Source of the DNA: Xanthobacteraceae bacterium
Lineage (GTDB): Bacteria > Pseudomonadota > Alphaproteobacteria > Rhizobiales > Xanthobacteraceae
Direction: 5' to 3'
DNA: 64,000 nucleotides
Assembly (NCBI GenBank): GCA_023954195.1
Contig: JAMLIK010000001.1
Location: 310,001-374,000 of the forward strand
Position 1 is the stretch's first letter; each line of letters starts with the position of its first letter. Below the pieces are notes generated by a model. The model searched no databases, had not been told where the DNA came from, and worked only from the letters and a program-made list of their open reading frames with translations. Shown one piece after another: positions 1-64,000 of this stretch. A program made the translations under genes and the position numbers.

Positions 1-144
1 GGCGACGGGCTTGGCGGATGTCTTCGCCCCGCTCTTGGATCGCTTCTTGGAGACGTCTCTGGCGACACCCTTGGCCGCGCCCTTGGTCGCGCCCTTGGTC
101 GCGCCCTTGGGTTTCAAAACTTTCTTATGCGTTGTCTTGGACAT
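1..144 (-). CDS. N-terminus of a Lys-rich protein, truncated by the window edge
   Basis: An open frame of 48 codons starts with ATG at 144 and runs off the left edge. The start is preceded by a good ribosome binding site (GAAAGGAAGG, read on the minus strand). The visible protein begins MSKTTHKKVLKPKG and is built of repeated K-G-A-T/A units followed by more Lys/Ser/Ala residues, so it is strongly basic and probably disordered. It is divergent from the AsmA-like gene. Lys/Ala-rich N-terminal tails occur on several proteins in this family of bacteria (histone-like proteins, some peroxiredoxins). The functional domain lies outside the window, so no function is assigned. Confidence 0.6.
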   Translation of the reverse strand, partial: MSKTTHKKVLKPKGATKGATKGAAKGVARDVSKKRSKSGAKTSAKPVA

Positions 145-341
145 ACGCCTTCCTTTCGTCGCTTTCGACCGGTCCATATGACACGGCGATACATGCAGCG
201 GGGGCGACGGAATTTCTCAAGCCGTGCCCTTGTCGCTGGGCAAACCCGTCCGCTCCGGGCTATGATTCATCGGATTCGACGATGCCGCCCGGCGCTTCAT
301 GCTTGCGTGGATGCTAACAGGTTCAACGAGGATTGGCAGTG

Positions 342-3300
342 ATGCCGCCGCATCAGCGTTCGTCACGCAGTCCCGCGCGTACACCGCTTGGCGAGCAGCC
401 CCGCCATCAACATCAATCCCGAGAGGCAATGGCTCGGAAAGGACTGCCCCCGGCGCCGAATTCCCGCGCCAACGATCAGGTGTCGGATTGGGATGATGAC
501 GGCGGAGGCCATCCGCGTCATGACGAGGCGGCGCGACGCCGGGCGCACCGTCTGCTGGGGCGTGGCGGCGGCGCGGGTGGCGGCTGGTTCGGCGTCCTGG
601 ACCGCTGGCTTCCCGGCGGGCGCGGGGTGCGGCGCGCGCTGGTGGCGGTCGTGGCGCTCGGCGCTCTGCTCGTGGTTGCGTTCGGCGGGCTATGGTGGCG
701 TCTCGGCGCCGGCCCGATCAATCTCGACATCGCCTCGCCCTGGCTGATTGCCGCGATCGAGGACAATATCGGTCCGGGCAGCACCGTGGAGATCGGCGGC
801 ACGCAGATCGAGCGTGCCGGCCGCATCCGCGTCGCGGTTCGCATCCGCGACATGGTGGTGCGCGATCGTGACCATGCCATCATCGCCAGCGCGCCGAAGG
901 CCGAGGTTCGGCTCTCCGGCATGGCGCTCCTGATGGGGCGGCTGCGCGCCGAAAGCCTCAAGCTGGTCGATGCCGTTCTCGCCGTCCGCGTCACGCCCGA
1001 CGGCGAGGTCACGATATCGACCGGCGACAACGCCCGCCCGATCGCGGCCGGCAAGGCGCCCGCGATGCCCGCGGGTGCGGGCAATCCGGTCGCGCCGCAG
1101 ACGTCGCCCGGCCCGCGCCAAGGATCGCAGGCGGGATCGCAGACAGGATCGCAGGCGGGGCCGGCGTCGAACGCCGCCGCCGGCGGGTTGTTGGCCTGGC
1201 TCGACTGGCTCGACAGCCTGAGCACGAGCGGGCTCGCCGGCCAGAACCTCAACGAGATCGGCCTGAAAAACGGCCGTCTCATCGTCGACGACGAACAGCT
1301 CGGCAATCGCTGGGATTTCGAGAACATCAGCCTCAGCTTGCGGCGTCCCGGCTCCGGCGGCATCGCGCTGCGGGTTGGCGAGGAGGGCGCGCGGGCGTGG
1401 TCGCTCCGTGTCGAGGTGGGCGCGCCGCGCAACGGCGTGCGCTCGGTCGATCTTCGCGCCGACAAGATGCCCACCCGCAATATCCTGTTGGCGCTGCGGC
1501 TCAAGAACCTCAACTACAGCGCCGACCTGCCGCTTTCCGGAGAACTGAGGGGCGAGATCGGGCGTGACGGCCTGCCGACCTATTTCCGCGGCACCCTGAC
1601 GGCGGGCAAGGGGACCATCATCGACCACGACACCCCCGATTATCCGATGCCGATCGATGCGATCGAGGTCAACCTCGAATGGGACGCGGGCCGCCGCGTG
1701 CTGGTGGCGCCGTTCAAGATCGTGTCGGGCCCGAACCGGGTGACGCTGCTTGCGCATATCGAACCGCCGGGCGACGTCGTGCCGGACTGGCAGTTGGGGT
1801 TGAGCGGCGGCACCATCGTGCTCGCCGGCGTCAACGACGAGCCGCCGCTGATCTTCAACCGCATCGCGATCGGCATGCGGTTCGATACCGCGAACAGGAA
1901 AATCCTGCTGACCCATGCCGACATCAGCAACGGCGAGATCGGCGTCGCGGGAACCGGAACGCTGGATTATTCCGGCGAGCCGCGCCTGACGCTGGGATTC
2001 GCCGGCACGCCGATGTCGGCCACGGCGCTGAAACGGATGTGGCCGATCATCATCGTTCCCGAGGTGCGCGAATGGGTAACGGAGCGGATCGGCGGCGGGG
2101 CGTTGCAGCGTATCGACATCGGCGTCAACTCGCCGCTCATCAACCTGTCGCGCGCGGGCCCGCCGATCCCGGACGACGGCCTTTCGGTCAACATCGCCGC
2201 CAGCAATGTCACGCTGCACCCGGTCGACGAGTTGCCGTCGATTCGCAACGCCGACCTGCGCGCGCGCGTCACCGGCCGCACCGCCACCGTGACCATCGGG
2301 CAGGGCAGCATCGAGACCGCCGCCGGACGCAAGCTCAACATTTCCGACGCCGTCTTCGAGGTGCCGGACATGGCGCCGAAACCGGCCCCGGCGCGGGTCA
2401 GGTTCAAGCTTGACGGTCCGGTCGCGGCGGTCGCGGAAATCCTCGCCTCCGATCGCCTTAGCGAATTCAGCAATGTGCCGATCGATCCGAACACCGCCAA
2501 GGGAACGGTCACGGCCCAGATGAGTCTGGGATTGCCGATCAAGCGCGAACTGACCAAGGCCGACACCACCTACGCGATCACCGCCGACGTCACAGGCTTT
2601 GCCGCCGATCGCCTCGTGATGAACCAGAAGCTCGAAGCCTCGGCGATGAAGATCACCGCCAACAATCAGGGCTATCAGGTCAGGGGCGACGTGCGGATCA
2701 ACGGCCAGCCGGCGTCGCTCGATTATCGCAAGCAAGGCAGCGGCGACGCCGAAGTCAAATTGCAGGCGACCCTTGACGACGCCAGCCGGGCCCGGCTCGG
2801 CTTCGACCTCGGCGCCGGCGCCAGCGGTCCGCTCGGATTGAAGCTCGCCGGGCGGATCGGCAGCTCCGAGCGTGACAGCAAAATCGCCATCGACGCCGAT
2901 CTCACCGCGCTCAAGCTCGACAATCTGCTGCCGGGCTGGAGCAAGGCGTCCGGCAGGGGCGCGCACGCCACCTTCAACGTGGTGCAGAAGCCGCAATCGA
3001 CCCGGTTCGAGGACATTGTCATCGACGGCGGCGGGGTGTCGATCAAGGGTTCGCTGGAAGTCGACCAGAACGGCGATCTTCTGAACGCCAACTTCCCCAC
3101 CTACTCGCCATCCGAAGGCGACAAGGCTTCGCTGCGGGCCGAGCGTGGCGCCGACGGCGTTCTCAAGGTGGTGATGCGCGGCGACGTGTTCGACGGCCGC
3201 CCGTTCATCAGGTCGGCTATGTCCGGCAAGGAGGCAGAGGCCAGGAGCAAGGCCAAGAGTCCCGATTTCGACCTCGATCTGAGGCTCGGCGCGGTGGCGG

Positions 3301-4043
3301 GCTTCTACGGCGAGACGGTGCGCGGCGTCGAGCTGAAGATGTCGCGGCGGGGCGGCGCCATCCGCAGCTTCACGCTCAACGGCAAGCTCGGGCGCGACAC
3401 GCCGCTTTCCGCCGATCTGCGCCGCCCGGCGCAGGGCCGCGAGGTGATCGTGCTTGAGACCAACGACGCCGGCGCGTTCTTCCGCTTCACCGACACCTAC
3501 GCCAAGATGGTGGGCGGCCAGCTTCAACTGGCGATGGAGCCGCCGACGGCCGAGCCGCGCGCCAAGGAAGGGTTGCTCAACGTCCGCAGCTTCACCGTCA
3601 AGGGCGAGCCCCAACTCGACAAGGCGGCCGGCGCCGCGCCGGGCCAGGGCAGCGTCCCATTCTCCCGGCTGCGGGCGGAATTCACCCGTAACAACGGCGT
3701 GCTGAGCATCCGCGAAGGCGTGGTCAAGGGCCCGGTGATCGGCGCCACCATCGAGGGCAGCATCGACTATCCGGCCAACCGGGTGCGGATGAGCGGCACC
3801 CTGGTTCCGCTTTACGGCCTCAACAACATCTTTGGGCAAATCCCGCTGGTCGGGCCGCTGCTCGGCGGCAGCAACGAGGGCTTGATCGGCGTCACCTATG
3901 AAGTGGTCGGCACGCCGGGCAAGCCCGATCTGCGCGTCAATCCGATTTCGGCCATGGCGCCCGGCGTGCTGCGTAAGATCTTCGAGTTCAACACAGGACG
4001 CCAGAGCTACAATCCGACCGAGCTGCCGTCGCCGAATAACTGA
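342..4043 (+). CDS. AsmA-like / DUF3971 large envelope protein
   Basis: This 1233-residue protein has a charged, Pro/Arg/Asp-rich cytoplasmic N-terminus, one hydrophobic segment at about residues 99-119, and then a very long periplasmic region rich in beta-strand-forming repeats. It ends with an AsmA-type C-terminal region (GSIDYPANRVRMSGTLVP, then a Gly-rich stretch). That matches the YhdP/AsmA-like group (DUF3971), anchored inner-membrane proteins thought to bridge the periplasm and move lipid towards the outer membrane. A low-complexity Gly-Ser-Gln linker lies near 1115-1165. ATG 342 is preferred over the upstream TTG 333 and GTG 339 because GAGGA sits about 10 bases before it. ATG 429 is a further alternative. 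The gene converges on the MFS gene with 10 bp between stops. Confidence 0.85.
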   Translation: MPPHQRSSRSPARTPLGEQPRHQHQSREAMARKGLPPAPNSRANDQVSDWDDDGGGHPRHDEAARRRAHRLLGRGGGAGGGWFGVLDRWLPGGRGVRRALVAVVALGALLVVAFGGLWWRLGAGPINLDIASPWLIAAIEDNIGPGSTVEIGGTQIERAGRIRVAVRIRDMVVRDRDHAIIASAPKAEVRLSGMALLMGRLRAESLKLVDAVLAVRVTPDGEVTISTGDNARPIAAGKAPAMPAGAGNPVAPQTSPGPRQGSQAGSQTGSQAGPASNAAAGGLLAWLDWLDSLSTSGLAGQNLNEIGLKNGRLIVDDEQLGNRWDFENISLSLRRPGSGGIALRVGEEGARAWSLRVEVGAPRNGVRSVDLRADKMPTRNILLALRLKNLNYSADLPLSGELRGEIGRDGLPTYFRGTLTAGKGTIIDHDTPDYPMPIDAIEVNLEWDAGRRVLVAPFKIVSGPNRVTLLAHIEPPGDVVPDWQLGLSGGTIVLAGVNDEPPLIFNRIAIGMRFDTANRKILLTHADISNGEIGVAGTGTLDYSGEPRLTLGFAGTPMSATALKRMWPIIIVPEVREWVTERIGGGALQRIDIGVNSPLINLSRAGPPIPDDGLSVNIAASNVTLHPVDELPSIRNADLRARVTGRTATVTIGQGSIETAAGRKLNISDAVFEVPDMAPKPAPARVRFKLDGPVAAVAEILASDRLSEFSNVPIDPNTAKGTVTAQMSLGLPIKRELTKADTTYAITADVTGFAADRLVMNQKLEASAMKITANNQGYQVRGDVRINGQPASLDYRKQGSGDAEVKLQATLDDASRARLGFDLGAGASGPLGLKLAGRIGSSERDSKIAIDADLTALKLDNLLPGWSKASGRGAHATFNVVQKPQSTRFEDIVIDGGGVSIKGSLEVDQNGDLLNANFPTYSPSEGDKASLRAERGADGVLKVVMRGDVFDGRPFIRSAMSGKEAEARSKAKSPDFDLDLRLGAVAGFYGETVRGVELKMSRRGGAIRSFTLNGKLGRDTPLSADLRRPAQGREVIVLETNDAGAFFRFTDTYAKMVGGQLQLAMEPPTAEPRAKEGLLNVRSFTVKGEPQLDKAAGAAPGQGSVPFSRLRAEFTRNNGVLSIREGVVKGPVIGATIEGSIDYPANRVRMSGTLVPLYGLNNIFGQIPLVGPLLGGSNEGLIGVTYEVVGTPGKPDLRVNPISAMAPGVLRKIFEFNTGRQSYNPTELPSPNN

Positions 4044-4053
4044 GAGCCTCCGG

Positions 4054-5310
4054 TTACTCCCGCAGCGCGCGCACGGTGAGGAACGGGATCATGCCGATCA
4101 GCACGTTGACCAGCGCGAAGGCGATCACCGGATCGTAGCTGTGGCTCCAGTCGTGGAGCAGGCCGCCGGCCGGCGCGCCGAGCGCGGCGCCGAGGCCGCT
4201 GCCGATCGAGATGGTGCCGAAGATGGTGCCGACGCGCCTGCCGTGGAAAATATTGATGGCGGCGGCGGTGATCAGCGGGCCGCGCGAACCGATGGTCGAG
4301 CCGAAGCAGAGCAGGAAGCCGCCGAGCAGCCACAGGCTCGGATAACGGCCGAGCAGCCAGAGGAAGGCAATGCCGAGCGTGGTCAGTCCGTAGCTGAACA
4401 GGATGGCCCGGCGGCGGCCGATCAGGCCGTCGAGCCAGCTCACGGTCAGCATGCCGATCACCAGCACGACACCGCTCAGGCCCCAGGCGGACGCGGCCTG
4501 CAACGGCGGAAATCCGGCCTCGATCAGGTAGGCGACCACCTGCGCGCCGATGCTGTAGACGCCGATCGCGGTGAAGAAAAAGGTGCAAAACAGCGCCCAG
4601 AACGCATGATGGCGAACGGCGCGCGGCAGCGTCCATTCGATGTCGGCGTCGGCCGGCGCGGTGGTGGTGGCTTTGGCCGGCGCGCGCGCTCGCTCGCGGG
4701 CGATCCGCCGCCACGGCAACAGCAGCAGGGGGATGAGCAGGACGAGCAGAAAGCCTCCCAGCAAGTGGTAGCTGTTGCGCCAGCCGGAATGATCGATCAG
4801 GATTTGCGACAGCGGCACCAGCGTCAGAATGCCGGCGCCGTTGGCCGAGTAGACCACCGCCATCGCGGTCGGCAGCCGGGTGCCGAACCAGCGGCCCAGC
4901 AGCAGCGAACTCGGCACGTTGCTGAGACAGGCCATGCCGAGCCCGACGGCGAAACCCATGGATAGCTGCAACTGCCACAGCGACGTCGCGAACGCCGCCG
5001 CCGACACCCCAGTGCCGAGCAGCAGCAGGCCGAGGCCGTAGACGATGCGGGGGCCGGAGAAGTCGAACAGGCGTCCGACGAACGGCGACGACAGGCCCAT
5101 GGACAACGCCGCCAGCGCATAGATCGAAATAACGTCGGCGCGCGCCCAGCCGAACGTGCCGGAGATCGGCAGCAGGAAGACCGTGAAGGTCTCGCCCATG
5201 CCGCGCCCGAGCAGCGCCAGCGTGAAGCACAGCGCCAGGACGGCCCACGCGCCGCGCGCCGGCCTGTCGAAGACCATATCGGAACGGGTGAAAGACGATT
5301 CAGCGGCCAT
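4054..5310 (-). CDS. MFS transporter
   Basis: This 418-residue protein is almost entirely hydrophobic with about twelve predicted membrane segments and a central cytoplasmic loop (the Ala/Arg-rich stretch near residues 200-230), the normal architecture of the major facilitator superfamily. The loop between helices 2 and 3 contains GRLFDFSGPR, a degenerate form of the MFS G-x-x-x-D-R/K-x-G-R-R signature; the second half has DGLIGRRRAI. It resembles monocarboxylate/oxalate-type MFS members, but the substrate cannot be read from the sequence. It lies alone between convergent and codirectional neighbours, so context gives no substrate either. Confidence 0.85.
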   Translation of the reverse strand: MAAESSFTRSDMVFDRPARGAWAVLALCFTLALLGRGMGETFTVFLLPISGTFGWARADVISIYALAALSMGLSSPFVGRLFDFSGPRIVYGLGLLLLGTGVSAAAFATSLWQLQLSMGFAVGLGMACLSNVPSSLLLGRWFGTRLPTAMAVVYSANGAGILTLVPLSQILIDHSGWRNSYHLLGGFLLVLLIPLLLLPWRRIARERARAPAKATTTAPADADIEWTLPRAVRHHAFWALFCTFFFTAIGVYSIGAQVVAYLIEAGFPPLQAASAWGLSGVVLVIGMLTVSWLDGLIGRRRAILFSYGLTTLGIAFLWLLGRYPSLWLLGGFLLCFGSTIGSRGPLITAAAINIFHGRRVGTIFGTISIGSGLGAALGAPAGGLLHDWSHSYDPVIAFALVNVLIGMIPFLTVRALRE

Positions 5311-5366
5311 GCCCGGCCATGGAGCGCATTTCTTCCGCGCGGGGCAACGTCGTTCTGCGAATGGGG

Positions 5367-6620
5367 CTATGCGATCTTCAAGAGGACGTGGCGCTTCTTG
5401 CCCATCGACAGCTTGATGACGCCGTCCGCGGTCAGGTCCGCGGGCGAGAGCGTCGCCTTGTCGTCGGTCACCGCGACGTCGTTGACGCGCAGGCCGCCGC
5501 TCTTGATCTGCCGGCGCGCCTCGCCGTTGGAGGCGACCAGCCCGGCGCGCACGAACGCACCCAGCACGCCGATGCCTTCCTGAAGCTCGGCGGCGGCGAT
5601 GTCGACGGTCGGCAGGCTGCCGCCGACCGCGCCTTCCTCAAAGGTCTTGCGCGCGGTCTCGGCGGCGGCCTCCGCCAGCGTACGGCCGTGGATCAGCGCG
5701 GTCGCCTCCGTCGCCAGCACCTTCTTGGCCTCGTTGATCTCCTGGCCCCGGAGGGCGGCAAGGCGGGCGATCTCGGCGAGCGGCAGGGTGGTGAACAGCT
5801 TGAGGAAACGCTCGACGTCGGCGTCCTCGGTGTTGCGCCAGTACTGCCAGTAGTCATAGGCGCTGAGCATGTCGGCGTTGAGCCACACCGCGCCGGCCGC
5901 GGTCTTGCCCATCTTCGCGCCCGACGCCGTGGTCAGAAGCGGGCAGGTCAGCGCGTGCAGTTGATGGGTGCCCATGCGGCGGCCGAGGTCGATGCCGTTG
6001 ACGATGTTGCCCCACTGGTCGGAGCCGCCCATTTGCAGGTTGCAGCCGTAGCGCCGCGCCAGTTCGACATAGTCGTAGGATTGCAGGATCATGTAGTTGA
6101 ATTCGATGAACGACAGCTCCTGCTCGCGCTCCAGCCGCATCCGCACCGAGTCCATGGTCAGCATGCGGTTGATGGAGAAGTGACGGCCGACGTCGCGCAG
6201 CATCTCGATGTAGTTGAGCCTGGCCAGCCATTCGGCGTTGTCCACCATCAGCGCGTCGGTCTTGCCGTCGCCGAAGGTGATGAACTTCGCGAACACGCCC
6301 TTGATCGATTCCTTGTTGGCGTCGATCTGGTCATAGGTCAGGAGCTTGCGGGTCTCGTCGCGGCCGGACGGATCGCCGACCCGCGTGGTGCCGCCGCCCA
6401 TCAGCGCGATCGGCTTGTTGCCGCTCTGTTGCAGCCAGTGCAGGATCATGATCGACAGCAGGTGACCGATGTGCAGCGACGGCGCGGTGCAGTCGTAGCC
6501 GACATACGCCACCACCTCGCCCTTGGCCGCGAGCGCGTCGAGGCTTTCGGGATCGGAAATCTGGTGGATGAAGCCGCGCTCCTGGAGCAGGCGGAGAAAA
6601 TCGGATTTGAAGGCGGTCAT
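5367..6620 (-). CDS. tyrS: Tyrosyl-tRNA synthetase
   Basis: This 417-residue class I aminoacyl-tRNA synthetase charges tRNA-Tyr. The HIGH motif is intact ([11 protein letters not shown]), the KMSKS loop has the usual TyrRS variant KMGKT ([14 protein letters not shown]), and a C-terminal S4 RNA-binding domain is visible ([16 protein letters not shown]). The frame is open a further 78 codons upstream, but that extension is low-complexity and unlike any TyrRS N-terminus, so ATG 6620 ([12 protein letters not shown]) is taken as the start. It is divergent from anmK, a pairing also seen in other alphaproteobacteria. Confidence 0.96.
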
Positions 6621-6783
6621 GGAATTCGGGCTCAGTCTTTCTTGACGCTTTCCCCGTAAGGATCGCGGCGGGGGCCGCTGCCTGCGGCAAGCGGCCGGGA
6701 CGACGGATGCGGTGGAATTATAAGATGCGGCTGCCGGGCACAAGTTGGGTGTTCCGCCCGACCACCCCGAAACGGGTGCGATC

Positions 6784-7887
6784 ATGACATTGCGGGCGAT
6801 CGGCCTGATGAGCGGCACCTCGCTGGACGGGGTCGACGTGGCGTCGATCCGCACCGACGGCGAGCGGGTCGCGGGAGTGGGCCCGTCCGGTTACCGGCCC
6901 TATACGGAGCCGGAGCGCGATGTGCTGCGGCGGGCGCTGGCGGAGGCGGTGACGCTGTCGGATCGCACCGCGCGGCCGGGGGCTGTCGCGGAGGCCGAGC
7001 AGGTCGTCACCCGCGCCCATGCCGAGGCGGTCGGCGCGTTCCTGCGCGACAACGGCCTGACGGGAAGCGATATCGACATCGTCGGCTTTCACGGCCAGAC
7101 CGTGCTGCACCGGCCGGAGCGGCGGCTGACCGTGCAGATCGGCGACGGCGCGGGGCTTGCGAAAGCCATCGGCATCCCGGTGATGCACGATTTCCGCGCC
7201 GCCGACGTCGCCGCCGGCGGGCAGGGCGCGCCGCTGGTGCCGGTCTATCACCGCGCGCTGGCGCGGTCGCTCCAGCGCGAGGGGCCGATCGTCGTGGTCA
7301 ACATCGGCGGCGTTGCCAACATCACTTATATCGACGGCGCGGATACATTGATCGCCTGCGACACCGGGCCGGGCAACGCCCTGCTCGACGATTTCATGTT
7401 GGGCAGGTTGGGTCGGCCGTTCGACGACGAGGGGCGGCTGGCGGCGCAAGGCCGCGTCGATCGGGCATGGTTGGCCGCGAGCCTGTCCCATCCGTTCTTC
7501 GCCAAGCCGCCGCCGAAATCGCTCGACCGCAACGACTTCGCGGCGCTCCGCCTGAACTCCGCCGGGGCGGCGGACGGCGCGGCGACCCTGACCGCGTTCA
7601 CCGCCGCCGGCATCGCCGCCGTCGCGCCGCTGCTGCCGCGCTTGCCGCGAAGCTGGATCGTGGTCGGCGGCGGCGCGCGCAACCTGACGCTGTTGCGGAT
7701 GCTGCGTGAAAAACTGGCGCCGGCGACGGTGGAGAGCGGGGAGCAACTCGGCTGGTCGTCCGACGCCATCGAGGCGCAGGCGTTCGGCTACCTCGCCGCG
7801 CGCGGCCTGAAAGCTCTGCCGCTGAGCTATCCCGCCACCACCGGCGTGCCCGAGCCGATGACCGGCGGCGTGCTGGCGCAGCCGTGA
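6784..7887 (+). CDS. anmK: Anhydro-N-acetylmuramic acid kinase
   Basis: This 367-residue sugar kinase converts 1,6-anhydro-N-acetylmuramic acid to MurNAc-6-phosphate in peptidoglycan recycling. The N-terminal phosphate-binding motif is [14 protein letters not shown]; further family signatures are [22 protein letters not shown] and the sugar/ATP-site motif [13 protein letters not shown], with a late adenosine-site Gly run (VVGGGARN). ATG 6784 gives the standard family N-terminus; the frame extends upstream to a TTG at 6745, which is unlikely to be used. It diverges from tyrS. Confidence 0.95.
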
Positions 7888-7894
7888 GGGCGGC

Positions 7895-8542
7895 TCAGCG
7901 AATGTTGGCGAGCCGCATGTCGAGATAGCTGGTGACCGATTCCATCAGCGGCTCCAGCTTGCCGTCGAAGAAGTGGTTGGCGCCGGGAATGACCTGATGG
8001 TCGATGACGATGCCTTTCTGCGACTTCAGTTTATCGACCAGCGCGTTGACGTCCTTCGACGGCACCACGGCGTCCTTCTCGCCATGGACGATCAGGCCGG
8101 ACGACGGGCAGGGCGCGAGGAACGAGAAATCATAGAGATTGGCGGGCGGCGCGATCGAAATAAAACCCTCGACCTCCGGCCGCCGCATCAGAAGCTGCAT
8201 GCCGATCCAGGCGCCGAACGAAAACCCGGTGACCCAGCAGGCGCGGGCCTCCGGATTGATGGTCTGCGCCCAGTCCAGCGCCGACGCCGCGTCCGACAAT
8301 TCGCCGACGCCGTGATCGAACGAACCCTGACTGCGGCCGACGCCCCGGAAGTTGAAGCGCAGCACCGAAAAGCCGCGATGCACGAAAGCGTAATAGCACT
8401 GATAGACGATCTGATGATTCATCGTGCCATGGAATTGCGGGTGCGGATGCAGCACCATCGCGATCGGGGCGTTCTTCTGTTTCGCCGGATGATAGCGGCC
8501 TTCGAGACGGCCGGCGGGACCGGTGAAAATAACTTCGGGCAT
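7895..8542 (-). CDS. Alpha/beta hydrolase (putative serine esterase)
   Basis: This 215-residue single-domain alpha/beta hydrolase has the oxyanion-region motif LHPHPQFHGTMNH, an RGVGRSQG turn, the nucleophile elbow GFSFG, a likely acid in GEKDAVVP and a likely catalytic His in GANHFF. These features fit the small dienelactone-hydrolase-like hydrolases common in Rhizobiales; the natural substrate is unknown. There is no signal peptide, so it is probably cytoplasmic. The stop lies 7 bp from the convergent anmK stop, and the 221-bp gap on its other side should hold divergent promoters for it and the cysteine desulfurase. Confidence 0.85.
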   Translation of the reverse strand: MPEVIFTGPAGRLEGRYHPAKQKNAPIAMVLHPHPQFHGTMNHQIVYQCYYAFVHRGFSVLRFNFRGVGRSQGSFDHGVGELSDAASALDWAQTINPEARACWVTGFSFGAWIGMQLLMRRPEVEGFISIAPPANLYDFSFLAPCPSSGLIVHGEKDAVVPSKDVNALVDKLKSQKGIVIDHQVIPGANHFFDGKLEPLMESVTSYLDMRLANIR

Positions 8543-8763
8543 CCGTGTTCCTTACATGTCCTGACGGGCCGCCGACGGCGCGGCGCGTGTCGGGCGAGGC
8601 GTTCTAACATGGGGCAAGGGGCAAAAAGCAAGCATCTTGACCGCCGTGAGGGGCCTGAACCGCGGCGCCCGCGTGAGATTTGCCGCCGTTGCGACGCAAG
8701 ATGCTCTAGAATGACGCGCGATCCGGCGGCATGCCGCCCTTCAGGGAAAATCGGCCGATACTC

Positions 8764-9933
8764 ATGACGCAGCGTGTCTATCTCGACTGGAACGCGACCA
8801 CCCCGCTTCTCCCCGAGGCCCGCGCGGCGCTCGTTGCGGCGCTGGATATCTGCGGCAATCCTTCGTCGGTCCATGGCGAGGGCCGCCGGGCGCGCCGGAT
8901 CCTGCAGGACGCCCGGTCGGCGGTGGCGGCGGCGGTGGCGGCGGACCCGAAGACGCTGACCTTTACCTCCGGCGCGACCGAGTCGAACGCGCTGGCGCTG
9001 ACGCCGGGGCTGCATCGGGCGGCTACGCCCCCGGCGCGCCGTCTCGTGGTCTCGGCGGTCGAGCATTCCTCGGTGCGCGCCGGCGGACGCTTTCCACGCG
9101 ACGCCGTCGCGCTCGCCCCGGTCGATCGATCCGGACTGATCGACCTCGCGCGTCTGGAGCAATTGCTGGCGGACGCGCCGCCGGCGCTGGTCTCGGTGAT
9201 GCTGGCCAACAACGAAACCGGGGCGATCCAGCCGATCCGCGAGGTGGCCGCGCTGGTGCGTGCGAATCGGGGAATCCTGCATGTCGACGCGGTCGCGGCG
9301 TTTGGAAAGATAAATATCGATTTCAAAGATTTAGGATGCGATCTTCTATCTGTTTCCGCGCACAAGATCGGTGGCCCGAAGGGGGTCGGCGCGCTGGTCG
9401 TGGCCGAAGATCTGCGCGGGTTGGAACCGGCCTTGACCGGCGGCGGACAGGAAAAGGGCCGCCGCGCCGGCACCGAAAACCTCGCGGGCATCGCTGGTTT
9501 CGGCGCCGCGGCCCACGTCGCCATAGCCAGCCTGGAGCGGCATGCGGCCCATTGCGCGGCGCTCAGGTTGCGGCTGGAAAGGGGGCTAAAGCAAATCGTC
9601 GGGTCCACCATCATCTTCGCCGAGACCGTGCCTCGACTGCCCAACACGACGCTGTTCACCGCGCCCGGCCTCCATGCCGAAACCGCCGTGATCGCGTTCG
9701 ATCTCGAAGGCATCGCGGTATCGTCCGGCTCGGCGTGTTCATCGGGGAAAGTACAACCCTCGCATGTGCTGACGGCGATGGGAACCGGCGAGGCGCTGGC
9801 CAGCGGCGGCATCCGCATCAGTCTCGGCTGGGAAACCACCGAAAATGACATCGATCGCGCTCTTGAGGCTTGGCGAAAGCTCGCCGGCACCTTAGTTAAA
9901 AAGAACGATGAAACAGTGCTTGAACGATTCTAA
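8764..9933 (+). CDS. Cysteine desulfurase (NifS/IscS-like)
   Basis: This 389-residue PLP enzyme removes sulfur from cysteine as a persulfide for Fe-S cluster assembly. It opens with the class signature VYLDWNATTPLLPEAR. The PLP lysine lies in SVSAHKIGGPKG, and the active-site cysteine in the mobile loop SSGSACSSGKVQPSHVL is the class I (NifS/IscS) type, unlike the SufS encoded farther down. It precedes sufB on the same strand by 141 bp. ATG 8764 is chosen because homologues start at this point; an in-frame ATG at 8731 exists. No iscR-like regulator gene is seen between or before these genes. Confidence 0.92.
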   Translation: MTQRVYLDWNATTPLLPEARAALVAALDICGNPSSVHGEGRRARRILQDARSAVAAAVAADPKTLTFTSGATESNALALTPGLHRAATPPARRLVVSAVEHSSVRAGGRFPRDAVALAPVDRSGLIDLARLEQLLADAPPALVSVMLANNETGAIQPIREVAALVRANRGILHVDAVAAFGKINIDFKDLGCDLLSVSAHKIGGPKGVGALVVAEDLRGLEPALTGGGQEKGRRAGTENLAGIAGFGAAAHVAIASLERHAAHCAALRLRLERGLKQIVGSTIIFAETVPRLPNTTLFTAPGLHAETAVIAFDLEGIAVSSGSACSSGKVQPSHVLTAMGTGEALASGGIRISLGWETTENDIDRALEAWRKLAGTLVKKNDETVLERF

Positions 9934-10041
9934 GCGACGTGGTTTCATTATACTCAAGCTAAACGCACTGGTTTTGCGCCCGGACCGTCTGGAACATGGC
10001 GCCTCGCGATAGCTCTCGATGCCAGTGCCGATGTAGTCCAC

Positions 10042-10060
10042 CGCGGTCCTTGAAACCGCG
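10042..10060 (+). promoter_or_regulatory. Stem-loop just upstream of the sufB ribosome binding site
   Basis: CGCGGT at 10042-10047 and ACCGCG at 10055-10060 form a perfect 6-bp GC stem with a 7-nt loop, ending just before the GCGGAGG ribosome binding site of sufB. It could affect translation or mRNA processing between the desulfurase gene and sufB. It may equally be chance in GC-rich DNA. Confidence 0.3.
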
Positions 10061-10074
10061 AGCGGAGGTTTGGA

Positions 10075-11556
10075 ATGCCGGCTGAATTAGAGACGGTCGA
10101 ACGGGTTCGCCGTATCGACGTCGATCAGTATCGCTATGGATTCGAGACGAAGATCGAATCCGAGAAGGCCCCGAAAGGGCTTTCCGAAGACATTGTCCGC
10201 TTCATTTCCGCCAAGAAAGACGAGCCGGAATGGATGCTGCAATGGCGGCTGGACGCCTATCGGCGCTGGCTGACCATGACGGAGCCGAACTGGGCGCGGG
10301 TCGATTATCCGAAAATCGACTATCAGGATGTCTACTATTATTCCGCGCCAAAACAGAAGAAGGCGCTGGCTTCGCTCGACGAGGTCGATCCGGAGATTCT
10401 GAAGACCTACGAGAAGCTCGGCATTCCCTTGCGCGAGGTCGAGGCGCTGGAAGGCGTCGTTCGCCCCGAGGGTGAGCGCCGGGTGGCGGTCGATGCGGTG
10501 TTCGACTCGGTATCGGTGGCGACCACCTTCCAGGCCGAGTTGAAGAAGGCCGGCGTGATCTTCATGCCGATCTCGCACGCGCTGCGCGAGCATCCCGACC
10601 TGGTGCGGAAATATCTCGGCACCGTGGTGCCGACCTCCGACAACTTCTTCGCGACGCTGAACTCGGCGGTGTTCTCCGACGGCTCGTTCGTTTACGTGCC
10701 GCCGGGCGTACGCTGCCCGATGGAACTGTCGACCTATTTCCGCATCAACGAGCGCAACACCGGCCAGTTCGAGCGCACGCTCATCATCGCCGACAAGGGC
10801 GCCTACGTCAGCTATCTCGAAGGCTGCACCGCGCCGCAGCGCGACGAAAACCAGTTGCACGCAGCCGTAGTCGAACTGATCGCCCATGACGACGCCGAGA
10901 TCAAATATTCGACGGTGCAGAACTGGTATCCGGGTAATTCGGAAGGCAAGGGCGGCGTCTACAATTTCGTCACCAAGCGCGGCGATTGCCGTGGCCGCAA
11001 TTCGAAAATCTCGTGGACCCAGGTGGAGACCGGCTCGGCCATTACCTGGAAATATCCAAGCTGCATCCTGCGCGGCGACAATTCGCGCGGCGAATTCTAC
11101 TCGATCGCGATTTCGAACGGTTTCCAGCAGGTCGATTCCGGCACCAAGATGATCCATCTCGGCAAGAACACCACCAGCCGGATCATCTCCAAGGGCATCG
11201 CCGCCGGCCGTTCGCAGAACACCTATCGCGGCCTCGTCAGCGCCCACCGCAAGGCAACCGGCGCGCGCAACTTCACCGCCTGCGACTCGCTGCTGATCGG
11301 CGACAAGTGCGGCGCGCACACCGTGCCCTATGTCGAGGCGAAGAATTCCTCGGCGCTGTTCGAGCACGAGGCGACCACCTCCAAGATTTCGGAGGATGTG
11401 CTGTTCTACTGCGTGCAGCGCGGGCTGTCGCAGGAGGAGGCGGTCGGCCTCGTCGTCAACGGTTTCGTGCGCGACGTGTTGCAGCAACTGCCGATGGAGT
11501 TCGCGGTCGAGGCGCAGAAGCTGATCTCGATCTCGCTGGAAGGCAGCGTCGGCTAA
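10075..11556 (+). CDS. sufB: Fe-S cluster assembly scaffold SufB
   Basis: This 493-residue SufB subunit belongs to the SufBCD complex, on which Fe-S clusters are built. Family signatures are the [19 protein letters not shown] segment, [19 protein letters not shown], the conserved NWYPGN segment, and the Cys-containing C-terminal part [20 protein letters not shown]. The beta-helix core and full length match the family. The start is clear, with GGAGG about 10 bases before ATG. It heads a compact operon sufB-sufC-sufD-sufS-sufT. Confidence 0.97.
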
Positions 11557-11632
11557 CCCGCGTCCTCCCTCGCGGCGCGCGGCCTTGTGCCGGGCGCGCC
11601 TCGGGATGACGGAAAAAGGAAATACAAATACA

Positions 11633-12391
11633 ATGTCAGCATTGCTTGAAGTCCGGAATTTGCAGGTCCGCGTCGAGGAGCGGGAAATCCTTCACGGCCT
11701 GTCGCTCACCGTCAACAAGGGCGAGGTCCATGCCATCATGGGGCCGAACGGCTCCGGCAAATCGACGCTGAGCCATGTCATCGCCGGCAAGCCGGGCTAC
11801 GAGGTGACCGGCGGCGAAATCCTGTTCAAGGGCGAGGATCTTCTGGAGATGTCGCCGGACGAGCGCGCCGCCAAGGGTGTGTTCCTGGCGTTCCAGTATC
11901 CGGTTGAAATTCCCGGCGTCGCCACCATGACATTCCTGCGCACGGCGTTGAATGCTCAGCGCAAGGCGCGGGGCGAGAGCGAATATTCCACGCCCGACTT
12001 CCTCAAGAAGGTGCGCGCGGTCGCGGCTTCGCTGAACATTCCGCAGGAAATGCTGCGGCGGGGCGTCAATGTCGGCTTCTCCGGCGGCGAGAAGAAGCGC
12101 AACGAGGTGTTGCAGATGGGGCTGTTCGAGCCGAGCCTGTGCATTCTCGACGAGATGGATTCCGGCCTCGATATCGACGCGCTGCGGATCGCCGCCGACG
12201 GCGTCAACGCGCTGCGCTCCAGCGAGCGCGCGATGGTGGTCATCACCCATTATCAGCGGCTCCTCAACTACATCGTGCCGGATTTCGTGCATGTGATGTC
12301 GAAAGGCCGGGTGGTGAAAAGCGGCGGCAAGGAACTTGCGCTCGAACTCGAAGAAAAGGGTTACGCGCAGTTCGAGGAACAGGCGGCCTGA
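11633..12391 (+). CDS. sufC: Fe-S cluster assembly ATPase SufC
   Basis: This 252-residue ABC-type ATPase energises the SufBCD scaffold. Walker A is GPNGSGKSTL, the ABC signature is FSGGEKKRNEVLQ (the SufC-specific form), Walker B is LCILDEMDSGLDID, and the switch His is in VVITHYQRLL. The frame is open to 11585, but ATG 11633 (MSALLEVRNLQV) gives the canonical N-terminus and has AAAGGA upstream. It is separated from sufB by 76 bp and from sufD by 11 bp. Confidence 0.97.
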   Translation: MSALLEVRNLQVRVEEREILHGLSLTVNKGEVHAIMGPNGSGKSTLSHVIAGKPGYEVTGGEILFKGEDLLEMSPDERAAKGVFLAFQYPVEIPGVATMTFLRTALNAQRKARGESEYSTPDFLKKVRAVAASLNIPQEMLRRGVNVGFSGGEKKRNEVLQMGLFEPSLCILDEMDSGLDIDALRIAADGVNALRSSERAMVVITHYQRLLNYIVPDFVHVMSKGRVVKSGGKELALELEEKGYAQFEEQAA

Positions 12392-12402
12392 CGGGATCGA
12401 AC

Positions 12403-13725
12403 ATGAACGTTGCATTGATCAAGCCGACAGCGGCCGAGGTGGCGAGCGACGTTTTCGCCGCCGCGCGGGACCGTCTGCCGGGCAAGGGGCCGGTCGCGGA
12501 AGCGCGCCGGGCCGCTTTCGACGATTTCGCGAAAAAGGGTCTGCCGCACCGCCGGGTCGAGGAATGGAAATACACCGACCTGCGCGTGCTGCTGCGCGAG
12601 GTCGCGGCGCTGGCCGCCCCGCCGGACGCCGCGGCGCTCAAGCGCGCCGAAGCGGCGCTGGCGACGCTTGATGTCACCGGCGCGCATCGGCTGGTGCTGG
12701 TGGACGGCGTTTTCGCGCCGTCATTGTCCGATACCACGCTTGAGGCCGGCGTCACGACGCACCGGCTCGCCGATATCTTGAACGATGCCGGCAACGCCAC
12801 CCGCGCCGACCTGCTGCGCACCAACGCGACCGCCGATATCATGGTGGCGCTGAACGCCGCACTTGCGACCGATGGCGTCGTGCTTGGCGTGGCGGACGAC
12901 GCGAAACTCACCAAGCCGCTGCATATCGTGCATGTCGCGACGCAATCGGCGGCCTCCCTCGCAACCCGCTCATTTCTTAAACTCGGCAAGGGTTCGCAGG
13001 CGACGCTGGTGGAAAGCTTCATCGCGGCCGGCGGCGCGCAGACCTATCAGACCCATGACGCAGTCGTGCTGTGGGCGGGCGAGGGCGCGCATCTCGACCA
13101 TATCCGCCTGGTCGAGGACGCGCGCGACGCCGCCAACATCTCGACCGCCATCGTCACGCTGGGAACGGGGACGCAATATCGCGCGTTCAATCTCACCAGC
13201 GGCGCGGCGGTGAGCCGCTATCAGGCGTTCGTCCGCTTCGGCGGCGAGAACGCCCACGCCGACGTCAATGGCGTCAGCCTGCTCAATGGCCGGCAGCATG
13301 CCGACAATACGCTGGTGCTCGACCACACGGTCCCTCACTGCACCAGCAACGAGGTCTTTCGCGCGGTGGTGGACGAGGCGGCGCATTCGGTATTCCAGGG
13401 CCGCATCAACGTGCATCCCGACGCGCAGAAGACCGACGCGCGGATGATGACCCGCGCGCTGCTGTTGTCCGACGAGGCGGAGGCCGACAACAAGCCGGAG
13501 CTGGAGATTTTCGCCGACGACGTGCAGTGCGGCCACGGCGCCACCACCGGCGCGCTGGACGACAGCCTGCTGTTCTATCTGCGCGCGCGCGGCCTGCCGG
13601 AGAAGGAGGCGCAGGCGTTGTTGATCCAGGCATTCGTCGGCGAGGCGATGGAAGCCATCGCCGACGAGTCGCTGCGCGACGTCGCCATCGCCACCGCCGA
13701 GCGCTGGCTGGCGCGGCGAGGATGA
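12403..13725 (+). CDS. sufD: Fe-S cluster assembly protein SufD
   Basis: This 440-residue partner of SufB forms the SufBC2D scaffold. It shares the SufB/D beta-helix; recognisable pieces are LPHRRVEEWKYTDLR near the N-terminus, INVHPDAQKTDARMMTRALLLS, and the C-terminal CGHGATTGALDDSLLFYLRARGL region with the conserved His. The frame is open further upstream inside sufC, but ATG 12403 gives the usual N-terminus. Its stop overlaps the start of sufS by four bases (ATGA), implying translational coupling. Confidence 0.95.
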   Translation: MNVALIKPTAAEVASDVFAAARDRLPGKGPVAEARRAAFDDFAKKGLPHRRVEEWKYTDLRVLLREVAALAAPPDAAALKRAEAALATLDVTGAHRLVLVDGVFAPSLSDTTLEAGVTTHRLADILNDAGNATRADLLRTNATADIMVALNAALATDGVVLGVADDAKLTKPLHIVHVATQSAASLATRSFLKLGKGSQATLVESFIAAGGAQTYQTHDAVVLWAGEGAHLDHIRLVEDARDAANISTAIVTLGTGTQYRAFNLTSGAAVSRYQAFVRFGGENAHADVNGVSLLNGRQHADNTLVLDHTVPHCTSNEVFRAVVDEAAHSVFQGRINVHPDAQKTDARMMTRALLLSDEAEADNKPELEIFADDVQCGHGATTGALDDSLLFYLRARGLPEKEAQALLIQAFVGEAMEAIADESLRDVAIATAERWLARRG

Positions 13726-14972
13726 TGACCATGCACCCGGCGGTCGCCAATGGCTCTTACGATGTGATGCGCGTGCGCGAGGATTTTCCCGCGCTTTCGA
13801 TGCAGGTCTATGGCAAACCGCTGGTCTATCTCGACAACGCCGCCTCGGCGCAGAAGCCGAACGCCGTGCTCGACCGCATGACGCAAGCCTATCGTACCGA
13901 ATACGCCAACGTGCATCGCGGCCTGCACTATCTCGCCAACGCCGCGACCGAGGCTTACGAGGGCGGCCGCGCCAAGGCGGCGGCGTTCCTCAACGCGCGG
14001 CGCAATGAGGAGATCATCTTCACCCGCAACGCCACCGAGGCGATCAATCTGGTGGCCTCGTCGTGGGGCGAGCCGAACATCAAGGCCGGCGACGAGATCG
14101 TGCTGTCGATCATGGAGCACCACTCCAACATCGTGCCGTGGCATTTTTTGCGCGAACGCCATGGGGCCGTCATCAAGTGGGCGCCGGTCGATGACGACGG
14201 CAACTTCCTGATCGACGAATTCGAGAAACTGCTGACGGCGAAGACCAAACTGGTCGCCATCACCCAGATGTCCAACGCGCTCGGCACCATCGTCCCGGTC
14301 AAGGAGGTGACGCGCATCGCCCACGCCCACGGCATTCCGGTGCTGGTGGACGGCAGCCAGGGCGCGGTGCATCTCGACATCGACGTGCAGGACATCGATT
14401 GCGATTTCTACGTCTTCACCGGCCACAAGGTTTACGGGCCGACCGGCATCGGCGTGCTTTACGCCAAGTACGACCACCTCGTCGCCATGCGGCCCTATAA
14501 CGGCGGCGGCGAGATGATCCGCGAGGTCGGACGCGATTTTGCCACCTACGGCGACCCGCCGCACAAGTTCGAGGCCGGCACGCCGGCCATCGTCGAGGCG
14601 ATCGGTCTGGGTGCTGCGATCGATTACGTCAATACCATCGGCAAGGCGCGGATCGCGGCGCACGAGCACGATCTTCTGACTTATGCGACCGATCGCCTGC
14701 GCGAGATCAATTCGCTGCGCATCATCGGCACGGCCGCGAACAAGGGGCCGGTGATTTCGTTCGAGCTGAAGGGCGCGCATCCGCACGACGTCGCCACCGT
14801 GATCGACCGGGCCGGGGTCGCGGTGCGCGCCGGCACCCATTGCGTGATGCCGCTTTTGGAACGCTTCCATGTTACGGCGACGTGCCGGGCGTCGTTTGGC
14901 CTGTATAATACGCGCGCCGAAGTCGATCATCTGGCGGCGGCGCTGATCAAGGCGCGGGATTTGTTCTCATGA
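13722..14972 (+). CDS. sufS: Cysteine desulfurase SufS
   Basis: This 416-residue class II cysteine desulfurase is the dedicated sulfur donor of the SUF system. It has the N-terminal VYLDNAASAQKP motif, NFLID spacing typical of the family, the PLP lysine in FTGHKVYGPTG, the GGGEMIREV segment, and the catalytic cysteine in RAGTHCVMPLLERF, the SufS-type short loop. ATG 13722 overlaps the sufD stop; ATG 13725 and 13731 are close alternatives. It is the second cysteine desulfurase in this locus, so the suf block has one of each class. Confidence 0.96.
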   Translation: MMTMHPAVANGSYDVMRVREDFPALSMQVYGKPLVYLDNAASAQKPNAVLDRMTQAYRTEYANVHRGLHYLANAATEAYEGGRAKAAAFLNARRNEEIIFTRNATEAINLVASSWGEPNIKAGDEIVLSIMEHHSNIVPWHFLRERHGAVIKWAPVDDDGNFLIDEFEKLLTAKTKLVAITQMSNALGTIVPVKEVTRIAHAHGIPVLVDGSQGAVHLDIDVQDIDCDFYVFTGHKVYGPTGIGVLYAKYDHLVAMRPYNGGGEMIREVGRDFATYGDPPHKFEAGTPAIVEAIGLGAAIDYVNTIGKARIAAHEHDLLTYATDRLREINSLRIIGTAANKGPVISFELKGAHPHDVATVIDRAGVAVRAGTHCVMPLLERFHVTATCRASFGLYNTRAEVDHLAAALIKARDLFS

Positions 14973-15352
14973 GCGATACTGTCGAAGCCAAGGCCGCCAA
15001 CGCGGCGGACAACGTGCAGACCACGTCGGCGCTGCCGGCGGAGGAAACCGAGCGGCTCGGCACCGAGATCGTGGCCGCGCTGAAAACGGTGTTCGATCCG
15101 GAAATTCCGGCGGACATTTACGAGTTGGGGCTGATCTACAAGGTCGATATCCGGGACGATCGCTCGGTCGATGTCGAGATGACGCTGACCACGCCGAACT
15201 GTCCGGCGGCGGCCGAACTGCCGACCATGGTCGAGAACGCCGTCGCCAGCGTCGCCGGCATCGGCGTGGTCAACGTCAACATCGTCTGGGAGCCGCCGTG
15301 GACGCCGGAACGCATGAGCGACGAAGCGCGGCTCGTCCTCAACATGTGGTGA
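14969..15352 (+). CDS. sufT: SUF system maturation protein, DUF59/MIP18 family
   Basis: This 127-residue protein has a short Ala-rich N-terminal tail followed by a MIP18/DUF59 domain: LKTVFDPEIPADIYELGLIYKVD, then the conserved MTLTTPNCPAA segment with the single functional Cys, and WEPPWTPERMSDEAR near the end. SufT-type proteins help mature Fe-S proteins. The start overlaps the sufS stop by four bases, so it is the last coupled gene of the suf operon. Confidence 0.92.
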   Translation: MSDTVEAKAANAADNVQTTSALPAEETERLGTEIVAALKTVFDPEIPADIYELGLIYKVDIRDDRSVDVEMTLTTPNCPAAAELPTMVENAVASVAGIGVVNVNIVWEPPWTPERMSDEARLVLNMW

Positions 15353-15364
15353 GGCGGGGTCGTG

Positions 15365-15778
15365 ATGCCGAAACTCAACGGCGTCATGGAAACCGCGCTC
15401 TATGTCGACGACCTCGCGCGGGCGGTCGCGTTCTATCGCGATAGCCTGGGCCTTCAAATCCTGAACCAGGACGCGCGGTTCGCGGCGTTCGATGTCGGCG
15501 GCAGCAGCGTGCTGTTGCTGTTCAAGCGTGGCGCGACGCTTCAGACGGTGCATCTGCCGGGCGGCACCATTCCACCGCATGACGGCCAAGGGCCGCTGCA
15601 TATCGCCTTCGCCGTCGCCGCCGATGAGCTTGCGGCATGGGAGACGCGGCTCACGGAGCAGGGCGTCGCCATCGAGGGCCGCACCGACTGGCCGCGCGGA
15701 GGCCACAGCATCTATTTCCGCGATCCCGACAATCACCTGCTCGAACTGCTGACGCCCGGCGTCTGGGCGATCTACTGA
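15365..15778 (+). CDS. VOC family (glyoxalase/dioxygenase fold) protein
   Basis: This 137-residue vicinal-oxygen-chelate protein shows one pair of beta-alpha-beta-beta-beta modules: METALYVDDLARAVAFYRDSLGL, then PLHIAFAV and HSIYFRDPDNHLLELLTPG. The metal-ligand pattern (His in HIAFAV, Glu in LLELL) is present. The exact substrate is not predictable; homologues are often annotated glyoxalase or fosfomycin-resistance-like. It starts 13 bp after sufT and sits where an A-type carrier (sufA) often ends this operon. Its 3' end overlaps the opposing CoA-transferase gene by 7 bp. ATG 15365 is preferred to GTG 15362. Confidence 0.85.
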   Translation: MPKLNGVMETALYVDDLARAVAFYRDSLGLQILNQDARFAAFDVGGSSVLLLFKRGATLQTVHLPGGTIPPHDGQGPLHIAFAVAADELAAWETRLTEQGVAIEGRTDWPRGGHSIYFRDPDNHLLELLTPGVWAIY

Positions 15779-17001
15779 TCGCGCACCGCGCCGCTCGCGC
15801 ACAACGCTTCGATCTCGGTTTCGCTATAGCCGTTGTCGCGTAACACCGCGCGGCTGTGCTGGCCGAGGTCGGGCGAGGGCGCGAGATCGTCTTCCGCGAG
15901 GGAGGCCGCGCCCGGTGTCCGCGCCGCATGGACCGCGCCCACGCCGGGGGTCTCGGTCCGCACCGCGCCGCGGATCGCCGCGACGTGAGGATCGGCCAGC
16001 CATTCGCCGGGATCGAGGATGCGTTCGGCGATGATGTCGGCGGCATGAAGGGCCGCGAGCCATTCGCCCGTCGTCTTCGTCGCCAGCGCCGCGCGGACTT
16101 CGGCCGTCAGGATATCCGCGGCGTCCGAGCGCTTGGCGAAATCGGCAAATCGCGGGTCGGTCGCGAGATCGTCGCGGCCGAGCACCGCGCATAGCCGCCG
16201 GTACTGCGCCTCGTTCACCAGCGTCACCATCAGCCAGCCGTCGCGGGTCGGATAGGTTCCCGCCGGCACGTTCAGCGCGCGTGGCGCGCCGCCTTCGAGC
16301 ATGTATTCCGCGAACTTATGGCCGAGCAGGGCGGCGGTGGTCTGGGTCAGGCTGATGTCGATGCAGCGGCCGACGCCGACGCTTTGGCGCGCGAACAGCG
16401 CGGCGCCGACAGCCTGAAAGGCGTAGGCGCCGGTGGCGACGTCGGCGATCGGGGTGCCGACCCGGTGCGGGACGCCGTCCTCGCCGCGATTGACGAATAC
16501 GAGGCCGGCGAAGGCTTGCGCGACGGAATCCGAGCAGGGCCGGTCGGAGGCGGGACCGGTCTGCCCGAAGCCGCTGACCGACAAATAGATCAGCCGTGGA
16601 TTGGCGCGGCTCAACTCCGCGTAGCCGAGCCCGAGCCGCGCCGCCACGCCCGGCCGGAACCCTTCGATGAAAATGTCGCTGTCCGCCGCCAGACGCTGCG
16701 CCACGGCGCGCCCCTCGGCCGCTTTCAGATCGAGGCACAGGCTGCGCTTGCCGCGATTGAACACCGCCGAGATCGCGGTGTGGCGGCCATAGGTGGTGCC
16801 GAGGCGGCGCGCCCAGTCGCCTTCGGGCGGCTCGACCTTGACGACGTCGGCGCCGTGGGCGGCGAGCAGCAAGCCGCAATAGGGCGAGGCAATGCCTTGT
16901 CCGCAGTCGAGCACCCGGATGCCGCGATAGGGCGCGTCATGGGTCGCGCCCGGCTTGCCATGCCTTGTGAGATTGTCCCGTGCCAAGTCATCCCGCGCCA
17001 T
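15772..17001 (-). CDS. CaiB/BaiF type III CoA-transferase
   Basis: This 409-residue family III CoA-transferase moves CoA between organic acids. Signatures are YRGIRVLDCGQGIASPYCG, HGADVVKVEPPEGDWAR, FNRGKRSLCLDLK, VSGFGQTGP and the catalytic-Asp region VGTPIADVATGAYA. Substrate cannot be read. The gene is transcribed away from the TRAP/acyl-CoA-synthetase genes across a 488-bp intergenic region, which fits a shared theme of acid activation but does not prove it. Confidence 0.9.
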   Translation of the reverse strand: MARDDLARDNLTRHGKPGATHDAPYRGIRVLDCGQGIASPYCGLLLAAHGADVVKVEPPEGDWARRLGTTYGRHTAISAVFNRGKRSLCLDLKAAEGRAVAQRLAADSDIFIEGFRPGVAARLGLGYAELSRANPRLIYLSVSGFGQTGPASDRPCSDSVAQAFAGLVFVNRGEDGVPHRVGTPIADVATGAYAFQAVGAALFARQSVGVGRCIDISLTQTTAALLGHKFAEYMLEGGAPRALNVPAGTYPTRDGWLMVTLVNEAQYRRLCAVLGRDDLATDPRFADFAKRSDAADILTAEVRAALATKTTGEWLAALHAADIIAERILDPGEWLADPHVAAIRGAVRTETPGVGAVHAARTPGAASLAEDDLAPSPDLGQHSRAVLRDNGYSETEIEALCASGAVRDQ

Positions 17002-17489
17002 GTCCGTCTCCGTCCGCTTTCGTCGGCCGCGCCGATGCGAAGATCCGCTGGCGAACCAACCATCCTTTCACCCGAAAAGCCATGACGGTCGCATTTGCCG
17101 CGGCGGCGAGCTTCCACGAAAGTCCCGCGACGATGCAGTCCGAGCCGAAGGAGTGGATGTGTCATGCGACGAAGGTCGGACGGCCATGTTGAGCGGAGGT
17201 CGGCATCGCCCCATATTTGTAATTCGCATAAGGTATATTATGGAATAAATATAGCCATTACATTTCAACAAATTAGATCGATTTTCGCATGCAAGCGCAT
17301 CACGACACGTTCACGCTGCGCCGGCGCCGTCGTCATCGCGGCATGGCGGCGGCGCGCGACGCCGGGCTAAAAACGCTTGACCGGAACACCGTGGGATGAT
17401 GACGAATAGACCGACCGTGCGGGTCATCGGCGTCCGGCGTTGTTTGACGGCCTCGGCATTGCAAGAAGAAAGTTCAGGGAGACAATCAG
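17002..17489. other. 488-bp divergent intergenic region with an AT-rich core
   Basis: No convincing gene is seen here. The central part (about 17205-17300) is markedly AT-rich against a GC-rich background and contains an inverted repeat (see 17222-17246). It probably holds divergent promoters for the CoA-transferase and the TRAP genes. Confidence 0.6.
17222..17246. promoter_or_regulatory. Inverted repeat, candidate operator between the CoA-transferase and TRAP genes
   Basis: The arms are ATTC(G)CATAA on the left and TTATGGAAT on the right, with one bulged base, flanking GGTATA. Arms, spacer and AT-rich setting resemble a dimeric regulator site such as those of GntR or IclR proteins. No regulator gene is encoded next to it. 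Confidence 0.45.
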
Positions 17490-18509
17490 ATGCGTTTTTC
17501 ACGTCGAACTTTGTTGAAGGCATCGGCGGCGGCCGGCGTCATGGGCGGACTCGGCATGCCGCTGGTGGCCCGCGCCCAGCAGGCCGAGTTCACCTACAAG
17601 TTCGCCAACAACCTGCCGGTTTCGCATCCCTTGAACATCCGCGCCAAGGAGATGTCGGAGGCGATCAAGACCGAGACCAACGGCCGCTTCGACCTGCAAA
17701 TCTTCCCCAACAACCAGCTCGGCTCCGACACCGACATGCTGAGCCAGATCCGCTCCGGCGGCGTCGAGTTCTTCACGCTGTCTGGCCTGATCCTGTCGAC
17801 GCTGGTGCCGGCGGCCTCGATCAACGGCATCGGCTTCGCGTTCCCGGATTATCCGACGGTGTGGAAGGCGATGGACGGCGATCTCGGCGCCTTCGTGCGC
17901 GGCCAGATCAACAAGGCCAACCTGATCGTCATGGACAAGATCTGGGACAACGGCTTCCGCCAGACCACGTCGTCGACCCGGCCGATCAACGGCCCGGATG
18001 ACTTCAAGGGCTTCAAGATCCGGGTGCCGGTGTCGCCGTTGTGGACGTCGATGTTCAAGGCGTTCGACGCTTCCCCCGCCTCGATCAATTTCAGCGAGGT
18101 CTATTCGGCGTTGCAGACCAAGATCGTCGAGGGGCAGGAGAATCCCCTCGCCCTGATCTCGACCGCCAAGCTGTATGAGGTGCAGAAATACTGCTCGCTT
18201 ACCAACCACATGTGGGACGGCTTCTGGTTCCTCGCCAACAAGCGGGCCTGGGACAAGCTGCCGGCGAACGTCCGCGAGATCGTCGCCAAGAACATCAACG
18301 CGGCGGCGGTCAAGCAGCGGGTCGACACCGAGAAGCTCAACGCCACGGTGATGGAAGACCTGAAGGGCAAGGGCCTGATCTTCAACCAGCCCGAGGTGGC
18401 GCCGTTCCGGCAAAAACTGCGCGACGCCAAGTTCTACGCCGAATGGAAGGGCAAGTACGGTGACGAGGCGTGGGCGCTGCTGGAGAAGTCGGTCGGCAAG
18501 CTCGCTTGA
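17490..18509 (+). CDS. TRAP transporter substrate-binding protein (DctP type)
   Basis: This 339-residue periplasmic solute receptor starts with a twin-arginine-like signal (RRTLLKASAAAG, cleavage after VARAQ). The mature part has the DctP fold: FANNLPVSHPLNIRAKEM, the carboxylate-binding region around GFKIRVPVSP with its conserved Arg, and SEVYSALQTKIVEGQENP. It binds an organic acid and delivers it to the DctQM membrane protein encoded 26 bp downstream. GGGAG lies 9 bases before the ATG. Confidence 0.92.
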   Translation: MRFSRRTLLKASAAAGVMGGLGMPLVARAQQAEFTYKFANNLPVSHPLNIRAKEMSEAIKTETNGRFDLQIFPNNQLGSDTDMLSQIRSGGVEFFTLSGLILSTLVPAASINGIGFAFPDYPTVWKAMDGDLGAFVRGQINKANLIVMDKIWDNGFRQTTSSTRPINGPDDFKGFKIRVPVSPLWTSMFKAFDASPASINFSEVYSALQTKIVEGQENPLALISTAKLYEVQKYCSLTNHMWDGFWFLANKRAWDKLPANVREIVAKNINAAAVKQRVDTEKLNATVMEDLKGKGLIFNQPEVAPFRQKLRDAKFYAEWKGKYGDEAWALLEKSVGKLA

Positions 18510-18535
18510 GCCGCGGCGCCTGACGGATCGCGGCG

Positions 18536-20419
18536 GTGCTGACTGAACGATCGGATCCATCGATCGGCGTGGGAGCCTCCGGCTCGCCGCGCCGGTCGGT
18601 GCTGGACACACTCGATCGCTGGCTCGGCTTGCTGGTCGAAATTCCGACCGCGCTGCTGGTGGTGGTCGAAATTGTCATCCTGTTCGCCGGCGTGGTGTCG
18701 CGCTACGTCTTTCACAGCCCGCTGATCTGGTCGGACGAACTGGCCTCGATCCTGTTCCTGTGGCTGGCCATGCTGGGGGCCGCGGTTGCGTTTCGCCGCT
18801 CCGAGCATATGCGGATGACGGCGCTGGTGACCGGCTCAAGGCCGGTGGTGCGCGCCTATCTGGAAACGCTGGCGATCTGTTCGGCGCTGGCGTTTCTGGT
18901 GCTGGTCGCTCCGCCTTCGTGGGAATACGCCTACGAGGAAAGCTTCATCACCACGCCGGCGCTGGAGATTTCCAACAGTTGGCGCGCCGCCGCGCTGCCG
19001 GTCGGGATCGCGCTGATGGCGGCGTTCGCGCTGCTGCAACTGGCGCGCCTGCGCGACCGCCGGATTCTGCTCGCGGCGCTGGTTTCGGTGGCGCTGGTGA
19101 TCGCCGGATTGTGGCTGCTCCAGCCGTGGCTGCGGCTGCTGGGCAACCTGAACCTGATCGTCTTTTTCGTGCTGATCGCCGGCTCCTGCGTGCTCGCGGG
19201 TGTGCCCATTGCGTTTGCGTTCGGTCTTTCGGTGCTGGGCTATCTGGCGCTGACGACGCACACGCCATTGATGGTGCTGGTCGGCCGCATGGATGAGGGC
19301 ATGAGCCACCTCATCCTGCTGGCGGTGCCGCTGTTCGTATTCCTCGGATTGTTGATCGAAATGACCGGGATGGCGCGGGCCATGGTCGGCTTTCTCGCCA
19401 ACCTGCTCGGCCATGTCCGCGGCGGCCTGCACTACGTGCTGATTGGCGCGATGTATCTGGTGTCCGGCATTTCCGGCTCGAAGGCCGCCGACATGGCGGC
19501 GGTCGCTCCGGTGCTATTTCCGGAAATGAAGGCGCGCGGCGCCAAGCCGGGCGATCTCGTCGCCCTGCTCTCGGCCACCGGCGCGCAGACCGAAACCATC
19601 CCGCCGAGTCTCGTGCTGATCACCATCGGCTCGGTCACCGGGGTCTCGATCGCGGCGCTGTTCACCGGCGGCATGCTGCCGAGCGCGGTGCTGGCGGTGA
19701 CGCTGTCGGCGCTGGTGTGGTGGCGCTATCGCCACGAGGATCTCAGGCATGTCGAGAAGGTCGCGCTGCCGAAAATCCTCCGCAGCTTCGTCGTCGCCCT
19801 GCCCGCGCTGGCGCTGCCGTTCGTGATCCGCGCCGCCGTGGTCGAAGGCGTCGCCACCGCGACCGAGGTCTCGACCATCGGCATCGTCTACGCCGTGCTG
19901 GCCGGCCTTCTGATCTACCGCCAGTTCGACTGGCGGCGGCTGCGGCCGATGCTGATCGAAACCGCGAGCCTGTCGGGCGCGATCCTGTTCATCATCGGCA
20001 CCGCGACCGGCATGGCCTGGGGCCTGACCCAGTCCGGCTTCTCGCGCTCGCTGGCGGCGGCGATGACCGGCCTGCCCGGCGGCGCGGCGAGCTTCATCGC
20101 CGTCTCGATCATCGCCTTCATGGTGCTGGGCAGCGTGCTGGAAGGCATCCCGGCCATCGTGCTGTTCGGGCCGCTGTTGTTCCCGATCGCGCAGGCCGTG
20201 GGCGTTCACGAGGTGCATTATGCGATGATCGTGATCCTGGCGATGGGGATAGGCTTGTTCGCGCCGCCGTTCGGCGTAGGCTACTACGCGGCCTGCGCCA
20301 TCGGCCGCGTCGATCCGGCCGAGGGCGTCAAGCCGATCCTCGGCTACATGGTGGCGCTGCTGGCCGGATTGATCGTGGTCGCGGCCGTCCCGTGGATATC
20401 GATCGGATTTATAAAGTAA
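18536..20419 (+). CDS. TRAP transporter fused small and large membrane subunits (DctQM)
   Basis: In this 627-residue protein residues about 20-180 form a DctQ-like four-helix small subunit (VSRYVFHSPLIWSDELASIL). A linker helix leads into a DctM-like large subunit with many membrane helices (VPLFVFLGLLIEMTGMARAM, the ISGSKAADMAAVAPVL motif and SATGAQTETIPPSLVLI). A fused QM protein is a known TRAP variant. It works with the DctP protein encoded upstream as a sodium- or proton-driven importer of an organic acid. The start is a GTG; there is no obvious alternative nearby. Confidence 0.9.
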   Translation: MLTERSDPSIGVGASGSPRRSVLDTLDRWLGLLVEIPTALLVVVEIVILFAGVVSRYVFHSPLIWSDELASILFLWLAMLGAAVAFRRSEHMRMTALVTGSRPVVRAYLETLAICSALAFLVLVAPPSWEYAYEESFITTPALEISNSWRAAALPVGIALMAAFALLQLARLRDRRILLAALVSVALVIAGLWLLQPWLRLLGNLNLIVFFVLIAGSCVLAGVPIAFAFGLSVLGYLALTTHTPLMVLVGRMDEGMSHLILLAVPLFVFLGLLIEMTGMARAMVGFLANLLGHVRGGLHYVLIGAMYLVSGISGSKAADMAAVAPVLFPEMKARGAKPGDLVALLSATGAQTETIPPSLVLITIGSVTGVSIAALFTGGMLPSAVLAVTLSALVWWRYRHEDLRHVEKVALPKILRSFVVALPALALPFVIRAAVVEGVATATEVSTIGIVYAVLAGLLIYRQFDWRRLRPMLIETASLSGAILFIIGTATGMAWGLTQSGFSRSLAAAMTGLPGGAASFIAVSIIAFMVLGSVLEGIPAIVLFGPLLFPIAQAVGVHEVHYAMIVILAMGIGLFAPPFGVGYYAACAIGRVDPAEGVKPILGYMVALLAGLIVVAAVPWISIGFIK

Positions 20420-20530
20420 GGAAAAACAATGCTTTGCACCCATGATCTTGTCTGTTACGCGAGATTTGGTCAGCCTTCTCGTCAAGCAGATTAAAATTTT
20501 CATGCAAGGCATTGGCAAAGCGGTGATTTT

Positions 20531-22183
20531 ATGACTGAAAGCAGCAATTTCTACGATGTCGGCCTGGACAAGAACGCGGCGAACTTCGTGCCGCTGTCGC
20601 CGCTCAGCTTCCTGTTCCGGACCGCGGCGGTCTATCCGAGCCATTTGAGCGCGGTTTACGAGGATCGCGTCTTTACCTGGTCGCAGACCTTGGAGCGCAG
20701 CCGTCGCGTCGCCTCCTGGCTCGCTTCGCGCGGGATCGGGCGCGGCGACACCGTCGCGGCGATGCTGCCGAACATCCCGGCGATGAACGAGGCCCATTTC
20801 GCCGTGCCGATGACCGGCGGCGTGCTCAACGCCCTCAACATCCGGCTCGACGCCGCCGCCATCGCCTTCCAGCTCGACCACGGCGGCGCCAGGGTGATCC
20901 TGGTCGATCCCGAATTCGCCGACGTCATCGCCGAGGCCCTCACCCTGATGAAGGGGCCGAAGCCGCTCGTCATCGACGTCGACGACGCGGCCTTCGACGG
21001 CGGCCGCCGCATCGGCGAGATCGAATACGAGGCCGTGGTGGCGGCAGGCGATCCGGACTTCGTCGCGGTGACGCCCCAGGACGAATGGGACGCCATCGCG
21101 CTCGGCTACACCTCAGGCACCACCGGCAACCCCAAGGGCGTGGTGACCCACCATCGCGGCGCCTATCTCAACGCCGTCAGCAATATCCTCGCCGGCAACC
21201 TGGGGCAGCATCCCGCCTATCTGTGGACGCTGCCGATGTTCCACTGCAACGGCTGGTGCTTTCCCTGGACCATCGCGGCGGCGGCCGGCGTCAACGTCTG
21301 CCTGCGCAAGGTCGATCCGGCGAAGATCTTCGAATTGATCCCGAAGCACGGCGTCACCCACATGTGCGGCGCGCCGATCGTCTACAACACCCTGATTAAC
21401 GCGCCCGGCGCGCCCCGGCCGCGGCCCGGCGCGCGCGCGGTGGTCGGCCTGATCGCCGGCGCGGCGCCGCCGGTGGCGGTGCTGGCCGGCGCCGAGAGCA
21501 TCGGCATCAAGCTCACTCACGTCTACGGGCTGACCGAGGTTTACGGCCCGGCCTCGGTCTGCGCCGAGCAACCCGGCTGGGACGACCTGCCGACCGAGGA
21601 ACGGGCGCAACTCAAGCGCCGGCAGGGCGTCGCCTACCCGCTTCAGGAAGCCATTACAGTGCTCGATCCCGAAACCATGCGCGAGGTGCCGCGCGACGGC
21701 GAGACCATCGGCGAGGTGATGTTCCGCGGCAACGTGGTGATGAAGGGCTACCTGAAGAACGAGGCCGCGACTCGGGAGGCGTTCGCGGGCGGCTGGTTCC
21801 ATACCGGCGATCTCGGCGTGCTCGACCGCGACGGCTACGTCATCATCAAGGACCGTTCCAAGGACATTATCATTTCCGGCGGCGAGAACGTGTCGTCGGT
21901 CGAGGTCGAGGACGTGCTTTACAAGCACCCGGCGGTGCTGTTCGCGGCCGTCGTCGCCAAGCCCGATCCGAAATGGGGCGAGGTGCCCTGCGCCTTCGTC
22001 GAACTGAAGGACGGCGCGAGCGCCACGGAAGCCGACATCATCGCCTTCTGCCGCGAGCAGATGCCGGGCTTCAAGACGCCGAAAGCGGTGGTGTTCGGCA
22101 CGATCCCGAAAACCTCGACCGGCAAGATCCAGAAATTCATGCTGCGCAATCAGGTCAAATCGGCCGATGCCATTTCGGCGTAG
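20531..22183 (+). CDS. Acyl-CoA synthetase (ANL superfamily)
   Basis: This 550-residue AMP-forming ligase activates a carboxylic acid to its CoA thioester. The P-loop is YTSGTTGNPKGV; later motifs are HVYGLTEVYGP (A5-like), GWFHTGDLGVLDRDGYV, KDRSKDIIISGGENVSSVE (hinge) and the catalytic lysine in PKTSTGKIQKFMLR. It resembles the medium-chain/acetate-like acyl-CoA ligases. Placed 111 bp after the TRAP genes, it plausibly activates the imported acid. Substrate chain length cannot be called from the sequence. Confidence 0.93.
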   Translation: MTESSNFYDVGLDKNAANFVPLSPLSFLFRTAAVYPSHLSAVYEDRVFTWSQTLERSRRVASWLASRGIGRGDTVAAMLPNIPAMNEAHFAVPMTGGVLNALNIRLDAAAIAFQLDHGGARVILVDPEFADVIAEALTLMKGPKPLVIDVDDAAFDGGRRIGEIEYEAVVAAGDPDFVAVTPQDEWDAIALGYTSGTTGNPKGVVTHHRGAYLNAVSNILAGNLGQHPAYLWTLPMFHCNGWCFPWTIAAAAGVNVCLRKVDPAKIFELIPKHGVTHMCGAPIVYNTLINAPGAPRPRPGARAVVGLIAGAAPPVAVLAGAESIGIKLTHVYGLTEVYGPASVCAEQPGWDDLPTEERAQLKRRQGVAYPLQEAITVLDPETMREVPRDGETIGEVMFRGNVVMKGYLKNEAATREAFAGGWFHTGDLGVLDRDGYVIIKDRSKDIIISGGENVSSVEVEDVLYKHPAVLFAAVVAKPDPKWGEVPCAFVELKDGASATEADIIAFCREQMPGFKTPKAVVFGTIPKTSTGKIQKFMLRNQVKSADAISA

Positions 22184-22192
22184 ACCTTGTCA

Positions 22193-22279
22193 CCGTCATT
22201 GCAAGGAGCGTTAGCGACGAACCCAATCCAGTCCTTGCTTGTGGCTTGCTGGATTGCTTCGCTTCGCGCGCAATGACGG
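22193..22279. repeat. Dispersed palindromic repeat between convergent genes
   Basis: An 87-bp imperfect inverted repeat: the left arm begins CCGTCATTGCAAGGAGCG and runs to CCAATCCAG, and the right arm begins CTGGATTGCTTCGC and ends GCAATGACGG. The motif with CAATGACGG ends and CTGGATTGCTTCGC is typical of intergenic repeat families in Bradyrhizobium and Rhodopseudomonas. It lies between the stops of the acyl-CoA synthetase and the MBL gene and could act as a bidirectional terminator. Confidence 0.8.
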
Positions 22280-22281
22280 CG

Positions 22282-23094
22282 TCAGGCTGCCTGGCTGTCG
22301 CCGATCTCCAGCCGCATCCCGTCGTAAGCCGGGATAACATTGGCCGGCAGTTCCCGGCGCATCGTGGCGTAATCGAGGTCGGCGTGCATGTTGGTGATGA
22401 CGGCGCGCTTCGGCTTGAAGCGGTCGATCCATGCCAGCGCGTCGCGCACGCTGAAATGGCTGGGGTGCTGGGCGTAGCGCAGGCCGTCGACGATCCACAG
22501 ATCGAGCCCCTCCAGCGCGTTCCAGCTTTCCCTCGGGATGTCGTGCAGATCCGGCGTATAGGCGGCGTCATTGATGCGATAGCCGAGCGCCGGGATATTG
22601 CCGTGAGCGACCAGGAATGCCGACAGCGTCAGCGGCCCGCCGCGGCCGTCGATGGTGCGGCTTTCGCCCGCCTCGATCGCGCGATGGTCGAGGATCGGCG
22701 GATAGTCGCTGCCGGCCGGCGAAACGAAGCAATAGGAAAACCGCGACAGGATATCCTTGCCGGTCGAGCGGTTGAGGTAGACCGGAATGCGCCGGCGCTG
22801 ATGCATCACCACCGAGCGCAGATCGTCGATGCCGTGGGTCTGGTCGGCGTGCTCATGGGTCAGGAACACCGCGTCGAGATGATCGACCTCGGCGTCGATC
22901 AACTGCTCGCGCAGGTCCGGCGAGGTGTCGATCACCACCCGCGTCACGCCGCCCTCTCCCCGCCGCTCCGCCATCATCGAGCAGCGGCGACGGCGATTTT
23001 TCGGATTGGACGGGTCGCAGGCGCCCCACCCCAGCGCCGGGCGCGGGACGCCGGCGGACGAGCCGCAGCCGAGAATGGTCAGAGTCGTGGTCAT
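22282..23094 (-). CDS. MBL-fold metallo-hydrolase (PhnP-like)
   Basis: This 270-residue metallo-beta-lactamase-fold protein opens with ILGCGSSAGVPRPALGWGAC, shares the PhnP/RNase-Z-like core, and has the metal motif THEHADQTHGIDDLR. The usual HxHxDH is HEHADQ here, with Gln at the last position; other ligands are visible as HGNIPA, Asp in YTPDLHDIP and TNMHADLDY. It is a probable phosphodiesterase of unknown substrate. Its start overlaps the tatD stop by four bases, so it belongs to the holB-metG-tatD operon. The frame is open upstream, but ATG 23094 matches the family start. Confidence 0.88.
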   Translation of the reverse strand: MTTTLTILGCGSSAGVPRPALGWGACDPSNPKNRRRRCSMMAERRGEGGVTRVVIDTSPDLREQLIDAEVDHLDAVFLTHEHADQTHGIDDLRSVVMHQRRRIPVYLNRSTGKDILSRFSYCFVSPAGSDYPPILDHRAIEAGESRTIDGRGGPLTLSAFLVAHGNIPALGYRINDAAYTPDLHDIPRESWNALEGLDLWIVDGLRYAQHPSHFSVRDALAWIDRFKPKRAVITNMHADLDYATMRRELPANVIPAYDGMRLEIGDSQAA

Positions 23095-23873
23095 GTCGGT
23101 GCGGGTACTTTGCTGAACAGGCGGAAGAAATTCTCGGTCGTCTGCCGGGCGATTTCCTCGGGCGAAACCCCGCGCGCTTCCGCCAGCACCCGCGCGACCT
23201 CGCCGACATAAGCCGGCTCGTTGCGCTTGCCGCGATGCTTGCCGGGCGCGAGATAGGGCGAATCCGTTTCCACCATGAGACGGTCGGCCGGCAGCTCGGC
23301 GGCGAGGTCGCGCAAGGCTTGCGATTTCTTGAAGGTGATGATGCCGGTAAAGGAAATCGACAGGCCGAGGCCGATCGCCTTGATCGCCAGCTCGCGGCCG
23401 CCGGTGTAGCAATGCAGCACCGCGCGGAACGGACCCTTGGTCATCTCCTCGTCGAGGATGCGGCCGCACGCCTCGTCTGCCTCGCGGGTATGGATCACCA
23501 GCGGCAGGCCGGTCGCCCGCGCGGCGGCGATGTGGGCGCGAAAGCCGCGCTCCTGGGCCTGCGGCGAACCGTTGTCATAGAAATTGTCCAGCCCCGCCTC
23601 GCCGAGCGCGACCACCTTGGGATGATGCGTCAGCGCGATCAGTTCATCGGGCGTGATGCCGTCTTCCTCGTCGGCGTGGTGCGGATGGGTGCCGACCGAG
23701 CAATACACATTCGGAAACCGCTCGGCGATCGCGAGCAGCTTCGCCTGTTCCCTCACCCGCGTCGAGATCGTCACCATCCGCCCGACGCCCGCCGCCTCGG
23801 CACGCGCGACCACGGCGTCGAGCTCCGTGGCGAAGTCGGGAAAATCGAGATGGCAGTGACTATCGACCAGCAT
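23091..23873 (-). CDS. TatD-family metal-dependent deoxyribonuclease
   Basis: This 260-residue TIM-barrel hydrolase has the N-terminal metal motif VDSHCHLDF and further ligands in GTHPHHADE, GEAGLDN, PLVIHTREAD, HCYTGG and ETDSPYLAP. TatD-type enzymes are metal-dependent 3'-5' exonucleases linked to DNA quality control. It sits 12 bp after metG and overlaps the next gene by four bases, the usual alphaproteobacterial metG-tatD-MBL arrangement. Confidence 0.93.
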   Translation of the reverse strand: MLVDSHCHLDFPDFATELDAVVARAEAAGVGRMVTISTRVREQAKLLAIAERFPNVYCSVGTHPHHADEEDGITPDELIALTHHPKVVALGEAGLDNFYDNGSPQAQERGFRAHIAAARATGLPLVIHTREADEACGRILDEEMTKGPFRAVLHCYTGGRELAIKAIGLGLSISFTGIITFKKSQALRDLAAELPADRLMVETDSPYLAPGKHRGKRNEPAYVGEVARVLAEARGVSPEEIARQTTENFFRLFSKVPAPT

Positions 23874-23885
23874 CGCGTCTCAAGC

Positions 23886-25454
23886 CTATTCGGTCTTCGG
23901 TTCGATATAACGCGGAAAAATCGGCGCGGGCGGCGGCAGCGTGCCGCCCGGCGCGATCCGCTTCGCTCCGCCGAGTTGGCTGAAGTCGCGCGCACCGGCC
24001 GGCACGCCGAGGCTGTCGAGCAGTTTCGCGGCGGAGGACGGCATCACCGGCTGCGCCAGGATGGCGATCTGCCGCAGCACCTCGGCGGTGACGTAAAGCA
24101 CGGTGCGCTGGCGCGCCGGATCGGTCTTGGCCAGCGCCCATGGCGCCTCGCCCGCGAAGTAGCGGTTGGCTTCGGCGACCACCGCCCACACCGCGCCGAG
24201 GTAATGGTGGATCTGCTCGGTCGCCATCGCGGCGCGCGCCTGGGCGACCATGGCGTCGGCCTGCGTCAGGATCGCCTTGTCGGCGTCGCTGAACGCGCCC
24301 GGCTCCGGCACGCGACCCTCGCATTGTTTCGCGATCATGGTCAGCGAGCGCTGCGCCAGATTGCCGAGGTCGTTGGCGAGATCGGCGTTGATGCGCGCCA
24401 CGATCGCCTCGTGATTGTAGCTGCCGTCCTGGCCGAACGAGACTTCGCGCAGGAAGAAATAGCGCACCTGATCGACGCCGTATTTCGCCGCGAAATCGAA
24501 CGGGCTGACGACGTTGCCGACCGACTTCGACATTTTCTCGCCGCGGTTCAAAAGAAAGCCGTGGCTGAACACGCGGTGCGGCACCTCGATCCCCGCCGCC
24601 ATCAGGAACGCCGGCCAATACACCGCGTGAAAGCGCACGATGTCCTTGCCGATAACGTGCAGGCTGGCCGGCCAGTAGCGCTTGAACAGGTCGCTGTCGG
24701 TGTCGGGATAGCCGACGCCGGTGATGTAGTTGGTCAGCGCGTCGATCCAGACATACATCACGTGCTTGGGCGCGCCGGGCACGCGGATGCCCCAGTCGAA
24801 GGTGGTGCGCGAGATCGAGAGATCCTGCAACCCGCCGCGCACGAAGCTCGCGACCTCGTTGAGCCGCTCGCGCGGCAGCACGAAATCCGGCACCCGCTTG
24901 TAGAGATCGAGCAGCCGGTCCTGATAGGCCGACAGGCGGAAAAAATAGGTTTCCTCCTCGGTCCATTCCACCGGCGAGCCGAGCGGCTCGCGGCGCACGC
25001 CGTCGGGGCCGACGGTGGTTTCGTCCTCGGCGAAATAGGCTTCCTGCCGCACCGAGTACCAGCCGGCGTATTTGTCGAGATAGATGTCGCCGCTGTTTTC
25101 GATCGCCCGCCACAGCGCCTGGCACGAGCGCTCATGGCGCGGCTCGGTGGTGCGGATGTAGTCGTCGTAGGAGATGTCGAGCGCCGTCATCATCTCGCGG
25201 AAGCGCGCCGAGTTGCGGTCGGCCAGTTGCAGCGGCGTCAGCCCTTCGGCGACGGCGGTCTGCTGCATCTTCAGCCCGTGTTCGTCGGTGCCGGTCATGA
25301 AGCGGACGTCGTAACCGTCGAGCCGGCGAAACCGCGCGATCGCGTCCGAGGCCATCGCGGTATAGGCGTGGCCGATATGCGGCTCGCCGTTGGGATAGAA
25401 GATCGGCGTCGTGAGGAAATAACGCGGACGGGATTCTTCGGACTGTGACGCCAT
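23886..25454 (-). CDS. metG: Methionyl-tRNA synthetase
   Basis: This 522-residue class I synthetase charges tRNA-Met. The HIGH motif is in [12 protein letters not shown], the KMSKS loop is [10 protein letters not shown], and [15 protein letters not shown] and [15 protein letters not shown] are family landmarks. The zinc-knuckle insertion is of the short type and the C-terminal dimerisation domain found in E. coli MetRS is absent, as in many alphaproteobacteria. It lies 47 bp after holB and 12 bp before tatD. Confidence 0.96.
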
Positions 25455-25501
25455 GTGCTGCTATCGGATGTGTGAGAGGATAGGATCGCCGTCGCGCGAT
25501 A

Positions 25502-26542
25502 TCAGCGCGTCGCCTCCGACAGCAGACCGAACACGGAAAACACCAGCGGTTTCCGGTCGAGATTGAAGGATTCGACGTCGCGCGCGGCGCGGCCGATCTT
25601 TTCCCATACCTCCGCCAGCCGCGCAAGTTGCCCGAGATCGGCGTTGGTCACCTCGCCGCGCAGCTTGTCGCCGATCCAGCGATCGACGCTGTCGGTGAAG
25701 GCCGCGAGCGTCGCCCGGTCGCTGCCGCCGAGCGCGTCGCCCAGCGCGTGCAGTTGACGCGGATCGACGTCGGGCAACGCGTCGAGCAGTTCCGCGGTTC
25801 GCCGATGCAGCTTGAGGGCGTTGCCGCCCATGAAACTCAAGGCGCGTCCCACGCTGCCCTCGGCGACATCAGTGGCCGCGAGCACGGCCGGCGCGTCAAT
25901 CGCCTCCCCGGTCACGTCAGCCACGGCCGCCGCGACATCGGCGCTTGCCAGCGGTCGCAGCGACAGCCTTCGGCAGCGCGACAGAATGGTCGGCAGCACC
26001 TTGCCGGGCGCATGGCTCAGCAGCAGCAGGATGGAGCGGCGGGGCGGCTCCTCCAGAATCTTCAGGAGCGCGTTGGCGGCGTTGGCGTTGAATTCGTCGA
26101 CGGTGTCGACGATGCACACCCGCCAGCCGTCGGCCGCCGCGGTGGATCCGAAAAACTCGATGGTCCGGCGCGTCTCGTCGACGGTGATGAAACTCCTCGG
26201 CACGCCCTTGTCGTTGAGGCCGCGCTGCAACGTCAGCAAGCCGCCGTGGGCGCCCGAAGCCACTTGCCGCGCCACCGGATGCGAGGCATCGACATGAAGC
26301 GAGGCGGCGTCCTGAACCTCCGCTGCCGCCGGGTCTCGGTGCGCCAGCACGAAGCGCGCCATCCGGTAGGCCAGCGTCGCCTTGCCGACGCCCTGCGCGC
26401 CGCCGATCAGCCAGGCGTGAGGAATGCGCCCGCCACGATAGGCGTCGAGTAGTGTCTGCTCGGCCTCGCGATGGCCGAATAGCGCTGTGGTGGCGCGCGG
26501 CTCGCGGCTCTCGATGGTTGTCTCGGTCGCGCGGGCGCTCAT
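25502..26542 (-). CDS. holB: DNA polymerase III delta' subunit
   Basis: This 346-residue clamp-loader subunit has an AAA+ core with LFGHREAEQTLLDAY, a Walker A-like GGAQGVGKATLAYRMARF, VCIVDTVDEFNANAANALLKILEEPP as Walker B/sensor region, and the SRC-like LSRCRRLSLRPL. The C-terminal half is the collar domain. It starts at ATG 26542, overlapping the tmk stop by four bases. The frame is open further upstream through tmk, which is a shadow. It is cotranscribed with dacC, tmk and metG. Confidence 0.93.
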   Translation of the reverse strand: MSARATETTIESREPRATTALFGHREAEQTLLDAYRGGRIPHAWLIGGAQGVGKATLAYRMARFVLAHRDPAAAEVQDAASLHVDASHPVARQVASGAHGGLLTLQRGLNDKGVPRSFITVDETRRTIEFFGSTAAADGWRVCIVDTVDEFNANAANALLKILEEPPRRSILLLLSHAPGKVLPTILSRCRRLSLRPLASADVAAAVADVTGEAIDAPAVLAATDVAEGSVGRALSFMGGNALKLHRRTAELLDALPDVDPRQLHALGDALGGSDRATLAAFTDSVDRWIGDKLRGEVTNADLGQLARLAEVWEKIGRAARDVESFNLDRKPLVFSVFGLLSEATR

Positions 26543-27234
26543 GATTGTTGCGCCTCCTTCTGCTCGACCACGAGGCCGCGTTCGACCAGGGTCGCCCAGA
26601 TCCGCTCCGCGATATGGTCGGGCGTGTCGGTGGCGTCGATCAGCGCGCAGCGTTCCGGCTCGCGGCTGGCGATGGCGCGAAAACCGTCGCGCAATTGCTG
26701 GTGGAAACTCAGGTCCTCCGCCTCGAAGCGGTCGGGCGTCTCGCCGCCCCGCCGTTCGGCGGCGCGTTGCATGCCGACCTCGACCGGCAGGTCGAGGATC
26801 AGGGTGAGATCCGGCTTCAGCGCGCCGATGGTGACGCGCTCCATAGCGTCGAGCAGACGCAAATCGACTTTCCCGGCGTGGCCCTGATAGACCCGCGTCG
26901 AATCCGCGAAGCGGTCGCACAGCACCCAGATGTCCTGCGCCAGCGCCGGCTCGATCACGCTGCGGACATGATCGTCGCGCGCGGCGGCGAACAACAGGCT
27001 CTCGGCCTCCGCGCCGAGCCGCTTGCCGATGCCTGACAGCAGGACATGGCGGATGATTTCCGCGCCGGGCGAGCCGCCGGGTTCGCGGGTAACGATGGCG
27101 CGCACCCCTTCGGCGTCGAGTCGCTCCGCCAGCAGCCGAATCTGGGTGGATTTGCCGGAGCCCTCGCCGCCCTCGAAGGTGATGAAACGGCCGCGCCTCG
27201 CGCCCCTCGCCGCGCTCGATTCCGCCGTCATCAT
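26539..27234 (-). CDS. tmk: Thymidylate kinase
   Basis: This 231-residue dTMP kinase is required for dTTP synthesis. The P-loop is FEGGEGSGKSTQIR, the DRX motif is in LCDRFADSTRVYQG, and the LID region is RRGGETPDRFE, the type II TMP kinase form. Its start overlaps the dacC stop by four bases and its stop overlaps the holB start by four, giving a chain of translationally coupled genes. Two adjacent ATG codons (27234 and 27231) are possible. Confidence 0.96.
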   Translation of the reverse strand: MMTAESSAARGARRGRFITFEGGEGSGKSTQIRLLAERLDAEGVRAIVTREPGGSPGAEIIRHVLLSGIGKRLGAEAESLLFAAARDDHVRSVIEPALAQDIWVLCDRFADSTRVYQGHAGKVDLRLLDAMERVTIGALKPDLTLILDLPVEVGMQRAAERRGGETPDRFEAEDLSFHQQLRDGFRAIASREPERCALIDATDTPDHIAERIWATLVERGLVVEQKEAQQS

Positions 27235-28478
27235 AGTTTCTCGATACCGGCGCGGAACATGCCGATCATCAACTCACTGGCGCCGTCGAAGGCCCGCTGC
27301 ACCGTGGTTCCGGTTTCCACCGCCTCAACCGCGTAAATCGGTTCCTCGACCGCGATATTGGCGCCGCGCCACACCTTGATGACACCGATCGGCTGGCCGG
27401 CCGCGACCGGGGCGCGGACCGGGCCGGCATAGATGATCCGGGCCAGCAGCTTGTCGTTGCCGTTCTTCTGCACCATCACGCGGACCGGCGCGGTGGTCGC
27501 CACCCGCACCCATCGTTGCGCGCCCCCGAACACCTTGACCGATCCCACCGGCGCCTTGGCCGCGAACAGGGTGCGCGTCTCGAAATTACGGAAGCCCCAT
27601 TCCAGCAGCTTCTTCGCTTCCGACGCGCGATCGTCCTTGTCCTCAAGGCCGTTGACGACGACGATCAGACGGGTGCCGTTCTGCACCGCCGATCCGACCA
27701 GGCCGTAGCCGCCCTCCTTGGTGTAGCCGGTCTTCAGCCCGTCGGCGCCCTCCAGCGCTTTCAGGAGCGGGTTGCGATTGAGCTGACGAATCTTGTTCCA
27801 GGTGAATTCCGGCTCGCCGAACAGCTTGTAGAACTCGGGATAGGTCCGGATGATGTGGCGCGCGAGCAGCGCCAATTCGCGAACCGTCATTTTGTTGTCG
27901 GGATCGGGCAGTCCGGTGGAATTGCCGAATGTCGATCGCGTCAAGCCGATTTCCCGCGCCCGCTTCGTCATCATTTCGGCGAACGCCTTTTCGCCGCCGG
28001 CGATGCCTTCCGCCAGCACCATGCAGGAATCGTTGCCGCTCTGGATGATCGCGCCACGCAACAGGTCCTCGACCGCGACGCGGCTGTGGATCGCCGCGAA
28101 CATCGTCGATCCGCCAGCCGGCGCGCCGCCCTTGCGCCAGGCGTTCTCGCTGACCTTGAATTCGTCGGTCAGCTTGAGGCGACCCTGCCGGATGGCGTGG
28201 AACACCACCTCGACGGTCATCAGCTTCATCATGCTGGAGGGCGCGCGCAATTCGTCGGCGTTCTTCTCGAACAGGACGCTGCCGCTGTCGGCCTCGATCA
28301 GGATCGCGGTCGGCGCATCGGTATTGAATCCCTCGTCCTTCTTCGCGCCCTGCACGCTGTTGTTGGCGGCAAGCGCCACCGAAGCGATCATCAGCGCGCA
28401 GGCGACAAGACCGCCGACCGGCCATCGCCAAGGGCGACGTCCTGACGCGCGCGGGAAATGGAATCGTCGGTTATGCAT
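27231..28478 (-). CDS. dacC: D-alanyl-D-alanine carboxypeptidase (PBP5/6 family)
   Basis: This 415-residue low-molecular-weight penicillin-binding protein trims pentapeptides in the periplasm. An N-terminal signal/anchor (WPVGGLVACALMIASVALA) precedes the active site: S82-M-M-K85 (SxxK), SGN in IQSGNDSCM (SxN) and LKTGYTKEGG (KTG). A beta-rich C-terminal PBP5-like domain follows and the end has a weak amphipathic stretch for membrane association. First gene of the dacC-tmk-holB chain. The exact paralogue name (dacA, dacC or dacF) is not certain. Confidence 0.93.
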   Translation of the reverse strand: MHNRRFHFPRASGRRPWRWPVGGLVACALMIASVALAANNSVQGAKKDEGFNTDAPTAILIEADSGSVLFEKNADELRAPSSMMKLMTVEVVFHAIRQGRLKLTDEFKVSENAWRKGGAPAGGSTMFAAIHSRVAVEDLLRGAIIQSGNDSCMVLAEGIAGGEKAFAEMMTKRAREIGLTRSTFGNSTGLPDPDNKMTVRELALLARHIIRTYPEFYKLFGEPEFTWNKIRQLNRNPLLKALEGADGLKTGYTKEGGYGLVGSAVQNGTRLIVVVNGLEDKDDRASEAKKLLEWGFRNFETRTLFAAKAPVGSVKVFGGAQRWVRVATTAPVRVMVQKNGNDKLLARIIYAGPVRAPVAAGQPIGVIKVWRGANIAVEEPIYAVEAVETGTTVQRAFDGASELMIGMFRAGIEKL

Positions 28479-28574
28479 GCCGCAATGTCCTGATCGCCCA
28501 GTCTATCAGCGGGGTTTTGCAGGAACAACACGCGACGAGACGCGCACGCGCCCGGCCGGGGCGCACCGCCGGAC

Positions 28575-29513
28575 CTAATAAAGCCCGCGCCCGAACAAAA
28601 TCTCGCGTGGGCTTTCCTGCCGCTCGACCGGCGCGTAGGCGCTGACCACCCGACTGGTGGCGACATGGCCGCGCCCGCCATAGCTGACCGCCTGCGGACT
28701 TTCGAGCGGCGCGCGCTCGACCCGCGCCACGCGTGAGGGCCGTGGCTCCGGCGTCGCATCGGCGACGCTGGCGTCCGCGGCGGCGTTGCCGAGGCTGTAG
28801 GGCCGCTCCTCCGGCACCGGGACATCGCGACGCACGATCCGGACGCCGGCCTGGGACGGCTCGGGAATGAACGGACGCGCCGAGGCCACCCGAACGCTTG
28901 ACGGCGACGGCGCCGGCTCGCCGGTTCGCAAGGTCGCCACCAACTGGCGGTCGTCGGAGCCTTCCAGCGGCGCGCGGCCGACATATTCGACCCGGACGCG
29001 GGCGACGCCGCGGCTTTTGAAATCCAGCAGATGCGCGGCCTTGTTGGAGACGTCGATGATGCGGTTGCCGTGATACGGCCCGCGGTCGTTGACGCGAACG
29101 ATGAGCGACTTGCCGTTGCTGAGATTGGTGACGCGCGCGTAACTCGGGATCGGCATGGTTGGATGCGCGGCGGTCAGCGAATCCATGTCGAAGATTTCGC
29201 CGTTGGCGGTCAGGCGTCCGTGGAAATTATCGCCATACCACGATGCCAGCCCCTCCGCGCGATAGTTCGGGTTCTCCTGCGGAACGTAGACCCGGCCGGC
29301 GACCGTGTAGGGTTTCCCGATCCGATAGGTTCCGCCGCCCTTCGGCACCTCCTGTCCGAACGCGACGACGCGGGGACTGGAGGAAACGCCGTATTTGGGA
29401 TCGACCCGGCTGTATTTGCCGGACGAGACGCAATTGGCGAGCAGCAGACAGGAACCGACCGCGACCAACGCGCGCGCCGTTCCGTTGATCCTGACAGAAC
29501 AGTGAATCCCCAT
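28575..29513 (-). CDS. rlpA: RlpA-family septal ring lipoprotein
   Basis: This 312-residue lipoprotein has a signal with lipobox VGSCLLLANC followed by a double-psi beta-barrel RlpA domain (GLASWYGDNFHGRLTANGEI, the catalytic-type DRGPYHGNRIIDVSNKAA), and a Pro/Arg-rich tail without a SPOR domain. RlpA proteins are peptidoglycan lytic transglycosylases acting on denuded glycan. ATG 29513 is chosen because it gives a normal short signal peptide; the open frame extends 86 codons upstream without signal features. It is separated from dacC by 96 bp on the same strand. Confidence 0.9.
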   Translation of the reverse strand: MGIHCSVRINGTARALVAVGSCLLLANCVSSGKYSRVDPKYGVSSSPRVVAFGQEVPKGGGTYRIGKPYTVAGRVYVPQENPNYRAEGLASWYGDNFHGRLTANGEIFDMDSLTAAHPTMPIPSYARVTNLSNGKSLIVRVNDRGPYHGNRIIDVSNKAAHLLDFKSRGVARVRVEYVGRAPLEGSDDRQLVATLRTGEPAPSPSSVRVASARPFIPEPSQAGVRIVRRDVPVPEERPYSLGNAAADASVADATPEPRPSRVARVERAPLESPQAVSYGGRGHVATSRVVSAYAPVERQESPREILFGRGLY

Positions 29514-29908
29514 GCCCCGAATACCACTCAGACGGACCGACGCCATTGCCGCGCCGATCCCGCACCCCATTCCCCACCCGGCGTCCTGTACGAAAGCCAG
29601 GTTAACATACCGCGGACCGATCAAGGCGGAAATGAGATCGCGTGTTGGACATGGTAAACGGCCGGTTGCCGCGTTGACGGTTCGGCGCGGAAGGCCGCCC
29701 TGCTCCGTGCCGAACGCCTCGTGACATCTCGCCCTGGCGGCGGCCGGACGTCGGTCGGGGCTTTCAGCCATCGCCGGGCTCTGCCGGAGCCACTTCCGCT
29801 GCGATAAAATCGGAACGGGCCCTGGTTTCTGGTTTTGACGCGTTTTCTTTACGCGAACCGGATTCCACTTTGCTCGAAAACGCTATAAGGGCTAGCCGTG
29901 TCGTGAAC
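29514..29908. other. 395-bp intergenic region upstream of rlpA and the tRNA gene
   Basis: No gene is supported here. It should contain the rlpA promoter (minus strand) and the tRNA promoter (plus strand); TATAAG at 29884-29889 is a possible -10 element for the tRNA, without a clear -35. Minus-strand frames here are either the unneeded 5' extension of rlpA or the tRNA antisense shadow. Confidence 0.5.
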
Positions 29909-29998
29909 GGAAGGGTGGCCGAGTGGTTTAAGGCACCGGTCTTGAAAACCGGCGTGCCCGCAAGGGTACCGTGGGTTCGAATCCCACCCCTTCCGCCA
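29909..29998 (+). tRNA. tRNA-Ser (UGA)
   Basis: This 90-nt class II tRNA has acceptor arms GGAAGGG (29909-29915) and CCCTTCC (29988-29994), an encoded CCA end, a D-arm GCCGAGTGGTTTAAGGC, an anticodon stem CCGGT/ACCGG with loop CTTGAAA giving anticodon TGA (29943-29945), a long variable arm (GTGCCC-GCAA-GGGTAC) and a T-arm GTGGG-TTCGAAT-CCCAC. It reads UCA codons. Its 3' end is the attachment site of the mobile element and remains intact after integration. Confidence 0.97.
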
Positions 29999-30001
29999 CC
30001 A
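29985..30001 (+). repeat. attL core (tRNA 3' end)
   Basis: The sequence CACCCCTTCCGCCACCA occurs here and again at 45892-45908 with no mismatch; flanking bases differ on both sides. It covers the last 14 bases of the tRNA-Ser gene including CCA, plus three bases beyond. Confidence 0.93.
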
Positions 30002-30052
30002 GATGACAATTTCCTTATAAAATACAATCACTTAGCAAAAATCTACAATATC

Positions 30053-30073
30053 TACCCTAGCGGTTACCCTAGA
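30053..30073 (+). repeat. Left arm-type repeats, candidate integrase sites
   Basis: TACCCTAGC at 30053 and TACCCTAGA at 30065 are in the same orientation with 12-bp spacing, 52 bp inside attL. The same nonamer occurs three times just inside the other end (45707-45738). Short phased direct repeats near both att cores are what arm-binding sites of tyrosine recombinases look like. Confidence 0.6.
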
Positions 30074-30092
30074 GGGCTAAACGGCTAAAACA

Positions 30093-30171
30093 GGCGGAAT
30101 CCGCCCCTTTTCCCGAACCCCAGTTCGGCTTTCCCGCCCTATCGTTCGGCATTTGCCGAACTACGGTTCGG
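30093..30171. repeat. Cluster of GTTCGG/CCGAAC palindromes
   Basis: Four palindromes lie in 79 bp: GGCGGA-A-TCCGCC (30093-30105), CCGAAC-CCCA-GTTCGG (30113-30128), GTTCGGCA-TT-TGCCGAAC (30144-30161) and CCGAAC-TACG-GTTCGG (30156-30171). The last two share an arm. This is the proximal, less regular part of the palindrome array and could bind a dimeric regulator. Confidence 0.6.
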
Positions 30172-30275
30172 TGGCTTTCGGCACCACCCCAACCGCCTGA
30201 TTATGTTGGGTTTCTTGGCGATTTCGGCGGGTTTCGGCACCACCCTGTCGAGGTATTCCCCCAATGGTGGAGAAG

Positions 30276-30690
30276 GACGGTGCAAAATTGCGCCGTCGTC
30301 AGTGACGGACACAACCATGGCTGTGCTCACCCCCCAATCCGCCGGTAGCCGCACCGTCGTGTCATTGTCCGCCCCCCAATGGGGGGGTGACGTCACCCCT
30401 CAATCCGAGGGTAGCCGCACCCAAAACGCTTGTGGAAATAATTCCACAAGCGTCGAATGCACCCATCCCGCATCGAGGGGTCCGCACCGTATCCCCAAAT
30501 CTGGGGATACCCCCTTCGGGTTGGGTCCGTCCTCCATCTGAGGGTGGACGCACCACAAACTTAGTGAGGGCACCCATACTAAGTGGTTGGGTCCGTCCTC
30601 AATCGGAGGGGGGACGCACCGTTTTGATTGCCGGGTATTACCCGGTAATCGTTGCCGCCACCCCGCATCCAGCCGGGTCCGCGCGCACAG
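30276..30690. repeat. Array of a degenerate 30-nt repeat alternating with unrelated palindromes, period about 66 bp
   Basis: The repeat core reads CCTCAATCYGAGGGT and ends in GCACC. The central AAT/CAT lies at 30336, 30402, 30471, 30535, 30601 and 30666, giving steps of 66, 69, 64, 66 and 65 bp; copies at 30326-30355 and 30367-30422 (its last 30 bases) differ at only four positions. Between copies lie different palindromes: 30276-30297, 30310-30325, 30372-30387 (six C, AAT, seven G), 30426-30453 (12-bp perfect arms ACGCTTGTGGAA), 30490-30509 (TATCCCC/GGGGATA), 30559-30584 (ACTTAGT/ACTAAGT) and 30627-30649 (arms of TTGCCGGGTA type). Steps are not multiples of three, so coding is unlikely. It occupies most of the 775-bp gap between the tRNA and the next gene. 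Function unknown. Confidence 0.75.
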
Positions 30691-30773
30691 AGCGGTTTTG
30701 CTCTCTCAGGCTACCTACCTACCTGCCAGCGCATTAATCGCACCAGCGGCGCTCTCTGGCGACTTGCGGGTGC

Positions 30774-31025
30774 TCATGCTGCCACCCTTTCGCTCTCAAA
30801 CGCCTGATGGAAGCCGCGCTCAATCGCCTGCGCGTGGTCAAGCATTGTCAGCGTCAAGCGATGAAATCCGGGCGAAACATCGTTGCCGAAAACGCCAGCC
30901 GCAGCGATGTTTTCGAGCATGGTGACATATTGCCGGATGGCAAAAATGTCGTCCTCCAAGCTCAAGAAGATGTTGGCGGGATCGGGTTTTGCGGGCGTGG
31001 GTGTGGTATTTTGGGAATCAGCCAT
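30774..31025 (-). CDS. Hypothetical protein, element left end
   Basis: This 83-residue acidic protein has a Pro/Thr-rich N-terminus (MADSQNTTPTPAKPDP) followed by a helical region (FLSLEDDIFAIRQYVTMLENIAAAG, then LTMLDHAQAIERGFHQAF). No known domain is recognised. ATG 31025 has GGAGAC upstream and is preferred to the longer open frame starting at 31124. It is transcribed towards the palindrome array, so the array could form its 3' untranslated region, and it diverges from the ribbon-helix-helix gene across an 86-bp region with two inverted repeats. Confidence 0.7.
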   Translation of the reverse strand: MADSQNTTPTPAKPDPANIFLSLEDDIFAIRQYVTMLENIAAAGVFGNDVSPGFHRLTLTMLDHAQAIERGFHQAFESERVAA

Positions 31026-31061
31026 TAGCCGTCTCCAGAGCGGTTGAGGGTTAGGGCCGTT

Positions 31062-31080
31062 GGGAAGGTACGAACTTCCC
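31062..31080. promoter_or_regulatory. Inverted repeat GGGAAG/CTTCCC in divergent promoter region
   Basis: GGGAAG (31062-31067) and CTTCCC (31075-31080) flank seven bases between the divergent genes at 31025 and 31112. It may be an operator or a 5' untranslated hairpin of the minus-strand gene. Confidence 0.4.
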
Positions 31081-31095
31081 TTCGGCCTGCTTTTA

Positions 31096-31136
31096 TGATA
31101 ACGAATAATACATGACGAAGTCAATAAATGTTATCA
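31096..31136. promoter_or_regulatory. TGATAAC/GTTATCA inverted repeat around the start of the ribbon-helix-helix gene
   Basis: TGATAAC at 31096-31102 and GTTATCA at 31130-31136 are perfect inverted copies that straddle the ATG at 31112. A small DNA-binding protein encoded there could use them for autoregulation. Confidence 0.45.
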
Positions 31137-31300
31137 AAAAAAGTCGGGGCCGACCCGCGACAGGTCAAGGCACCCTGATCGGCGTCCGCCTGCTGGATGC
31201 TCCGCTGTCTACGCTGGATGCGTGGATAGCGCGCCAAGACGAGCCGATGACGCGCCCCGAGGCTATCCGTCGCTTAATAGAACGCGGGATGAAGAAGTAA
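31112..31300 (+). CDS. Small ribbon-helix-helix-type DNA-binding protein
   Basis: This 62-residue protein reads SRGRPATGQGTLIGVRL, then DAPLSTLDAWIARQDEPMTRPEAIRRLIERGMKK. A basic N-terminus, one beta strand and two helices ending with SRPEAIRRL-like residues are the pattern of CopG/RHH regulators and antitoxins frequent in Rhizobiales. No toxin gene is adjacent, so a transcriptional regulator of the element's left-end genes is more likely. The start codon lies between the arms of an inverted repeat. Confidence 0.75.
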   Translation: MTKSINVIKKSRGRPATGQGTLIGVRLLDAPLSTLDAWIARQDEPMTRPEAIRRLIERGMKK

Positions 31301-31308
31301 CGCAATCG

Positions 31309-31423
31309 GCGTTACGGATAAAAACACCGCAGTTTCTTGCGCTTTTTTATCCGTAACGCAATCGTGTAGCCGCCGTTACGAATAATGCTACTTTCGAAAG
31401 TAAAGACCTGTTATCCGTAACGC
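31309..31423. promoter_or_regulatory. Paired inverted repeats GTTACGGATAA, candidate operators of the zinc-finger gene
   Basis: GCGTTACGGATAAAAA (31309-31324) is perfectly inverted at 31344-31359. A second pair, GTTACGAATAA (31375-31385) and TTATCCGTAAC (31411-31421), has the same geometry exactly 64 bp downstream and ends two bases before the ATG at 31424. Four half-sites in two equal 47-bp pairs suggest cooperative repressor binding, overlapping the promoter and start site. Confidence 0.6.
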
Positions 31424-31810
31424 ATGAAATGTCGCTACTGCACAACCGAACTTGAAGCCAACGCGCCGATTTACCGCGTCCGCAACTTCAGGCCGATCGA
31501 TTACGGTATCACCTATCGATGCCACGCCTGCGCTGATGATTTTCACCATTACAAGTGGAAGGCTGCGGTGCCGTGCTCGAACTGCGGACGTCCAGTAGTC
31601 CGTAAAAGCACGCAGCATCTGCATCCCGTCTGTTCCGATGCTTGTTACGCCGCCGTCAGAAACGCAGTTGCTCGAAAGAAGCGGGCTGCTGATCGCCAAC
31701 CGGTTGCCTGTAAGACTTGCGGAGAGACATTCAGCCCCAAACGGGCGGATGCTGCATTTTGTTCTGTCGCCTGCAAGCAGCGCGCATACCGCGTTAGACT
31801 GCGAGCATAG
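31424..31810 (+). CDS. Cys-rich zinc-ribbon-like hypothetical protein
   Basis: This 128-residue basic protein has several CxxC pairs: CRYC at the N-terminus, CHAC, CSNC, a CSDAC segment and a C-terminal CKTC...FCSVACKQRAYRVR module. It probably binds two or three zinc ions and nucleic acid. Proteins with the FCSVACKQRAYR ending are common in phages and mobile elements of Alphaproteobacteria; role unknown. It follows the RHH gene on the plus strand, against the direction of the structural genes, and its start abuts the GTTACGGATAA repeats. Confidence 0.75.
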   Translation: MKCRYCTTELEANAPIYRVRNFRPIDYGITYRCHACADDFHHYKWKAAVPCSNCGRPVVRKSTQHLHPVCSDACYAAVRNAVARKKRAADRQPVACKTCGETFSPKRADAAFCSVACKQRAYRVRLRA

Positions 31811-31878
31811 GGGCGATTCCGGTTGCCCTCCCCGGTTCCCGCACGATAAGGTTGCGGGGCATAAGTTAGGGGGAAATG

Positions 31879-32289
31879 ATGGCAGACAAGGACGAAAAAG
31901 AGCCTCAGGCGTTTGATGTTATATCCGCCACGGCCATCGCCTTCCCGCGCGAAGATCAATTGACGATGGTTTTCAACACCAAGGAAGATGGGACGCTAGC
32001 TGCGGTTATCCCGGCTGGGATGGTCGGAAGCCTTTATGCAAAGGTGGCCGCTGAGCATCAGAAACTCGCTTTGAAGAGTGGCGACACACAATCTGCGCTC
32101 GTCCCTGCGGAACTGTCGGGCGTTATGGCTCGCGAAGAGGGGTGGACGGGCAAGCCTGTTCTGCTTTTGCAGATTGATCGCGTGTTTGAATTGGCTTTGC
32201 TCGTGACTCCTCAGATTTTAGAGCACCTAGAGGCCGTAGTGAAATCGCTGAGCGAACCACCAGACCCCGATCGGCCAAAGCCGCACTAG
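31879..32289 (+). CDS. Hypothetical protein on the plus strand of the element
   Basis: This 136-residue acidic protein (MADKDEKEPQAFDVISATAI..., PREDQLTMVFNTKEDGTLAAVIP) has no recognised domain; it looks globular with mixed alpha/beta content. The run AGGGGGAA lies just before the start, which favours ATG 31879 over ATG 31876. Third of three plus-strand genes in the element; the position opposite to the morphogenesis operon is where satellites often carry accessory or host-interaction genes. Its end converges on the joining-protein gene. Confidence 0.65.
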   Translation: MADKDEKEPQAFDVISATAIAFPREDQLTMVFNTKEDGTLAAVIPAGMVGSLYAKVAAEHQKLALKSGDTQSALVPAELSGVMAREEGWTGKPVLLLQIDRVFELALLVTPQILEHLEAVVKSLSEPPDPDRPKPH

Positions 32290-32336
32290 CTTCATCTGAT
32301 AGCGGTCTCATATCCAAATCCTTCGATCCTGCGACT

Positions 32337-32681
32337 TCACGGTCCTATCGCCGCGATATCGAGACAACCTTGCCATTCCCTCCGATCACGGTCGACGGCC
32401 TCGACGCTCAGTTCTTTCCCTTGGACGGTGATCTTGTCGGACTTCACGACATGCACCGGGAATCCGACATCGGCTAAGGCTTGCTCGCTCACGATGATCT
32501 TGCGGGAGCCCAGCGTGATGCCGTTGATAAGTTCCTCCGGCTTGTAGCCTGAGACAACAGCCTTAACGTCTTTCGATACAGTCGTCTGGTTCGGATAGGC
32601 ACCGGTCACACGTTTGAACGTGACTGTGTGGCCACGGCGCTCGATTGCTGCCCTTGCGCGGGCTGCTGATGCATTGTCCAT
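32337..32681 (-). CDS. Putative head-tail joining / head completion protein
   Basis: This 114-residue protein reads IERRGHTVTFKRVTGAYPNQTTVSKDVKAVVSGY... GSRKIIVSEQALADVGFPVHVVKSDKITVQGKELSVEAVDRD. The pattern, an N-terminal helix, a TVTFKR strand, a D-V-K-A-V strand and a final beta sandwich describing a measured value (DKITVQGKELSVEAV), resembles small phage head-tail joining or neck proteins. Last minus-strand gene after the terminase. Without tail genes it would close the capsid or dock a helper phage's tail. Assignment by pattern only. Confidence 0.55.
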   Translation of the reverse strand: MDNASAARARAAIERRGHTVTFKRVTGAYPNQTTVSKDVKAVVSGYKPEELINGITLGSRKIIVSEQALADVGFPVHVVKSDKITVQGKELSVEAVDRDRREWQGCLDIAAIGP

Positions 32682-32914
32682 TAGACCTCTCCAACACGTT
32701 CAATGATGATCGGGAGTCCACCTTCGACCGTCCTACGCTCGGAGCGGTCGTACTCCTTGCCCCAAGTCTCTCGGGACTGCGCCATTGCCTCAGCGCGTGA
32801 CGGGATGCGCCATTCGATGATTGCACCATCGGCGATGGAGATAGAGCGGACGACGCAATTCTGGCTCTTCGGCTTGCGGAATCCCGACGCTGTTCGGCTA
32901 ACCAACAGATGCAT
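32681..32914 (-). CDS. Hypothetical protein downstream of terminase
   Basis: This 77-residue protein (SISIADGAIIEWRIPSRAEAMAQSRETWGKEYDRSERRTVEGG) has no recognised domain. It sits in the minus-strand run between TerL and the joining-protein candidate; the last base of its stop is shared with the first base of the next gene, and its start overlaps the preceding gene by 17 bases, which supports expression as part of the operon. A later start is possible. Confidence 0.55.
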   Translation of the reverse strand: MHLLVSRTASGFRKPKSQNCVVRSISIADGAIIEWRIPSRAEAMAQSRETWGKEYDRSERRTVEGGLPIIIERVGEV

Positions 32915-33221
32915 CGTACCAATTCACGATGTTCGCGATGTTTTGCGAACTCCAAACCGTTGGCGGTGCCCAACTGGATAGATCGTGCAGCACGGCATTG
33001 AACACTTCGGCATGTGCATCGTGCCAAGCCTTGATCAGATCCTCATCCATGCCGGCGGCTTTCATCTTGTCGATGCGAGACACCATCCTTGCCGACTGCC
33101 CGTTGTGAGCACGATCGGCGCCATACTTCGAAATAGCCTCAAAGACTTCGGCGGCATCCTTGCGGCCTAGTTCGGCTCCGGCATCGCACCACTTCCTGAA
33201 TCGTGCCATCGTCATTTTCAT
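32898..33221 (-). CDS. Hypothetical protein immediately after TerL
   Basis: This 107-residue protein is mostly helical (MKMTMARFRKWCDAGAELGRKDAAEVFEAISKYG...) and ends with a Trp-rich stretch (WAPPTVWSSQNIANIVNWYDASVG). ATG 33221 is chosen because GAGG lies six bases upstream; the frame also allows a GTG at 33233 overlapping the TerL stop. No known domain. The position suggests a virion or packaging accessory protein. Confidence 0.6.
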   Translation of the reverse strand: MKMTMARFRKWCDAGAELGRKDAAEVFEAISKYGADRAHNGQSARMVSRIDKMKAAGMDEDLIKAWHDAHAEVFNAVLHDLSSWAPPTVWSSQNIANIVNWYDASVG

Positions 33222-33232
33222 TTGAGACCTCA

Positions 33233-34846
33233 CTAAATTACCAAGATGCCTTCGGGACGATCATCAGTGCTGTAAACACTGATGCCGGTATCGCCAGCTA
33301 CGGCACGGGAGACGGCCATCCATGACGCCACGGCCCCGTCTATTCGAGAAACTGACTTGTCCTTTCGGAAAGCCCGATTGCTGTTGCCCCAGTGATGCAC
33401 CGCGATATTGGAGAAGCACCAACGCAACACGGGATTCCCGGCATGGACGAAATGGCCCTGAATAATCACTCGCTCCAATGTATCGAGAGCTGGCGTTTGG
33501 ATTTGCCATTGCTGGGAGATTTCAATGACGGGAAGCCCGTCATCCATCAGCGGACCCATGACCGCCTGAGCGCGCGCACGATCGAAACCGATTTCACGGA
33601 CGTCGAACCTGTCGCATAGAGCGCGGATATGCGCCTCTATCATACGCGGATCGATCACGTTCCCCGGCGTCCCCGTCAAATACCCTTGTTCCGCCCATGT
33701 AAGGTACGGCGCGCCATCCTGCTCGCCCTTGGCTCGTAGATTCTCTGCGGGACAGAAAAAATGCGGAAGGATGATGTAATCATCGCCGTAAGGGATGCAG
33801 GCCACAACCGCGGTTAAGTCAGTCGTGACGCTGATATCTGCCCCAATCCAGCAAGGAAGCCCGTCGATATCGTCAGGAATCGGACGGTTGCCCTTGTCGT
33901 AAACAGCCATATCGACAAACGGACTGGTTGAATGGTCCAGCCAGACGTTGAATTTGTATTGGAGCAGGCTTTCCCTCTCTATCGGACTATCCTTGGCCCG
34001 CGCGACATGACGACGGAAACCATCGATAGATGGATAGCCATGATCTACACCGGGATTGACGCGCCTCCATGCCGACTCGCTGGCGATATTGACATCGGCG
34101 GGGGATTCGAACAGCACAGGAAGCAATGACGGATCATCGATTTCGCCACGCGCCACCTTCCGCGCGCGTTCGATAACCTCAAAGGCGATATTCTCCTGTC
34201 CCCTTCCCGCTGTCGTGGCAATCGCCAACAGGCTATTATCGACCTTATCCAAGCCGTTGGTGACGACTTTATAGAGGTCGCTCCCCCGGAATACATGGAT
34301 TTCATCAAGCAGCGCGAACGCTAAGGTTCGACCTTCAGCCGCTGGCGCATCCGACGAGATGATTTCCAGTTCTGTCGCATCGGCTGGATAAGTGATCTTC
34401 TTAGCAGAGTTGTGAGCATCATAGATTTTGACGTGCGAACTGACTCTATCGTCCGCCTGTACGATGCTCCGCGCCTCTCGGAAGGCAATGGCAGCCTGCT
34501 TGCGATTGGAGGCAGCAAAGACGGCCTCACCGCCCGAAACACGCTCAGGCCCGATCGTATGAAGCAACGCCAACGCCGCTGCCAGTGACGATTTTCGATT
34601 GCCGCGAGGCACCAGGATCACGACGCTGCTGACGATGCGCGTTCCATCCTCTTTGCATGGTCCATAGATGCGCCGGACGATGCGTTCCTGCCACGGATCG
34701 AGTTGGAATGCCTTCTTCGGCAGACGGCTTTTGGGATGCTTTAGAGCACGAAGAAACCGAACAGCCCGTTCACCGTAGCCGAATGGGTCCGGGATTTCGC
34801 TGCCGTCATAAATCCAGTCAGGAAATGTTGAGCGGGTTTTCGTCAT
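33233..34846 (-). CDS. terL: Terminase large subunit
   Basis: This 537-residue packaging motor and nuclease has an N-terminal ATPase with adenine-motif region FQLDPWQERIVRRIYG, a Walker A variant VPRGNRKSSLAAALAL (Arg replaces the canonical Gly, as in some phage terminases), Walker B FALLDEIHVF and coupling motif AIATTAGRG. The C-terminal RNase H-like nuclease domain has Asp-bearing motifs WIGADISVTTDLTAVV and RIDGAVASWMA. It looks full length and intact. It overlaps terS by 29 bases. It belongs to the HK97/P27-type terminase class. Confidence 0.92.
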   Translation of the reverse strand: MTKTRSTFPDWIYDGSEIPDPFGYGERAVRFLRALKHPKSRLPKKAFQLDPWQERIVRRIYGPCKEDGTRIVSSVVILVPRGNRKSSLAAALALLHTIGPERVSGGEAVFAASNRKQAAIAFREARSIVQADDRVSSHVKIYDAHNSAKKITYPADATELEIISSDAPAAEGRTLAFALLDEIHVFRGSDLYKVVTNGLDKVDNSLLAIATTAGRGQENIAFEVIERARKVARGEIDDPSLLPVLFESPADVNIASESAWRRVNPGVDHGYPSIDGFRRHVARAKDSPIERESLLQYKFNVWLDHSTSPFVDMAVYDKGNRPIPDDIDGLPCWIGADISVTTDLTAVVACIPYGDDYIILPHFFCPAENLRAKGEQDGAPYLTWAEQGYLTGTPGNVIDPRMIEAHIRALCDRFDVREIGFDRARAQAVMGPLMDDGLPVIEISQQWQIQTPALDTLERVIIQGHFVHAGNPVLRWCFSNIAVHHWGNSNRAFRKDKSVSRIDGAVASWMAVSRAVAGDTGISVYSTDDRPEGILVI

Positions 34847-35207
34847 CGTCTTCCATGGCTTTCTGCTGTCGCACTCCGGTTCGGGATCGCGCCATCGGCG
34901 TCAGGCCAATCTCAGCGGCGTAACGGCGGCTGATCTCTAGGTACTGCTGTTCCATCCGAACGGCGGGGTGCGCCTTGCTACCCAGCATGACCTTGCCGCG
35001 CCGCGCCTTGGCTGCCTCTCTCGCACCGGCAATGGCATTGCAGTAGTTCTCAACCATCGGCGGATCGGTGAACAATCCACGCGATGCAAGGTCCGGAACG
35101 ACTCGTTTCCATTCAGATTTTGCCGCTGCCGACATGCCGGACGGCGGTGACGGTGCTTTCGTCACGGTATCGTTCACGACAACCAGTTTTGGTTTGACGC
35201 CGCGCAT
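34818..35207 (-). CDS. terS: Terminase small subunit (P27 family)
   Basis: This 129-residue DNA-recognition subunit of the terminase shows the P27-type pattern SGMSAAAKSEWKRVVPDLASRGLFTDPPMVENYCNAIAGAREA, ending in an acidic tail (EDDDENP) that would contact TerL. Having its own TerS means the element can recognise its own DNA for packaging; the packaging site would be expected nearby but is not identified. Confidence 0.85.
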   Translation of the reverse strand: MRGVKPKLVVVNDTVTKAPSPPSGMSAAAKSEWKRVVPDLASRGLFTDPPMVENYCNAIAGAREAAKARRGKVMLGSKAHPAVRMEQQYLEISRRYAAEIGLTPMARSRTGVRQQKAMEDDDENPLNIS

Positions 35208-35295
35208 CAGATAGCCCTTTCCCGACCTTCGGAGCCGCTAATTTTCGCTTCAATTTCTTCAATTAAAACAACTGTTTATTGGAACCACATTTCGG

Positions 35296-35709
35296 TTATC
35301 TCTTGCGCTGCTGACCCCGTGCGGTTCGGGTTCCCTTGCCAGATGTTTTTGCCTCCCGGGGGAGTGCCCGACGTTCCTGCGCTTGCTTCCGGCTGTTGTG
35401 GCAATGGGTGCAGAGCGACTGCCAGTTCGATCGATCCCAGAACAATCGCTGATCACCACGATGCGGGACGACGTGATCGACGGTGTCAGCGGGTTGTCCG
35501 CATGGCTTGCCGTCGATGACCATGGCGCAAGTCGGGTGACTCAGTAGCCATGACGCTCGCGCCTTGCCCCATCGGGTATCGTAGCCGCGTTGGCGTGCTG
35601 GTATCCGACGCTGATCTATCTCCGCTCTGCGTTGCTTCGCATGTTCACAAAGAACGCCTGTAGGCGTGATGCAGCCGCATGAGCGCAATGTCGGTGCTCT
35701 ATAGGGCAT
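35296..35709 (-). CDS. HNH endonuclease
   Basis: This 137-residue nuclease carries the HNH core DTVDHVVPHRGDQRLFWDRSNWQSLCTHCHNSRKQ, with CxxC-type zinc ligands in SCGC...C and CTHC, and a basic C-terminal tail. HNH proteins of this type lie next to terminase genes of HK97-like phages, are needed for DNA packaging/maturation in those systems, and are a hallmark of capsid-forming satellites. The start overlaps the connector gene by 11 bases; an 88-bp AT-rich gap separates it from terS. Confidence 0.9.
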   Translation of the reverse strand: MPYRAPTLRSCGCITPTGVLCEHAKQRRAEIDQRRIPARQRGYDTRWGKARASWLLSHPTCAMVIDGKPCGQPADTVDHVVPHRGDQRLFWDRSNWQSLCTHCHNSRKQAQERRALPREAKTSGKGTRTARGQQRKR

Positions 35710-36301
35710 CGGAATGGGCGGCCTTGTAATGGGGCTCTATGAGCGTTTGGACGGGTGCGGGTAAGCCTGCTGCTGTTAGCGCGAAGAACTCTTGGCGCTC
35801 GATGTCAGTCACGTCGATGGCGCGGATCATGGGATCGCGGGATGCTTGGGATCGATACTGCTGCACCAGCATGATGACGGCTTGCACCAAGTCAGGTGGA
35901 ACATCCTCGATATCGTATCCCGCGACATATCGAACCGTGATCGCGCCATAGGGCCAGCACGCAAGCCTATCGGATATCAGCCGTTCGATGATGCCGGACG
36001 TGGTATCAATCGCATAATCAGTTTCAGCGAGCGTTGTTTCGCCTTCCATGATCGAGACAACGGAAGTGACCGGATACCGCGTCATCAATAGGCCGCGACG
36101 GCCGCCGCTGCTGCGAAATGTCTGTTCTACTGTCTCGGCTAACAGGACGCGGTTGCATGCTGTAGCAATGGCGCTGCTGGCCTGTGTGATGAGTGCTGCT
36201 AACGTGGCATCTTCGCTGCTGTCCGAGATACCTAGCGCCGCCTTGACCACGGCAAGGGTTGCTAGATCTGGACTGTCGGCTGGGGTGATGATGCTGAGCA
36301 T
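35699..36301 (-). CDS. Head-tail connector (gp6-like adaptor)
   Basis: This 200-residue protein begins with the adaptor helical motif LATLAVVKAALGISDSSEDATLAALITQASSAI and continues with a beta-rich central part and a helix VPPDLVQAVIMLVQQY, the standard layout of HK97 gp6-like connectors that ring the portal. GAGG lies six bases before the ATG. It lets the capsid seal or accept a tail, which would have to be supplied in trans. Confidence 0.85.
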   Translation of the reverse strand: MLSIITPADSPDLATLAVVKAALGISDSSEDATLAALITQASSAIATACNRVLLAETVEQTFRSSGGRRGLLMTRYPVTSVVSIMEGETTLAETDYAIDTTSGIIERLISDRLACWPYGAITVRYVAGYDIEDVPPDLVQAVIMLVQQYRSQASRDPMIRAIDVTDIERQEFFALTAAGLPAPVQTLIEPHYKAAHSDAL

Positions 36302-36321
36302 GGTGGCCTCGTGGAAGGGGT

Positions 36322-36401
36322 GCGGCTGCCCGGAAGCGAGGGCACGGGGATGACGCGGGACGACCGGGCAGCCGCCACCGCCCCGGTGGTGAAACCGGGG
36401 C
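36322..36401 (-). promoter_or_regulatory. Two GC-rich hairpins between capsid and connector genes
   Basis: GCGGCTGCCCGG (36322-36333) is perfectly inverted at 36364-36375, and GCCCCGGT (36380-36387) at 36394-36401 with a 6-nt loop. Both lie in the 121-bp gap after the capsid stop. No T-run follows, so they are not classic terminators; they may protect the capsid mRNA or reduce read-through so that capsid protein exceeds connector. Confidence 0.55.
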
Positions 36402-36422
36402 GATGAAGGTTATGGGTGCGGG

Positions 36423-37595
36423 TTAGGCTTTGGTGGACTTCACCAGAACAACCGCCTCCGTCAGCGTCGGGGCACCGCCAACACGACGGCGTGCACGAAT
36501 TTTGACGATGCCGTTATCCGCGCCGGTCAGGTCGTCCAACTTGATCTGAATGCCGACACGGTCAACGATCTGATACGCCGACCGGTAGTCGCCGAATGCG
36601 ATCGGATACTTGGTCCCGGTCGCAGTCGGCAGGCTATCCATAGATACGGCATCCAGCACGGGGCGTCCGAGAAGCGTGGCCGGGGTGCCGTTGGCAAGGC
36701 TGTCCGACCACAGCGTCTTATTCGCGGTATCGGCAGCGGCACGGATGACACCCTGAGTCTGACGATTCATTAGCCAAGCACCCTGGGAAGCATAAGCATT
36801 CGGCAAGGCGTAGAAGGCATTGATGACGGCGGTCAGGATGTCGGAGCCGTTGGCGTTGGCCGTGACGAAGGCATAATCGCCCGGAGTCTTGAGCAAGCCG
36901 GTCGGCTTGCCGGAACCGTCACCGGTCATGAACGCATCAGCTTCCAGCGCCGCGAACGTGGTCGCGATCTGGCCCGACACGTAGCTTTGCAGGTCGATGA
37001 AACTGTCCTCCAACAACTGGTTGCTGATCGGCACAACCACCGCCTGCTCGAACGCCTCGATGCTCATCTGATCGAACGCCGGTTCGGACGACGGACGGGA
37101 GCCCGTTTCAGTCACCCAGCCACCGGAAAGCCGCGTATTCAGGATTGGCAGGTAAACCTTGCTCGAACCAATTGACATCACGCTGGCGACGGATCGGAGC
37201 GGCGAATACTGCAACAGCTTCTCGATGATGACCTTGCTGTATTCCGGTGCGGTGACATAGCCGCCCGCTGAGCCAGTGCCCAGATTAAGCGTCTTTTTCT
37301 CCACGTCATCCAAAGCGCCGGCACCGCCACGGAAGAAGCTATTGAGCGCCTTGGCTTCAAGCGCAATGGCTTCATCCTTGGTTTCGACAGCCGAACCCGG
37401 ACGGCCCTGCTTGGCTTCGATCTTGTCGAGGCGCTCGACCAGAGGCTTCAGCGCATCAGTCGCCTTGGTTTCGACAGCCTTCACCGTCGAGTCCAGAGCA
37501 GTCATCTTGGTGTCAAACGCGGTGGTCAGCGATGCAATCGCGGCCTCCACATTCGGAGTCTCGTCCTTGAACTCAAAGGGTCGAAGATGTTTCAT
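36423..37595 (-). CDS. HK97-fold major capsid protein
   Basis: This 390-residue protein has an N-terminal coiled-coil scaffolding (delta) domain (residues about 10-75, many Lys/Glu/Thr heptads, KATDALKPLVERLDKIEAKQG), then the mature capsid domain beginning about residue 100: GGYVTAPEYSKVIIEKLLQYSPLRSVASV, the E-loop region VYLPILNTRLSGGWVTETG, and ADAFMTGDGSGKPTGLLK typical of the family. A strong ribosome binding site (AGAGGAA) precedes it. Capsid size cannot be inferred from sequence. Confidence 0.93.
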   Translation of the reverse strand: MKHLRPFEFKDETPNVEAAIASLTTAFDTKMTALDSTVKAVETKATDALKPLVERLDKIEAKQGRPGSAVETKDEAIALEAKALNSFFRGGAGALDDVEKKTLNLGTGSAGGYVTAPEYSKVIIEKLLQYSPLRSVASVMSIGSSKVYLPILNTRLSGGWVTETGSRPSSEPAFDQMSIEAFEQAVVVPISNQLLEDSFIDLQSYVSGQIATTFAALEADAFMTGDGSGKPTGLLKTPGDYAFVTANANGSDILTAVINAFYALPNAYASQGAWLMNRQTQGVIRAAADTANKTLWSDSLANGTPATLLGRPVLDAVSMDSLPTATGTKYPIAFGDYRSAYQIVDRVGIQIKLDDLTGADNGIVKIRARRRVGGAPTLTEAVVLVKSTKA

Positions 37596-37607
37596 GGTGT
37601 ATTCCTC

Positions 37608-38132
37608 TTAAGCGCGCAACGCGGCGGTTGCATTTCTAATTGCAGCGACAAGCCGCGCGGCATCGGCATTCTTCACCGCCGTTACTGCGGCGGATTCGTT
37701 CATCGGAAAGGTCACGATACTCACCTCGCGGAGATCGACTTCGAGCAGCTTGCGGACGTTCTTGACCCTGTCGTATTCGTCCCTGAGCGTTCGATAGCCG
37801 ATGGATAGTCCGTCCATGGCACCAGCTTTCATCAGTGCATGGACTTCTTTCGCTCTTGCGCTGGCAAGGATCAGCTTGCCCTTGGCGACTAAGCCCTTTG
37901 AGGTTTCGGCCAATGAGGTCCAAATACCGATCGGCTCATCCTGGCGATGCTGAAACAGCATCTTCACCTTTCCGGCCGGGCGCGCCTTGAGCGAATTGGC
38001 GAAAGCACCCTTGATCAGAACGTCACGACCCTGATCGATGTTGCCGAATGCAGCCGCCAACCCTTCAAACTCGCCTTCCTCGTTCACAGATTTCAGGTCA
38101 AGTTCCATCGCGGCATGGATAATGTTGCTCAT
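37608..38132 (-). CDS. HK97-family prohead protease
   Basis: This 174-residue serine protease of the U35/S78 family matures the capsid by removing the delta domain. Visible signatures are EGLAAAFGNIDQGRDVLIKGAF, the catalytic His in MLFQHRQDEPIG and the catalytic Ser in AGAMDGLSIGYRT. It has AAGGAG before the start and overlaps the portal gene by four bases. Present with portal and capsid, it completes a functional head-assembly set. Confidence 0.92.
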   Translation of the reverse strand: MSNIIHAAMELDLKSVNEEGEFEGLAAAFGNIDQGRDVLIKGAFANSLKARPAGKVKMLFQHRQDEPIGIWTSLAETSKGLVAKGKLILASARAKEVHALMKAGAMDGLSIGYRTLRDEYDRVKNVRKLLEVDLREVSIVTFPMNESAAVTAVKNADAARLVAAIRNATAALRA

Positions 38133-39331
38133 GATGGCTCCTTCGGCGGTTGACGACGCTGGATCGGCGGTGGAATTTGAGCCGTCACGTTCGGATTGAG
38201 GAATTCATCGCCGCCGTCGTATGGCGCGAGATTTTCAAAGCTGCGGACTTCGTTCGGACACAAGATCCGCGATGCAATCGCCTGAGCGTATGCGCTATAT
38301 CGTTGTGCGATATCGGCCTTTACCAACGCGTCCGTTGAGAACTCTGCGAAGTAGACCTTCCGATCATCGTCACTAAGCAACCGGCCAATGGCGTCTTGCC
38401 ATTCGGTGCATCGGCCCAAAATCGTATGAGTCAGATAAGCTTGGCTCGCATCCGCAGAATTGGCGTAAGTCTGCCGCGTGAAATCGAAAAGCAGATTCGG
38501 CGGAATCCCCAAGCATCTGCCAATTTCGATCGTCTGGAACGCCCGCATGGCGCTAAATTCCAAATCGACTGACGACCAGCTAATCGGAGAGAACGAGACG
38601 CCATCTTCGAGAACTGCTGTTCCGCCCGAATTGCTGCCACTGTGAGCACCGCGCCATGACGTCGTCAGGCGTTTCAGCGCGACGTCGTCTAGCTTCTTAG
38701 GCGAAGTCAGAACACCGCCGGGACGTGCCGCATTGCTCATCAACCGGCTGGCATGGCCCTGTAACGCGAGACTCAGTCCGATGGCATCGGCGCATTCCTT
38801 GATCGGTGACAGCCCGTTGAGCGACCGAACATGAAGAATCCGACGCCAGTGGAAGGTATCGATTCCACCCGATTTCCGCGTGACCTTGTAAATCGGCTCA
38901 AGATCGTCGCCAATTTCGACGTTGACCGAACCCGGTTCAAGGCGATGAAGTTCCCTGACCTCGCCACCGGCTTCGACCGCCAAGGCATAACCGTTGCCGG
39001 TCGTGATACAGTCGAATTCAAGCTGCTTCACCAACGTCGCCGATGAGGTCATCGGGTTCGCCCAGCCGTGAATCAGCGCATAGAGCGGATGACCGGTAGC
39101 CGCCTCCTTGCGCTCACCGGAGCGGCGGAACAGCTTTAGACTGAGATTGGAGAGCGTTTCAGTCCGAATACGGACACCGGCATTAACGGCCGGACATCGC
39201 ATCGCGGTAACGGGATCAACACGAACACCGGACGCGGTGCGCGCACCAAGATCAACCAGCGCATCCCAAGACGCCTGATCGAAAGATTTGGTTTCCGGCT
39301 TACCGCCGAATAGTTTGTCGAAAATACCCAT
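38129..39331 (-). CDS. Phage portal protein (HK97 type)
   Basis: This 400-residue portal subunit has the family N-terminus MGIFDKLFGGKPETK, VNAGVRIRTETLSNLSLKLFRR, the LYALIHGWANPMTSS segment, HVRSLNGLSPIKECADAIG, and the distal FQTIEIGRCLGIPPNLLFDFTRQTYANSADAS motif. The C-terminus is Pro-rich. First structural gene of the minus-strand morphogenesis operon; three tandem 10-bp repeats lie about 60 bp upstream. Confidence 0.93.
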   Translation of the reverse strand: MGIFDKLFGGKPETKSFDQASWDALVDLGARTASGVRVDPVTAMRCPAVNAGVRIRTETLSNLSLKLFRRSGERKEAATGHPLYALIHGWANPMTSSATLVKQLEFDCITTGNGYALAVEAGGEVRELHRLEPGSVNVEIGDDLEPIYKVTRKSGGIDTFHWRRILHVRSLNGLSPIKECADAIGLSLALQGHASRLMSNAARPGGVLTSPKKLDDVALKRLTTSWRGAHSGSNSGGTAVLEDGVSFSPISWSSVDLEFSAMRAFQTIEIGRCLGIPPNLLFDFTRQTYANSADASQAYLTHTILGRCTEWQDAIGRLLSDDDRKVYFAEFSTDALVKADIAQRYSAYAQAIASRILCPNEVRSFENLAPYDGGDEFLNPNVTAQIPPPIQRRQPPKEPS

Positions 39332-39390
39332 CGCTCCGCCGATTCATCCCGCTACGGGAATGATGTACGGAAGCGAGTCACGATCGCCAT

Positions 39391-39420
39391 TGGGAACGAT
39401 TGGGAAAGATCGGGAACGAT
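39391..39420 (-). repeat. Three tandem 10-bp repeats upstream of the capsid operon
   Basis: The plus strand reads TGGGAACGAT, TGGGAAAGAT, CGGGAACGAT in direct tandem, one helical turn each, between the small HTH gene and the portal start. Phased repeats of this kind suit an activator or repressor binding to one face of the DNA in front of the morphogenesis genes. Confidence 0.6.
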
Positions 39421-39623
39421 CACGCTGCGGCTGGATTCTGACCCATCAACCAAGCGATCAGCGCAGACTTGCGAGTGACGAGGCGTCCATTAATCTTGCG
39501 GATCGGTGTACCCGGGAGCTTCGCCCAAGCGTAAATTGTATCCTGACAGCAAGGGACGAACTCGGCAATCTGCTTTGCGCCCCACAATCGATCATTGATC
39601 CAATTGTCATTGATATCAACCAT
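39420..39623 (-). CDS. Small helix-turn-helix protein (excisionase/AlpA-like)
   Basis: This 67-residue protein reads DRLWGAKQIAEFVPCCQDTIYAWAKLPGTPIRKINGRLVTRKSALIAWLMG. This is a winged-helix MerR/excisionase-type domain: a helix-turn-helix (AKQIAEFVPCCQDTIYAW) followed by a wing (PIRKINGRLVTRKSAL). It could be the excision factor or a regulator of the adjacent morphogenesis operon. The ATG at 39623 is chosen over a longer basic extension. The stop coincides with the edge of the 10-bp repeat cluster. Confidence 0.75.
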   Translation of the reverse strand: MVDINDNWINDRLWGAKQIAEFVPCCQDTIYAWAKLPGTPIRKINGRLVTRKSALIAWLMGQNPAAA

Positions 39624-39924
39624 TCTTGCCCCGTTTGATTTTCTTGCTGCGCTTCGGCTTCCGTGACCGCCGTTCCTGTTCCGCCGCTTCCGCCTTGGCG
39701 CGTTCTTCCTCTTTAATGACCTCGATGGCGTCTCGCTGGGTGCATTCAAGCCATAGCGACTTCGGTTGTAGCGCGTCACGTAACCGCGTCAGAGCCTTGA
39801 CGCCATAAGTGAATGTCTCGATACGCTCGTCCACGATTCTGACCATCGTGGCGACGTTGTCATCAATCGCGATGACCTTGGCGAGTTTATTGGCTCCAAC
39901 CACCATGTCGCCGACCATCACCAT
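39616..39924 (-). CDS. Hypothetical protein with basic C-terminal tail
   Basis: This 102-residue protein has an SH3-like beta-rich N-terminal half (GDMVVGANKLAKVIAIDDNVATMVRIVDERIETFTYG) and a strongly charged C-terminus (EEERAKAEAAEQERRSRKPKRSKKIKRG), suggesting nucleic-acid contact. No known family. It overlaps the genes on both sides by 7-8 bases, so it is translationally coupled to the sigma-like and HTH genes. Confidence 0.65.
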   Translation of the reverse strand: MVMVGDMVVGANKLAKVIAIDDNVATMVRIVDERIETFTYGVKALTRLRDALQPKSLWLECTQRDAIEVIKEEERAKAEAAEQERRSRKPKRSKKIKRGKNG

Positions 39925-41072
39925 TCAATCATGTCCACCGTAACGGTATCGCCTACAGTCGTGCGGCCATCATCGAACACGTTCTGATCCAGGCTTTTGT
40001 CGCGGCTTAGGTGGTTGCGACCTGTCCGCCTGACATAATTTCCGGCAAGTTTCGCCGCAAGTTTCTTCATCGCGCCGATGTCACTGATAATAACATCATC
40101 GCCGCGTTCAATCAAAGTAATCACGACATCGGAGACAACATCTTCGCGATCGTCGGAATCTAGCCATCCCGGAACAGCCCTGCGCGCCAAACGATACAAC
40201 TCGTTCTGGTTTAGCCGCGTCTCACGTCGTCCGGCCTCGACTAGCTTTCGCTCGGCATTGGAAACGGAACGCTCCATCCCGAGGCGGATATTTCGTTTGG
40301 TTAGAACCTGGTCCAACCGCTGGCGCAGCTTCGGATTGTCCAAGGCGCGGCGACGAAACGTCGATAGCGCGGGAGCTTCTACAACGATTGCATCATACAA
40401 ACGATCTACCGCTCCGATATCCGCAACCCGCGATGCGAACTCTATCAGATCGGTATCCGTCCATTCGCACGCCTTCCCGCGTTTCGTGGCGGGATTGGCC
40501 TCACGGCGCAATGTAGCCTCTTGGTACTGGCGACGACGTTCGGGATCTTCGTTGATGATTGCGCGGAACGGCTCATACGACGGGAACTTGGGATCGGACT
40601 CTAGCGCCTCGCGATACAACATGCCGCCTTCGATGAGCTTCAGAATCTCATCCCAATATCTAAGAATGGCGGCTCGACCGGGACGATTCATTCCGGTGGC
40701 ACGGCGAGCCGCCATCACCTCGGCTTGAATCTCGGGGTAATAGCCGCAAGCGTTCTTCACGACGGCGGCTGACGGCTTCTCCGGTAATGCAGCCGCTATC
40801 GCCTTCCACGTCGCGCCTTCACCACGGAGTCGCTTAATCAAATCCAGATGGCGTTTGACGATGGCGGGTCCGTTACGGACACCGCTGGCGGCCTTGGCTT
40901 CCCTCAACCGTTCACGATGCTCAGGACTGTGAGCGCAGAACGACGCAAACTTAAGGTCTGTCGGAAAGCGCGGGTCCGATGCACATGCCGCGCGCATCGT
41001 CATGCCGGTCGCCATCAACGCGACGATGCCGTCGAAATGGATTCGAGAAGGAGACGGTGGACGTTTCGCCAT
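39918..41072 (-). CDS. Protein with TerS-like HTH repeats and a sigma-70-like C-terminus
   Basis: In this 384-residue protein the N-terminal half has repeated units resembling phage small-terminase DNA-binding helices (MRAACASDPRFPTDLKFASFCAHSPEHRERLREA, later YREALESDPKFPSYEPFRAIINEDPERRRQYQ). The C-terminal about 100 residues (LYRLARRAVPGWLDSDDREDVVSDVVITLIE... ending SLDQNVFDDGRTTVGDTVTVDMIEW) look like sigma-70 region 2 followed by the D-x-x-x-x-x-D-G-x-T-T-x-G-D box seen in ECF/phage sigma factors. No region 4 is evident. It could recruit RNA polymerase to the element's late promoter. Assignment is by pattern. Confidence 0.55.
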   Translation of the reverse strand: MAKRPPSPSRIHFDGIVALMATGMTMRAACASDPRFPTDLKFASFCAHSPEHRERLREAKAASGVRNGPAIVKRHLDLIKRLRGEGATWKAIAAALPEKPSAAVVKNACGYYPEIQAEVMAARRATGMNRPGRAAILRYWDEILKLIEGGMLYREALESDPKFPSYEPFRAIINEDPERRRQYQEATLRREANPATKRGKACEWTDTDLIEFASRVADIGAVDRLYDAIVVEAPALSTFRRRALDNPKLRQRLDQVLTKRNIRLGMERSVSNAERKLVEAGRRETRLNQNELYRLARRAVPGWLDSDDREDVVSDVVITLIERGDDVIISDIGAMKKLAAKLAGNYVRRTGRNHLSRDKSLDQNVFDDGRTTVGDTVTVDMIEW

Positions 41073-41328
41073 GATGACGCAGAGATGGAATCGCCGGCGC
41101 GATGGCGCAAGAGTCCGGGCAACCCGCTACCGAATTCGGGCGCGCGATTTTTTTCCGGGCGAGCCAAATTGCTCAACAAGAGATGAAGAGCACCAGAATA
41201 TAGGGAGAAGGACACAGATCACGACCACCGGGGGGCAGACCACTACCACAACCCACCCCCCCCACCTTCTTCCATTTGTGACGACAAATCCCGATAAGAT
41301 ATTGATACATATGGAGAACGTCGGTGGC
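41073..41328. promoter_or_regulatory. Intergenic region with operator-like palindrome before the sigma-like gene
   Basis: This 256-bp gap between two minus-strand genes is likely to hold the promoter of the sigma-like/HTH/capsid gene run. A perfect palindrome ATTTGT-GACG-ACAAAT lies at 41274-41289, and a strand-biased C-rich tract (runs of C on the plus strand) at 41230-41266. No gene is seen. Confidence 0.5.
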
Positions 41329-42570
41329 TCAAGCTACCTTGATTTTGGCTGCTAAACTGGCGATCTCATAAGCGGCTTGGACCATGATTTCCTCAAGTTC
41401 ATCTCGCTTAGAAGATGGCACAAGAAAGCTGTCGTGGACCGGTAGCACGACGATGCCGCGCTTCAACATCAACAGTTGAACCGTCTCGGCTATCGCGCTG
41501 TCGATCGACATAAGACGCGCGCCAGCATCGCTATGAAAAAAGCGGGCAATCGGTCTATGCGCTCTTTTAATCGCGCCTATAACCGTGCTGGCCGTTCTGA
41601 ATGCCTCTTGCGAGCCGACGTCGTGTCCCACGTAGGTTATCGCCGGGTTGAACGCCGTTGCTGCACGAGCGGAAGGCAGATCCTGTGCGTTTATCAAGAT
41701 CAGTAGCGCCACCTTCACCAGATCGCGAGGCCATGGCAGAATCTCATATGGGTCAGAAGGCATGGGTGCGCCGATCTCAGCGTAAAGCAGCGCCGGGTGT
41801 AGCGCGCTGTAATCTAGCTCAACGACAGACTCACCGTTGATGGTAATTGCCTTCCGCGCTTCTTTCCTCATCGATTGCCACGCGCCTCCCATTGCGTAGA
41901 AGCGACCACCACGGCGGAAGTCTACGTTGAATATGCGGACCAGCGGTGCCGCAGCGTTGTCGGATATGTCGATGCTGGCGATGGCTTCGTTGATCCGCGC
42001 CAGCCGCCGCCGCATTCTATCGATTGCTTGGCTGTCTGAATAATCGATGTTCTCGTGATCGCTATTCCGCATGATGATCGTTTCACGCGGTGCAGCGATA
42101 ACAAGGCGGGGCTCGTTCTGAATGATCGCCCGGATTGGCTCGATCAAGGTGGGGCGCGCAATCGCCGCAGACTGCCAGCCGCGCGCACCAGGTGCAGCCT
42201 TCGCGTGGTCAATGAAGCCGCCAGCATCAAGCCTGTCGAATGCACCCGTCACAGCCCTATAGGTCATAAGCGGATGACGATAACGAACCGGCGTCGAATA
42301 GTGCTGCCAACGCCGCGAGTATGAGACGGGTCCATCGGTAGTCACCAGCGCAATCGCGATCGCCGCCATCGGCTTGTCGAAACCAAGCTCAAGGCGCAGC
42401 GGGTCGTAGAATCGTCGCAGATCCCAGCGGAAGCACAGAGCTTTTTGTGATTCACGAACTTGCGCGTGAAAGGCGTTTGTCGTATCCGTTTCAAACTCAT
42501 CGCCGCAACGCTGAGAATCTGAAACAGACCCGTCTTCCACGCCGGAGGGCGGGTTCTGTTTTTTTGTCAT
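41329..42570 (-). CDS. Putative replication protein with single-subunit-polymerase-like motifs
   Basis: This 413-residue protein of unrecognised family has a C-terminal half with three spaced motifs resembling polymerase motifs: VVELDYSALHPALLYAEIG (like motif A of family A/B polymerases), LPWPRDLVKVALLILINAQ (basic helix like motif B) and IVVLPVHDSFLVPSS (like motif C; the HDSF core matches T7-type RNA polymerase and is close to the HDE of family A DNA polymerases). The N-terminal half is probably template- or DNA-binding. It starts 4 bp after the TOPRIM-like gene and sits in the replication position of the element, so a dedicated replicative polymerase or primase is the working idea. Confidence 0.5.
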   Translation of the reverse strand: MTKKQNPPSGVEDGSVSDSQRCGDEFETDTTNAFHAQVRESQKALCFRWDLRRFYDPLRLELGFDKPMAAIAIALVTTDGPVSYSRRWQHYSTPVRYRHPLMTYRAVTGAFDRLDAGGFIDHAKAAPGARGWQSAAIARPTLIEPIRAIIQNEPRLVIAAPRETIIMRNSDHENIDYSDSQAIDRMRRRLARINEAIASIDISDNAAAPLVRIFNVDFRRGGRFYAMGGAWQSMRKEARKAITINGESVVELDYSALHPALLYAEIGAPMPSDPYEILPWPRDLVKVALLILINAQDLPSARAATAFNPAITYVGHDVGSQEAFRTASTVIGAIKRAHRPIARFFHSDAGARLMSIDSAIAETVQLLMLKRGIVVLPVHDSFLVPSSKRDELEEIMVQAAYEIASLAAKIKVA

Positions 42571-42574
42571 GCTG

Positions 42575-43594
42575 CTATGCTGCGCCTCCCGCCATCTCGT
42601 CGGCGAGGATCCTGACGACTTCCATCCGGACTTCTTCCTGAGCGAAGTCGAGCTTCAGGCGATATTCTCGAATAGCATCGACATTGACGTACTTCATGAT
42701 CGCGTTGCGGCAGAGTGCCCGACCGGCATCCGGCGCAATGACGAGCGCGTTAGCTTCGACCTTCCGGATACCGAATTGCTGGATGTACCGCTGCACGTAG
42801 GGCTTACTGTGGTCGTCGTGCTTTGGATTAGCGAGGTCTTCACCGGACCCCGTAATTAGATTCTCGACCCAGGTTAGATTGTGGGCTTCGATGAAATCGG
42901 GGTTCAAGCCGAACCTGTCGATGACAAGGTTGTCCGGCGACCATCCAACCGCGTGCGATAGGTCGTTCATGTTCGAACGCATGAATTCGCTGATGTTTAA
43001 TCCGGCCGGATCGTGGTCGCCGCAATACAACAGGACTGGCACCAGTCCTTTCATCTCCGCGTCTTTGAACCTCTCCATCATCGCGGCGCGGCTGTTGATG
43101 TCCGACCATCCCTTGGCGTTAGCAATCGGGATGTTGAACTCGCGACAGATCGGTTCGAACAAGCTGCGGAGGTCGATCTTTTCGACCATCATTTGAACGT
43201 AGAACGTTTGGTTATCCCACAACGAGATGTGGTGATAATTGAGATGCGCTTCCTTGATCTGCTCGACGATTAGCCACGCTTCGTAGGACGTGCTGTGACG
43301 GTCGATCCATTCGACACCGCTGAAAGCACGGCTGTCATCGACGGCGCAGATATCGATCGGCAGTTCGCCCGACTTCCGGCGATCGTTGATGAACCTCTGG
43401 CAAGCGTCGAATTCAGCTTTGGTGATTAGCCCCCGATTCTCGAAGATGTAGCCCCAGCCGCGAGCCGAAACCTTAAAATCCAATGTTGAAGAGATTTGAA
43501 GGATCGTGTCGCAGAACTCGCGCTTCTCTGCTTCAAACTTGGCGATGGCAGCAGCACTTTGCTTGCCGCGTTTACGGCGCGGGAGGATGCTCAT
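42575..43594 (-). CDS. TOPRIM-domain protein resembling Spo11/TopoVI-A
   Basis: This 339-residue protein reads KVSARGWGYIFENRGLITKAEFDACQRFINDRRKSGELPIDICAVDDSR (winged-helix-like), then LLYCGDHDPAGLNISEFMRSNM, which has the acidic D-x-D-x-x-G of a TOPRIM metal site, and a region WEDL-like near GSGEDLANPKHDDHSKPYVQRYI. This layout resembles topoisomerase VI A/Spo11-like proteins found in phages. A catalytic Tyr is not assigned with confidence. Possible role: DNA nicking or replication start. Its start overlaps the previous gene by four bases. Confidence 0.6.
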   Translation of the reverse strand: MSILPRRKRGKQSAAAIAKFEAEKREFCDTILQISSTLDFKVSARGWGYIFENRGLITKAEFDACQRFINDRRKSGELPIDICAVDDSRAFSGVEWIDRHSTSYEAWLIVEQIKEAHLNYHHISLWDNQTFYVQMMVEKIDLRSLFEPICREFNIPIANAKGWSDINSRAAMMERFKDAEMKGLVPVLLYCGDHDPAGLNISEFMRSNMNDLSHAVGWSPDNLVIDRFGLNPDFIEAHNLTWVENLITGSGEDLANPKHDDHSKPYVQRYIQQFGIRKVEANALVIAPDAGRALCRNAIMKYVNVDAIREYRLKLDFAQEEVRMEVVRILADEMAGGAA

Positions 43595-44028
43595 TGCGCA
43601 CCCCCGTCTTTGTGGGTGGGCGCTTCAGCGTCGGCGGCTACCTGACTACCTACCGACAATTTAAACGCATGGGCGTCGCTATGCCGGGTAAAAGAATCCC
43701 ATCGCGAGCGGTACGTTTCGAGCCGGGGTCCGCTGGTTTCGGTTTCCCTGACTGTAAGTCCGGCAGCCTTGCCTACGGTGGACCGCAGAGCGTCGATGCT
43801 GCTCCCAGCGTGACGCATCACGATCAGCGTCTCAGGCGGGGTTCCCTCAGAAAGCAGGACGCGGGCGGCAGGAAGGAACGGCTCGCGCGCGGATGCGATG
43901 ACGACGCGGTCGCCGATGGATGCTGAATAGCGTCCCGGCTTGCTCGGGAGCGGGTGGACGATGACGATGATCGGGGCGAGTTTGGAGACCCCGCTGACAA
44001 CGCCAGCGGGCGGTTTGATGTTTTCCAT
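43591..44028 (-). CDS. Hypothetical protein between alpA and the TOPRIM gene
   Basis: This 145-residue protein reads IIVIVHPLPSKPGRYSASIGDRVVIASAREPFLPAARVLLSEGTPPETLIVMRHAGSSIDALRSTVGKAAGLTV. The sequence gives no firm domain. ATG 44028 with AAGGGG upstream is preferred to the longer frame that overlaps alpA. Four-base overlap with the following gene shows operon membership. A role in early element functions (replication or derepression) is inferred from position only. Confidence 0.7.
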   Translation of the reverse strand: MENIKPPAGVVSGVSKLAPIIVIVHPLPSKPGRYSASIGDRVVIASAREPFLPAARVLLSEGTPPETLIVMRHAGSSIDALRSTVGKAAGLTVRETETSGPRLETYRSRWDSFTRHSDAHAFKLSVGSQVAADAEAPTHKDGGAQ

Positions 44029-44039
44029 GGTGGCACCCC

Positions 44040-44351
44040 TTAGCTCTGAGGTGCCGAAGTGGTGGATTTTGTCTTGTGAGTCGCCGCGAACCCTTCCGGG
44101 TCGCTCAACCAACGCTCAACGTCAGCGCGACGCCAAGCGATGACTTTCGTTCCGAGGTGAATGCGCTTCGGAAACTGGCCGTTGGCTTCCTGCCGCCTGC
44201 GGGTGCTGCCGCTAACAGGATGCAGAGTGGCGAGGTCTTCCTCAAAGTACCAGGGTGATGCAGTGACGACGCCCGACGCTTGAGATGCGACTTGAGCTTT
44301 GTTATTGGCCTTTTCGGCAAGTGCGGTAGCCATGGACTCTACTTGAATCAT
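44040..44351 (-). CDS. AlpA-family DNA-binding regulator
   Basis: In this 103-residue protein the central part STRRRQEANGQFPKRIHLGTKVIAWRRADVERWLSDPEG is the AlpA signature (R-x-x-x-x-x-G-x-F-P-x-x-x-x-L-x-x-x-x-x-x-W-x-x-x-x-V-x-x-W). AlpA proteins activate integrase/excision genes in P4-type satellites and PICIs and can bind att DNA. It is encoded 128 bp downstream of the integrase on the same strand, with AAGG six bases before the ATG at 44351. Confidence 0.88.
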   Translation of the reverse strand: MIQVESMATALAEKANNKAQVASQASGVVTASPWYFEEDLATLHPVSGSTRRRQEANGQFPKRIHLGTKVIAWRRADVERWLSDPEGFAATHKTKSTTSAPQS

Positions 44352-44479
44352 CTAGACCTTTGCTTATCAGTTGACGTTCTTTCCTTCCCCACGCTTCCTG
44401 ATATGGCCATTCGGCTTCGTCTGTGAAGCCTCTTTCGTCAATTATCAATGAAAACATAAATATGGCGAACTCGCCGCAA

Positions 44480-45691
44480 TTAGTTCGCGACGTATTCGCA
44501 CCAATCCTGCATCAGCTTCCGACGCTTTTCTAAAGCGACACCGCGACGATAGGCGCGCTCGGATTCATCACCGACGAGGTGCGATAGCGCAGCCTCTGCG
44601 ACTTCTCGCTGATGCGAGGTCATGTCACCGGCCCAATCTCGGAAGGACGAGCGGAATCCGTGCGGGGTTATATCGCCACGTCCTGCGCGCTTGCAGGAAG
44701 CCTTGAGAGAGGCGTCCGAAAGCGTGGCACCTTTTTTCACGCCGGGAAAGATAAGCTCGTTCTGGCGTTTCCCCGCGATGCTGGCGGCCAGTTCTAGGAT
44801 TTCCATGCAGCGGTCGGTGAGGGGGACGCTATGGTCCCTATCTTCCTTCATTCTAACAGCAGGGACGTTCCAGACCTTTTCGACTCTGTCGATTTCCGCC
44901 CACAGAGCACCGCGCGCCTCGCCGGAACGAGCGGCTGTCAGGACCGCCCATTCAAGACAGAGGTTCGACATGCTGACGTTGGCTCTAATCTTGGCAAGGA
45001 AGGCCGGGACTTCCTTGTAAGACATAGCCGCATGATGACCGCGTTCCGACTTTTTCCGCGCCGATAGCAGGCTATCCAGATTCCCCTTCCAGGCGGCCGG
45101 GTTCTCGCCCTGACGGAGTTTCCGAGCCTTGGCGGCGTCTAAAACCTTTTCGATGCGTCCGCGCAGCCTAGAGGCCGTTTCCGGCTTTTCGTCCCAAATG
45201 GGATTCAGCACCGCCAAGATGTGGTCAACGGTTACATGATTGACGGCAATCGGACGGAGGCTTTTGCAATAATCGAACTCGCTGGCGTTCCCGTTAGGGT
45301 CCGTACCAAGCAGGGTTGAGAACCATTGTGCTGCATGTTTCTCGTTCTTCCATCCCGGTTGCAGCGCCGTGATGAGGTCTCGGGCAGCATCCCCAAATGT
45401 CACGGTGCCGCGCTCAGCGCGTTTCTGCTCAAGCGGGCTGATGCCTTGTCCCAAGAGGGCACGGGACGCCGTGGCCTTCTCGCGCGCTACCTTGAGCGTC
45501 ACGGCGGGCCATGGGCCGATACCCATCTCGATTTGGCGACCGCGCCAGCGATAAAGAAAAACCCACCGCACCGAAGAGCAGTCCGGGTTAACGGCGAAGT
45601 ACAGATTGCCGCCGTCAGCATGGCGTCCCGGCATTCGCGCCAGCCGTTTCAGGGTCTGATGTTCGAGCTTGTGAAGCTGCCTGCCAGCCAT
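44480..45691 (-). CDS. int: Tyrosine integrase, P4 type
   Basis: This 403-residue site-specific recombinase has an N-terminal DUF4102-type arm-binding domain (NLYFAVNPDCSSVRWVFLYRWRGRQIEMGIG), a core-binding domain, and a catalytic domain with Arg in TAARSGEARGALW, the H-x-x-R box HGFRSSFRDWAGD, a further His in AALSHLVGDES and the nucleophile Tyr in ERAYRRG. It is encoded at the right end, reading inwards, with three TACCCTAGC repeats starting 16 bp before its ATG, so integrase binding could also control its own expression. Confidence 0.94.
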   Translation of the reverse strand: MAGRQLHKLEHQTLKRLARMPGRHADGGNLYFAVNPDCSSVRWVFLYRWRGRQIEMGIGPWPAVTLKVAREKATASRALLGQGISPLEQKRAERGTVTFGDAARDLITALQPGWKNEKHAAQWFSTLLGTDPNGNASEFDYCKSLRPIAVNHVTVDHILAVLNPIWDEKPETASRLRGRIEKVLDAAKARKLRQGENPAAWKGNLDSLLSARKKSERGHHAAMSYKEVPAFLAKIRANVSMSNLCLEWAVLTAARSGEARGALWAEIDRVEKVWNVPAVRMKEDRDHSVPLTDRCMEILELAASIAGKRQNELIFPGVKKGATLSDASLKASCKRAGRGDITPHGFRSSFRDWAGDMTSHQREVAEAALSHLVGDESERAYRRGVALEKRRKLMQDWCEYVAN

Positions 45692-45706
45692 CAGGTATCC
45701 AGTCTC

Positions 45707-45738
45707 TACCCTAGCATTTACCCTAGCATTACCCTAGC
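45707..45738 (+). repeat. Right arm-type repeats, candidate integrase sites
   Basis: TACCCTAGC occurs at 45707-45715, 45719-45727 and 45730-45738, with 12- and 11-bp spacing, 154 bp inside attR and just upstream of int. Two near-identical copies in the same orientation lie 52 bp inside attL. Confidence 0.65.
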
Positions 45739-46083
45739 GGCTGGCTGGTATCAACTGGAATGGACTGACATCAAGAGAAAACCTAGACGGCGACTGAAAT
45801 TGCAAAAACCATTGATAGACGCTGGTTTCTTTGCTCGTTTCGGAATGAACTGAATGCGTCTGATTTTTTCTGAAAACGTGGATATGACGGACACCCCTTC
45901 CGCCACCACTGCCGTTCCACCCATGGGTCAGCGTCGCCACGCGGGTATTTGCCGGATGCTGAGCAATATGGTGCCGCCTGGAAGCGGTCGCGCGGTGGTC
46001 GCCATGCAATCGCACGGGATTTCGACACAGAGTCCGTCCAGTAATGTGTGACGTCGCATCTCACGATCACGAAGGGAGCCATC
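45739..46083. other. Right end of the element and adjacent chromosomal spacer
   Basis: No gene is seen. 45739-45891 is the terminal, gene-free part of the element; from 45909 the sequence is chromosomal, leading to the ribosome binding site (AGGGAG) of the deacylase gene. Confidence 0.6.
45892..45908 (+). repeat. attR core
   Basis: A second perfect copy of CACCCCTTCCGCCACCA, identical to the tRNA-Ser 3' end at 29985-30001. It is not followed by tRNA sequence; it marks the right boundary of the element. Confidence 0.93.
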
Positions 46084-47283
46084 ATGTCGGACAAGGCCAC
46101 GGACCATCTTCATCGGCGTGACTTCGTGATCGCATCCCTGGCGGCCGCGGGCGCATCGGCGGCCGTTCTTGCCGGAGCCGGCCCCGCCGCCGCGCAGGCG
46201 CCGGCCGCGACCTCCGCTGGAGCGGGATCCGGAACGGTCTATACCGGCGACACGATCCGGAGAAAAAAAGTCGTCAGCCGGCTCGACGTTAGCGACCTCG
46301 CGGCCGGGCAGAGGCATCACCTGTATTTCCAGGGCGTGGAGATGCCCACCGGACAGCATTGGTACGTGTCCGTGACGGTCGCCAGGGGCGCCAAGCCCGG
46401 CAAGCGCGTGGTGCTGACCAGCGGCGTGCATGGCGATGAAATGAGTTCCATCCATACGGTCCAGACCGTGATGAACGGGCTCGATCCGGCGCAAATGTCG
46501 GGCACGGTGATGGCGGTGACCGACATATCCCGCCCGGCCCTGGAAAGCATGCAGCGCCGCTGGCCCGATCAGGGCCGCGGCATCGATCTGGTCGACATGA
46601 ACCGGGAATGGCCGGGCCGCGAGAACGGCCTCAGCGCCGCGAGCCGTCATGCCTGGCTGCTGTTCAACCGGCTGCTGCGGCCCAATGCCGATGCCGCGAT
46701 CGATTTCCATACCGGAACCACCGGCTTCGCCGTCAGCGCCTTCAATATCGGCGAGACCAAGAGGCCGGATGTCAAGGCGATGCTCGATCTCTATCCCGTC
46801 GGCCATATCTTCAATATGCCGAAAGCCGCCTACCCCACCGTCCTGCATAACGCCTACGTCGACGCCGGCATCCCGGCCTTCACACCGGAGGTCGGCGCCG
46901 CGCGCGTCCTCGAACCCGACATCATCGCGCTGTTCGTGGAAGGCACGATCAACGTGCTCAAGCATCACGGCATCATCGCCGGACCGATGGGCCGCACCGG
47001 AAAGGATGTGAGAGTCTTCGTCGGCAACAGCGGCTTCCCGGTCCTCGCCACCGAAGGCGGAATCGTCGAGTATTTCGTCAAGCTCAACGACAAGGTCGAG
47101 CCTGGACAGAAGCTGGCCATTCAGCGCGACAGTTTTGGCGAAGTGGTCGCGCAGTATAGCAGCGCGGTCGCCGGCGAGGTGATGGGGCTGCGCAGCGACG
47201 CCATGGCCGAGCCCGGCAACCCTCTGGTCATGGTCCTGTTTGACAAGACCACGCCGGGCGGCGTCGAAGTCTATCCCGAATAG
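46084..47283 (+). CDS. Exported succinylglutamate desuccinylase/aspartoacylase family protein
   Basis: This 399-residue protein has an N-terminal twin-arginine signal (HRRDFVIASLAAAGASAAV, cleavage after AAAQA). The mature part is an M14-like zinc carboxypeptidase fold of the AstE/AspA type: zinc ligands in SGVHGDEMSS and IDFHTGTTG, the conserved DMNREWPGR loop, and a beta-rich C-terminal domain. It probably cleaves an N-acyl amino acid or a related amide in the periplasm. ATG 46084 with AGGGAG upstream is preferred over a start at 46048. It is the first chromosomal gene right of the element. Confidence 0.87.
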   Translation: MSDKATDHLHRRDFVIASLAAAGASAAVLAGAGPAAAQAPAATSAGAGSGTVYTGDTIRRKKVVSRLDVSDLAAGQRHHLYFQGVEMPTGQHWYVSVTVARGAKPGKRVVLTSGVHGDEMSSIHTVQTVMNGLDPAQMSGTVMAVTDISRPALESMQRRWPDQGRGIDLVDMNREWPGRENGLSAASRHAWLLFNRLLRPNADAAIDFHTGTTGFAVSAFNIGETKRPDVKAMLDLYPVGHIFNMPKAAYPTVLHNAYVDAGIPAFTPEVGAARVLEPDIIALFVEGTINVLKHHGIIAGPMGRTGKDVRVFVGNSGFPVLATEGGIVEYFVKLNDKVEPGQKLAIQRDSFGEVVAQYSSAVAGEVMGLRSDAMAEPGNPLVMVLFDKTTPGGVEVYPE

Positions 47284-47308
47284 GCTCGCTCCCGTGCGCG
47301 GTCGCGGA

Positions 47309-48271
47309 TCAGGACGTCCCCGTCAGCTTCGCCAGCGTTGAGCGTGACGGAGCGAAGAAGGTGGTGCCGGTGTGCGCCGTGGAGAAATCGAGCAGCTTGT
47401 CGTAGGCGCCCTTCGGATCGCCGACGAACATCCGCTCCAGCATCTTCTCGATCACCCAGAGCCGTCGCGAATAGCCGATGAAATAGGTGCCGAACTCGCG
47501 CCGCCCCGGACTGCCGAACGGCATGTTGTCACGCAGGATATCATGCTCGACGCCTTGCGCGTCGACGATGGTCGCCAGGTTCTTGTGCGACTTCTGGTTC
47601 GGCGTCGGGTCGTCGAGTTCGATGTTGTCGAGCTTGGTGCGGCCCAGGATCGTCTCCTGTTGTTCGGCGCTCAAAGCCTTCCATGCCGGCAGGTCATGCA
47701 GATATTTCTGGGTCACCACATAGCTGCCGCCGGCGAAGGCGGGATCCTCGTCGCCGACCAGCGCCGATTCCGGAATATCCCGCCCCACCGGGTTCGCGGT
47801 GCCGTCGACAAAGCCGAGCAGATCCCGCGCGTCGAAGTAACGGAAGCCGGTGGTCTCGTCAATGACGCGCGCTGCGTCGCCGAGCGCGTCGAGCAGCAGT
47901 CTCTCGAACTCGAAGCAGAGATCGGCGCGCTCGGCCCGGATGTGGAACAAAAGGTCGCCCGGCGTCGCGACGGCCTTGTGCCTGCCGCCGTCGATCGGCG
48001 CGAAGGGTTTCAGTTCAGCCGGCCGGCTCGACGGATCGAGCCTGTCCCACAGCGCCGACCCGATCGCCGCGATGCACGACAGCCGCCCCTCCAGATCGCG
48101 GAAGCCGACGGTCTTGATTAGGTCGTCGAGCCCGGCGAGCGCCGCGCGGACGCGGTCGATCGCCTCGTCGCCATCGACAATCTCGGCGACCAGGAAGATG
48201 GCGGCGCGTGAAAGCGGAGCTTCAATGCTTTGGGCGTCGATTGGCACCCGGTCCCACGTCTGTCCTGCCAC
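47309..48271 (-). CDS. DyP-type heme peroxidase
   Basis: This 320-residue dye-decolourising peroxidase has the GxxDG motif as FVDGTANPVGRD, a putative proximal His in the QKSHKNL region, the distal Arg/Asp around RREFGTYFIGYSR, and family beta-barrel strands. The start is taken as GTG 48271, which has GGAGGGG directly upstream; the frame extends to ATG 48445, but those 58 extra residues have no family counterpart. No signal peptide is evident in the short form. It converges on the deacylase gene with 25 bp between stops. Confidence 0.88.
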   Translation of the reverse strand: MAGQTWDRVPIDAQSIEAPLSRAAIFLVAEIVDGDEAIDRVRAALAGLDDLIKTVGFRDLEGRLSCIAAIGSALWDRLDPSSRPAELKPFAPIDGGRHKAVATPGDLLFHIRAERADLCFEFERLLLDALGDAARVIDETTGFRYFDARDLLGFVDGTANPVGRDIPESALVGDEDPAFAGGSYVVTQKYLHDLPAWKALSAEQQETILGRTKLDNIELDDPTPNQKSHKNLATIVDAQGVEHDILRDNMPFGSPGRREFGTYFIGYSRRLWVIEKMLERMFVGDPKGAYDKLLDFSTAHTGTTFFAPSRSTLAKLTGTS

Positions 48272-48652
48272 GTCCCCTCCGCTGCCGTGAAGCGCCGCCG
48301 CCGCGCCGTCCGCCTCAGCGCTTCTATACCGGGACGCCGATGATCGCCAGACGCCCCAGTTGCCCGCTCCCGCATCGATGTAAGCGCATGAAAGGTCAGC
48401 GTTTACGGAATAGGAGAGGATTTTTGCCGCCGGGACCGACGCCATTTCGGCATAAATCCCTAATTTGCATTGACTTTGGCCATTTCGCCCCTATTTTCGG
48501 CCTTGATGCGGCCCGGTATCGAAGCGCGATATCTTGGTAAGCCGCCCGATCGCATCATATCCGATCCCCGTGCAGATTTGCGTGCCGCTCCGGGGTTGAG
48601 CGCGGTCAGTCCTTATCCGAGAACCCAAGCGGCGGTTTCGACCAGAGGCTCA
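48272..48652. other. 381-bp divergent intergenic region upstream of DyP and rhlE
   Basis: I see no additional gene. It should contain the divergent promoters and the rhlE 5' untranslated region. Open frames here are extensions of the flanking genes. Confidence 0.5.
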
Positions 48653-50101
48653 ATGTCTTTTTCCAATCTCGGCCTGTCCGAAAAGGTGCTCGCCGCCGTG
48701 GCGGGCGCCGGCTACACGACCCCTACCCCGATTCAGGAACAATCCATTCCCCACGTCCTGGCGCGCCGCGACGTTCTCGGCATCGCCCAGACCGGCACCG
48801 GCAAGACGGCCGCGTTCGTGCTGCCGATGCTCACCCTGCTGGAGCGCGGCCGGGCGCGGGCGCGGATGCCGCGCACCCTTATCCTTGAACCGACCCGCGA
48901 ACTGGCGGCCCAGGTCAAGGAGAACTTCGACAAATACGGCGTCGGCCAGAAGCTCAACGTCGCGCTCCTGATCGGCGGCGTGTCGTTCGGCGACCAGGAC
49001 CTCAAGCTGACGCGCGGCGTCGACGTCCTGATCGCCACCCCCGGCCGCCTGCTCGACCATACCGAGCGCGGCGGGCTGCTGCTCACCGGCGTCGAATTGC
49101 TTGTGATCGACGAAGCCGACCGGATGCTCGACATGGGCTTCATCCCGGACATCGAGCGCATCTGCAAGCTGGTGCCGTTTACCCGGCAGACGCTGTTCTT
49201 CACCGCAACGATGCCGAACGAAATCCGCCGCGTCACCGAGGCATTCCTGCACAATCCGGTGCGGGTCGAGGTCTCCAAGCCGGCCTCCACCGCCGTCACC
49301 GTGACCCAGTCGCAGGTCGCGACCGGGCGCGAGCCGCACGAGAAGCGCGAAACCCTGCGCCGCCTGCTGCACGACGCCAAGGACCTCAAGAACGCGATCA
49401 TCTTCTGCAACCGCAAGCGCGAGGTCGCGCTGCTGCACCGCTCGCTGCAAAAGCACGGCTTCAGTGTCGCGGCCCTGCACGGCGACATGGACCAGAGCGC
49501 CCGCATGGCGGCGCTCGATCAATTCCGCAAGGGCGAATTGCCGTTGCTGGTGGCCTCCGACGTCGCCGCCCGCGGCCTCGATATCCCCGAAGTCAGCCAT
49601 GTCTTCAATTTCGACGTGCCCCACCACCCCGACGACTACGTTCACCGCATCGGCCGCACCGGCCGCGCCGGCCGCGCCGGCACCGCGATTTCCATCGTCA
49701 ACGCCGCCGATCAGAAATCGCTGGCGGCCATCGAGCGCCTGATCGGCCAGAGCATTCCGCAGATCGATCTGCCCGACGCGCCGCAGCCGTCATCCGGCGG
49801 CTTGGATGTGGACACGCCGCTTCAGCCCGCGGAGCCACGCGGCCGCGACGGTCGCAGGTCGCGCCGCGGCGGACGTGCTGCGGCCTCGGAGGACGGGGCG
49901 GCCCGTCCCCGCGCCGGCAAATCCCACGCCGAGACCGGACGGCCCGCCCGATCCCGCCAGCCGGTTGCGCAGATCGCCGCCGCCGATGTGCCCTCGATCG
50001 GCCGGCCGATGACGCAGCCGAAGCATGACGCGGCAGCCGAGCCGGGGGATCACTCCCATCTTCCGGCCTTCCTGCTGCGCCCGGTCCGCGCGCGCCGGTA
50101 A
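48653..50101 (+). CDS. rhlE: DEAD-box ATP-dependent RNA helicase (RhlE type)
   Basis: In this 482-residue helicase all core motifs are intact: Q motif TTPTPIQEQSIPHVL, Walker A AQTGTGKT, PTRELAAQ, GG, TPGRLLDH, DEADRMLD, SAT-type FFTATMPNE, IIFCNRKRE, VASDVAARGLDIPEV and HRIGRTGRAGRAG. The C-terminal 90 residues are Arg/Pro/Ala-rich and disordered, typical of RhlE proteins that act in ribosome biogenesis and cold adaptation. ATG 48653 with GAGG upstream fits the family; the frame is open a further 61 codons upstream. Confidence 0.94.
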   Translation: MSFSNLGLSEKVLAAVAGAGYTTPTPIQEQSIPHVLARRDVLGIAQTGTGKTAAFVLPMLTLLERGRARARMPRTLILEPTRELAAQVKENFDKYGVGQKLNVALLIGGVSFGDQDLKLTRGVDVLIATPGRLLDHTERGGLLLTGVELLVIDEADRMLDMGFIPDIERICKLVPFTRQTLFFTATMPNEIRRVTEAFLHNPVRVEVSKPASTAVTVTQSQVATGREPHEKRETLRRLLHDAKDLKNAIIFCNRKREVALLHRSLQKHGFSVAALHGDMDQSARMAALDQFRKGELPLLVASDVAARGLDIPEVSHVFNFDVPHHPDDYVHRIGRTGRAGRAGTAISIVNAADQKSLAAIERLIGQSIPQIDLPDAPQPSSGGLDVDTPLQPAEPRGRDGRRSRRGGRAAASEDGAARPRAGKSHAETGRPARSRQPVAQIAAADVPSIGRPMTQPKHDAAAEPGDHSHLPAFLLRPVRARR

Positions 50102-50127
50102 GCGACAGCGCGCGACCGCGCGCCGGC

Positions 50128-50493
50128 TCAGGTCGCCCGGCGCTTCCGCGATTTGGCCGATCCGGCGCTCTTGAGCGCCGCCGCCCGTGTCGCGGCCGCG
50201 AAAGCGTCCCGCGCCCACAGCGCCAGTTCGTCGGTGTCGTCATATAATCGTTCCGGCAATCGCCAGTACGAGCCGAGCGTCACCGTCTTGCCGCGCGCGG
50301 CGTATTGGAAAGGCCCGGCTCCCTCGGCCTCGAACCGGGGAATGCTTGCCGCATCGGCGCGGAAGTAGATCGCGTCGCGCAGAACCAGCGCGAAGTTGAG
50401 GCCGTCACGGGAGACGCCGTAGCCGCCGAACATCCGGCGCAGCGTCACCGGCCCGAAGCTGGCAAACAGATCCAGAAGGAAATCGCGGTCCAT
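50128..50493 (-). CDS. TfoX N-terminal domain protein
   Basis: This 121-residue protein consists of a TfoX/Sxy N-terminal domain: LLDLFASFGPVTLRRMFGGYGVSRDGLNFALVLRDAIYFRAD, then the AARGKTVTLGSYWRLPERLYDD part. There is no C-terminal TfoX domain; a basic tail follows. In Gammaproteobacteria Sxy/TfoX regulates competence; here only the family name is supported. Its stop faces the rhlE stop. Confidence 0.88.
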   Translation of the reverse strand: MDRDFLLDLFASFGPVTLRRMFGGYGVSRDGLNFALVLRDAIYFRADAASIPRFEAEGAGPFQYAARGKTVTLGSYWRLPERLYDDTDELALWARDAFAAATRAAALKSAGSAKSRKRRAT

Positions 50494-50505
50494 TCGGACC
50501 TTTCG

Positions 50506-50922
50506 TCAGCCGTCGATCTTGGCGGGCGTGAGCTGCACCGATTCGCCGCAGCCGCAGGCGCTGGTCTGGTTCGGATTGTTGAAGACGAACTGCGCCGACA
50601 TCCGGTCGGTCTTGTAGTCCATCTCGGTCCCGAGCAGGAACAGCACGGCCTTGGGATCGACCAGGATCTTGACGCCCTTGTCTTCCACCACCTCGTCGGT
50701 CGGCTTGATGTCGTGGGCGTATTCGACCGTATAGCTCTGGCCGGCGCAGCCGCCGTTCTTGATGCCGACCCGCAGGCCGACAATCTCGGAATCGGTGCGG
50801 GCGGTGAGTTCGCGAACCCGCGTCGCCGCGGCCTCCGTCAACCGCATCACCTGCGGGCGGGGGCGCGGCTTGGGCTTGGAGGCAGGGTTGCTCGCGGGGC
50901 GGGTCGTCAGTTCCATATCCAT
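50506..50922 (-). CDS. A-type Fe-S cluster carrier (SufA/IscA/ErpA family)
   Basis: This 138-residue protein has a Pro/Lys/Arg-rich N-terminal extension of about 25 residues, then a HesB/IscA domain with the three conserved cysteines: GGCAGQSY (first Cys) and TSACGCGESV (C-x-C). It passes Fe-S clusters from the SUF scaffold to target proteins. ATG 50922 with GGGGAGA upstream is taken over a longer frame. It is encoded 35 kb from the suf operon, next to the TfoX gene (12-bp gap). Confidence 0.92.
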   Translation of the reverse strand: MDMELTTRPASNPASKPKPRPRPQVMRLTEAAATRVRELTARTDSEIVGLRVGIKNGGCAGQSYTVEYAHDIKPTDEVVEDKGVKILVDPKAVLFLLGTEMDYKTDRMSAQFVFNNPNQTSACGCGESVQLTPAKIDG

Positions 50923-51051
50923 TCTCCCCGCGCCCCGACGCGGAATCGGCGGCGCGATCTTGATCGTCTGAAAATAACAATGAAATTGCGCCTGTGAAGG
51001 GCTTCTTCCGACCAATGGCCTGGAACCTTTCGCATCGCGGCCCGCTGGTGC

Positions 51052-51297
51052 TCAGGCGGCGACGCAAGGCGTCTTGCGCAGGGGCCGCTCGGTTGCCGCC
51101 GGATGCTTCGCCAGCATCGCGGCGGGGCGGATCGGGCGCGCGACGAGGTTGCCCTGGCAGTTCGGACAGACGCCACGAAGGATGTTGTCGGCACAATCGG
51201 CGCAGAAGGTGCATTCGAACGAGCAGATTCGGGCAACCGGGCTGTGGGCTGGCAAGTCCCGGTCGCAGCATTCGCAATTCGGCTTCAATATCAGCAT
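51052..51297 (-). CDS. DUF1272 zinc-binding protein
   Basis: This 81-residue Cys-rich protein (LKPNCECCDRDLPAHSPVARICSFECTFCADCADNIL, then CPNCQG) matches the DUF1272 family, probably binding zinc through paired CxxC motifs. Function unknown. It lies alone between the A-type carrier and the enoyl-CoA hydratase. Confidence 0.87.
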   Translation of the reverse strand: MLILKPNCECCDRDLPAHSPVARICSFECTFCADCADNILRGVCPNCQGNLVARPIRPAAMLAKHPAATERPLRKTPCVAA

Positions 51298-51338
51298 GAT
51301 TTGCTCCAATATTAAAGTTGTTTCGAGCGCGATCGCCG

Positions 51339-52145
51339 TCACCGGCCGCTGAAACGGGGCGGCCGGCGCTCCAGAAACGCCGAAACTCCCTCCTTGTGAT
51401 CCTCGGTCATGCTGGCGAGCGCGAACTGGTCGACATCCATGTGGCTGGCGAGATCGTCGAGCGCGTGGGTCAGCCGATTGACCGTCAATTTCGTCATCGC
51501 CACCGAAATCGGCGGCTGACGCGCGACCTTCTCGGCAAGCGCCATGGCCTCGGCAAAAGCCAGGCCCGGTTCCGCGAGCTGCTCGACCAGTCCCCACTCA
51601 TGCGCCTCCCGCGCGCCGATGCGCTGGTCGGCGAGGATCACCGCCTGCTTGGTTCGCGCGGGGCCGATCAGATGCAACATTCGCGGCACGCTCTGCCAGC
51701 TCATGTTCATGCCGAGGCCGATTTCCGGGACGCGCATATGGGCATCGGCGGCCATCACGCGAAAGTCCAGCGCCACCGCCAGCGCCACGCCGCCGCCGAT
51801 ACAGAAGCCCTCGATGGCGCCGATGGTGATCTGCTCCATCTCCTGCCAGGCATGGCTGAGGCGCGGCCCCAGCTTCAGGTGGCGGCGCAACGCCCCGATA
51901 TCCATCGTCGCCCGCGACCGTCCTTCCGGGTCCTTGAGGTCGAAGCCGGCGCAAAATGCCCTGGCATTGCCGGCGAGCACCACCACGGACGTTTCGGCAT
52001 CGTCCTCGAAACCGCGGGCCGCGTCGGTCAGTTGCCGCAGCGCCTCCGGCGACAATGCGTTGATGCCGTCGCCACGATCGAACCGCACGACCGCGATGCG
52101 GCCTTCCGGACCCAGACCTTTCTCGATCTTCACGAAATCCGACAA
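51339..52145 (-). CDS. Enoyl-CoA hydratase/isomerase family protein
   Basis: This 268-residue crotonase-fold enzyme has AGNARAFCAGFDLKD and GAIEGFCIGGGVALAVALDFRVMAADAHMRVPEIGLG; the oxyanion-hole glycines and acidic residue positions are present. A TTG start at 52145 is chosen because GGGAG lies seven bases upstream and the protein then begins like its homologues (SDFVKIEKGLGPEGR); the ATG at 52190 would add 15 residues. Substrate not predictable. Confidence 0.87.
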   Translation of the reverse strand: MSDFVKIEKGLGPEGRIAVVRFDRGDGINALSPEALRQLTDAARGFEDDAETSVVVLAGNARAFCAGFDLKDPEGRSRATMDIGALRRHLKLGPRLSHAWQEMEQITIGAIEGFCIGGGVALAVALDFRVMAADAHMRVPEIGLGMNMSWQSVPRMLHLIGPARTKQAVILADQRIGAREAHEWGLVEQLAEPGLAFAEAMALAEKVARQPPISVAMTKLTVNRLTHALDDLASHMDVDQFALASMTEDHKEGVSAFLERRPPRFSGR

Positions 52146-52219
52146 TGCCCGCTCCCGTTTTCCTGACGCCAGCAAACTCCGCCGCGCCATGGCTTGCAAC
52201 CCGGCGGAGGAAATTGTCG

Positions 52220-52951
52220 CTATTGACCCACGTCCATGGCCGCGAATTGCCCCCAGCCCCTGGCGCGCAACCGGCAGGCCGGGCATTCGCCGCAGCCGAA
52301 ACCCCAGTCGTGCCACGCGCCGCGCTCGCCGAGATAGCAGGTGTGGGATTGCGTGCGGATCAGGTCGACCAGCGCGGTGCCGCCGAGATCGTGGGCCAGC
52401 GCCCAGGTTTGCGCCTTGTCGCGCCACATCAGCGGCGTGTGCAGCACGAAGTCGCGCACCATGCCGAGGTTGAGCGCGACCTGGAGCGCCTTGACGGTGT
52501 CGTCGCGGCAATCCGGATAGCCGGAATAATCGGTCTCGCACATGCCGCCGACGATGTGGCGGACGCCCCGACGATAGGCCAGCGCCGCCGCGAAGGTCAG
52601 GAAGATCAGGTTGCGGCCGGGCACGAAGGTGTTCGGCAGGCCGCCCTCGCCCATCTCGATGGCGACCTCGCGGGTCAAGGCGGTGTCGGAGATCGCGCTG
52701 AGCGTCGGGATCGCCAGCGTATGCGCCTCGCCCAGTCGCGCGGCCCAGCCGGGATCGATCGCCTTGATGCCGTCGATCAGCGTCGCCCGGCAGTCGAGTT
52801 CGACCGCATGACGCTGGCCATAGTCGAAGCCGAGCGTTTCGACGCGGGCAAAGCGGTTCAGCGCCCAGGCGAGACAGGTCGCGGAATCCTGCCCGCCGGA
52901 AAACAGCACCAGCGCGGTGTCGCCTCTGGTTTCATGCGCCGCTTCATTCAT
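52220..52951 (-). CDS. queC: 7-cyano-7-deazaguanine synthase
   Basis: This 243-residue enzyme converts CDG to preQ0 in queuosine/deazaguanine synthesis. The PP-loop is [32 protein letters not shown] and the zinc site [16 protein letters not shown] are family signatures. ATG 52951 is chosen; ATG 52966 is equally possible and neither has a clear ribosome binding site. It diverges from mazG. No other queuosine genes are nearby. Confidence 0.94.
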
Positions 52952-53042
52952 GGACAGGCCATACATCGTTCGCCAGCTTTGCGCTAGGCAGGGACGGCGT
53001 CCTGCGGCATAGCAGGCCATTCCCACATCCCACGGTGCCATT

Positions 53043-53867
53043 ATGATCCCTTCACGCGACATTTCCGGCCTCATCGAGATCATGGCGCGGCTGCGCGCGC
53101 CGGTGACCGGCTGCCCGTGGGATCTGGAACAGAGTTTCGCGACCATCGCGCCCTACACCATCGAGGAAGCCTACGAGGTGGCGGAGGCGATCGCGCGCGG
53201 CGACATGCACGACCTTTGCGACGAACTCGGCGACCTGTTGTTGCAGGTGGTGTTTCATGCCCGCATGGCCGAGGAGCAAGGCGCGTTCGCGTTCGGCGAC
53301 GTGGTCGAGGCGATCACGCGCAAGATGATCCGCCGCCACCCGCACGTTTTTCCCGACCACAACGGCAAGCTCGTGCCGCTGGTCAAGGGCGATTGGGATC
53401 GGATCAAGGCCGAGGAAAAGGCCGAGCGCGCCGCCCGTAACCCCGCCGCCGCCAGCGTGCCGCCGGAGGGCCTGCTCGCCGGCGTCAAGCTCGGGCAGCC
53501 GGCGCTGGCGCGCGCCATGGCGCTGCAATGGAAAGCCGCGAGCGTCGGCTTCGACTGGAACGATCCGCGCTCGGTGCTCGCCAAGATGCGCGAGGAGATC
53601 GACGAACTCGAAGCCGCGCTCGACGGCGGCAGGCCGGACGAGATCGTGGACGAGACCGGCGACCTGATGTTCGCGCTGGTCAACCTGGCGCGCCATGTCG
53701 CCGCCGACCCCGAGGCGGCGCTGCGCCGCACCAACGCCAAGTTCGAGCGGCGCTTCGCCTACATCGAGCGCGCGCTGGCCGCCCGAGGCCGCGCGCTCGA
53801 CGCCGCGACGCTCGACGAGATGGATGCGCTGTGGAACGAGGCGAAAACGAAAGAGGCCGCGGAGTAA
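53043..53867 (+). CDS. mazG: Nucleoside triphosphate pyrophosphohydrolase MazG
   Basis: This 274-residue protein has two MazG modules. The first has the E-x-x-E...E-x-x-D metal signature in [10 protein letters not shown]...[16 protein letters not shown]; the second in [10 protein letters not shown]...[18 protein letters not shown]-like [13 protein letters not shown] and [10 protein letters not shown] segments are typical. It hydrolyses nucleoside triphosphates, cleaning the nucleotide pool. ATG 53043 sits 91 bp from the divergent queC start. Confidence 0.95.
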
Positions 53868-53893
53868 TTCGTGGCCTCGCCACGCAAGCAACC

Positions 53894-53967
53894 GTCATGC
53901 GCGAACTTGATCCGCGCATCCATCTCCTTCAAAAATGATGGATTGCCGGATCAAGTCCGGCAATGAC
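53894..53967. repeat. Dispersed intergenic palindromic repeat
   Basis: A 74-bp imperfect inverted repeat begins GTCATGCGCGAACTTGATCC and its right half reads GATGGATTGCCGGATCAAG then TCCGGCAATGAC. GCCGG-TCAAG-CCGGC units with CAATGAC ends are a known rhizobial intergenic repeat type, a different class from the repeat at 22193. It lies between the convergent mazG and aldehyde dehydrogenase genes. Confidence 0.75.
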
Positions 53968-54005
53968 ACCAAAATACGCCTGTCCGAATATGAAACGCTT
54001 TCGCC

Positions 54006-55445
54006 TCACATCCCGGTCTGCGAGATGAACTTGGTGTTAAGATAAGCTTCCATCGCCTCGATGCCGCCTTCCGAACCGTAGCCGGAATCCTTGACGCCGC
54101 CGAACGGATTTTCCGGCATCCCGAGCCCGACATTGTTGATGCCGATCATGCCGCTTTCGACCGCCGCGCCGATCGCGGTCGCGGTCTTGGTCGAGCTGGT
54201 GAAGGCGTAGGCCGCCAGCCCGTAAGGCAGGCGGTTGGCTTCCTCGGCCACCTCGTCGAAGGTCGAGAAGCGCGAGATCAGGGCGAGCGGGCCGAACGGC
54301 TCCTCGTTCATGGCGCGGGCGTCCTTCGGGGTGTCGCTGATGACCGTCGGCTCGAAGAAATAGCCCTTGTTGCCGACGCGATGGCCGCCCGCCTCCAGCT
54401 TGCCGCCCTTGGCGACGGCGTCCTGCACAAAGCCCTCGGTCGCGGTGATGCGGCGCGGATTGGCCAGCGAGCCCATGGTCGAGGCGGCGTCGAGGCCGTT
54501 GCCGACCCTGAGCGCCTTGGCGCTCTCGGTGAACTTGTCGACAAACTCCTTGTAGACCTTGTCCTGCACCAGAAGCCGGGTCGGCGCGATGCAGACCTGC
54601 CCGGCGTTCCGGTATTTCGCGCCGCTGATGATTTTCGCGGCGTTGGCGACGTCGGCGTCGTTGAACACGATGGCGGGAGCATGACCACCCAGTTCCATGG
54701 TCGCGCGTTTCATATATTGACCCGCGAGCGCGGCAAGCTGCTTGCCCACCACGGTCGATCCGGTGAAGGAAATCTTGCGGATCACCGGATGCGGAATGAG
54801 ATATTCGGAAATCTCGGCGGGCACGCCGAATACCAGATTGACGACACCGTCAGGCACGCCGGCATCGACGAAGGTGCGGAGCAGTTCCGCCGGCGACGCC
54901 GGCGTTTCCTCCGGCGCCTTGACGATGATCGAGCAGCCGGCGCCAAGCGCCGCCGACAGTTTGCGGCAGACCTGGTTGATCGGGAAATTCCATGGCGTGA
55001 AGGCCGCGACCGGGCCGACCGGCTCCTTGACCGCGAGCTGATAGATGCCGGGGCCACGCGCCGGGATCAGCCGGCCGTAGGCGCGGCGGGACTCCTCGGC
55101 GAACCACTCGATCACGTCGGCCGCCGCCAGCGTCTCGATCTTGGCCTCGGCGACGATCTTGCCCTGCTCCATGGTCATCAGCGCCGCGATGGTGTCGGCG
55201 CGCTCGCGCATCAGGGCGGCCGCCTTGCGCATGATCTTGGAGCGATCCAGCGCCGACATCGCGCGCCAGACCTTGAAGCCCTTTTCGGCGGCGGCCAGCG
55301 CCTCGTCGAGATCGGAGCGGTCGGCGTGCGCCACCGTGCCGATGGTTTCCTCGGTCGCCGGATTGAGCACCGGGATGGTCCGACCGGACCGAGCGCCGCG
55401 CCACTTGCCGTCGATCAGCAGCAATGTATTCGGATAGTTGACCAT
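54006..55445 (-). CDS. NAD(P)-dependent aldehyde dehydrogenase (succinate-semialdehyde dehydrogenase-like)
   Basis: This 479-residue enzyme reads [28 protein letters not shown] (coenzyme site), the [13 protein letters not shown] region, [12 protein letters not shown] with catalytic Glu, the nucleophile Cys in [13 protein letters not shown], and the [15 protein letters not shown]-terminal motif. It is closest in style to GabD-like succinate-semialdehyde dehydrogenases; exact substrate is inference. Encoded alone between the repeat at 53894 and hflX. Confidence 0.9.
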
Positions 55446-55533
55446 TTTCGTCCTCCCGGTCGTTCATTGAATGGCATAGTCGCCTGCGTCGCGGCGTCAA
55501 GCATCGCCGCGACAAGGCAGCCGTGCGACAGTC

Positions 55534-56943
55534 CTATGACGAACGCGGTGGCCGGTCGGAAGCCGTGGCGCCGACCTCCCGCGCGCCAAAACGCTGCGCC
55601 ACGATGTCGCGCTTGGTAGCGTCGACCCGAACCGTCATGTCGAACCGGCCGTCATGGAGATGTTTCGCCAGCACTTCCGTATTGCGATGCAGCCAGCTGA
55701 TTCCCGCGCCGTCGGATGCGTCGATTTCAAGCGACAGCGTCGCGCGACTGGCGGCGAGGCGGTCCTCGATGGCGGCGAGCAGCGCCGGAAGCCCCTCCCC
55801 GGTCACGGCCGACACCAGGCAAACCGGATGATCCGGCGGGCGGCGCGCGGCGATATTCGCCAGGTTCTCGCGTTCTTCCGGCGTGAAGCGATCGATCTTG
55901 TTCCAGACCTCGATCACGCCCGCCCCGGCCTCCGGATCGATCCCGAGTTGCCGCAACACGATATCGACGTCGCGCTGCTGGGCCTCGGCGTCCTCGTGCG
56001 AGATGTCGCGGACGTGCAGGATCACGTCGGCTTCCAGCACTTCCTCCAGCGTGGCGCGAAACGCCGCCACCAGCTGCGTCGGCAGATTGGAGATGAAGCC
56101 GACGGTGTCGGACAGCATCGCCTTGCCGCCGTGCGGCAGCCGGATCGCGCGCAAGGTCGGATCAAGCGTCGCGAACAGCATGTCGGCGGCCTTCACCTCG
56201 GCGGCGGTGAGGCGATTGAACAGCGTCGACTTGCCGGCGTTGGTGTAGCCGACCAGCGCGACGATGCGATACGGCACGCGCTTGCGGCCGGCGCGATGCA
56301 GCCGCCGCGTCGCCGCGACCTTCTTGATTTCAGATTCGATCTTGGTAATCCGCTCGCCGATCAGGCGGCGGTCGGCCTCGATCTGGGTTTCGCCCGGCCC
56401 GCCGAGAAAACCGAAGCCGCCGCGCTGGCGTTCGAGATGGGTCCACGAGCGCACCAGCCGGCTGCGCTGATAGTTCAGATGCGCGAGTTCGACCTGCAAC
56501 GCGCCCTCCTTGGTGGTGGCGCGACGGCCGAAGATTTCCAGGATCAGGCCGGTGCGGTCGAGCACCTTGGCGTTCCATGCCTTCTCAAGGTTGCGCTGCT
56601 GGATCGGCGACAGGGCGCAATCCATCACCACAAGCTCGACGGCGTGAACGGGAATCAGCGCGCCGATCTCCTCGACCTTGCCCTTGCCGAGATAAGTCGC
56701 GGGCCTGATCTGGCCGATCGACGCGGGCACCGCCTCGACCACGGTGAGGTCGATGGCGCGCGCGAGGCCCGTGATTTCCTCAAGCCGGGCGTCGATGTCG
56801 CGAATGACCGGGCCGGAGTCCGCGCTCTCGGCCTCCCCCCGCCGGGTCCGCAGGTACGGCCCGACGACGATCGCCCTGCCGGTCACCGATCGGGCTGCCG
56901 CGTCTGGACGGTTTCGGCCGTCCTCGGTGTTGCGATGTTCCAA
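55534..56943 (-). CDS. hflX: GTPase HflX
   Basis: This 469-residue ribosome-associated GTPase has an N-terminal HflX domain (IGQIRPATYLGKGKVEEI, GGFGFLGGPGETQIEADRR) followed by a G domain with G1 VALVGYTNAGKSTLFN, G3 LSDTVGFISNLP and G4 VWNKIDR. It splits stalled ribosomes under stress in characterised species. Encoded 11 bp after hfq, as in many Proteobacteria, and cotranscribed. Confidence 0.95.
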   Translation of the reverse strand: MEHRNTEDGRNRPDAAARSVTGRAIVVGPYLRTRRGEAESADSGPVIRDIDARLEEITGLARAIDLTVVEAVPASIGQIRPATYLGKGKVEEIGALIPVHAVELVVMDCALSPIQQRNLEKAWNAKVLDRTGLILEIFGRRATTKEGALQVELAHLNYQRSRLVRSWTHLERQRGGFGFLGGPGETQIEADRRLIGERITKIESEIKKVAATRRLHRAGRKRVPYRIVALVGYTNAGKSTLFNRLTAAEVKAADMLFATLDPTLRAIRLPHGGKAMLSDTVGFISNLPTQLVAAFRATLEEVLEADVILHVRDISHEDAEAQQRDVDIVLRQLGIDPEAGAGVIEVWNKIDRFTPEERENLANIAARRPPDHPVCLVSAVTGEGLPALLAAIEDRLAASRATLSLEIDASDGAGISWLHRNTEVLAKHLHDGRFDMTVRVDATKRDIVAQRFGAREVGATASDRPPRSS

Positions 56944-56954
56944 TCAGATCACGC

Positions 56955-57203
56955 TCACGCCGACGCATCCTCCCCGCCCTCGAACAGTTGGATCGGCGCT
57001 CCGGGCATGATGGTGGAAATGGCGTGCTTGTAGACCAGCTGAGAATGCCCGTCGCGACGCAGCAACAGACAGAAATTGTCGAACCATGTCACGATGCCTT
57101 GCAGCTTGACGCCGTTGACGAGAAAAATCGTCAAAGGGGTCTTGGTTTTCCGGACATGATTGAGGAAGGTGTCCTGTAAATTCTGTGCGCGGTCTGCCGC
57201 CAT
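56955..57203 (-). CDS. hfq: RNA chaperone Hfq
   Basis: This 82-residue Sm-like protein has the Sm1 motif in [18 protein letters not shown] and [14 protein letters not shown], and the Sm2 motif [10 protein letters not shown]. It binds small RNAs and mRNAs, including those of nitrogen control in this group. ATG 57203 with AGAAG upstream is used; the frame extends 48 codons upstream into the 226-bp intergenic region that separates it from dat. Confidence 0.96.
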
Positions 57204-57429
57204 TTTTCTTCTCGCAAGTTTGCTGCTTCTTGTTTTTGCATCCGGGCCGGCGATGCCGGGGCCGCTGACGACCCGTGCCGGCCAGGACGGCCACCGGTCC
57301 GGAGTCCCCGCCGGGCCGATGGCCCTGCAATTAGACGGCAGGTCCATGTTTTAGGCAAGCCGGTTCCAGCATCGCCATCACCAAAGATTTCGATAGCTTA
57401 CGACAGGATGACGGCAGGCGGAACGCGCT

Positions 57430-58287
57430 TCAGGAAAACACCGAAAAGCGGTGAAATTGTTCCCTGAGCCGCCGGGAGACGGCGCCCGGCTCGCCATTTC
57501 CGATAGCCGCATCGTCGATTGCGACCACCGGCATGACGATCTGGGAGGCGGATGTGACGAACGCTTCCGCCGCCTCCTTGGCCTCGGCCGGGGTAAACGG
57601 CCGTTCCTCCAGCCTGATCTGCAATTCCGCCAGCACCTGCATCACAACGTCGCGGGTGATGCCGGCGAGGATGCGATGGCTGAGCGGCCGCGTCACCGCG
57701 CGCCCGTCCCGCGTCACGATCCAGGCGTTGCTGGAGGCGCCCTCGGTCACGAAGCCGTCGCCGTCGACGTACCACGCCTCATAAGCGCCGCGGTCGCGCG
57801 CGGCCTGTTTCGCCAGCACATTGGGCAGCAGCGCGACCGATTTGATATCGACCCGCGCCCAGCGGTTGTCCGGCATCGTCGCCACGCGGATGCCGGCGGC
57901 GGCGGTCGCCTGATTTTTGGCGAAGTTGAGCGAGCGCGCGGTGACCACCACGCCGGGCGGCACGGGCCTCGCCGGGAAACCATGGTCGCGCCGCGCCACG
58001 CCGCGGGTGATCTGCAAATAGACGATACCGTAAGTCACGCGATTGCGCCGCACCACCTCGTGCATCACCACGGACAGCGACGGCAGCGGCATCGGCATCG
58101 CGATCCGCAATTCGCTTAGAGAGCGCTGCAACCGCGCCATGTGGCGCGGCATGTCCACCAACCGCCCGTCGCGGATCTCGCAGACCTCGTAGACGCCGTC
58201 GGCGAACTGATAGCCGCGATCCTCGATATTGACGCAGGCGTCGCGCATGTCGCGATAGCTGCCGTTGACATAGGCGATGCGGGACAT
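57430..58287 (-). CDS. dat: D-amino-acid aminotransferase
   Basis: This 285-residue fold-type IV PLP transaminase has the ARLQRSLSEL region, Lys in DIKSVALLPNVLAKQAA as the PLP lysine, and the EGASSNAWIV and GITRDVVM motifs of the DAAT/branched-chain group. It makes D-amino acids (for example D-Ala or D-Glu) or acts on related substrates. It lies 29 bp after ntrX on the same strand, the usual Bradyrhizobium-type arrangement. Confidence 0.92.
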   Translation of the reverse strand: MSRIAYVNGSYRDMRDACVNIEDRGYQFADGVYEVCEIRDGRLVDMPRHMARLQRSLSELRIAMPMPLPSLSVVMHEVVRRNRVTYGIVYLQITRGVARRDHGFPARPVPPGVVVTARSLNFAKNQATAAAGIRVATMPDNRWARVDIKSVALLPNVLAKQAARDRGAYEAWYVDGDGFVTEGASSNAWIVTRDGRAVTRPLSHRILAGITRDVVMQVLAELQIRLEERPFTPAEAKEAAEAFVTSASQIVMPVVAIDDAAIGNGEPGAVSRRLREQFHRFSVFS

Positions 58288-58316
58288 TCGCTCATTCCAC
58301 CCGATGCGAAAAGGTT

Positions 58317-59687
58317 CTATCCGACTCCGAGCGCCTTCAGCTTGCGATGCAACGCCGAGCGCTCCATGCCGACGAACTCGGCGGTGCGCGAGATGTTGCC
58401 GGAGAAGCGGCCGATCTGCGCGATCAGATAATCGCGTTCGAACACCTCGCGCGCCTCGCGCAGCGGCAGCCCCATGATGTGCTCGCCATTGTTGCCGGTC
58501 GGCATCGCCGGCACCATCGAGCCGACGTCCTGCGGCAGCATGTCGGCGGAGATGACGGCCTCGGGGCCGCCGCCGGCCAGAATCATCAGCCGCTCGACGT
58601 TGTTGCGCAACTGGCGGACGTTGCCGGGCCAGACGTGGGATTGCAGCACCGCCATGGCGTCGTCGCCGATCTTGCGCTTGGGCAGGCCGGTCGCGGCCGA
58701 AATCTGCTCCATGAAATAGTCGATCAGCTCCGGAATGTCCTCGCGGTGCTCGGACAAGGGCGGCACCCGGATCGGCACCACCGACAGGCGGTGATACAGA
58801 TCCTCGCGGAAACGCCCCGAGGCGATCTCCTCCTCCAGGTTGCGCGCGGTCGAGGAAATGATGCGGACGTCGACGTGAATCTTCGCGGTGCCGCCGGTGC
58901 GCTGGAAGGTCTGGTCCACCAGCACGCGCAAAATCTTGTTCTGGGTCTCGCGCGGCATGTCGGCGATCTCGTCGATGAACAGCGTGCCGCCGTGGGCCTC
59001 CTCCAGCGCGCCGATCTTGCGCGGCTGCTCGGGGCCCGAAGGCTCGACGCCGAACAGTTCCTCCTCCATCCGCTCCGGGGTGATGGCGGCGGCGTTAATC
59101 ACCACGAACGGCCCCTCGACGCGCGCGGACGCCCCGTGCAGCGTGCGCGCGGTCAATTCCTTGCCGGCACCCGAGGGGCCGACGATCATGATGCGGCTGT
59201 TGGCCTTGGCGGCGCGCTCGACGGTCTGGCGCAACTGATTCATGCAGGCCGAGTGTCCGGTCAGCGCGCTGGATGTCGGCGCCAGCTGCTTGAGTTCGCG
59301 GACCTCGCGCTTCAGCCGAAAGGTTTCAAGCGCGCGCGTCGCCACCAGGATCAGGCGGTCGGCCTTGAACGGCTTCTCGATGAAGTCATAGGCGCCGCGC
59401 TTGATCGCGGCGACCGCCGTTTCAATGTTGCCGTGCCCGGAAATCATCACGATCGGCAGTTCGGGATGGTCGCGCTTGATCTGTTCGAGAAGCTGGAGGC
59501 CGTCCAGCCGGCTGCCCTGCAACCAGATATCGAGAAACACCATGTGCGGCCGGCGGCTGGCGATCTCGGCCAGCGCGGAATCGCTGTCGCGCGCGGTCCG
59601 CGTGCTGAAACCCTCATCTTCGAGAATGCCGGCGACCAGCTCGCGGATGTCCGCTTCATCATCGACGATCAGAATATCATTTGCCAT
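58317..59687 (-). CDS. ntrX: Nitrogen regulation response regulator NtrX
   Basis: This 456-residue response regulator has a receiver domain (ILIVDDEADIRELVAG, phosphoacceptor Asp in MVFLDIWLQG), an AAA+ domain with Walker A GPSGAGKELTAR and Walker B GTLFIDEIAD, and a Fis-type HTH at the end (NISRTAEFVGMERSALHRKLKALG). The GAFTGA loop needed to contact sigma-54 is absent (ELFGVEPSGPEQPRKIGAL at that place), as is usual for NtrX of this group. Start ATG 59687 overlaps ntrY by 11 bases. Confidence 0.95.
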   Translation of the reverse strand: MANDILIVDDEADIRELVAGILEDEGFSTRTARDSDSALAEIASRRPHMVFLDIWLQGSRLDGLQLLEQIKRDHPELPIVMISGHGNIETAVAAIKRGAYDFIEKPFKADRLILVATRALETFRLKREVRELKQLAPTSSALTGHSACMNQLRQTVERAAKANSRIMIVGPSGAGKELTARTLHGASARVEGPFVVINAAAITPERMEEELFGVEPSGPEQPRKIGALEEAHGGTLFIDEIADMPRETQNKILRVLVDQTFQRTGGTAKIHVDVRIISSTARNLEEEIASGRFREDLYHRLSVVPIRVPPLSEHREDIPELIDYFMEQISAATGLPKRKIGDDAMAVLQSHVWPGNVRQLRNNVERLMILAGGGPEAVISADMLPQDVGSMVPAMPTGNNGEHIMGLPLREAREVFERDYLIAQIGRFSGNISRTAEFVGMERSALHRKLKALGVG

Positions 59688-61974
59688 GGGAGACGCCTGC
59701 TTCGTTCTTGGTCGTGGCCGTGCCGGCCTGAGGGATTTTTCGCGTTTCGCCGGCGGCGGCGTCGCCGGCCGGCTCGCCGGACACGGCGAAACGCAACCGC
59801 ATCCAGGCGCCGCGCGCGCCGGGATGGATCGCCGACGCATCGTTGAGTTCGATGCGGCCGCCGTGGTCTTCGAGAACGCGGCCGACGATGGCAAGGCCGA
59901 GACCGGTGCCCTTGGCGCGCGTCGTCACATAAGGCTCAAGCAGACGGGCGCGGCTGACGGCGGGGAGCCCGATGCCGTTGTCGACCACGTCGATGACGAC
60001 ATCCTCGCCCTCCCTGAAGGCGGTGACCTCGATCCGTCCCTTGGTCAGGTATTCCGGCGGCACCGCCTCGATCGCCTCGGTGGCGTTCTTGATGATGTTG
60101 GTCAGTGCCTGCGAAATCAGGCGGCGGTCGAACCGCGCCCGGATCGGGTCCTCGCGGATGTCCACATCGATATCGATGTCCGGATGCCCGACCCGCATCA
60201 GAAACACCACCTGGCGGACGGTGTCGGCGACGTCCTCGCCCTCGATCACCGGCTTCGGCATTCGCGCGAAGCGCGAGAATTCGTCGACCATGCGGCGGAT
60301 GTCGTCGACCTGCCGCACGATGGTGTCGGTGCATTGCTCGAAGATCGCCTTGTCGTCGGTGATGACCTTGCCGAATTTCCTGCGGATGCGCTCGGCGGAC
60401 AGTTGAATCGGCGTCAGCGGATTCTTGATTTCGTGGGCGATGCGGCGCGCCACGTCGGCCCATGCCGAGGTGCGCTGGGCCGCGACCAGTTCGGTGATGT
60501 CGTCGAGCGTGATAATATAGCTGTCGCGCGACTGGCTGGTCTGCTCGGCGCTGACGCGCACCGAGAGGTTGCGCTCGGCGCCTTCCCGGTTGATGGTGAT
60601 CTGGCCCTGCACCAGGCGCTGGGTGCCCTCGCGCGCCTTCTTCATTAACTCGTCGAGTTCGGGAATCACCTCCGACTGGGCATGGCCCAGGATCTCGGAT
60701 TCCGAACTGCCGATCAGTTTCTCGGCGGAGCGGTTGAGAATGCTGACCCGGCCGAAGCCATCGACGCCGATGATGCCGGCGCTCGCCGACGACAGCACCG
60801 TCTCGATGAAGCGGCGGCGGCTGTCGATCAACTCGCTGGCGTTGACCAGTTCGTTGCGCTGGGTCCGCAGTTCATGGGTCATGGTGTTGAAGGTTTCGCC
60901 CAATTGGGCGAGATCGCCCTCCGAGCGCAGCACCGGCACCTGGACGTTGAGATCGCCGGTGGAGACGATGTTCGCCGCGCCCATCAACCGGCGGATCGGC
61001 GCCACCAGCCAGTTGGCGAAATTCAGCCCGATCAGCACCGCCGACATCAGCACCGTGAGGGTGATGACCGTAAACATCAGCGCGAACGTCACCTGGATTC
61101 CAAGGCGCTGCGATTCCAGGTTGGCGTATTCGGCGACGCCGGCCTGGGTCTGCCGGACCTGATCGACCACGCGCGAATCGAGCAGCCGCGCGACATAGAG
61201 GAACGTGTCGTCGAAGGCGCGCAGCCGGATCACCGCCGCGACATAATTCGACAGCACCGCGATCTGCGGCTCGTCGGCGTTGACGCCTTTCAGGAAGTCC
61301 GCCGCCGGCGTGGCGAATTCCTGGCGGATTCCGGTTTGCGCCGATTCAAGGATATTGCGGTTCTTGTCGATCAGCATCGCGCCGGGAAGATTGCGCTTCG
61401 CCGCGCTCTCGGTCAGCATCTGCCGGAACGACTGCCGGTCCTGATCGTAGAGCGGCCGCGCCCGCGACAGGTCGTTGGCCATGCCGACGATATCGCCGCC
61501 GATCAGTTGCGCGTGCTCCTGCAAATACGCATTGGCGATAATCAGCGACTTCTCGATCACGGCGCGCGTCGGTCCGGAAAACAGCCGATCGAGGCCACGA
61601 TCGATGGTGACGTTGGCGACGATCGACACCAGCACCGCCGGAATCACCGCGATCACCGAAAACAGGCTGACGATCTGGACATGCAGCCGGGCGGCGGCGC
61701 GCCCGCGGCGGCGGGCCTGAACAACCTTCCAGACCTCACGAACAATGATTGCAACCAGCAATAGCACGGTCGCGGTGTTGATGAGCAGGAAGGTGATGAC
61801 CACGGGACTGGTCGGAACGATCGGCGTCAGGCCGACCAGCACCACGAAGGTCAGAAACGCCGACAGCAGCGCCAGTCCGACGGCGAACGGCGCGAGCCAC
61901 CGCCGCAGCGCCCCGCCGCGCGGTTCGGAGGCCGTTTGCTCGAATACGGAAGCCGGCGTTTCAGCGCTGGTCAT
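59677..61974 (-). CDS. ntrY: Nitrogen regulation sensor kinase NtrY
   Basis: This 765-residue membrane histidine kinase has two N-terminal hydrophobic segments (FAVGLALLSAFLTFVVLVG and VITFLLINTATVLLLVAIIV), further membrane segments around a periplasmic sensor region, a HAMP-like linker, a PAS domain, the phospho-acceptor His in RRIAHEIKNPLTPIQLSAERI, and an HATPase with NATEAIEA, DNGIGLP and GTGLGLAIV. It senses nitrogen/oxygen status and phosphorylates NtrX. ATG 61974 is used; a TTG at 61995 has GGAGA three bases upstream and is an alternative. Confidence 0.94.
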   Translation of the reverse strand: MTSAETPASVFEQTASEPRGGALRRWLAPFAVGLALLSAFLTFVVLVGLTPIVPTSPVVITFLLINTATVLLLVAIIVREVWKVVQARRRGRAAARLHVQIVSLFSVIAVIPAVLVSIVANVTIDRGLDRLFSGPTRAVIEKSLIIANAYLQEHAQLIGGDIVGMANDLSRARPLYDQDRQSFRQMLTESAAKRNLPGAMLIDKNRNILESAQTGIRQEFATPAADFLKGVNADEPQIAVLSNYVAAVIRLRAFDDTFLYVARLLDSRVVDQVRQTQAGVAEYANLESQRLGIQVTFALMFTVITLTVLMSAVLIGLNFANWLVAPIRRLMGAANIVSTGDLNVQVPVLRSEGDLAQLGETFNTMTHELRTQRNELVNASELIDSRRRFIETVLSSASAGIIGVDGFGRVSILNRSAEKLIGSSESEILGHAQSEVIPELDELMKKAREGTQRLVQGQITINREGAERNLSVRVSAEQTSQSRDSYIITLDDITELVAAQRTSAWADVARRIAHEIKNPLTPIQLSAERIRRKFGKVITDDKAIFEQCTDTIVRQVDDIRRMVDEFSRFARMPKPVIEGEDVADTVRQVVFLMRVGHPDIDIDVDIREDPIRARFDRRLISQALTNIIKNATEAIEAVPPEYLTKGRIEVTAFREGEDVVIDVVDNGIGLPAVSRARLLEPYVTTRAKGTGLGLAIVGRVLEDHGGRIELNDASAIHPGARGAWMRLRFAVSGEPAGDAAAGETRKIPQAGTATTKNEAGVSHGK

Positions 61975-62033
61975 TGCATATCGATGGAGCGTCAAGCTCT
62001 CCGAGTGTCATGGGAGCGGGCGAGTGATGCATT

Positions 62034-62052
62034 CCTACAACAATGTTGCCAG
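62034..62052 (-). promoter_or_regulatory. Sigma-54-like element with palindrome upstream of ntrY
   Basis: Read on the minus strand, CTGGCAACATTGTTGTAG has the -24 TGGC part and a -12 region with GG-N10-GT instead of GG-N10-GC, about 60 bases before the ntrY start. The same bases contain the perfect palindrome CAACAATGTTG (62039-62049). Either a weak sigma-54 promoter or a regulator site. Confidence 0.3.
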
Positions 62053-62114
62053 ATTGCGACATTTCCACGGCGCGACCACCCGCGCCTCGCAAGACCGCCC
62101 GAACCTGTGGACAT

Positions 62115-62130
62115 CGGCCCAAATGGGCCG
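62115..62130 (-). terminator. Weak hairpin after ntrC
   Basis: CGGCCC-AAAT-GGGCCG makes a 6-bp GC stem with a 4-nt loop 8 bases past the ntrC stop on the minus strand. No T-run follows, so termination efficiency is doubtful. Confidence 0.35.
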
Positions 62131-62137
62131 GCCTCGG

Positions 62138-63583
<1,446 letters not shown>

Positions 63584-63591
63584 CGTCGCTC

Positions 63592-64000
63592 CTATGGAGT
63601 GGCCGGTGCGCGGTCCGGCGGCGAAGCGGATGCGTCGCCGTCAGAGCCGTCGCCGGCGGTTTTCGAGACGCTGAACATCGGCAACAGAACGCGAAAGGTG
63701 GTTTTGCGCGGCTGCGATTCACACTCGACGATGCCGCCATGGTCGCCGACGATCTTGGCGACCAGCGCGAGGCCGAGGCCGCTGCCGGTCAGCTTGGTGG
63801 TGACGAACGGATCGAACAGGTTCGGCATCAGATCGTCCGGCACGCCGGGGCCGTTGTCCTTGACACAAAATTCCAGCGGCAGCGAGACGCGGGTCTGCTT
63901 GCCCGGCACCGACAGCCGCATGCCGGGGCGAAACGCGGTGGTCAACTGGATCTCGGCGTCAGTGCCGAGTTCGCGGGTGGCTTCCGCCGCGTTCTTCACC
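63592..64000 (-). CDS. ntrB: Nitrogen regulation sensor kinase NtrB, C-terminal part
   Basis: The visible 136 residues are the HATPase region: KNAAEA (N box), [23 protein letters not shown] (G1 and F box) and [19 protein letters not shown] (G2), followed by a low-complexity tail that ends the protein. The N-terminal PAS and HisKA parts lie outside the window. It phosphorylates NtrC; operon ntrB-ntrC-ntrY-ntrX. Confidence 0.93.

Follow-up and report, generated by a model that had tools for sequence, protein, structure and literature searches.

Within the 64,000-nt window, the whole stretch of DNA that we analysed, the region 30093 to 30690 alternates copies of a degenerate repeat with palindromes that bear no sequence relation to one another. 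What is this array, and how might a constant repeat come to surround palindromes that all differ? The array is real and unusual, and we take it most likely to be near-neutral cargo DNA.

The repeat unit is 36 nt long and occurs six times on the plus strand between 30320 and 30686. Four copies were found by an automated repeat search and alignment, these being R1 (30320 to 30355), R2 (30386 to 30421), R4 (30519 to 30554) and R5 (30585 to 30620), with 61%, 72%, 100% and 92% identity to the reference copy respectively. The divergent copies R3 (30453 to 30488) and R6 (30651 to 30686) we placed ourselves in the alignment. Pairwise identity among the six lies between 0.58 and 0.92. GCACC ends stand in register at 30351, 30417, 30484, 30550 and 30616, giving steps of 66, 67, 66 and 66 bp. 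Four further GCACC ends are out of register, and copy 6 has no exact GCACC. A preliminary description of this DNA had put the spacings at 66, 69, 64, 66 and 65 bp; the period of about 66 bp holds, and the steps are more regular than that. The periodicity is also evident by autocorrelation. From 30240 to 30690 the highest value for lags of 50 to 85 is 0.410, at lag 66, compared with a shuffled maximum of 0.311 ± 0.012, and for the full range 30093 to 30690 it is 0.372 compared with 0.304 ± 0.010. None of 500 shuffles reached the observed value in either range. The left quarter of the array (30093 to 30243) lacks the CCTCAATC core, and holds palindromes at 30113 to 30128, 30144 to 30161 and 30188 to 30210 together with a 23-nt pair (30167/30223) spaced 56 bp apart.

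The segments between the repeats are self-complementary. The palindrome between R2 and R3 (30426 to 30453) has perfect arms of 12 bp, and that between R3 and R4 (30489 to 30510) has perfect arms of 9 bp. There are also a palindrome with 7-bp arms between R4 and R5 (30559 to 30584), and a near-perfect one between R5 and R6 (30626 to 30650) with a single mismatch that is G·T on the plus strand. All four had been quoted in the preliminary description and all are present. When each segment was subjected to 10,000 mononucleotide shuffles, the observed stem was matched 0 times for R2-R3, 4 times each for R3-R4 and R5-R6, and 55 times for R4-R5. The same test gave 71 for 30129 to 30180, 405 for 30186 to 30236, 430 for R1-R2 and a non-significant 1462 for 30244 to 30319, the segment that includes a GACGG...CCGTC hairpin at 30276 to 30297. 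The five variable segments are no closer to each other than shuffled sequence (identity 0.37 to 0.61, shuffled 0.545 ± 0.06), and so the palindromes are indeed unrelated, as had been claimed. The core repeat does not itself stand out as a hairpin in any of its six copies, the best being reached by 206 of 3000 shuffles.

Over 30085 to 30700 the summed stem score is 43, compared with 4.7 ± 5.7 for dinucleotide shuffles, none of which reached it in 500 trials. Elsewhere in the window, the two 616-bp stretches that begin at 617 and 53593 score 38 and 37, so by palindrome sum alone the array is only a little ahead of them. Folding energy sets it further apart. The z score of 30240 to 30690 is -7.5, the lowest among 107 sampled 450-nt segments of the window, for which the mean is -0.73 and the standard deviation 1.59; the next lowest is -4.9. 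The two strands fold about equally, with z scores of -7.46 and -7.16 (0 of 100 shuffles in each case). The second-lowest segment of the sample is that beginning at 31201. Four TTATCCGTAACGC sites lie at 31309 to 31423, two on each strand and one with 2 mismatches, and adjoin a 62-aa ORF (31112 to 31300) that has no Pfam match; these resemble operator sites for a small regulator.

A step of 66 bp corresponds to 22 codons, and the array might thus be a repeated coding sequence or its pseudogene. A 116-aa ORF is open at 30387 to 30737, and among the variable columns in an alignment of four repeats there is a slight excess in one phase (7, 5 and 4 of 16). We give this reading almost no credence. 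Codon log-odds for 30093 to 30690 fall below zero in every one of the six frames (-0.10 to -0.21), as they do in each frame of three sub-ranges (best -0.016). Of 15 ORFs of the surrounding element, by contrast, 14 are positive in their own frame, the exception being the HNH gene at -0.066. One step of the array is 67 bp, and two arrays at related loci described below (L032 and L035) differ by indels of 88 bp and 2 bp, none of these lengths being a multiple of three. A protein-coding region had been named beforehand as an outcome that would overturn the idea of an array; the codon statistics disfavour it, and the region is probably non-coding.

The array lies inside a mobile element, as had been suggested. 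A tRNA-Ser gene (tga) at 29909 to 29998 on the plus strand, identified by ARAGORN and matched by the Rfam tRNA model (29909 to 29995), provides the integration target. An exact repeat search revealed a 17-bp attL core at 29985 to 30001 that is identical to an attR core at 45892 to 45908, so that the element spans about 29985 to 45908, a size of 15.9 kb. The array is at its tRNA-Ser end, between att and the first gene, and this is presumably the accessory end of the element. The motif TACCCTAG occurs five times in the window, where 0.11 would be expected. Two of the sites (30053 to 30072) are beside attL and the other three are at 45707 to 45737, so they flank both ends of the element and are possible integrase arm sites. 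A head and packaging module occupies 33233 to 39331 on the minus strand. Matches to PHROGs and Pfam identify TerL (33233 to 34846), TerS (34818 to 35207), HNH (35296 to 35709), connector (35699 to 36301), capsid (36423 to 37595), protease (37608 to 38132) and portal (38129 to 39331) genes; the element also encodes a head-closure protein. Profile searches place an AlpA-type regulator (44040 to 44351) and a tyrosine integrase (44480 to 45691) on the minus strand near attR. No tail family was matched among 20 ORFs scanned against PHROGs, 5 of which have no match of any kind, with further small ORFs lying outside the scan. PADLOC returned no match for 7 element proteins. The 413-aa protein encoded at 41329 to 42570 belongs to PHROG 4756 (unknown function). 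It carries DYSALHP and PVHDSF motifs, which we take to recall those of family-A polymerases. Searches of Pfam and NCBIfam gave no match for it, and PDB none of significance.

Judged from its genes, the element resembles a capsid-forming PICI satellite because it has an integrase and an AlpA-type regulator between att sites and its own capsid, portal, protease, terminase and connector genes. Capsid-forming PICIs average 14 kb and make their own capsids, according to passages of PMC10803314, and are alike in size (about 14 to 16 kb) and in gene content. The relatives of our element are alphaproteobacterial, whereas the groups named in those passages, mainly Enterobacteriaceae and Lactobacilli along with others, do not include alphaproteobacteria, nor do the passages mention a hairpin array.

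A position close to att would suit a DNA site that acts in cis and is read by its shape, such as a replication origin, an accessory packaging or recombination site, or a set of decoy operators. Excision would generate a circle in which, judging from attL and attR, the array would lie near attP and the integrase, and palindromes acting as double-stranded DNA would show no strand preference, as is found. We consider such a role unlikely. A cos site is expected near the terminase-HNH module, and here TerL, TerS and HNH are about 2.5 to 5 kb from the array. The palindromes share no common sequence, which tells against the bank of operators that had been proposed. L046 and the element in L029, both relatives that lie at tRNA-Ser, show no array, and the L035 array ends about 2 kb from a tRNA-Ser-like sequence rather than beside it. 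The origin or packaging site that had also been proposed is not supported, given both the distance from the terminase genes and the general absence of the array from related loci, to which we now turn.

No orthologue of the window array was found in a DNA search of genomes or in phage and plasmid collections. In 61 genomes, including its own, the array DNA matched three others, and on inspection these matches read as coding sequence with no array. By blastn neither the window array nor the array of L032 had a match in the phage and plasmid collections, and among 16 genomes of its genus the L032 array was found in its own genome only. Viral contigs were scanned for the pattern three times. One scan gave no match, another gave four that read as coding, and a further scan gave three, comprising L051 itself and two stretches of repetitive coding DNA. 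A pattern for the Rhodopseudomonas palindromes matched 3 of 296 genomes, including that of R. pseudopalustris itself, and its reversed control matched none. The protein encoded next to the array (30774 to 31124) has no relative in viral contigs, and in the 296 family genomes occurs in its own and four others. Three of these four loci were inspected (L026, L027 and L029, the fourth being L028), and no such array was seen beside the gene. L027 has a palindrome score of 50 and shares a contig with L035, whose array is further in. In the window's own genome a homologue of the same ORF, 78% identical over residues 11 to 116, is present in a second element at tRNA-Asn (L030/L010, C1:389 kb), and the stretch read beside it contains no array.

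TerL provided a broader set of relatives. There are 42 loci with TerL homologues, of which species genomes contribute 7 and viral contigs 35. In 27 of them at least 3 kb of sequence is available beyond TerL, and up to 5.5 kb of it was examined. Three pairs (L031/L040, L033/L053 and L061/L062) are identical over their first 2500 bases, so at most 24 of the 27 are independent. Arrays were called by our own judgement from the listed palindromes, together with the folding z. Arrays of the same style are present beyond the terminase gene in three of the 27 loci: L032 from Rhodopseudomonas pseudopalustris (z = -10.4), L035 from R. rhenobacensis (z = -6.1) and L051, a metagenome contig (z = -6.1). 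Two of these, L032 and L035, represent one lineage. None of the three aligns to the window array beyond pieces of 20 nt or less. Absence from related elements had been put forward as a result that would count against the array, and it is largely what is seen, in 24 of the 27 loci; the arrays alike in style are the remainder. In four of the loci that have no array the lowest folding z is -4.6. The array is thus dispensable in the family.

Some strongly folding segments at these loci are of another kind. In L036, a Rhodobacter element, a z of -6.55 is due to a single 40-bp palindrome with 18-bp arms at 14104 to 14143. A 40-bp palindrome, again with 18-bp arms, lies outside the L035 array near the tRNA end (14375 to 14414; segment z -6.94), and the tRNA-Ser-like sequence near it, examined by eye in L027, breaks off after the anticodon region. 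In host chromosomal DNA of L083, a pair of GTCCCCGC...GCGGGGAC palindromes with a spacing of about 90 bp (9652 to 9763) is presumably REP-like. The segment from 9601 (z = -7.1) contains this palindrome pair only, and was rejected as an array.

L032 and L035 carry orthologous arrays, which differ by the presence or absence of whole blocks. An 88-bp hairpin-bearing block containing TTTCGGTGCAGACTGCACCGAAA is present in L035 and absent from L032, and so is a second block containing GGTTTCGCCACAAGTTGTGGCAAAACC, of 32 or 36 bp depending on the alignment. Within L032 a duplicated piece (72% over 75 columns) has shifted stems. Turnover of units, which had been anticipated, is therefore seen between two Rhodopseudomonas satellites; for the window array, which has no orthologues, we infer it from these other arrays. 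In one stem L032 and L035 show a compensatory difference, A-T against T-A, and the centre of this stem differs as well. Taking the seven left hairpins called in L032 and comparing their pairs with L035, 55 are unchanged, 1 is compensated, 1 has become G·T and 4 are broken. For the four right hairpins, where the alignment is poor, the corresponding numbers are 17, 2, 5 and 19. Changed sites number 6 of 98 in the stems of five hairpins, 5 of 58 in the rest of the array, 26 of 246 upstream and 147 of 1608 in TerL, so that the stems show no marked slow-down relative to their surroundings. L051 contains four tandem 18-bp palindromes (9210 to 9281) in which 20 of 20 cells are paired, and two of the five pair positions have changed on both sides in a compensatory manner. 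Sliding the partners as a control leaves 35 to 60% paired. The shuffle control is modest, with 9 of 500 shuffles reaching the covariation score, 9 of 500 the number of paired cells, and 28 to 49 of 500 the counts of changes.

Compensatory changes in L051 and in one L032/L035 stem are what would be expected of a structured multi-hairpin RNA in which pairing is selected and sequence is free, for example one that acts as a sponge or decoy, with an RNA-binding protein or a nuclease of the host as its target. The strong folding fits such an RNA too, and in the window array the stem mismatches read on the plus strand comprise 4 G·T, 1 A·C and 5 others. Two minus-strand promoter-like sites (31095 to 31134; 0.8 expected) face the array past the ORF at 30774 to 31124. 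A consensus scan found no promoter-like site on the plus strand of 29880 to 31450, and at the Rfam gathering threshold only tRNA was matched in the 64 kb. With the five arrays taken together there is no overall strand preference of mismatches (8 G·T, 9 A·C and 18 others), both strands fold about equally, and the absence of an array from most related loci weighs against an RNA as well. We regard the multi-hairpin RNA raised as a candidate in the preliminary description as a less likely reading. CsrA-type sponges, and separately attC/integron sites, were dropped on inspection.

We consider that a process acting at the level of DNA suits the observations somewhat better than RNA under selection, because the best palindromes are perfect yet unrelated, the strands fold about equally, the mismatches have no overall strand bias and the stems do not evolve clearly more slowly. 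In this account, to which we give about an even chance, the array is a non-coding tandem series of hairpin-forming DNA units, near-neutral cargo that has grown by duplication and whose stems have been rewritten by template switching. Slippage or duplication where hairpins form would add units as the DNA is replicated. Template switching of the polymerase across a hairpin would copy one arm onto the other within a unit, so stems would stay perfect or be replaced while their sequence was rewritten fast, and the flanking 36-nt repeat would drift slowly. A single template switch across a hairpin is reported to create perfect stems and double substitutions (PMC8794818, PMC8604942). Duplication together with template switching would leave the repeats constant and the palindromes between them unrelated, and would require neither capture nor exchange of units. 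Selection for pairing would give the same kind of pattern, and the L032/L035 pairs, which are broken as well as compensated, count against template switching since pairing is not well kept. If the process is mutational, the array preserves in compact form a natural history of how hairpins template the rewriting of DNA in a mobile element of bacteria, and compensatory changes alone would be no proof of a functional RNA.

That several satellites of the family carry arrays, unlike in sequence, may be a sign of a common function, and any function would act by shape, not sequence. It is conceivable, if doubtful, that satellites of alphaproteobacterial phages carry a module defined by shape only, in which sequence changes freely and fast, pairing is selected, and the structure is read as folded RNA or as extruded DNA. 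Such a module would be a decoy or cis-signal for a satellite, helper or host factor that could not be found by sequence search, and selection would then have produced a class of elements invisible to such searches.

How does the array compare with repeat systems already described? Known dispersed palindromic repeats, whether REP/BIME or MITE, could have accumulated here. Palindromes in tandem beside a constant sequence are reminiscent of BIMEs, and REPs and REPINs likewise form composite, regularly spaced arrays of extragenic palindromes (PMC2817692 and PMC3733652). GGTAG is present in R1 and R2, and a GTAG tag is a feature of REPs in the latter source. REPs are palindromes present in many copies, whereas the palindromes here differ from one another. 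The CCTCMATCNGAGGG core, allowing one mismatch, occurs at six places in the genome, three within the array and three singly (R1, R3 and R6 being too divergent for this pattern), and blastn of the array region revealed no second array in the genome. Recurrence is limited to one stretch of 68 bp and a single type of hairpin. The stretch, 30176 to 30243, is 79% identical by blastn to another in the same genome; this counterpart, accompanied by a GGACGG hairpin, lies at C1:458.7-459.0 kb, by genes for a HigB-like toxin and AlpA near tRNA-Pro. Hairpins like that at 30276 to 30297 occur at two other places (L009 and L010), the L010 element being at tRNA-Asn. We therefore regard a REP/BIME origin as very unlikely, since the constant core forms no other array.

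The alternation of repeat and variable unit at a fixed period is shared with CRISPR. The array is not CRISPR, however, because its repeats are too divergent, being 58 to 92% alike rather than near-identical, and its variable units are self-complementary; the preliminary description was right to set the two apart. REP/BIME and CRISPR thus each fail in a defining feature.

Literature searches covering open-licence PMC papers turned up no account of such an arrangement in satellites of bacteria. The nearest described kinds that we found are hairpin repeats of organelles. Passages of PMC2800124 describe repetitive hairpin elements of sponge mitochondria that are scattered among groups and tandem in places, with two types that differ by complementary substitutions, and passages of PMC2670323 describe short palindromic repeats in the organelles of Volvox. 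Like our array these are perfect intergenic hairpins, in places tandem, scattered among relatives and with no known function. They differ in having many dispersed copies, with conserved stems in the sponge types, whereas the window's genome shows no such dispersal of one element. The window array is instead a single array in a bacterial phage satellite, in which every stem is different and a constant repeat lies between them.
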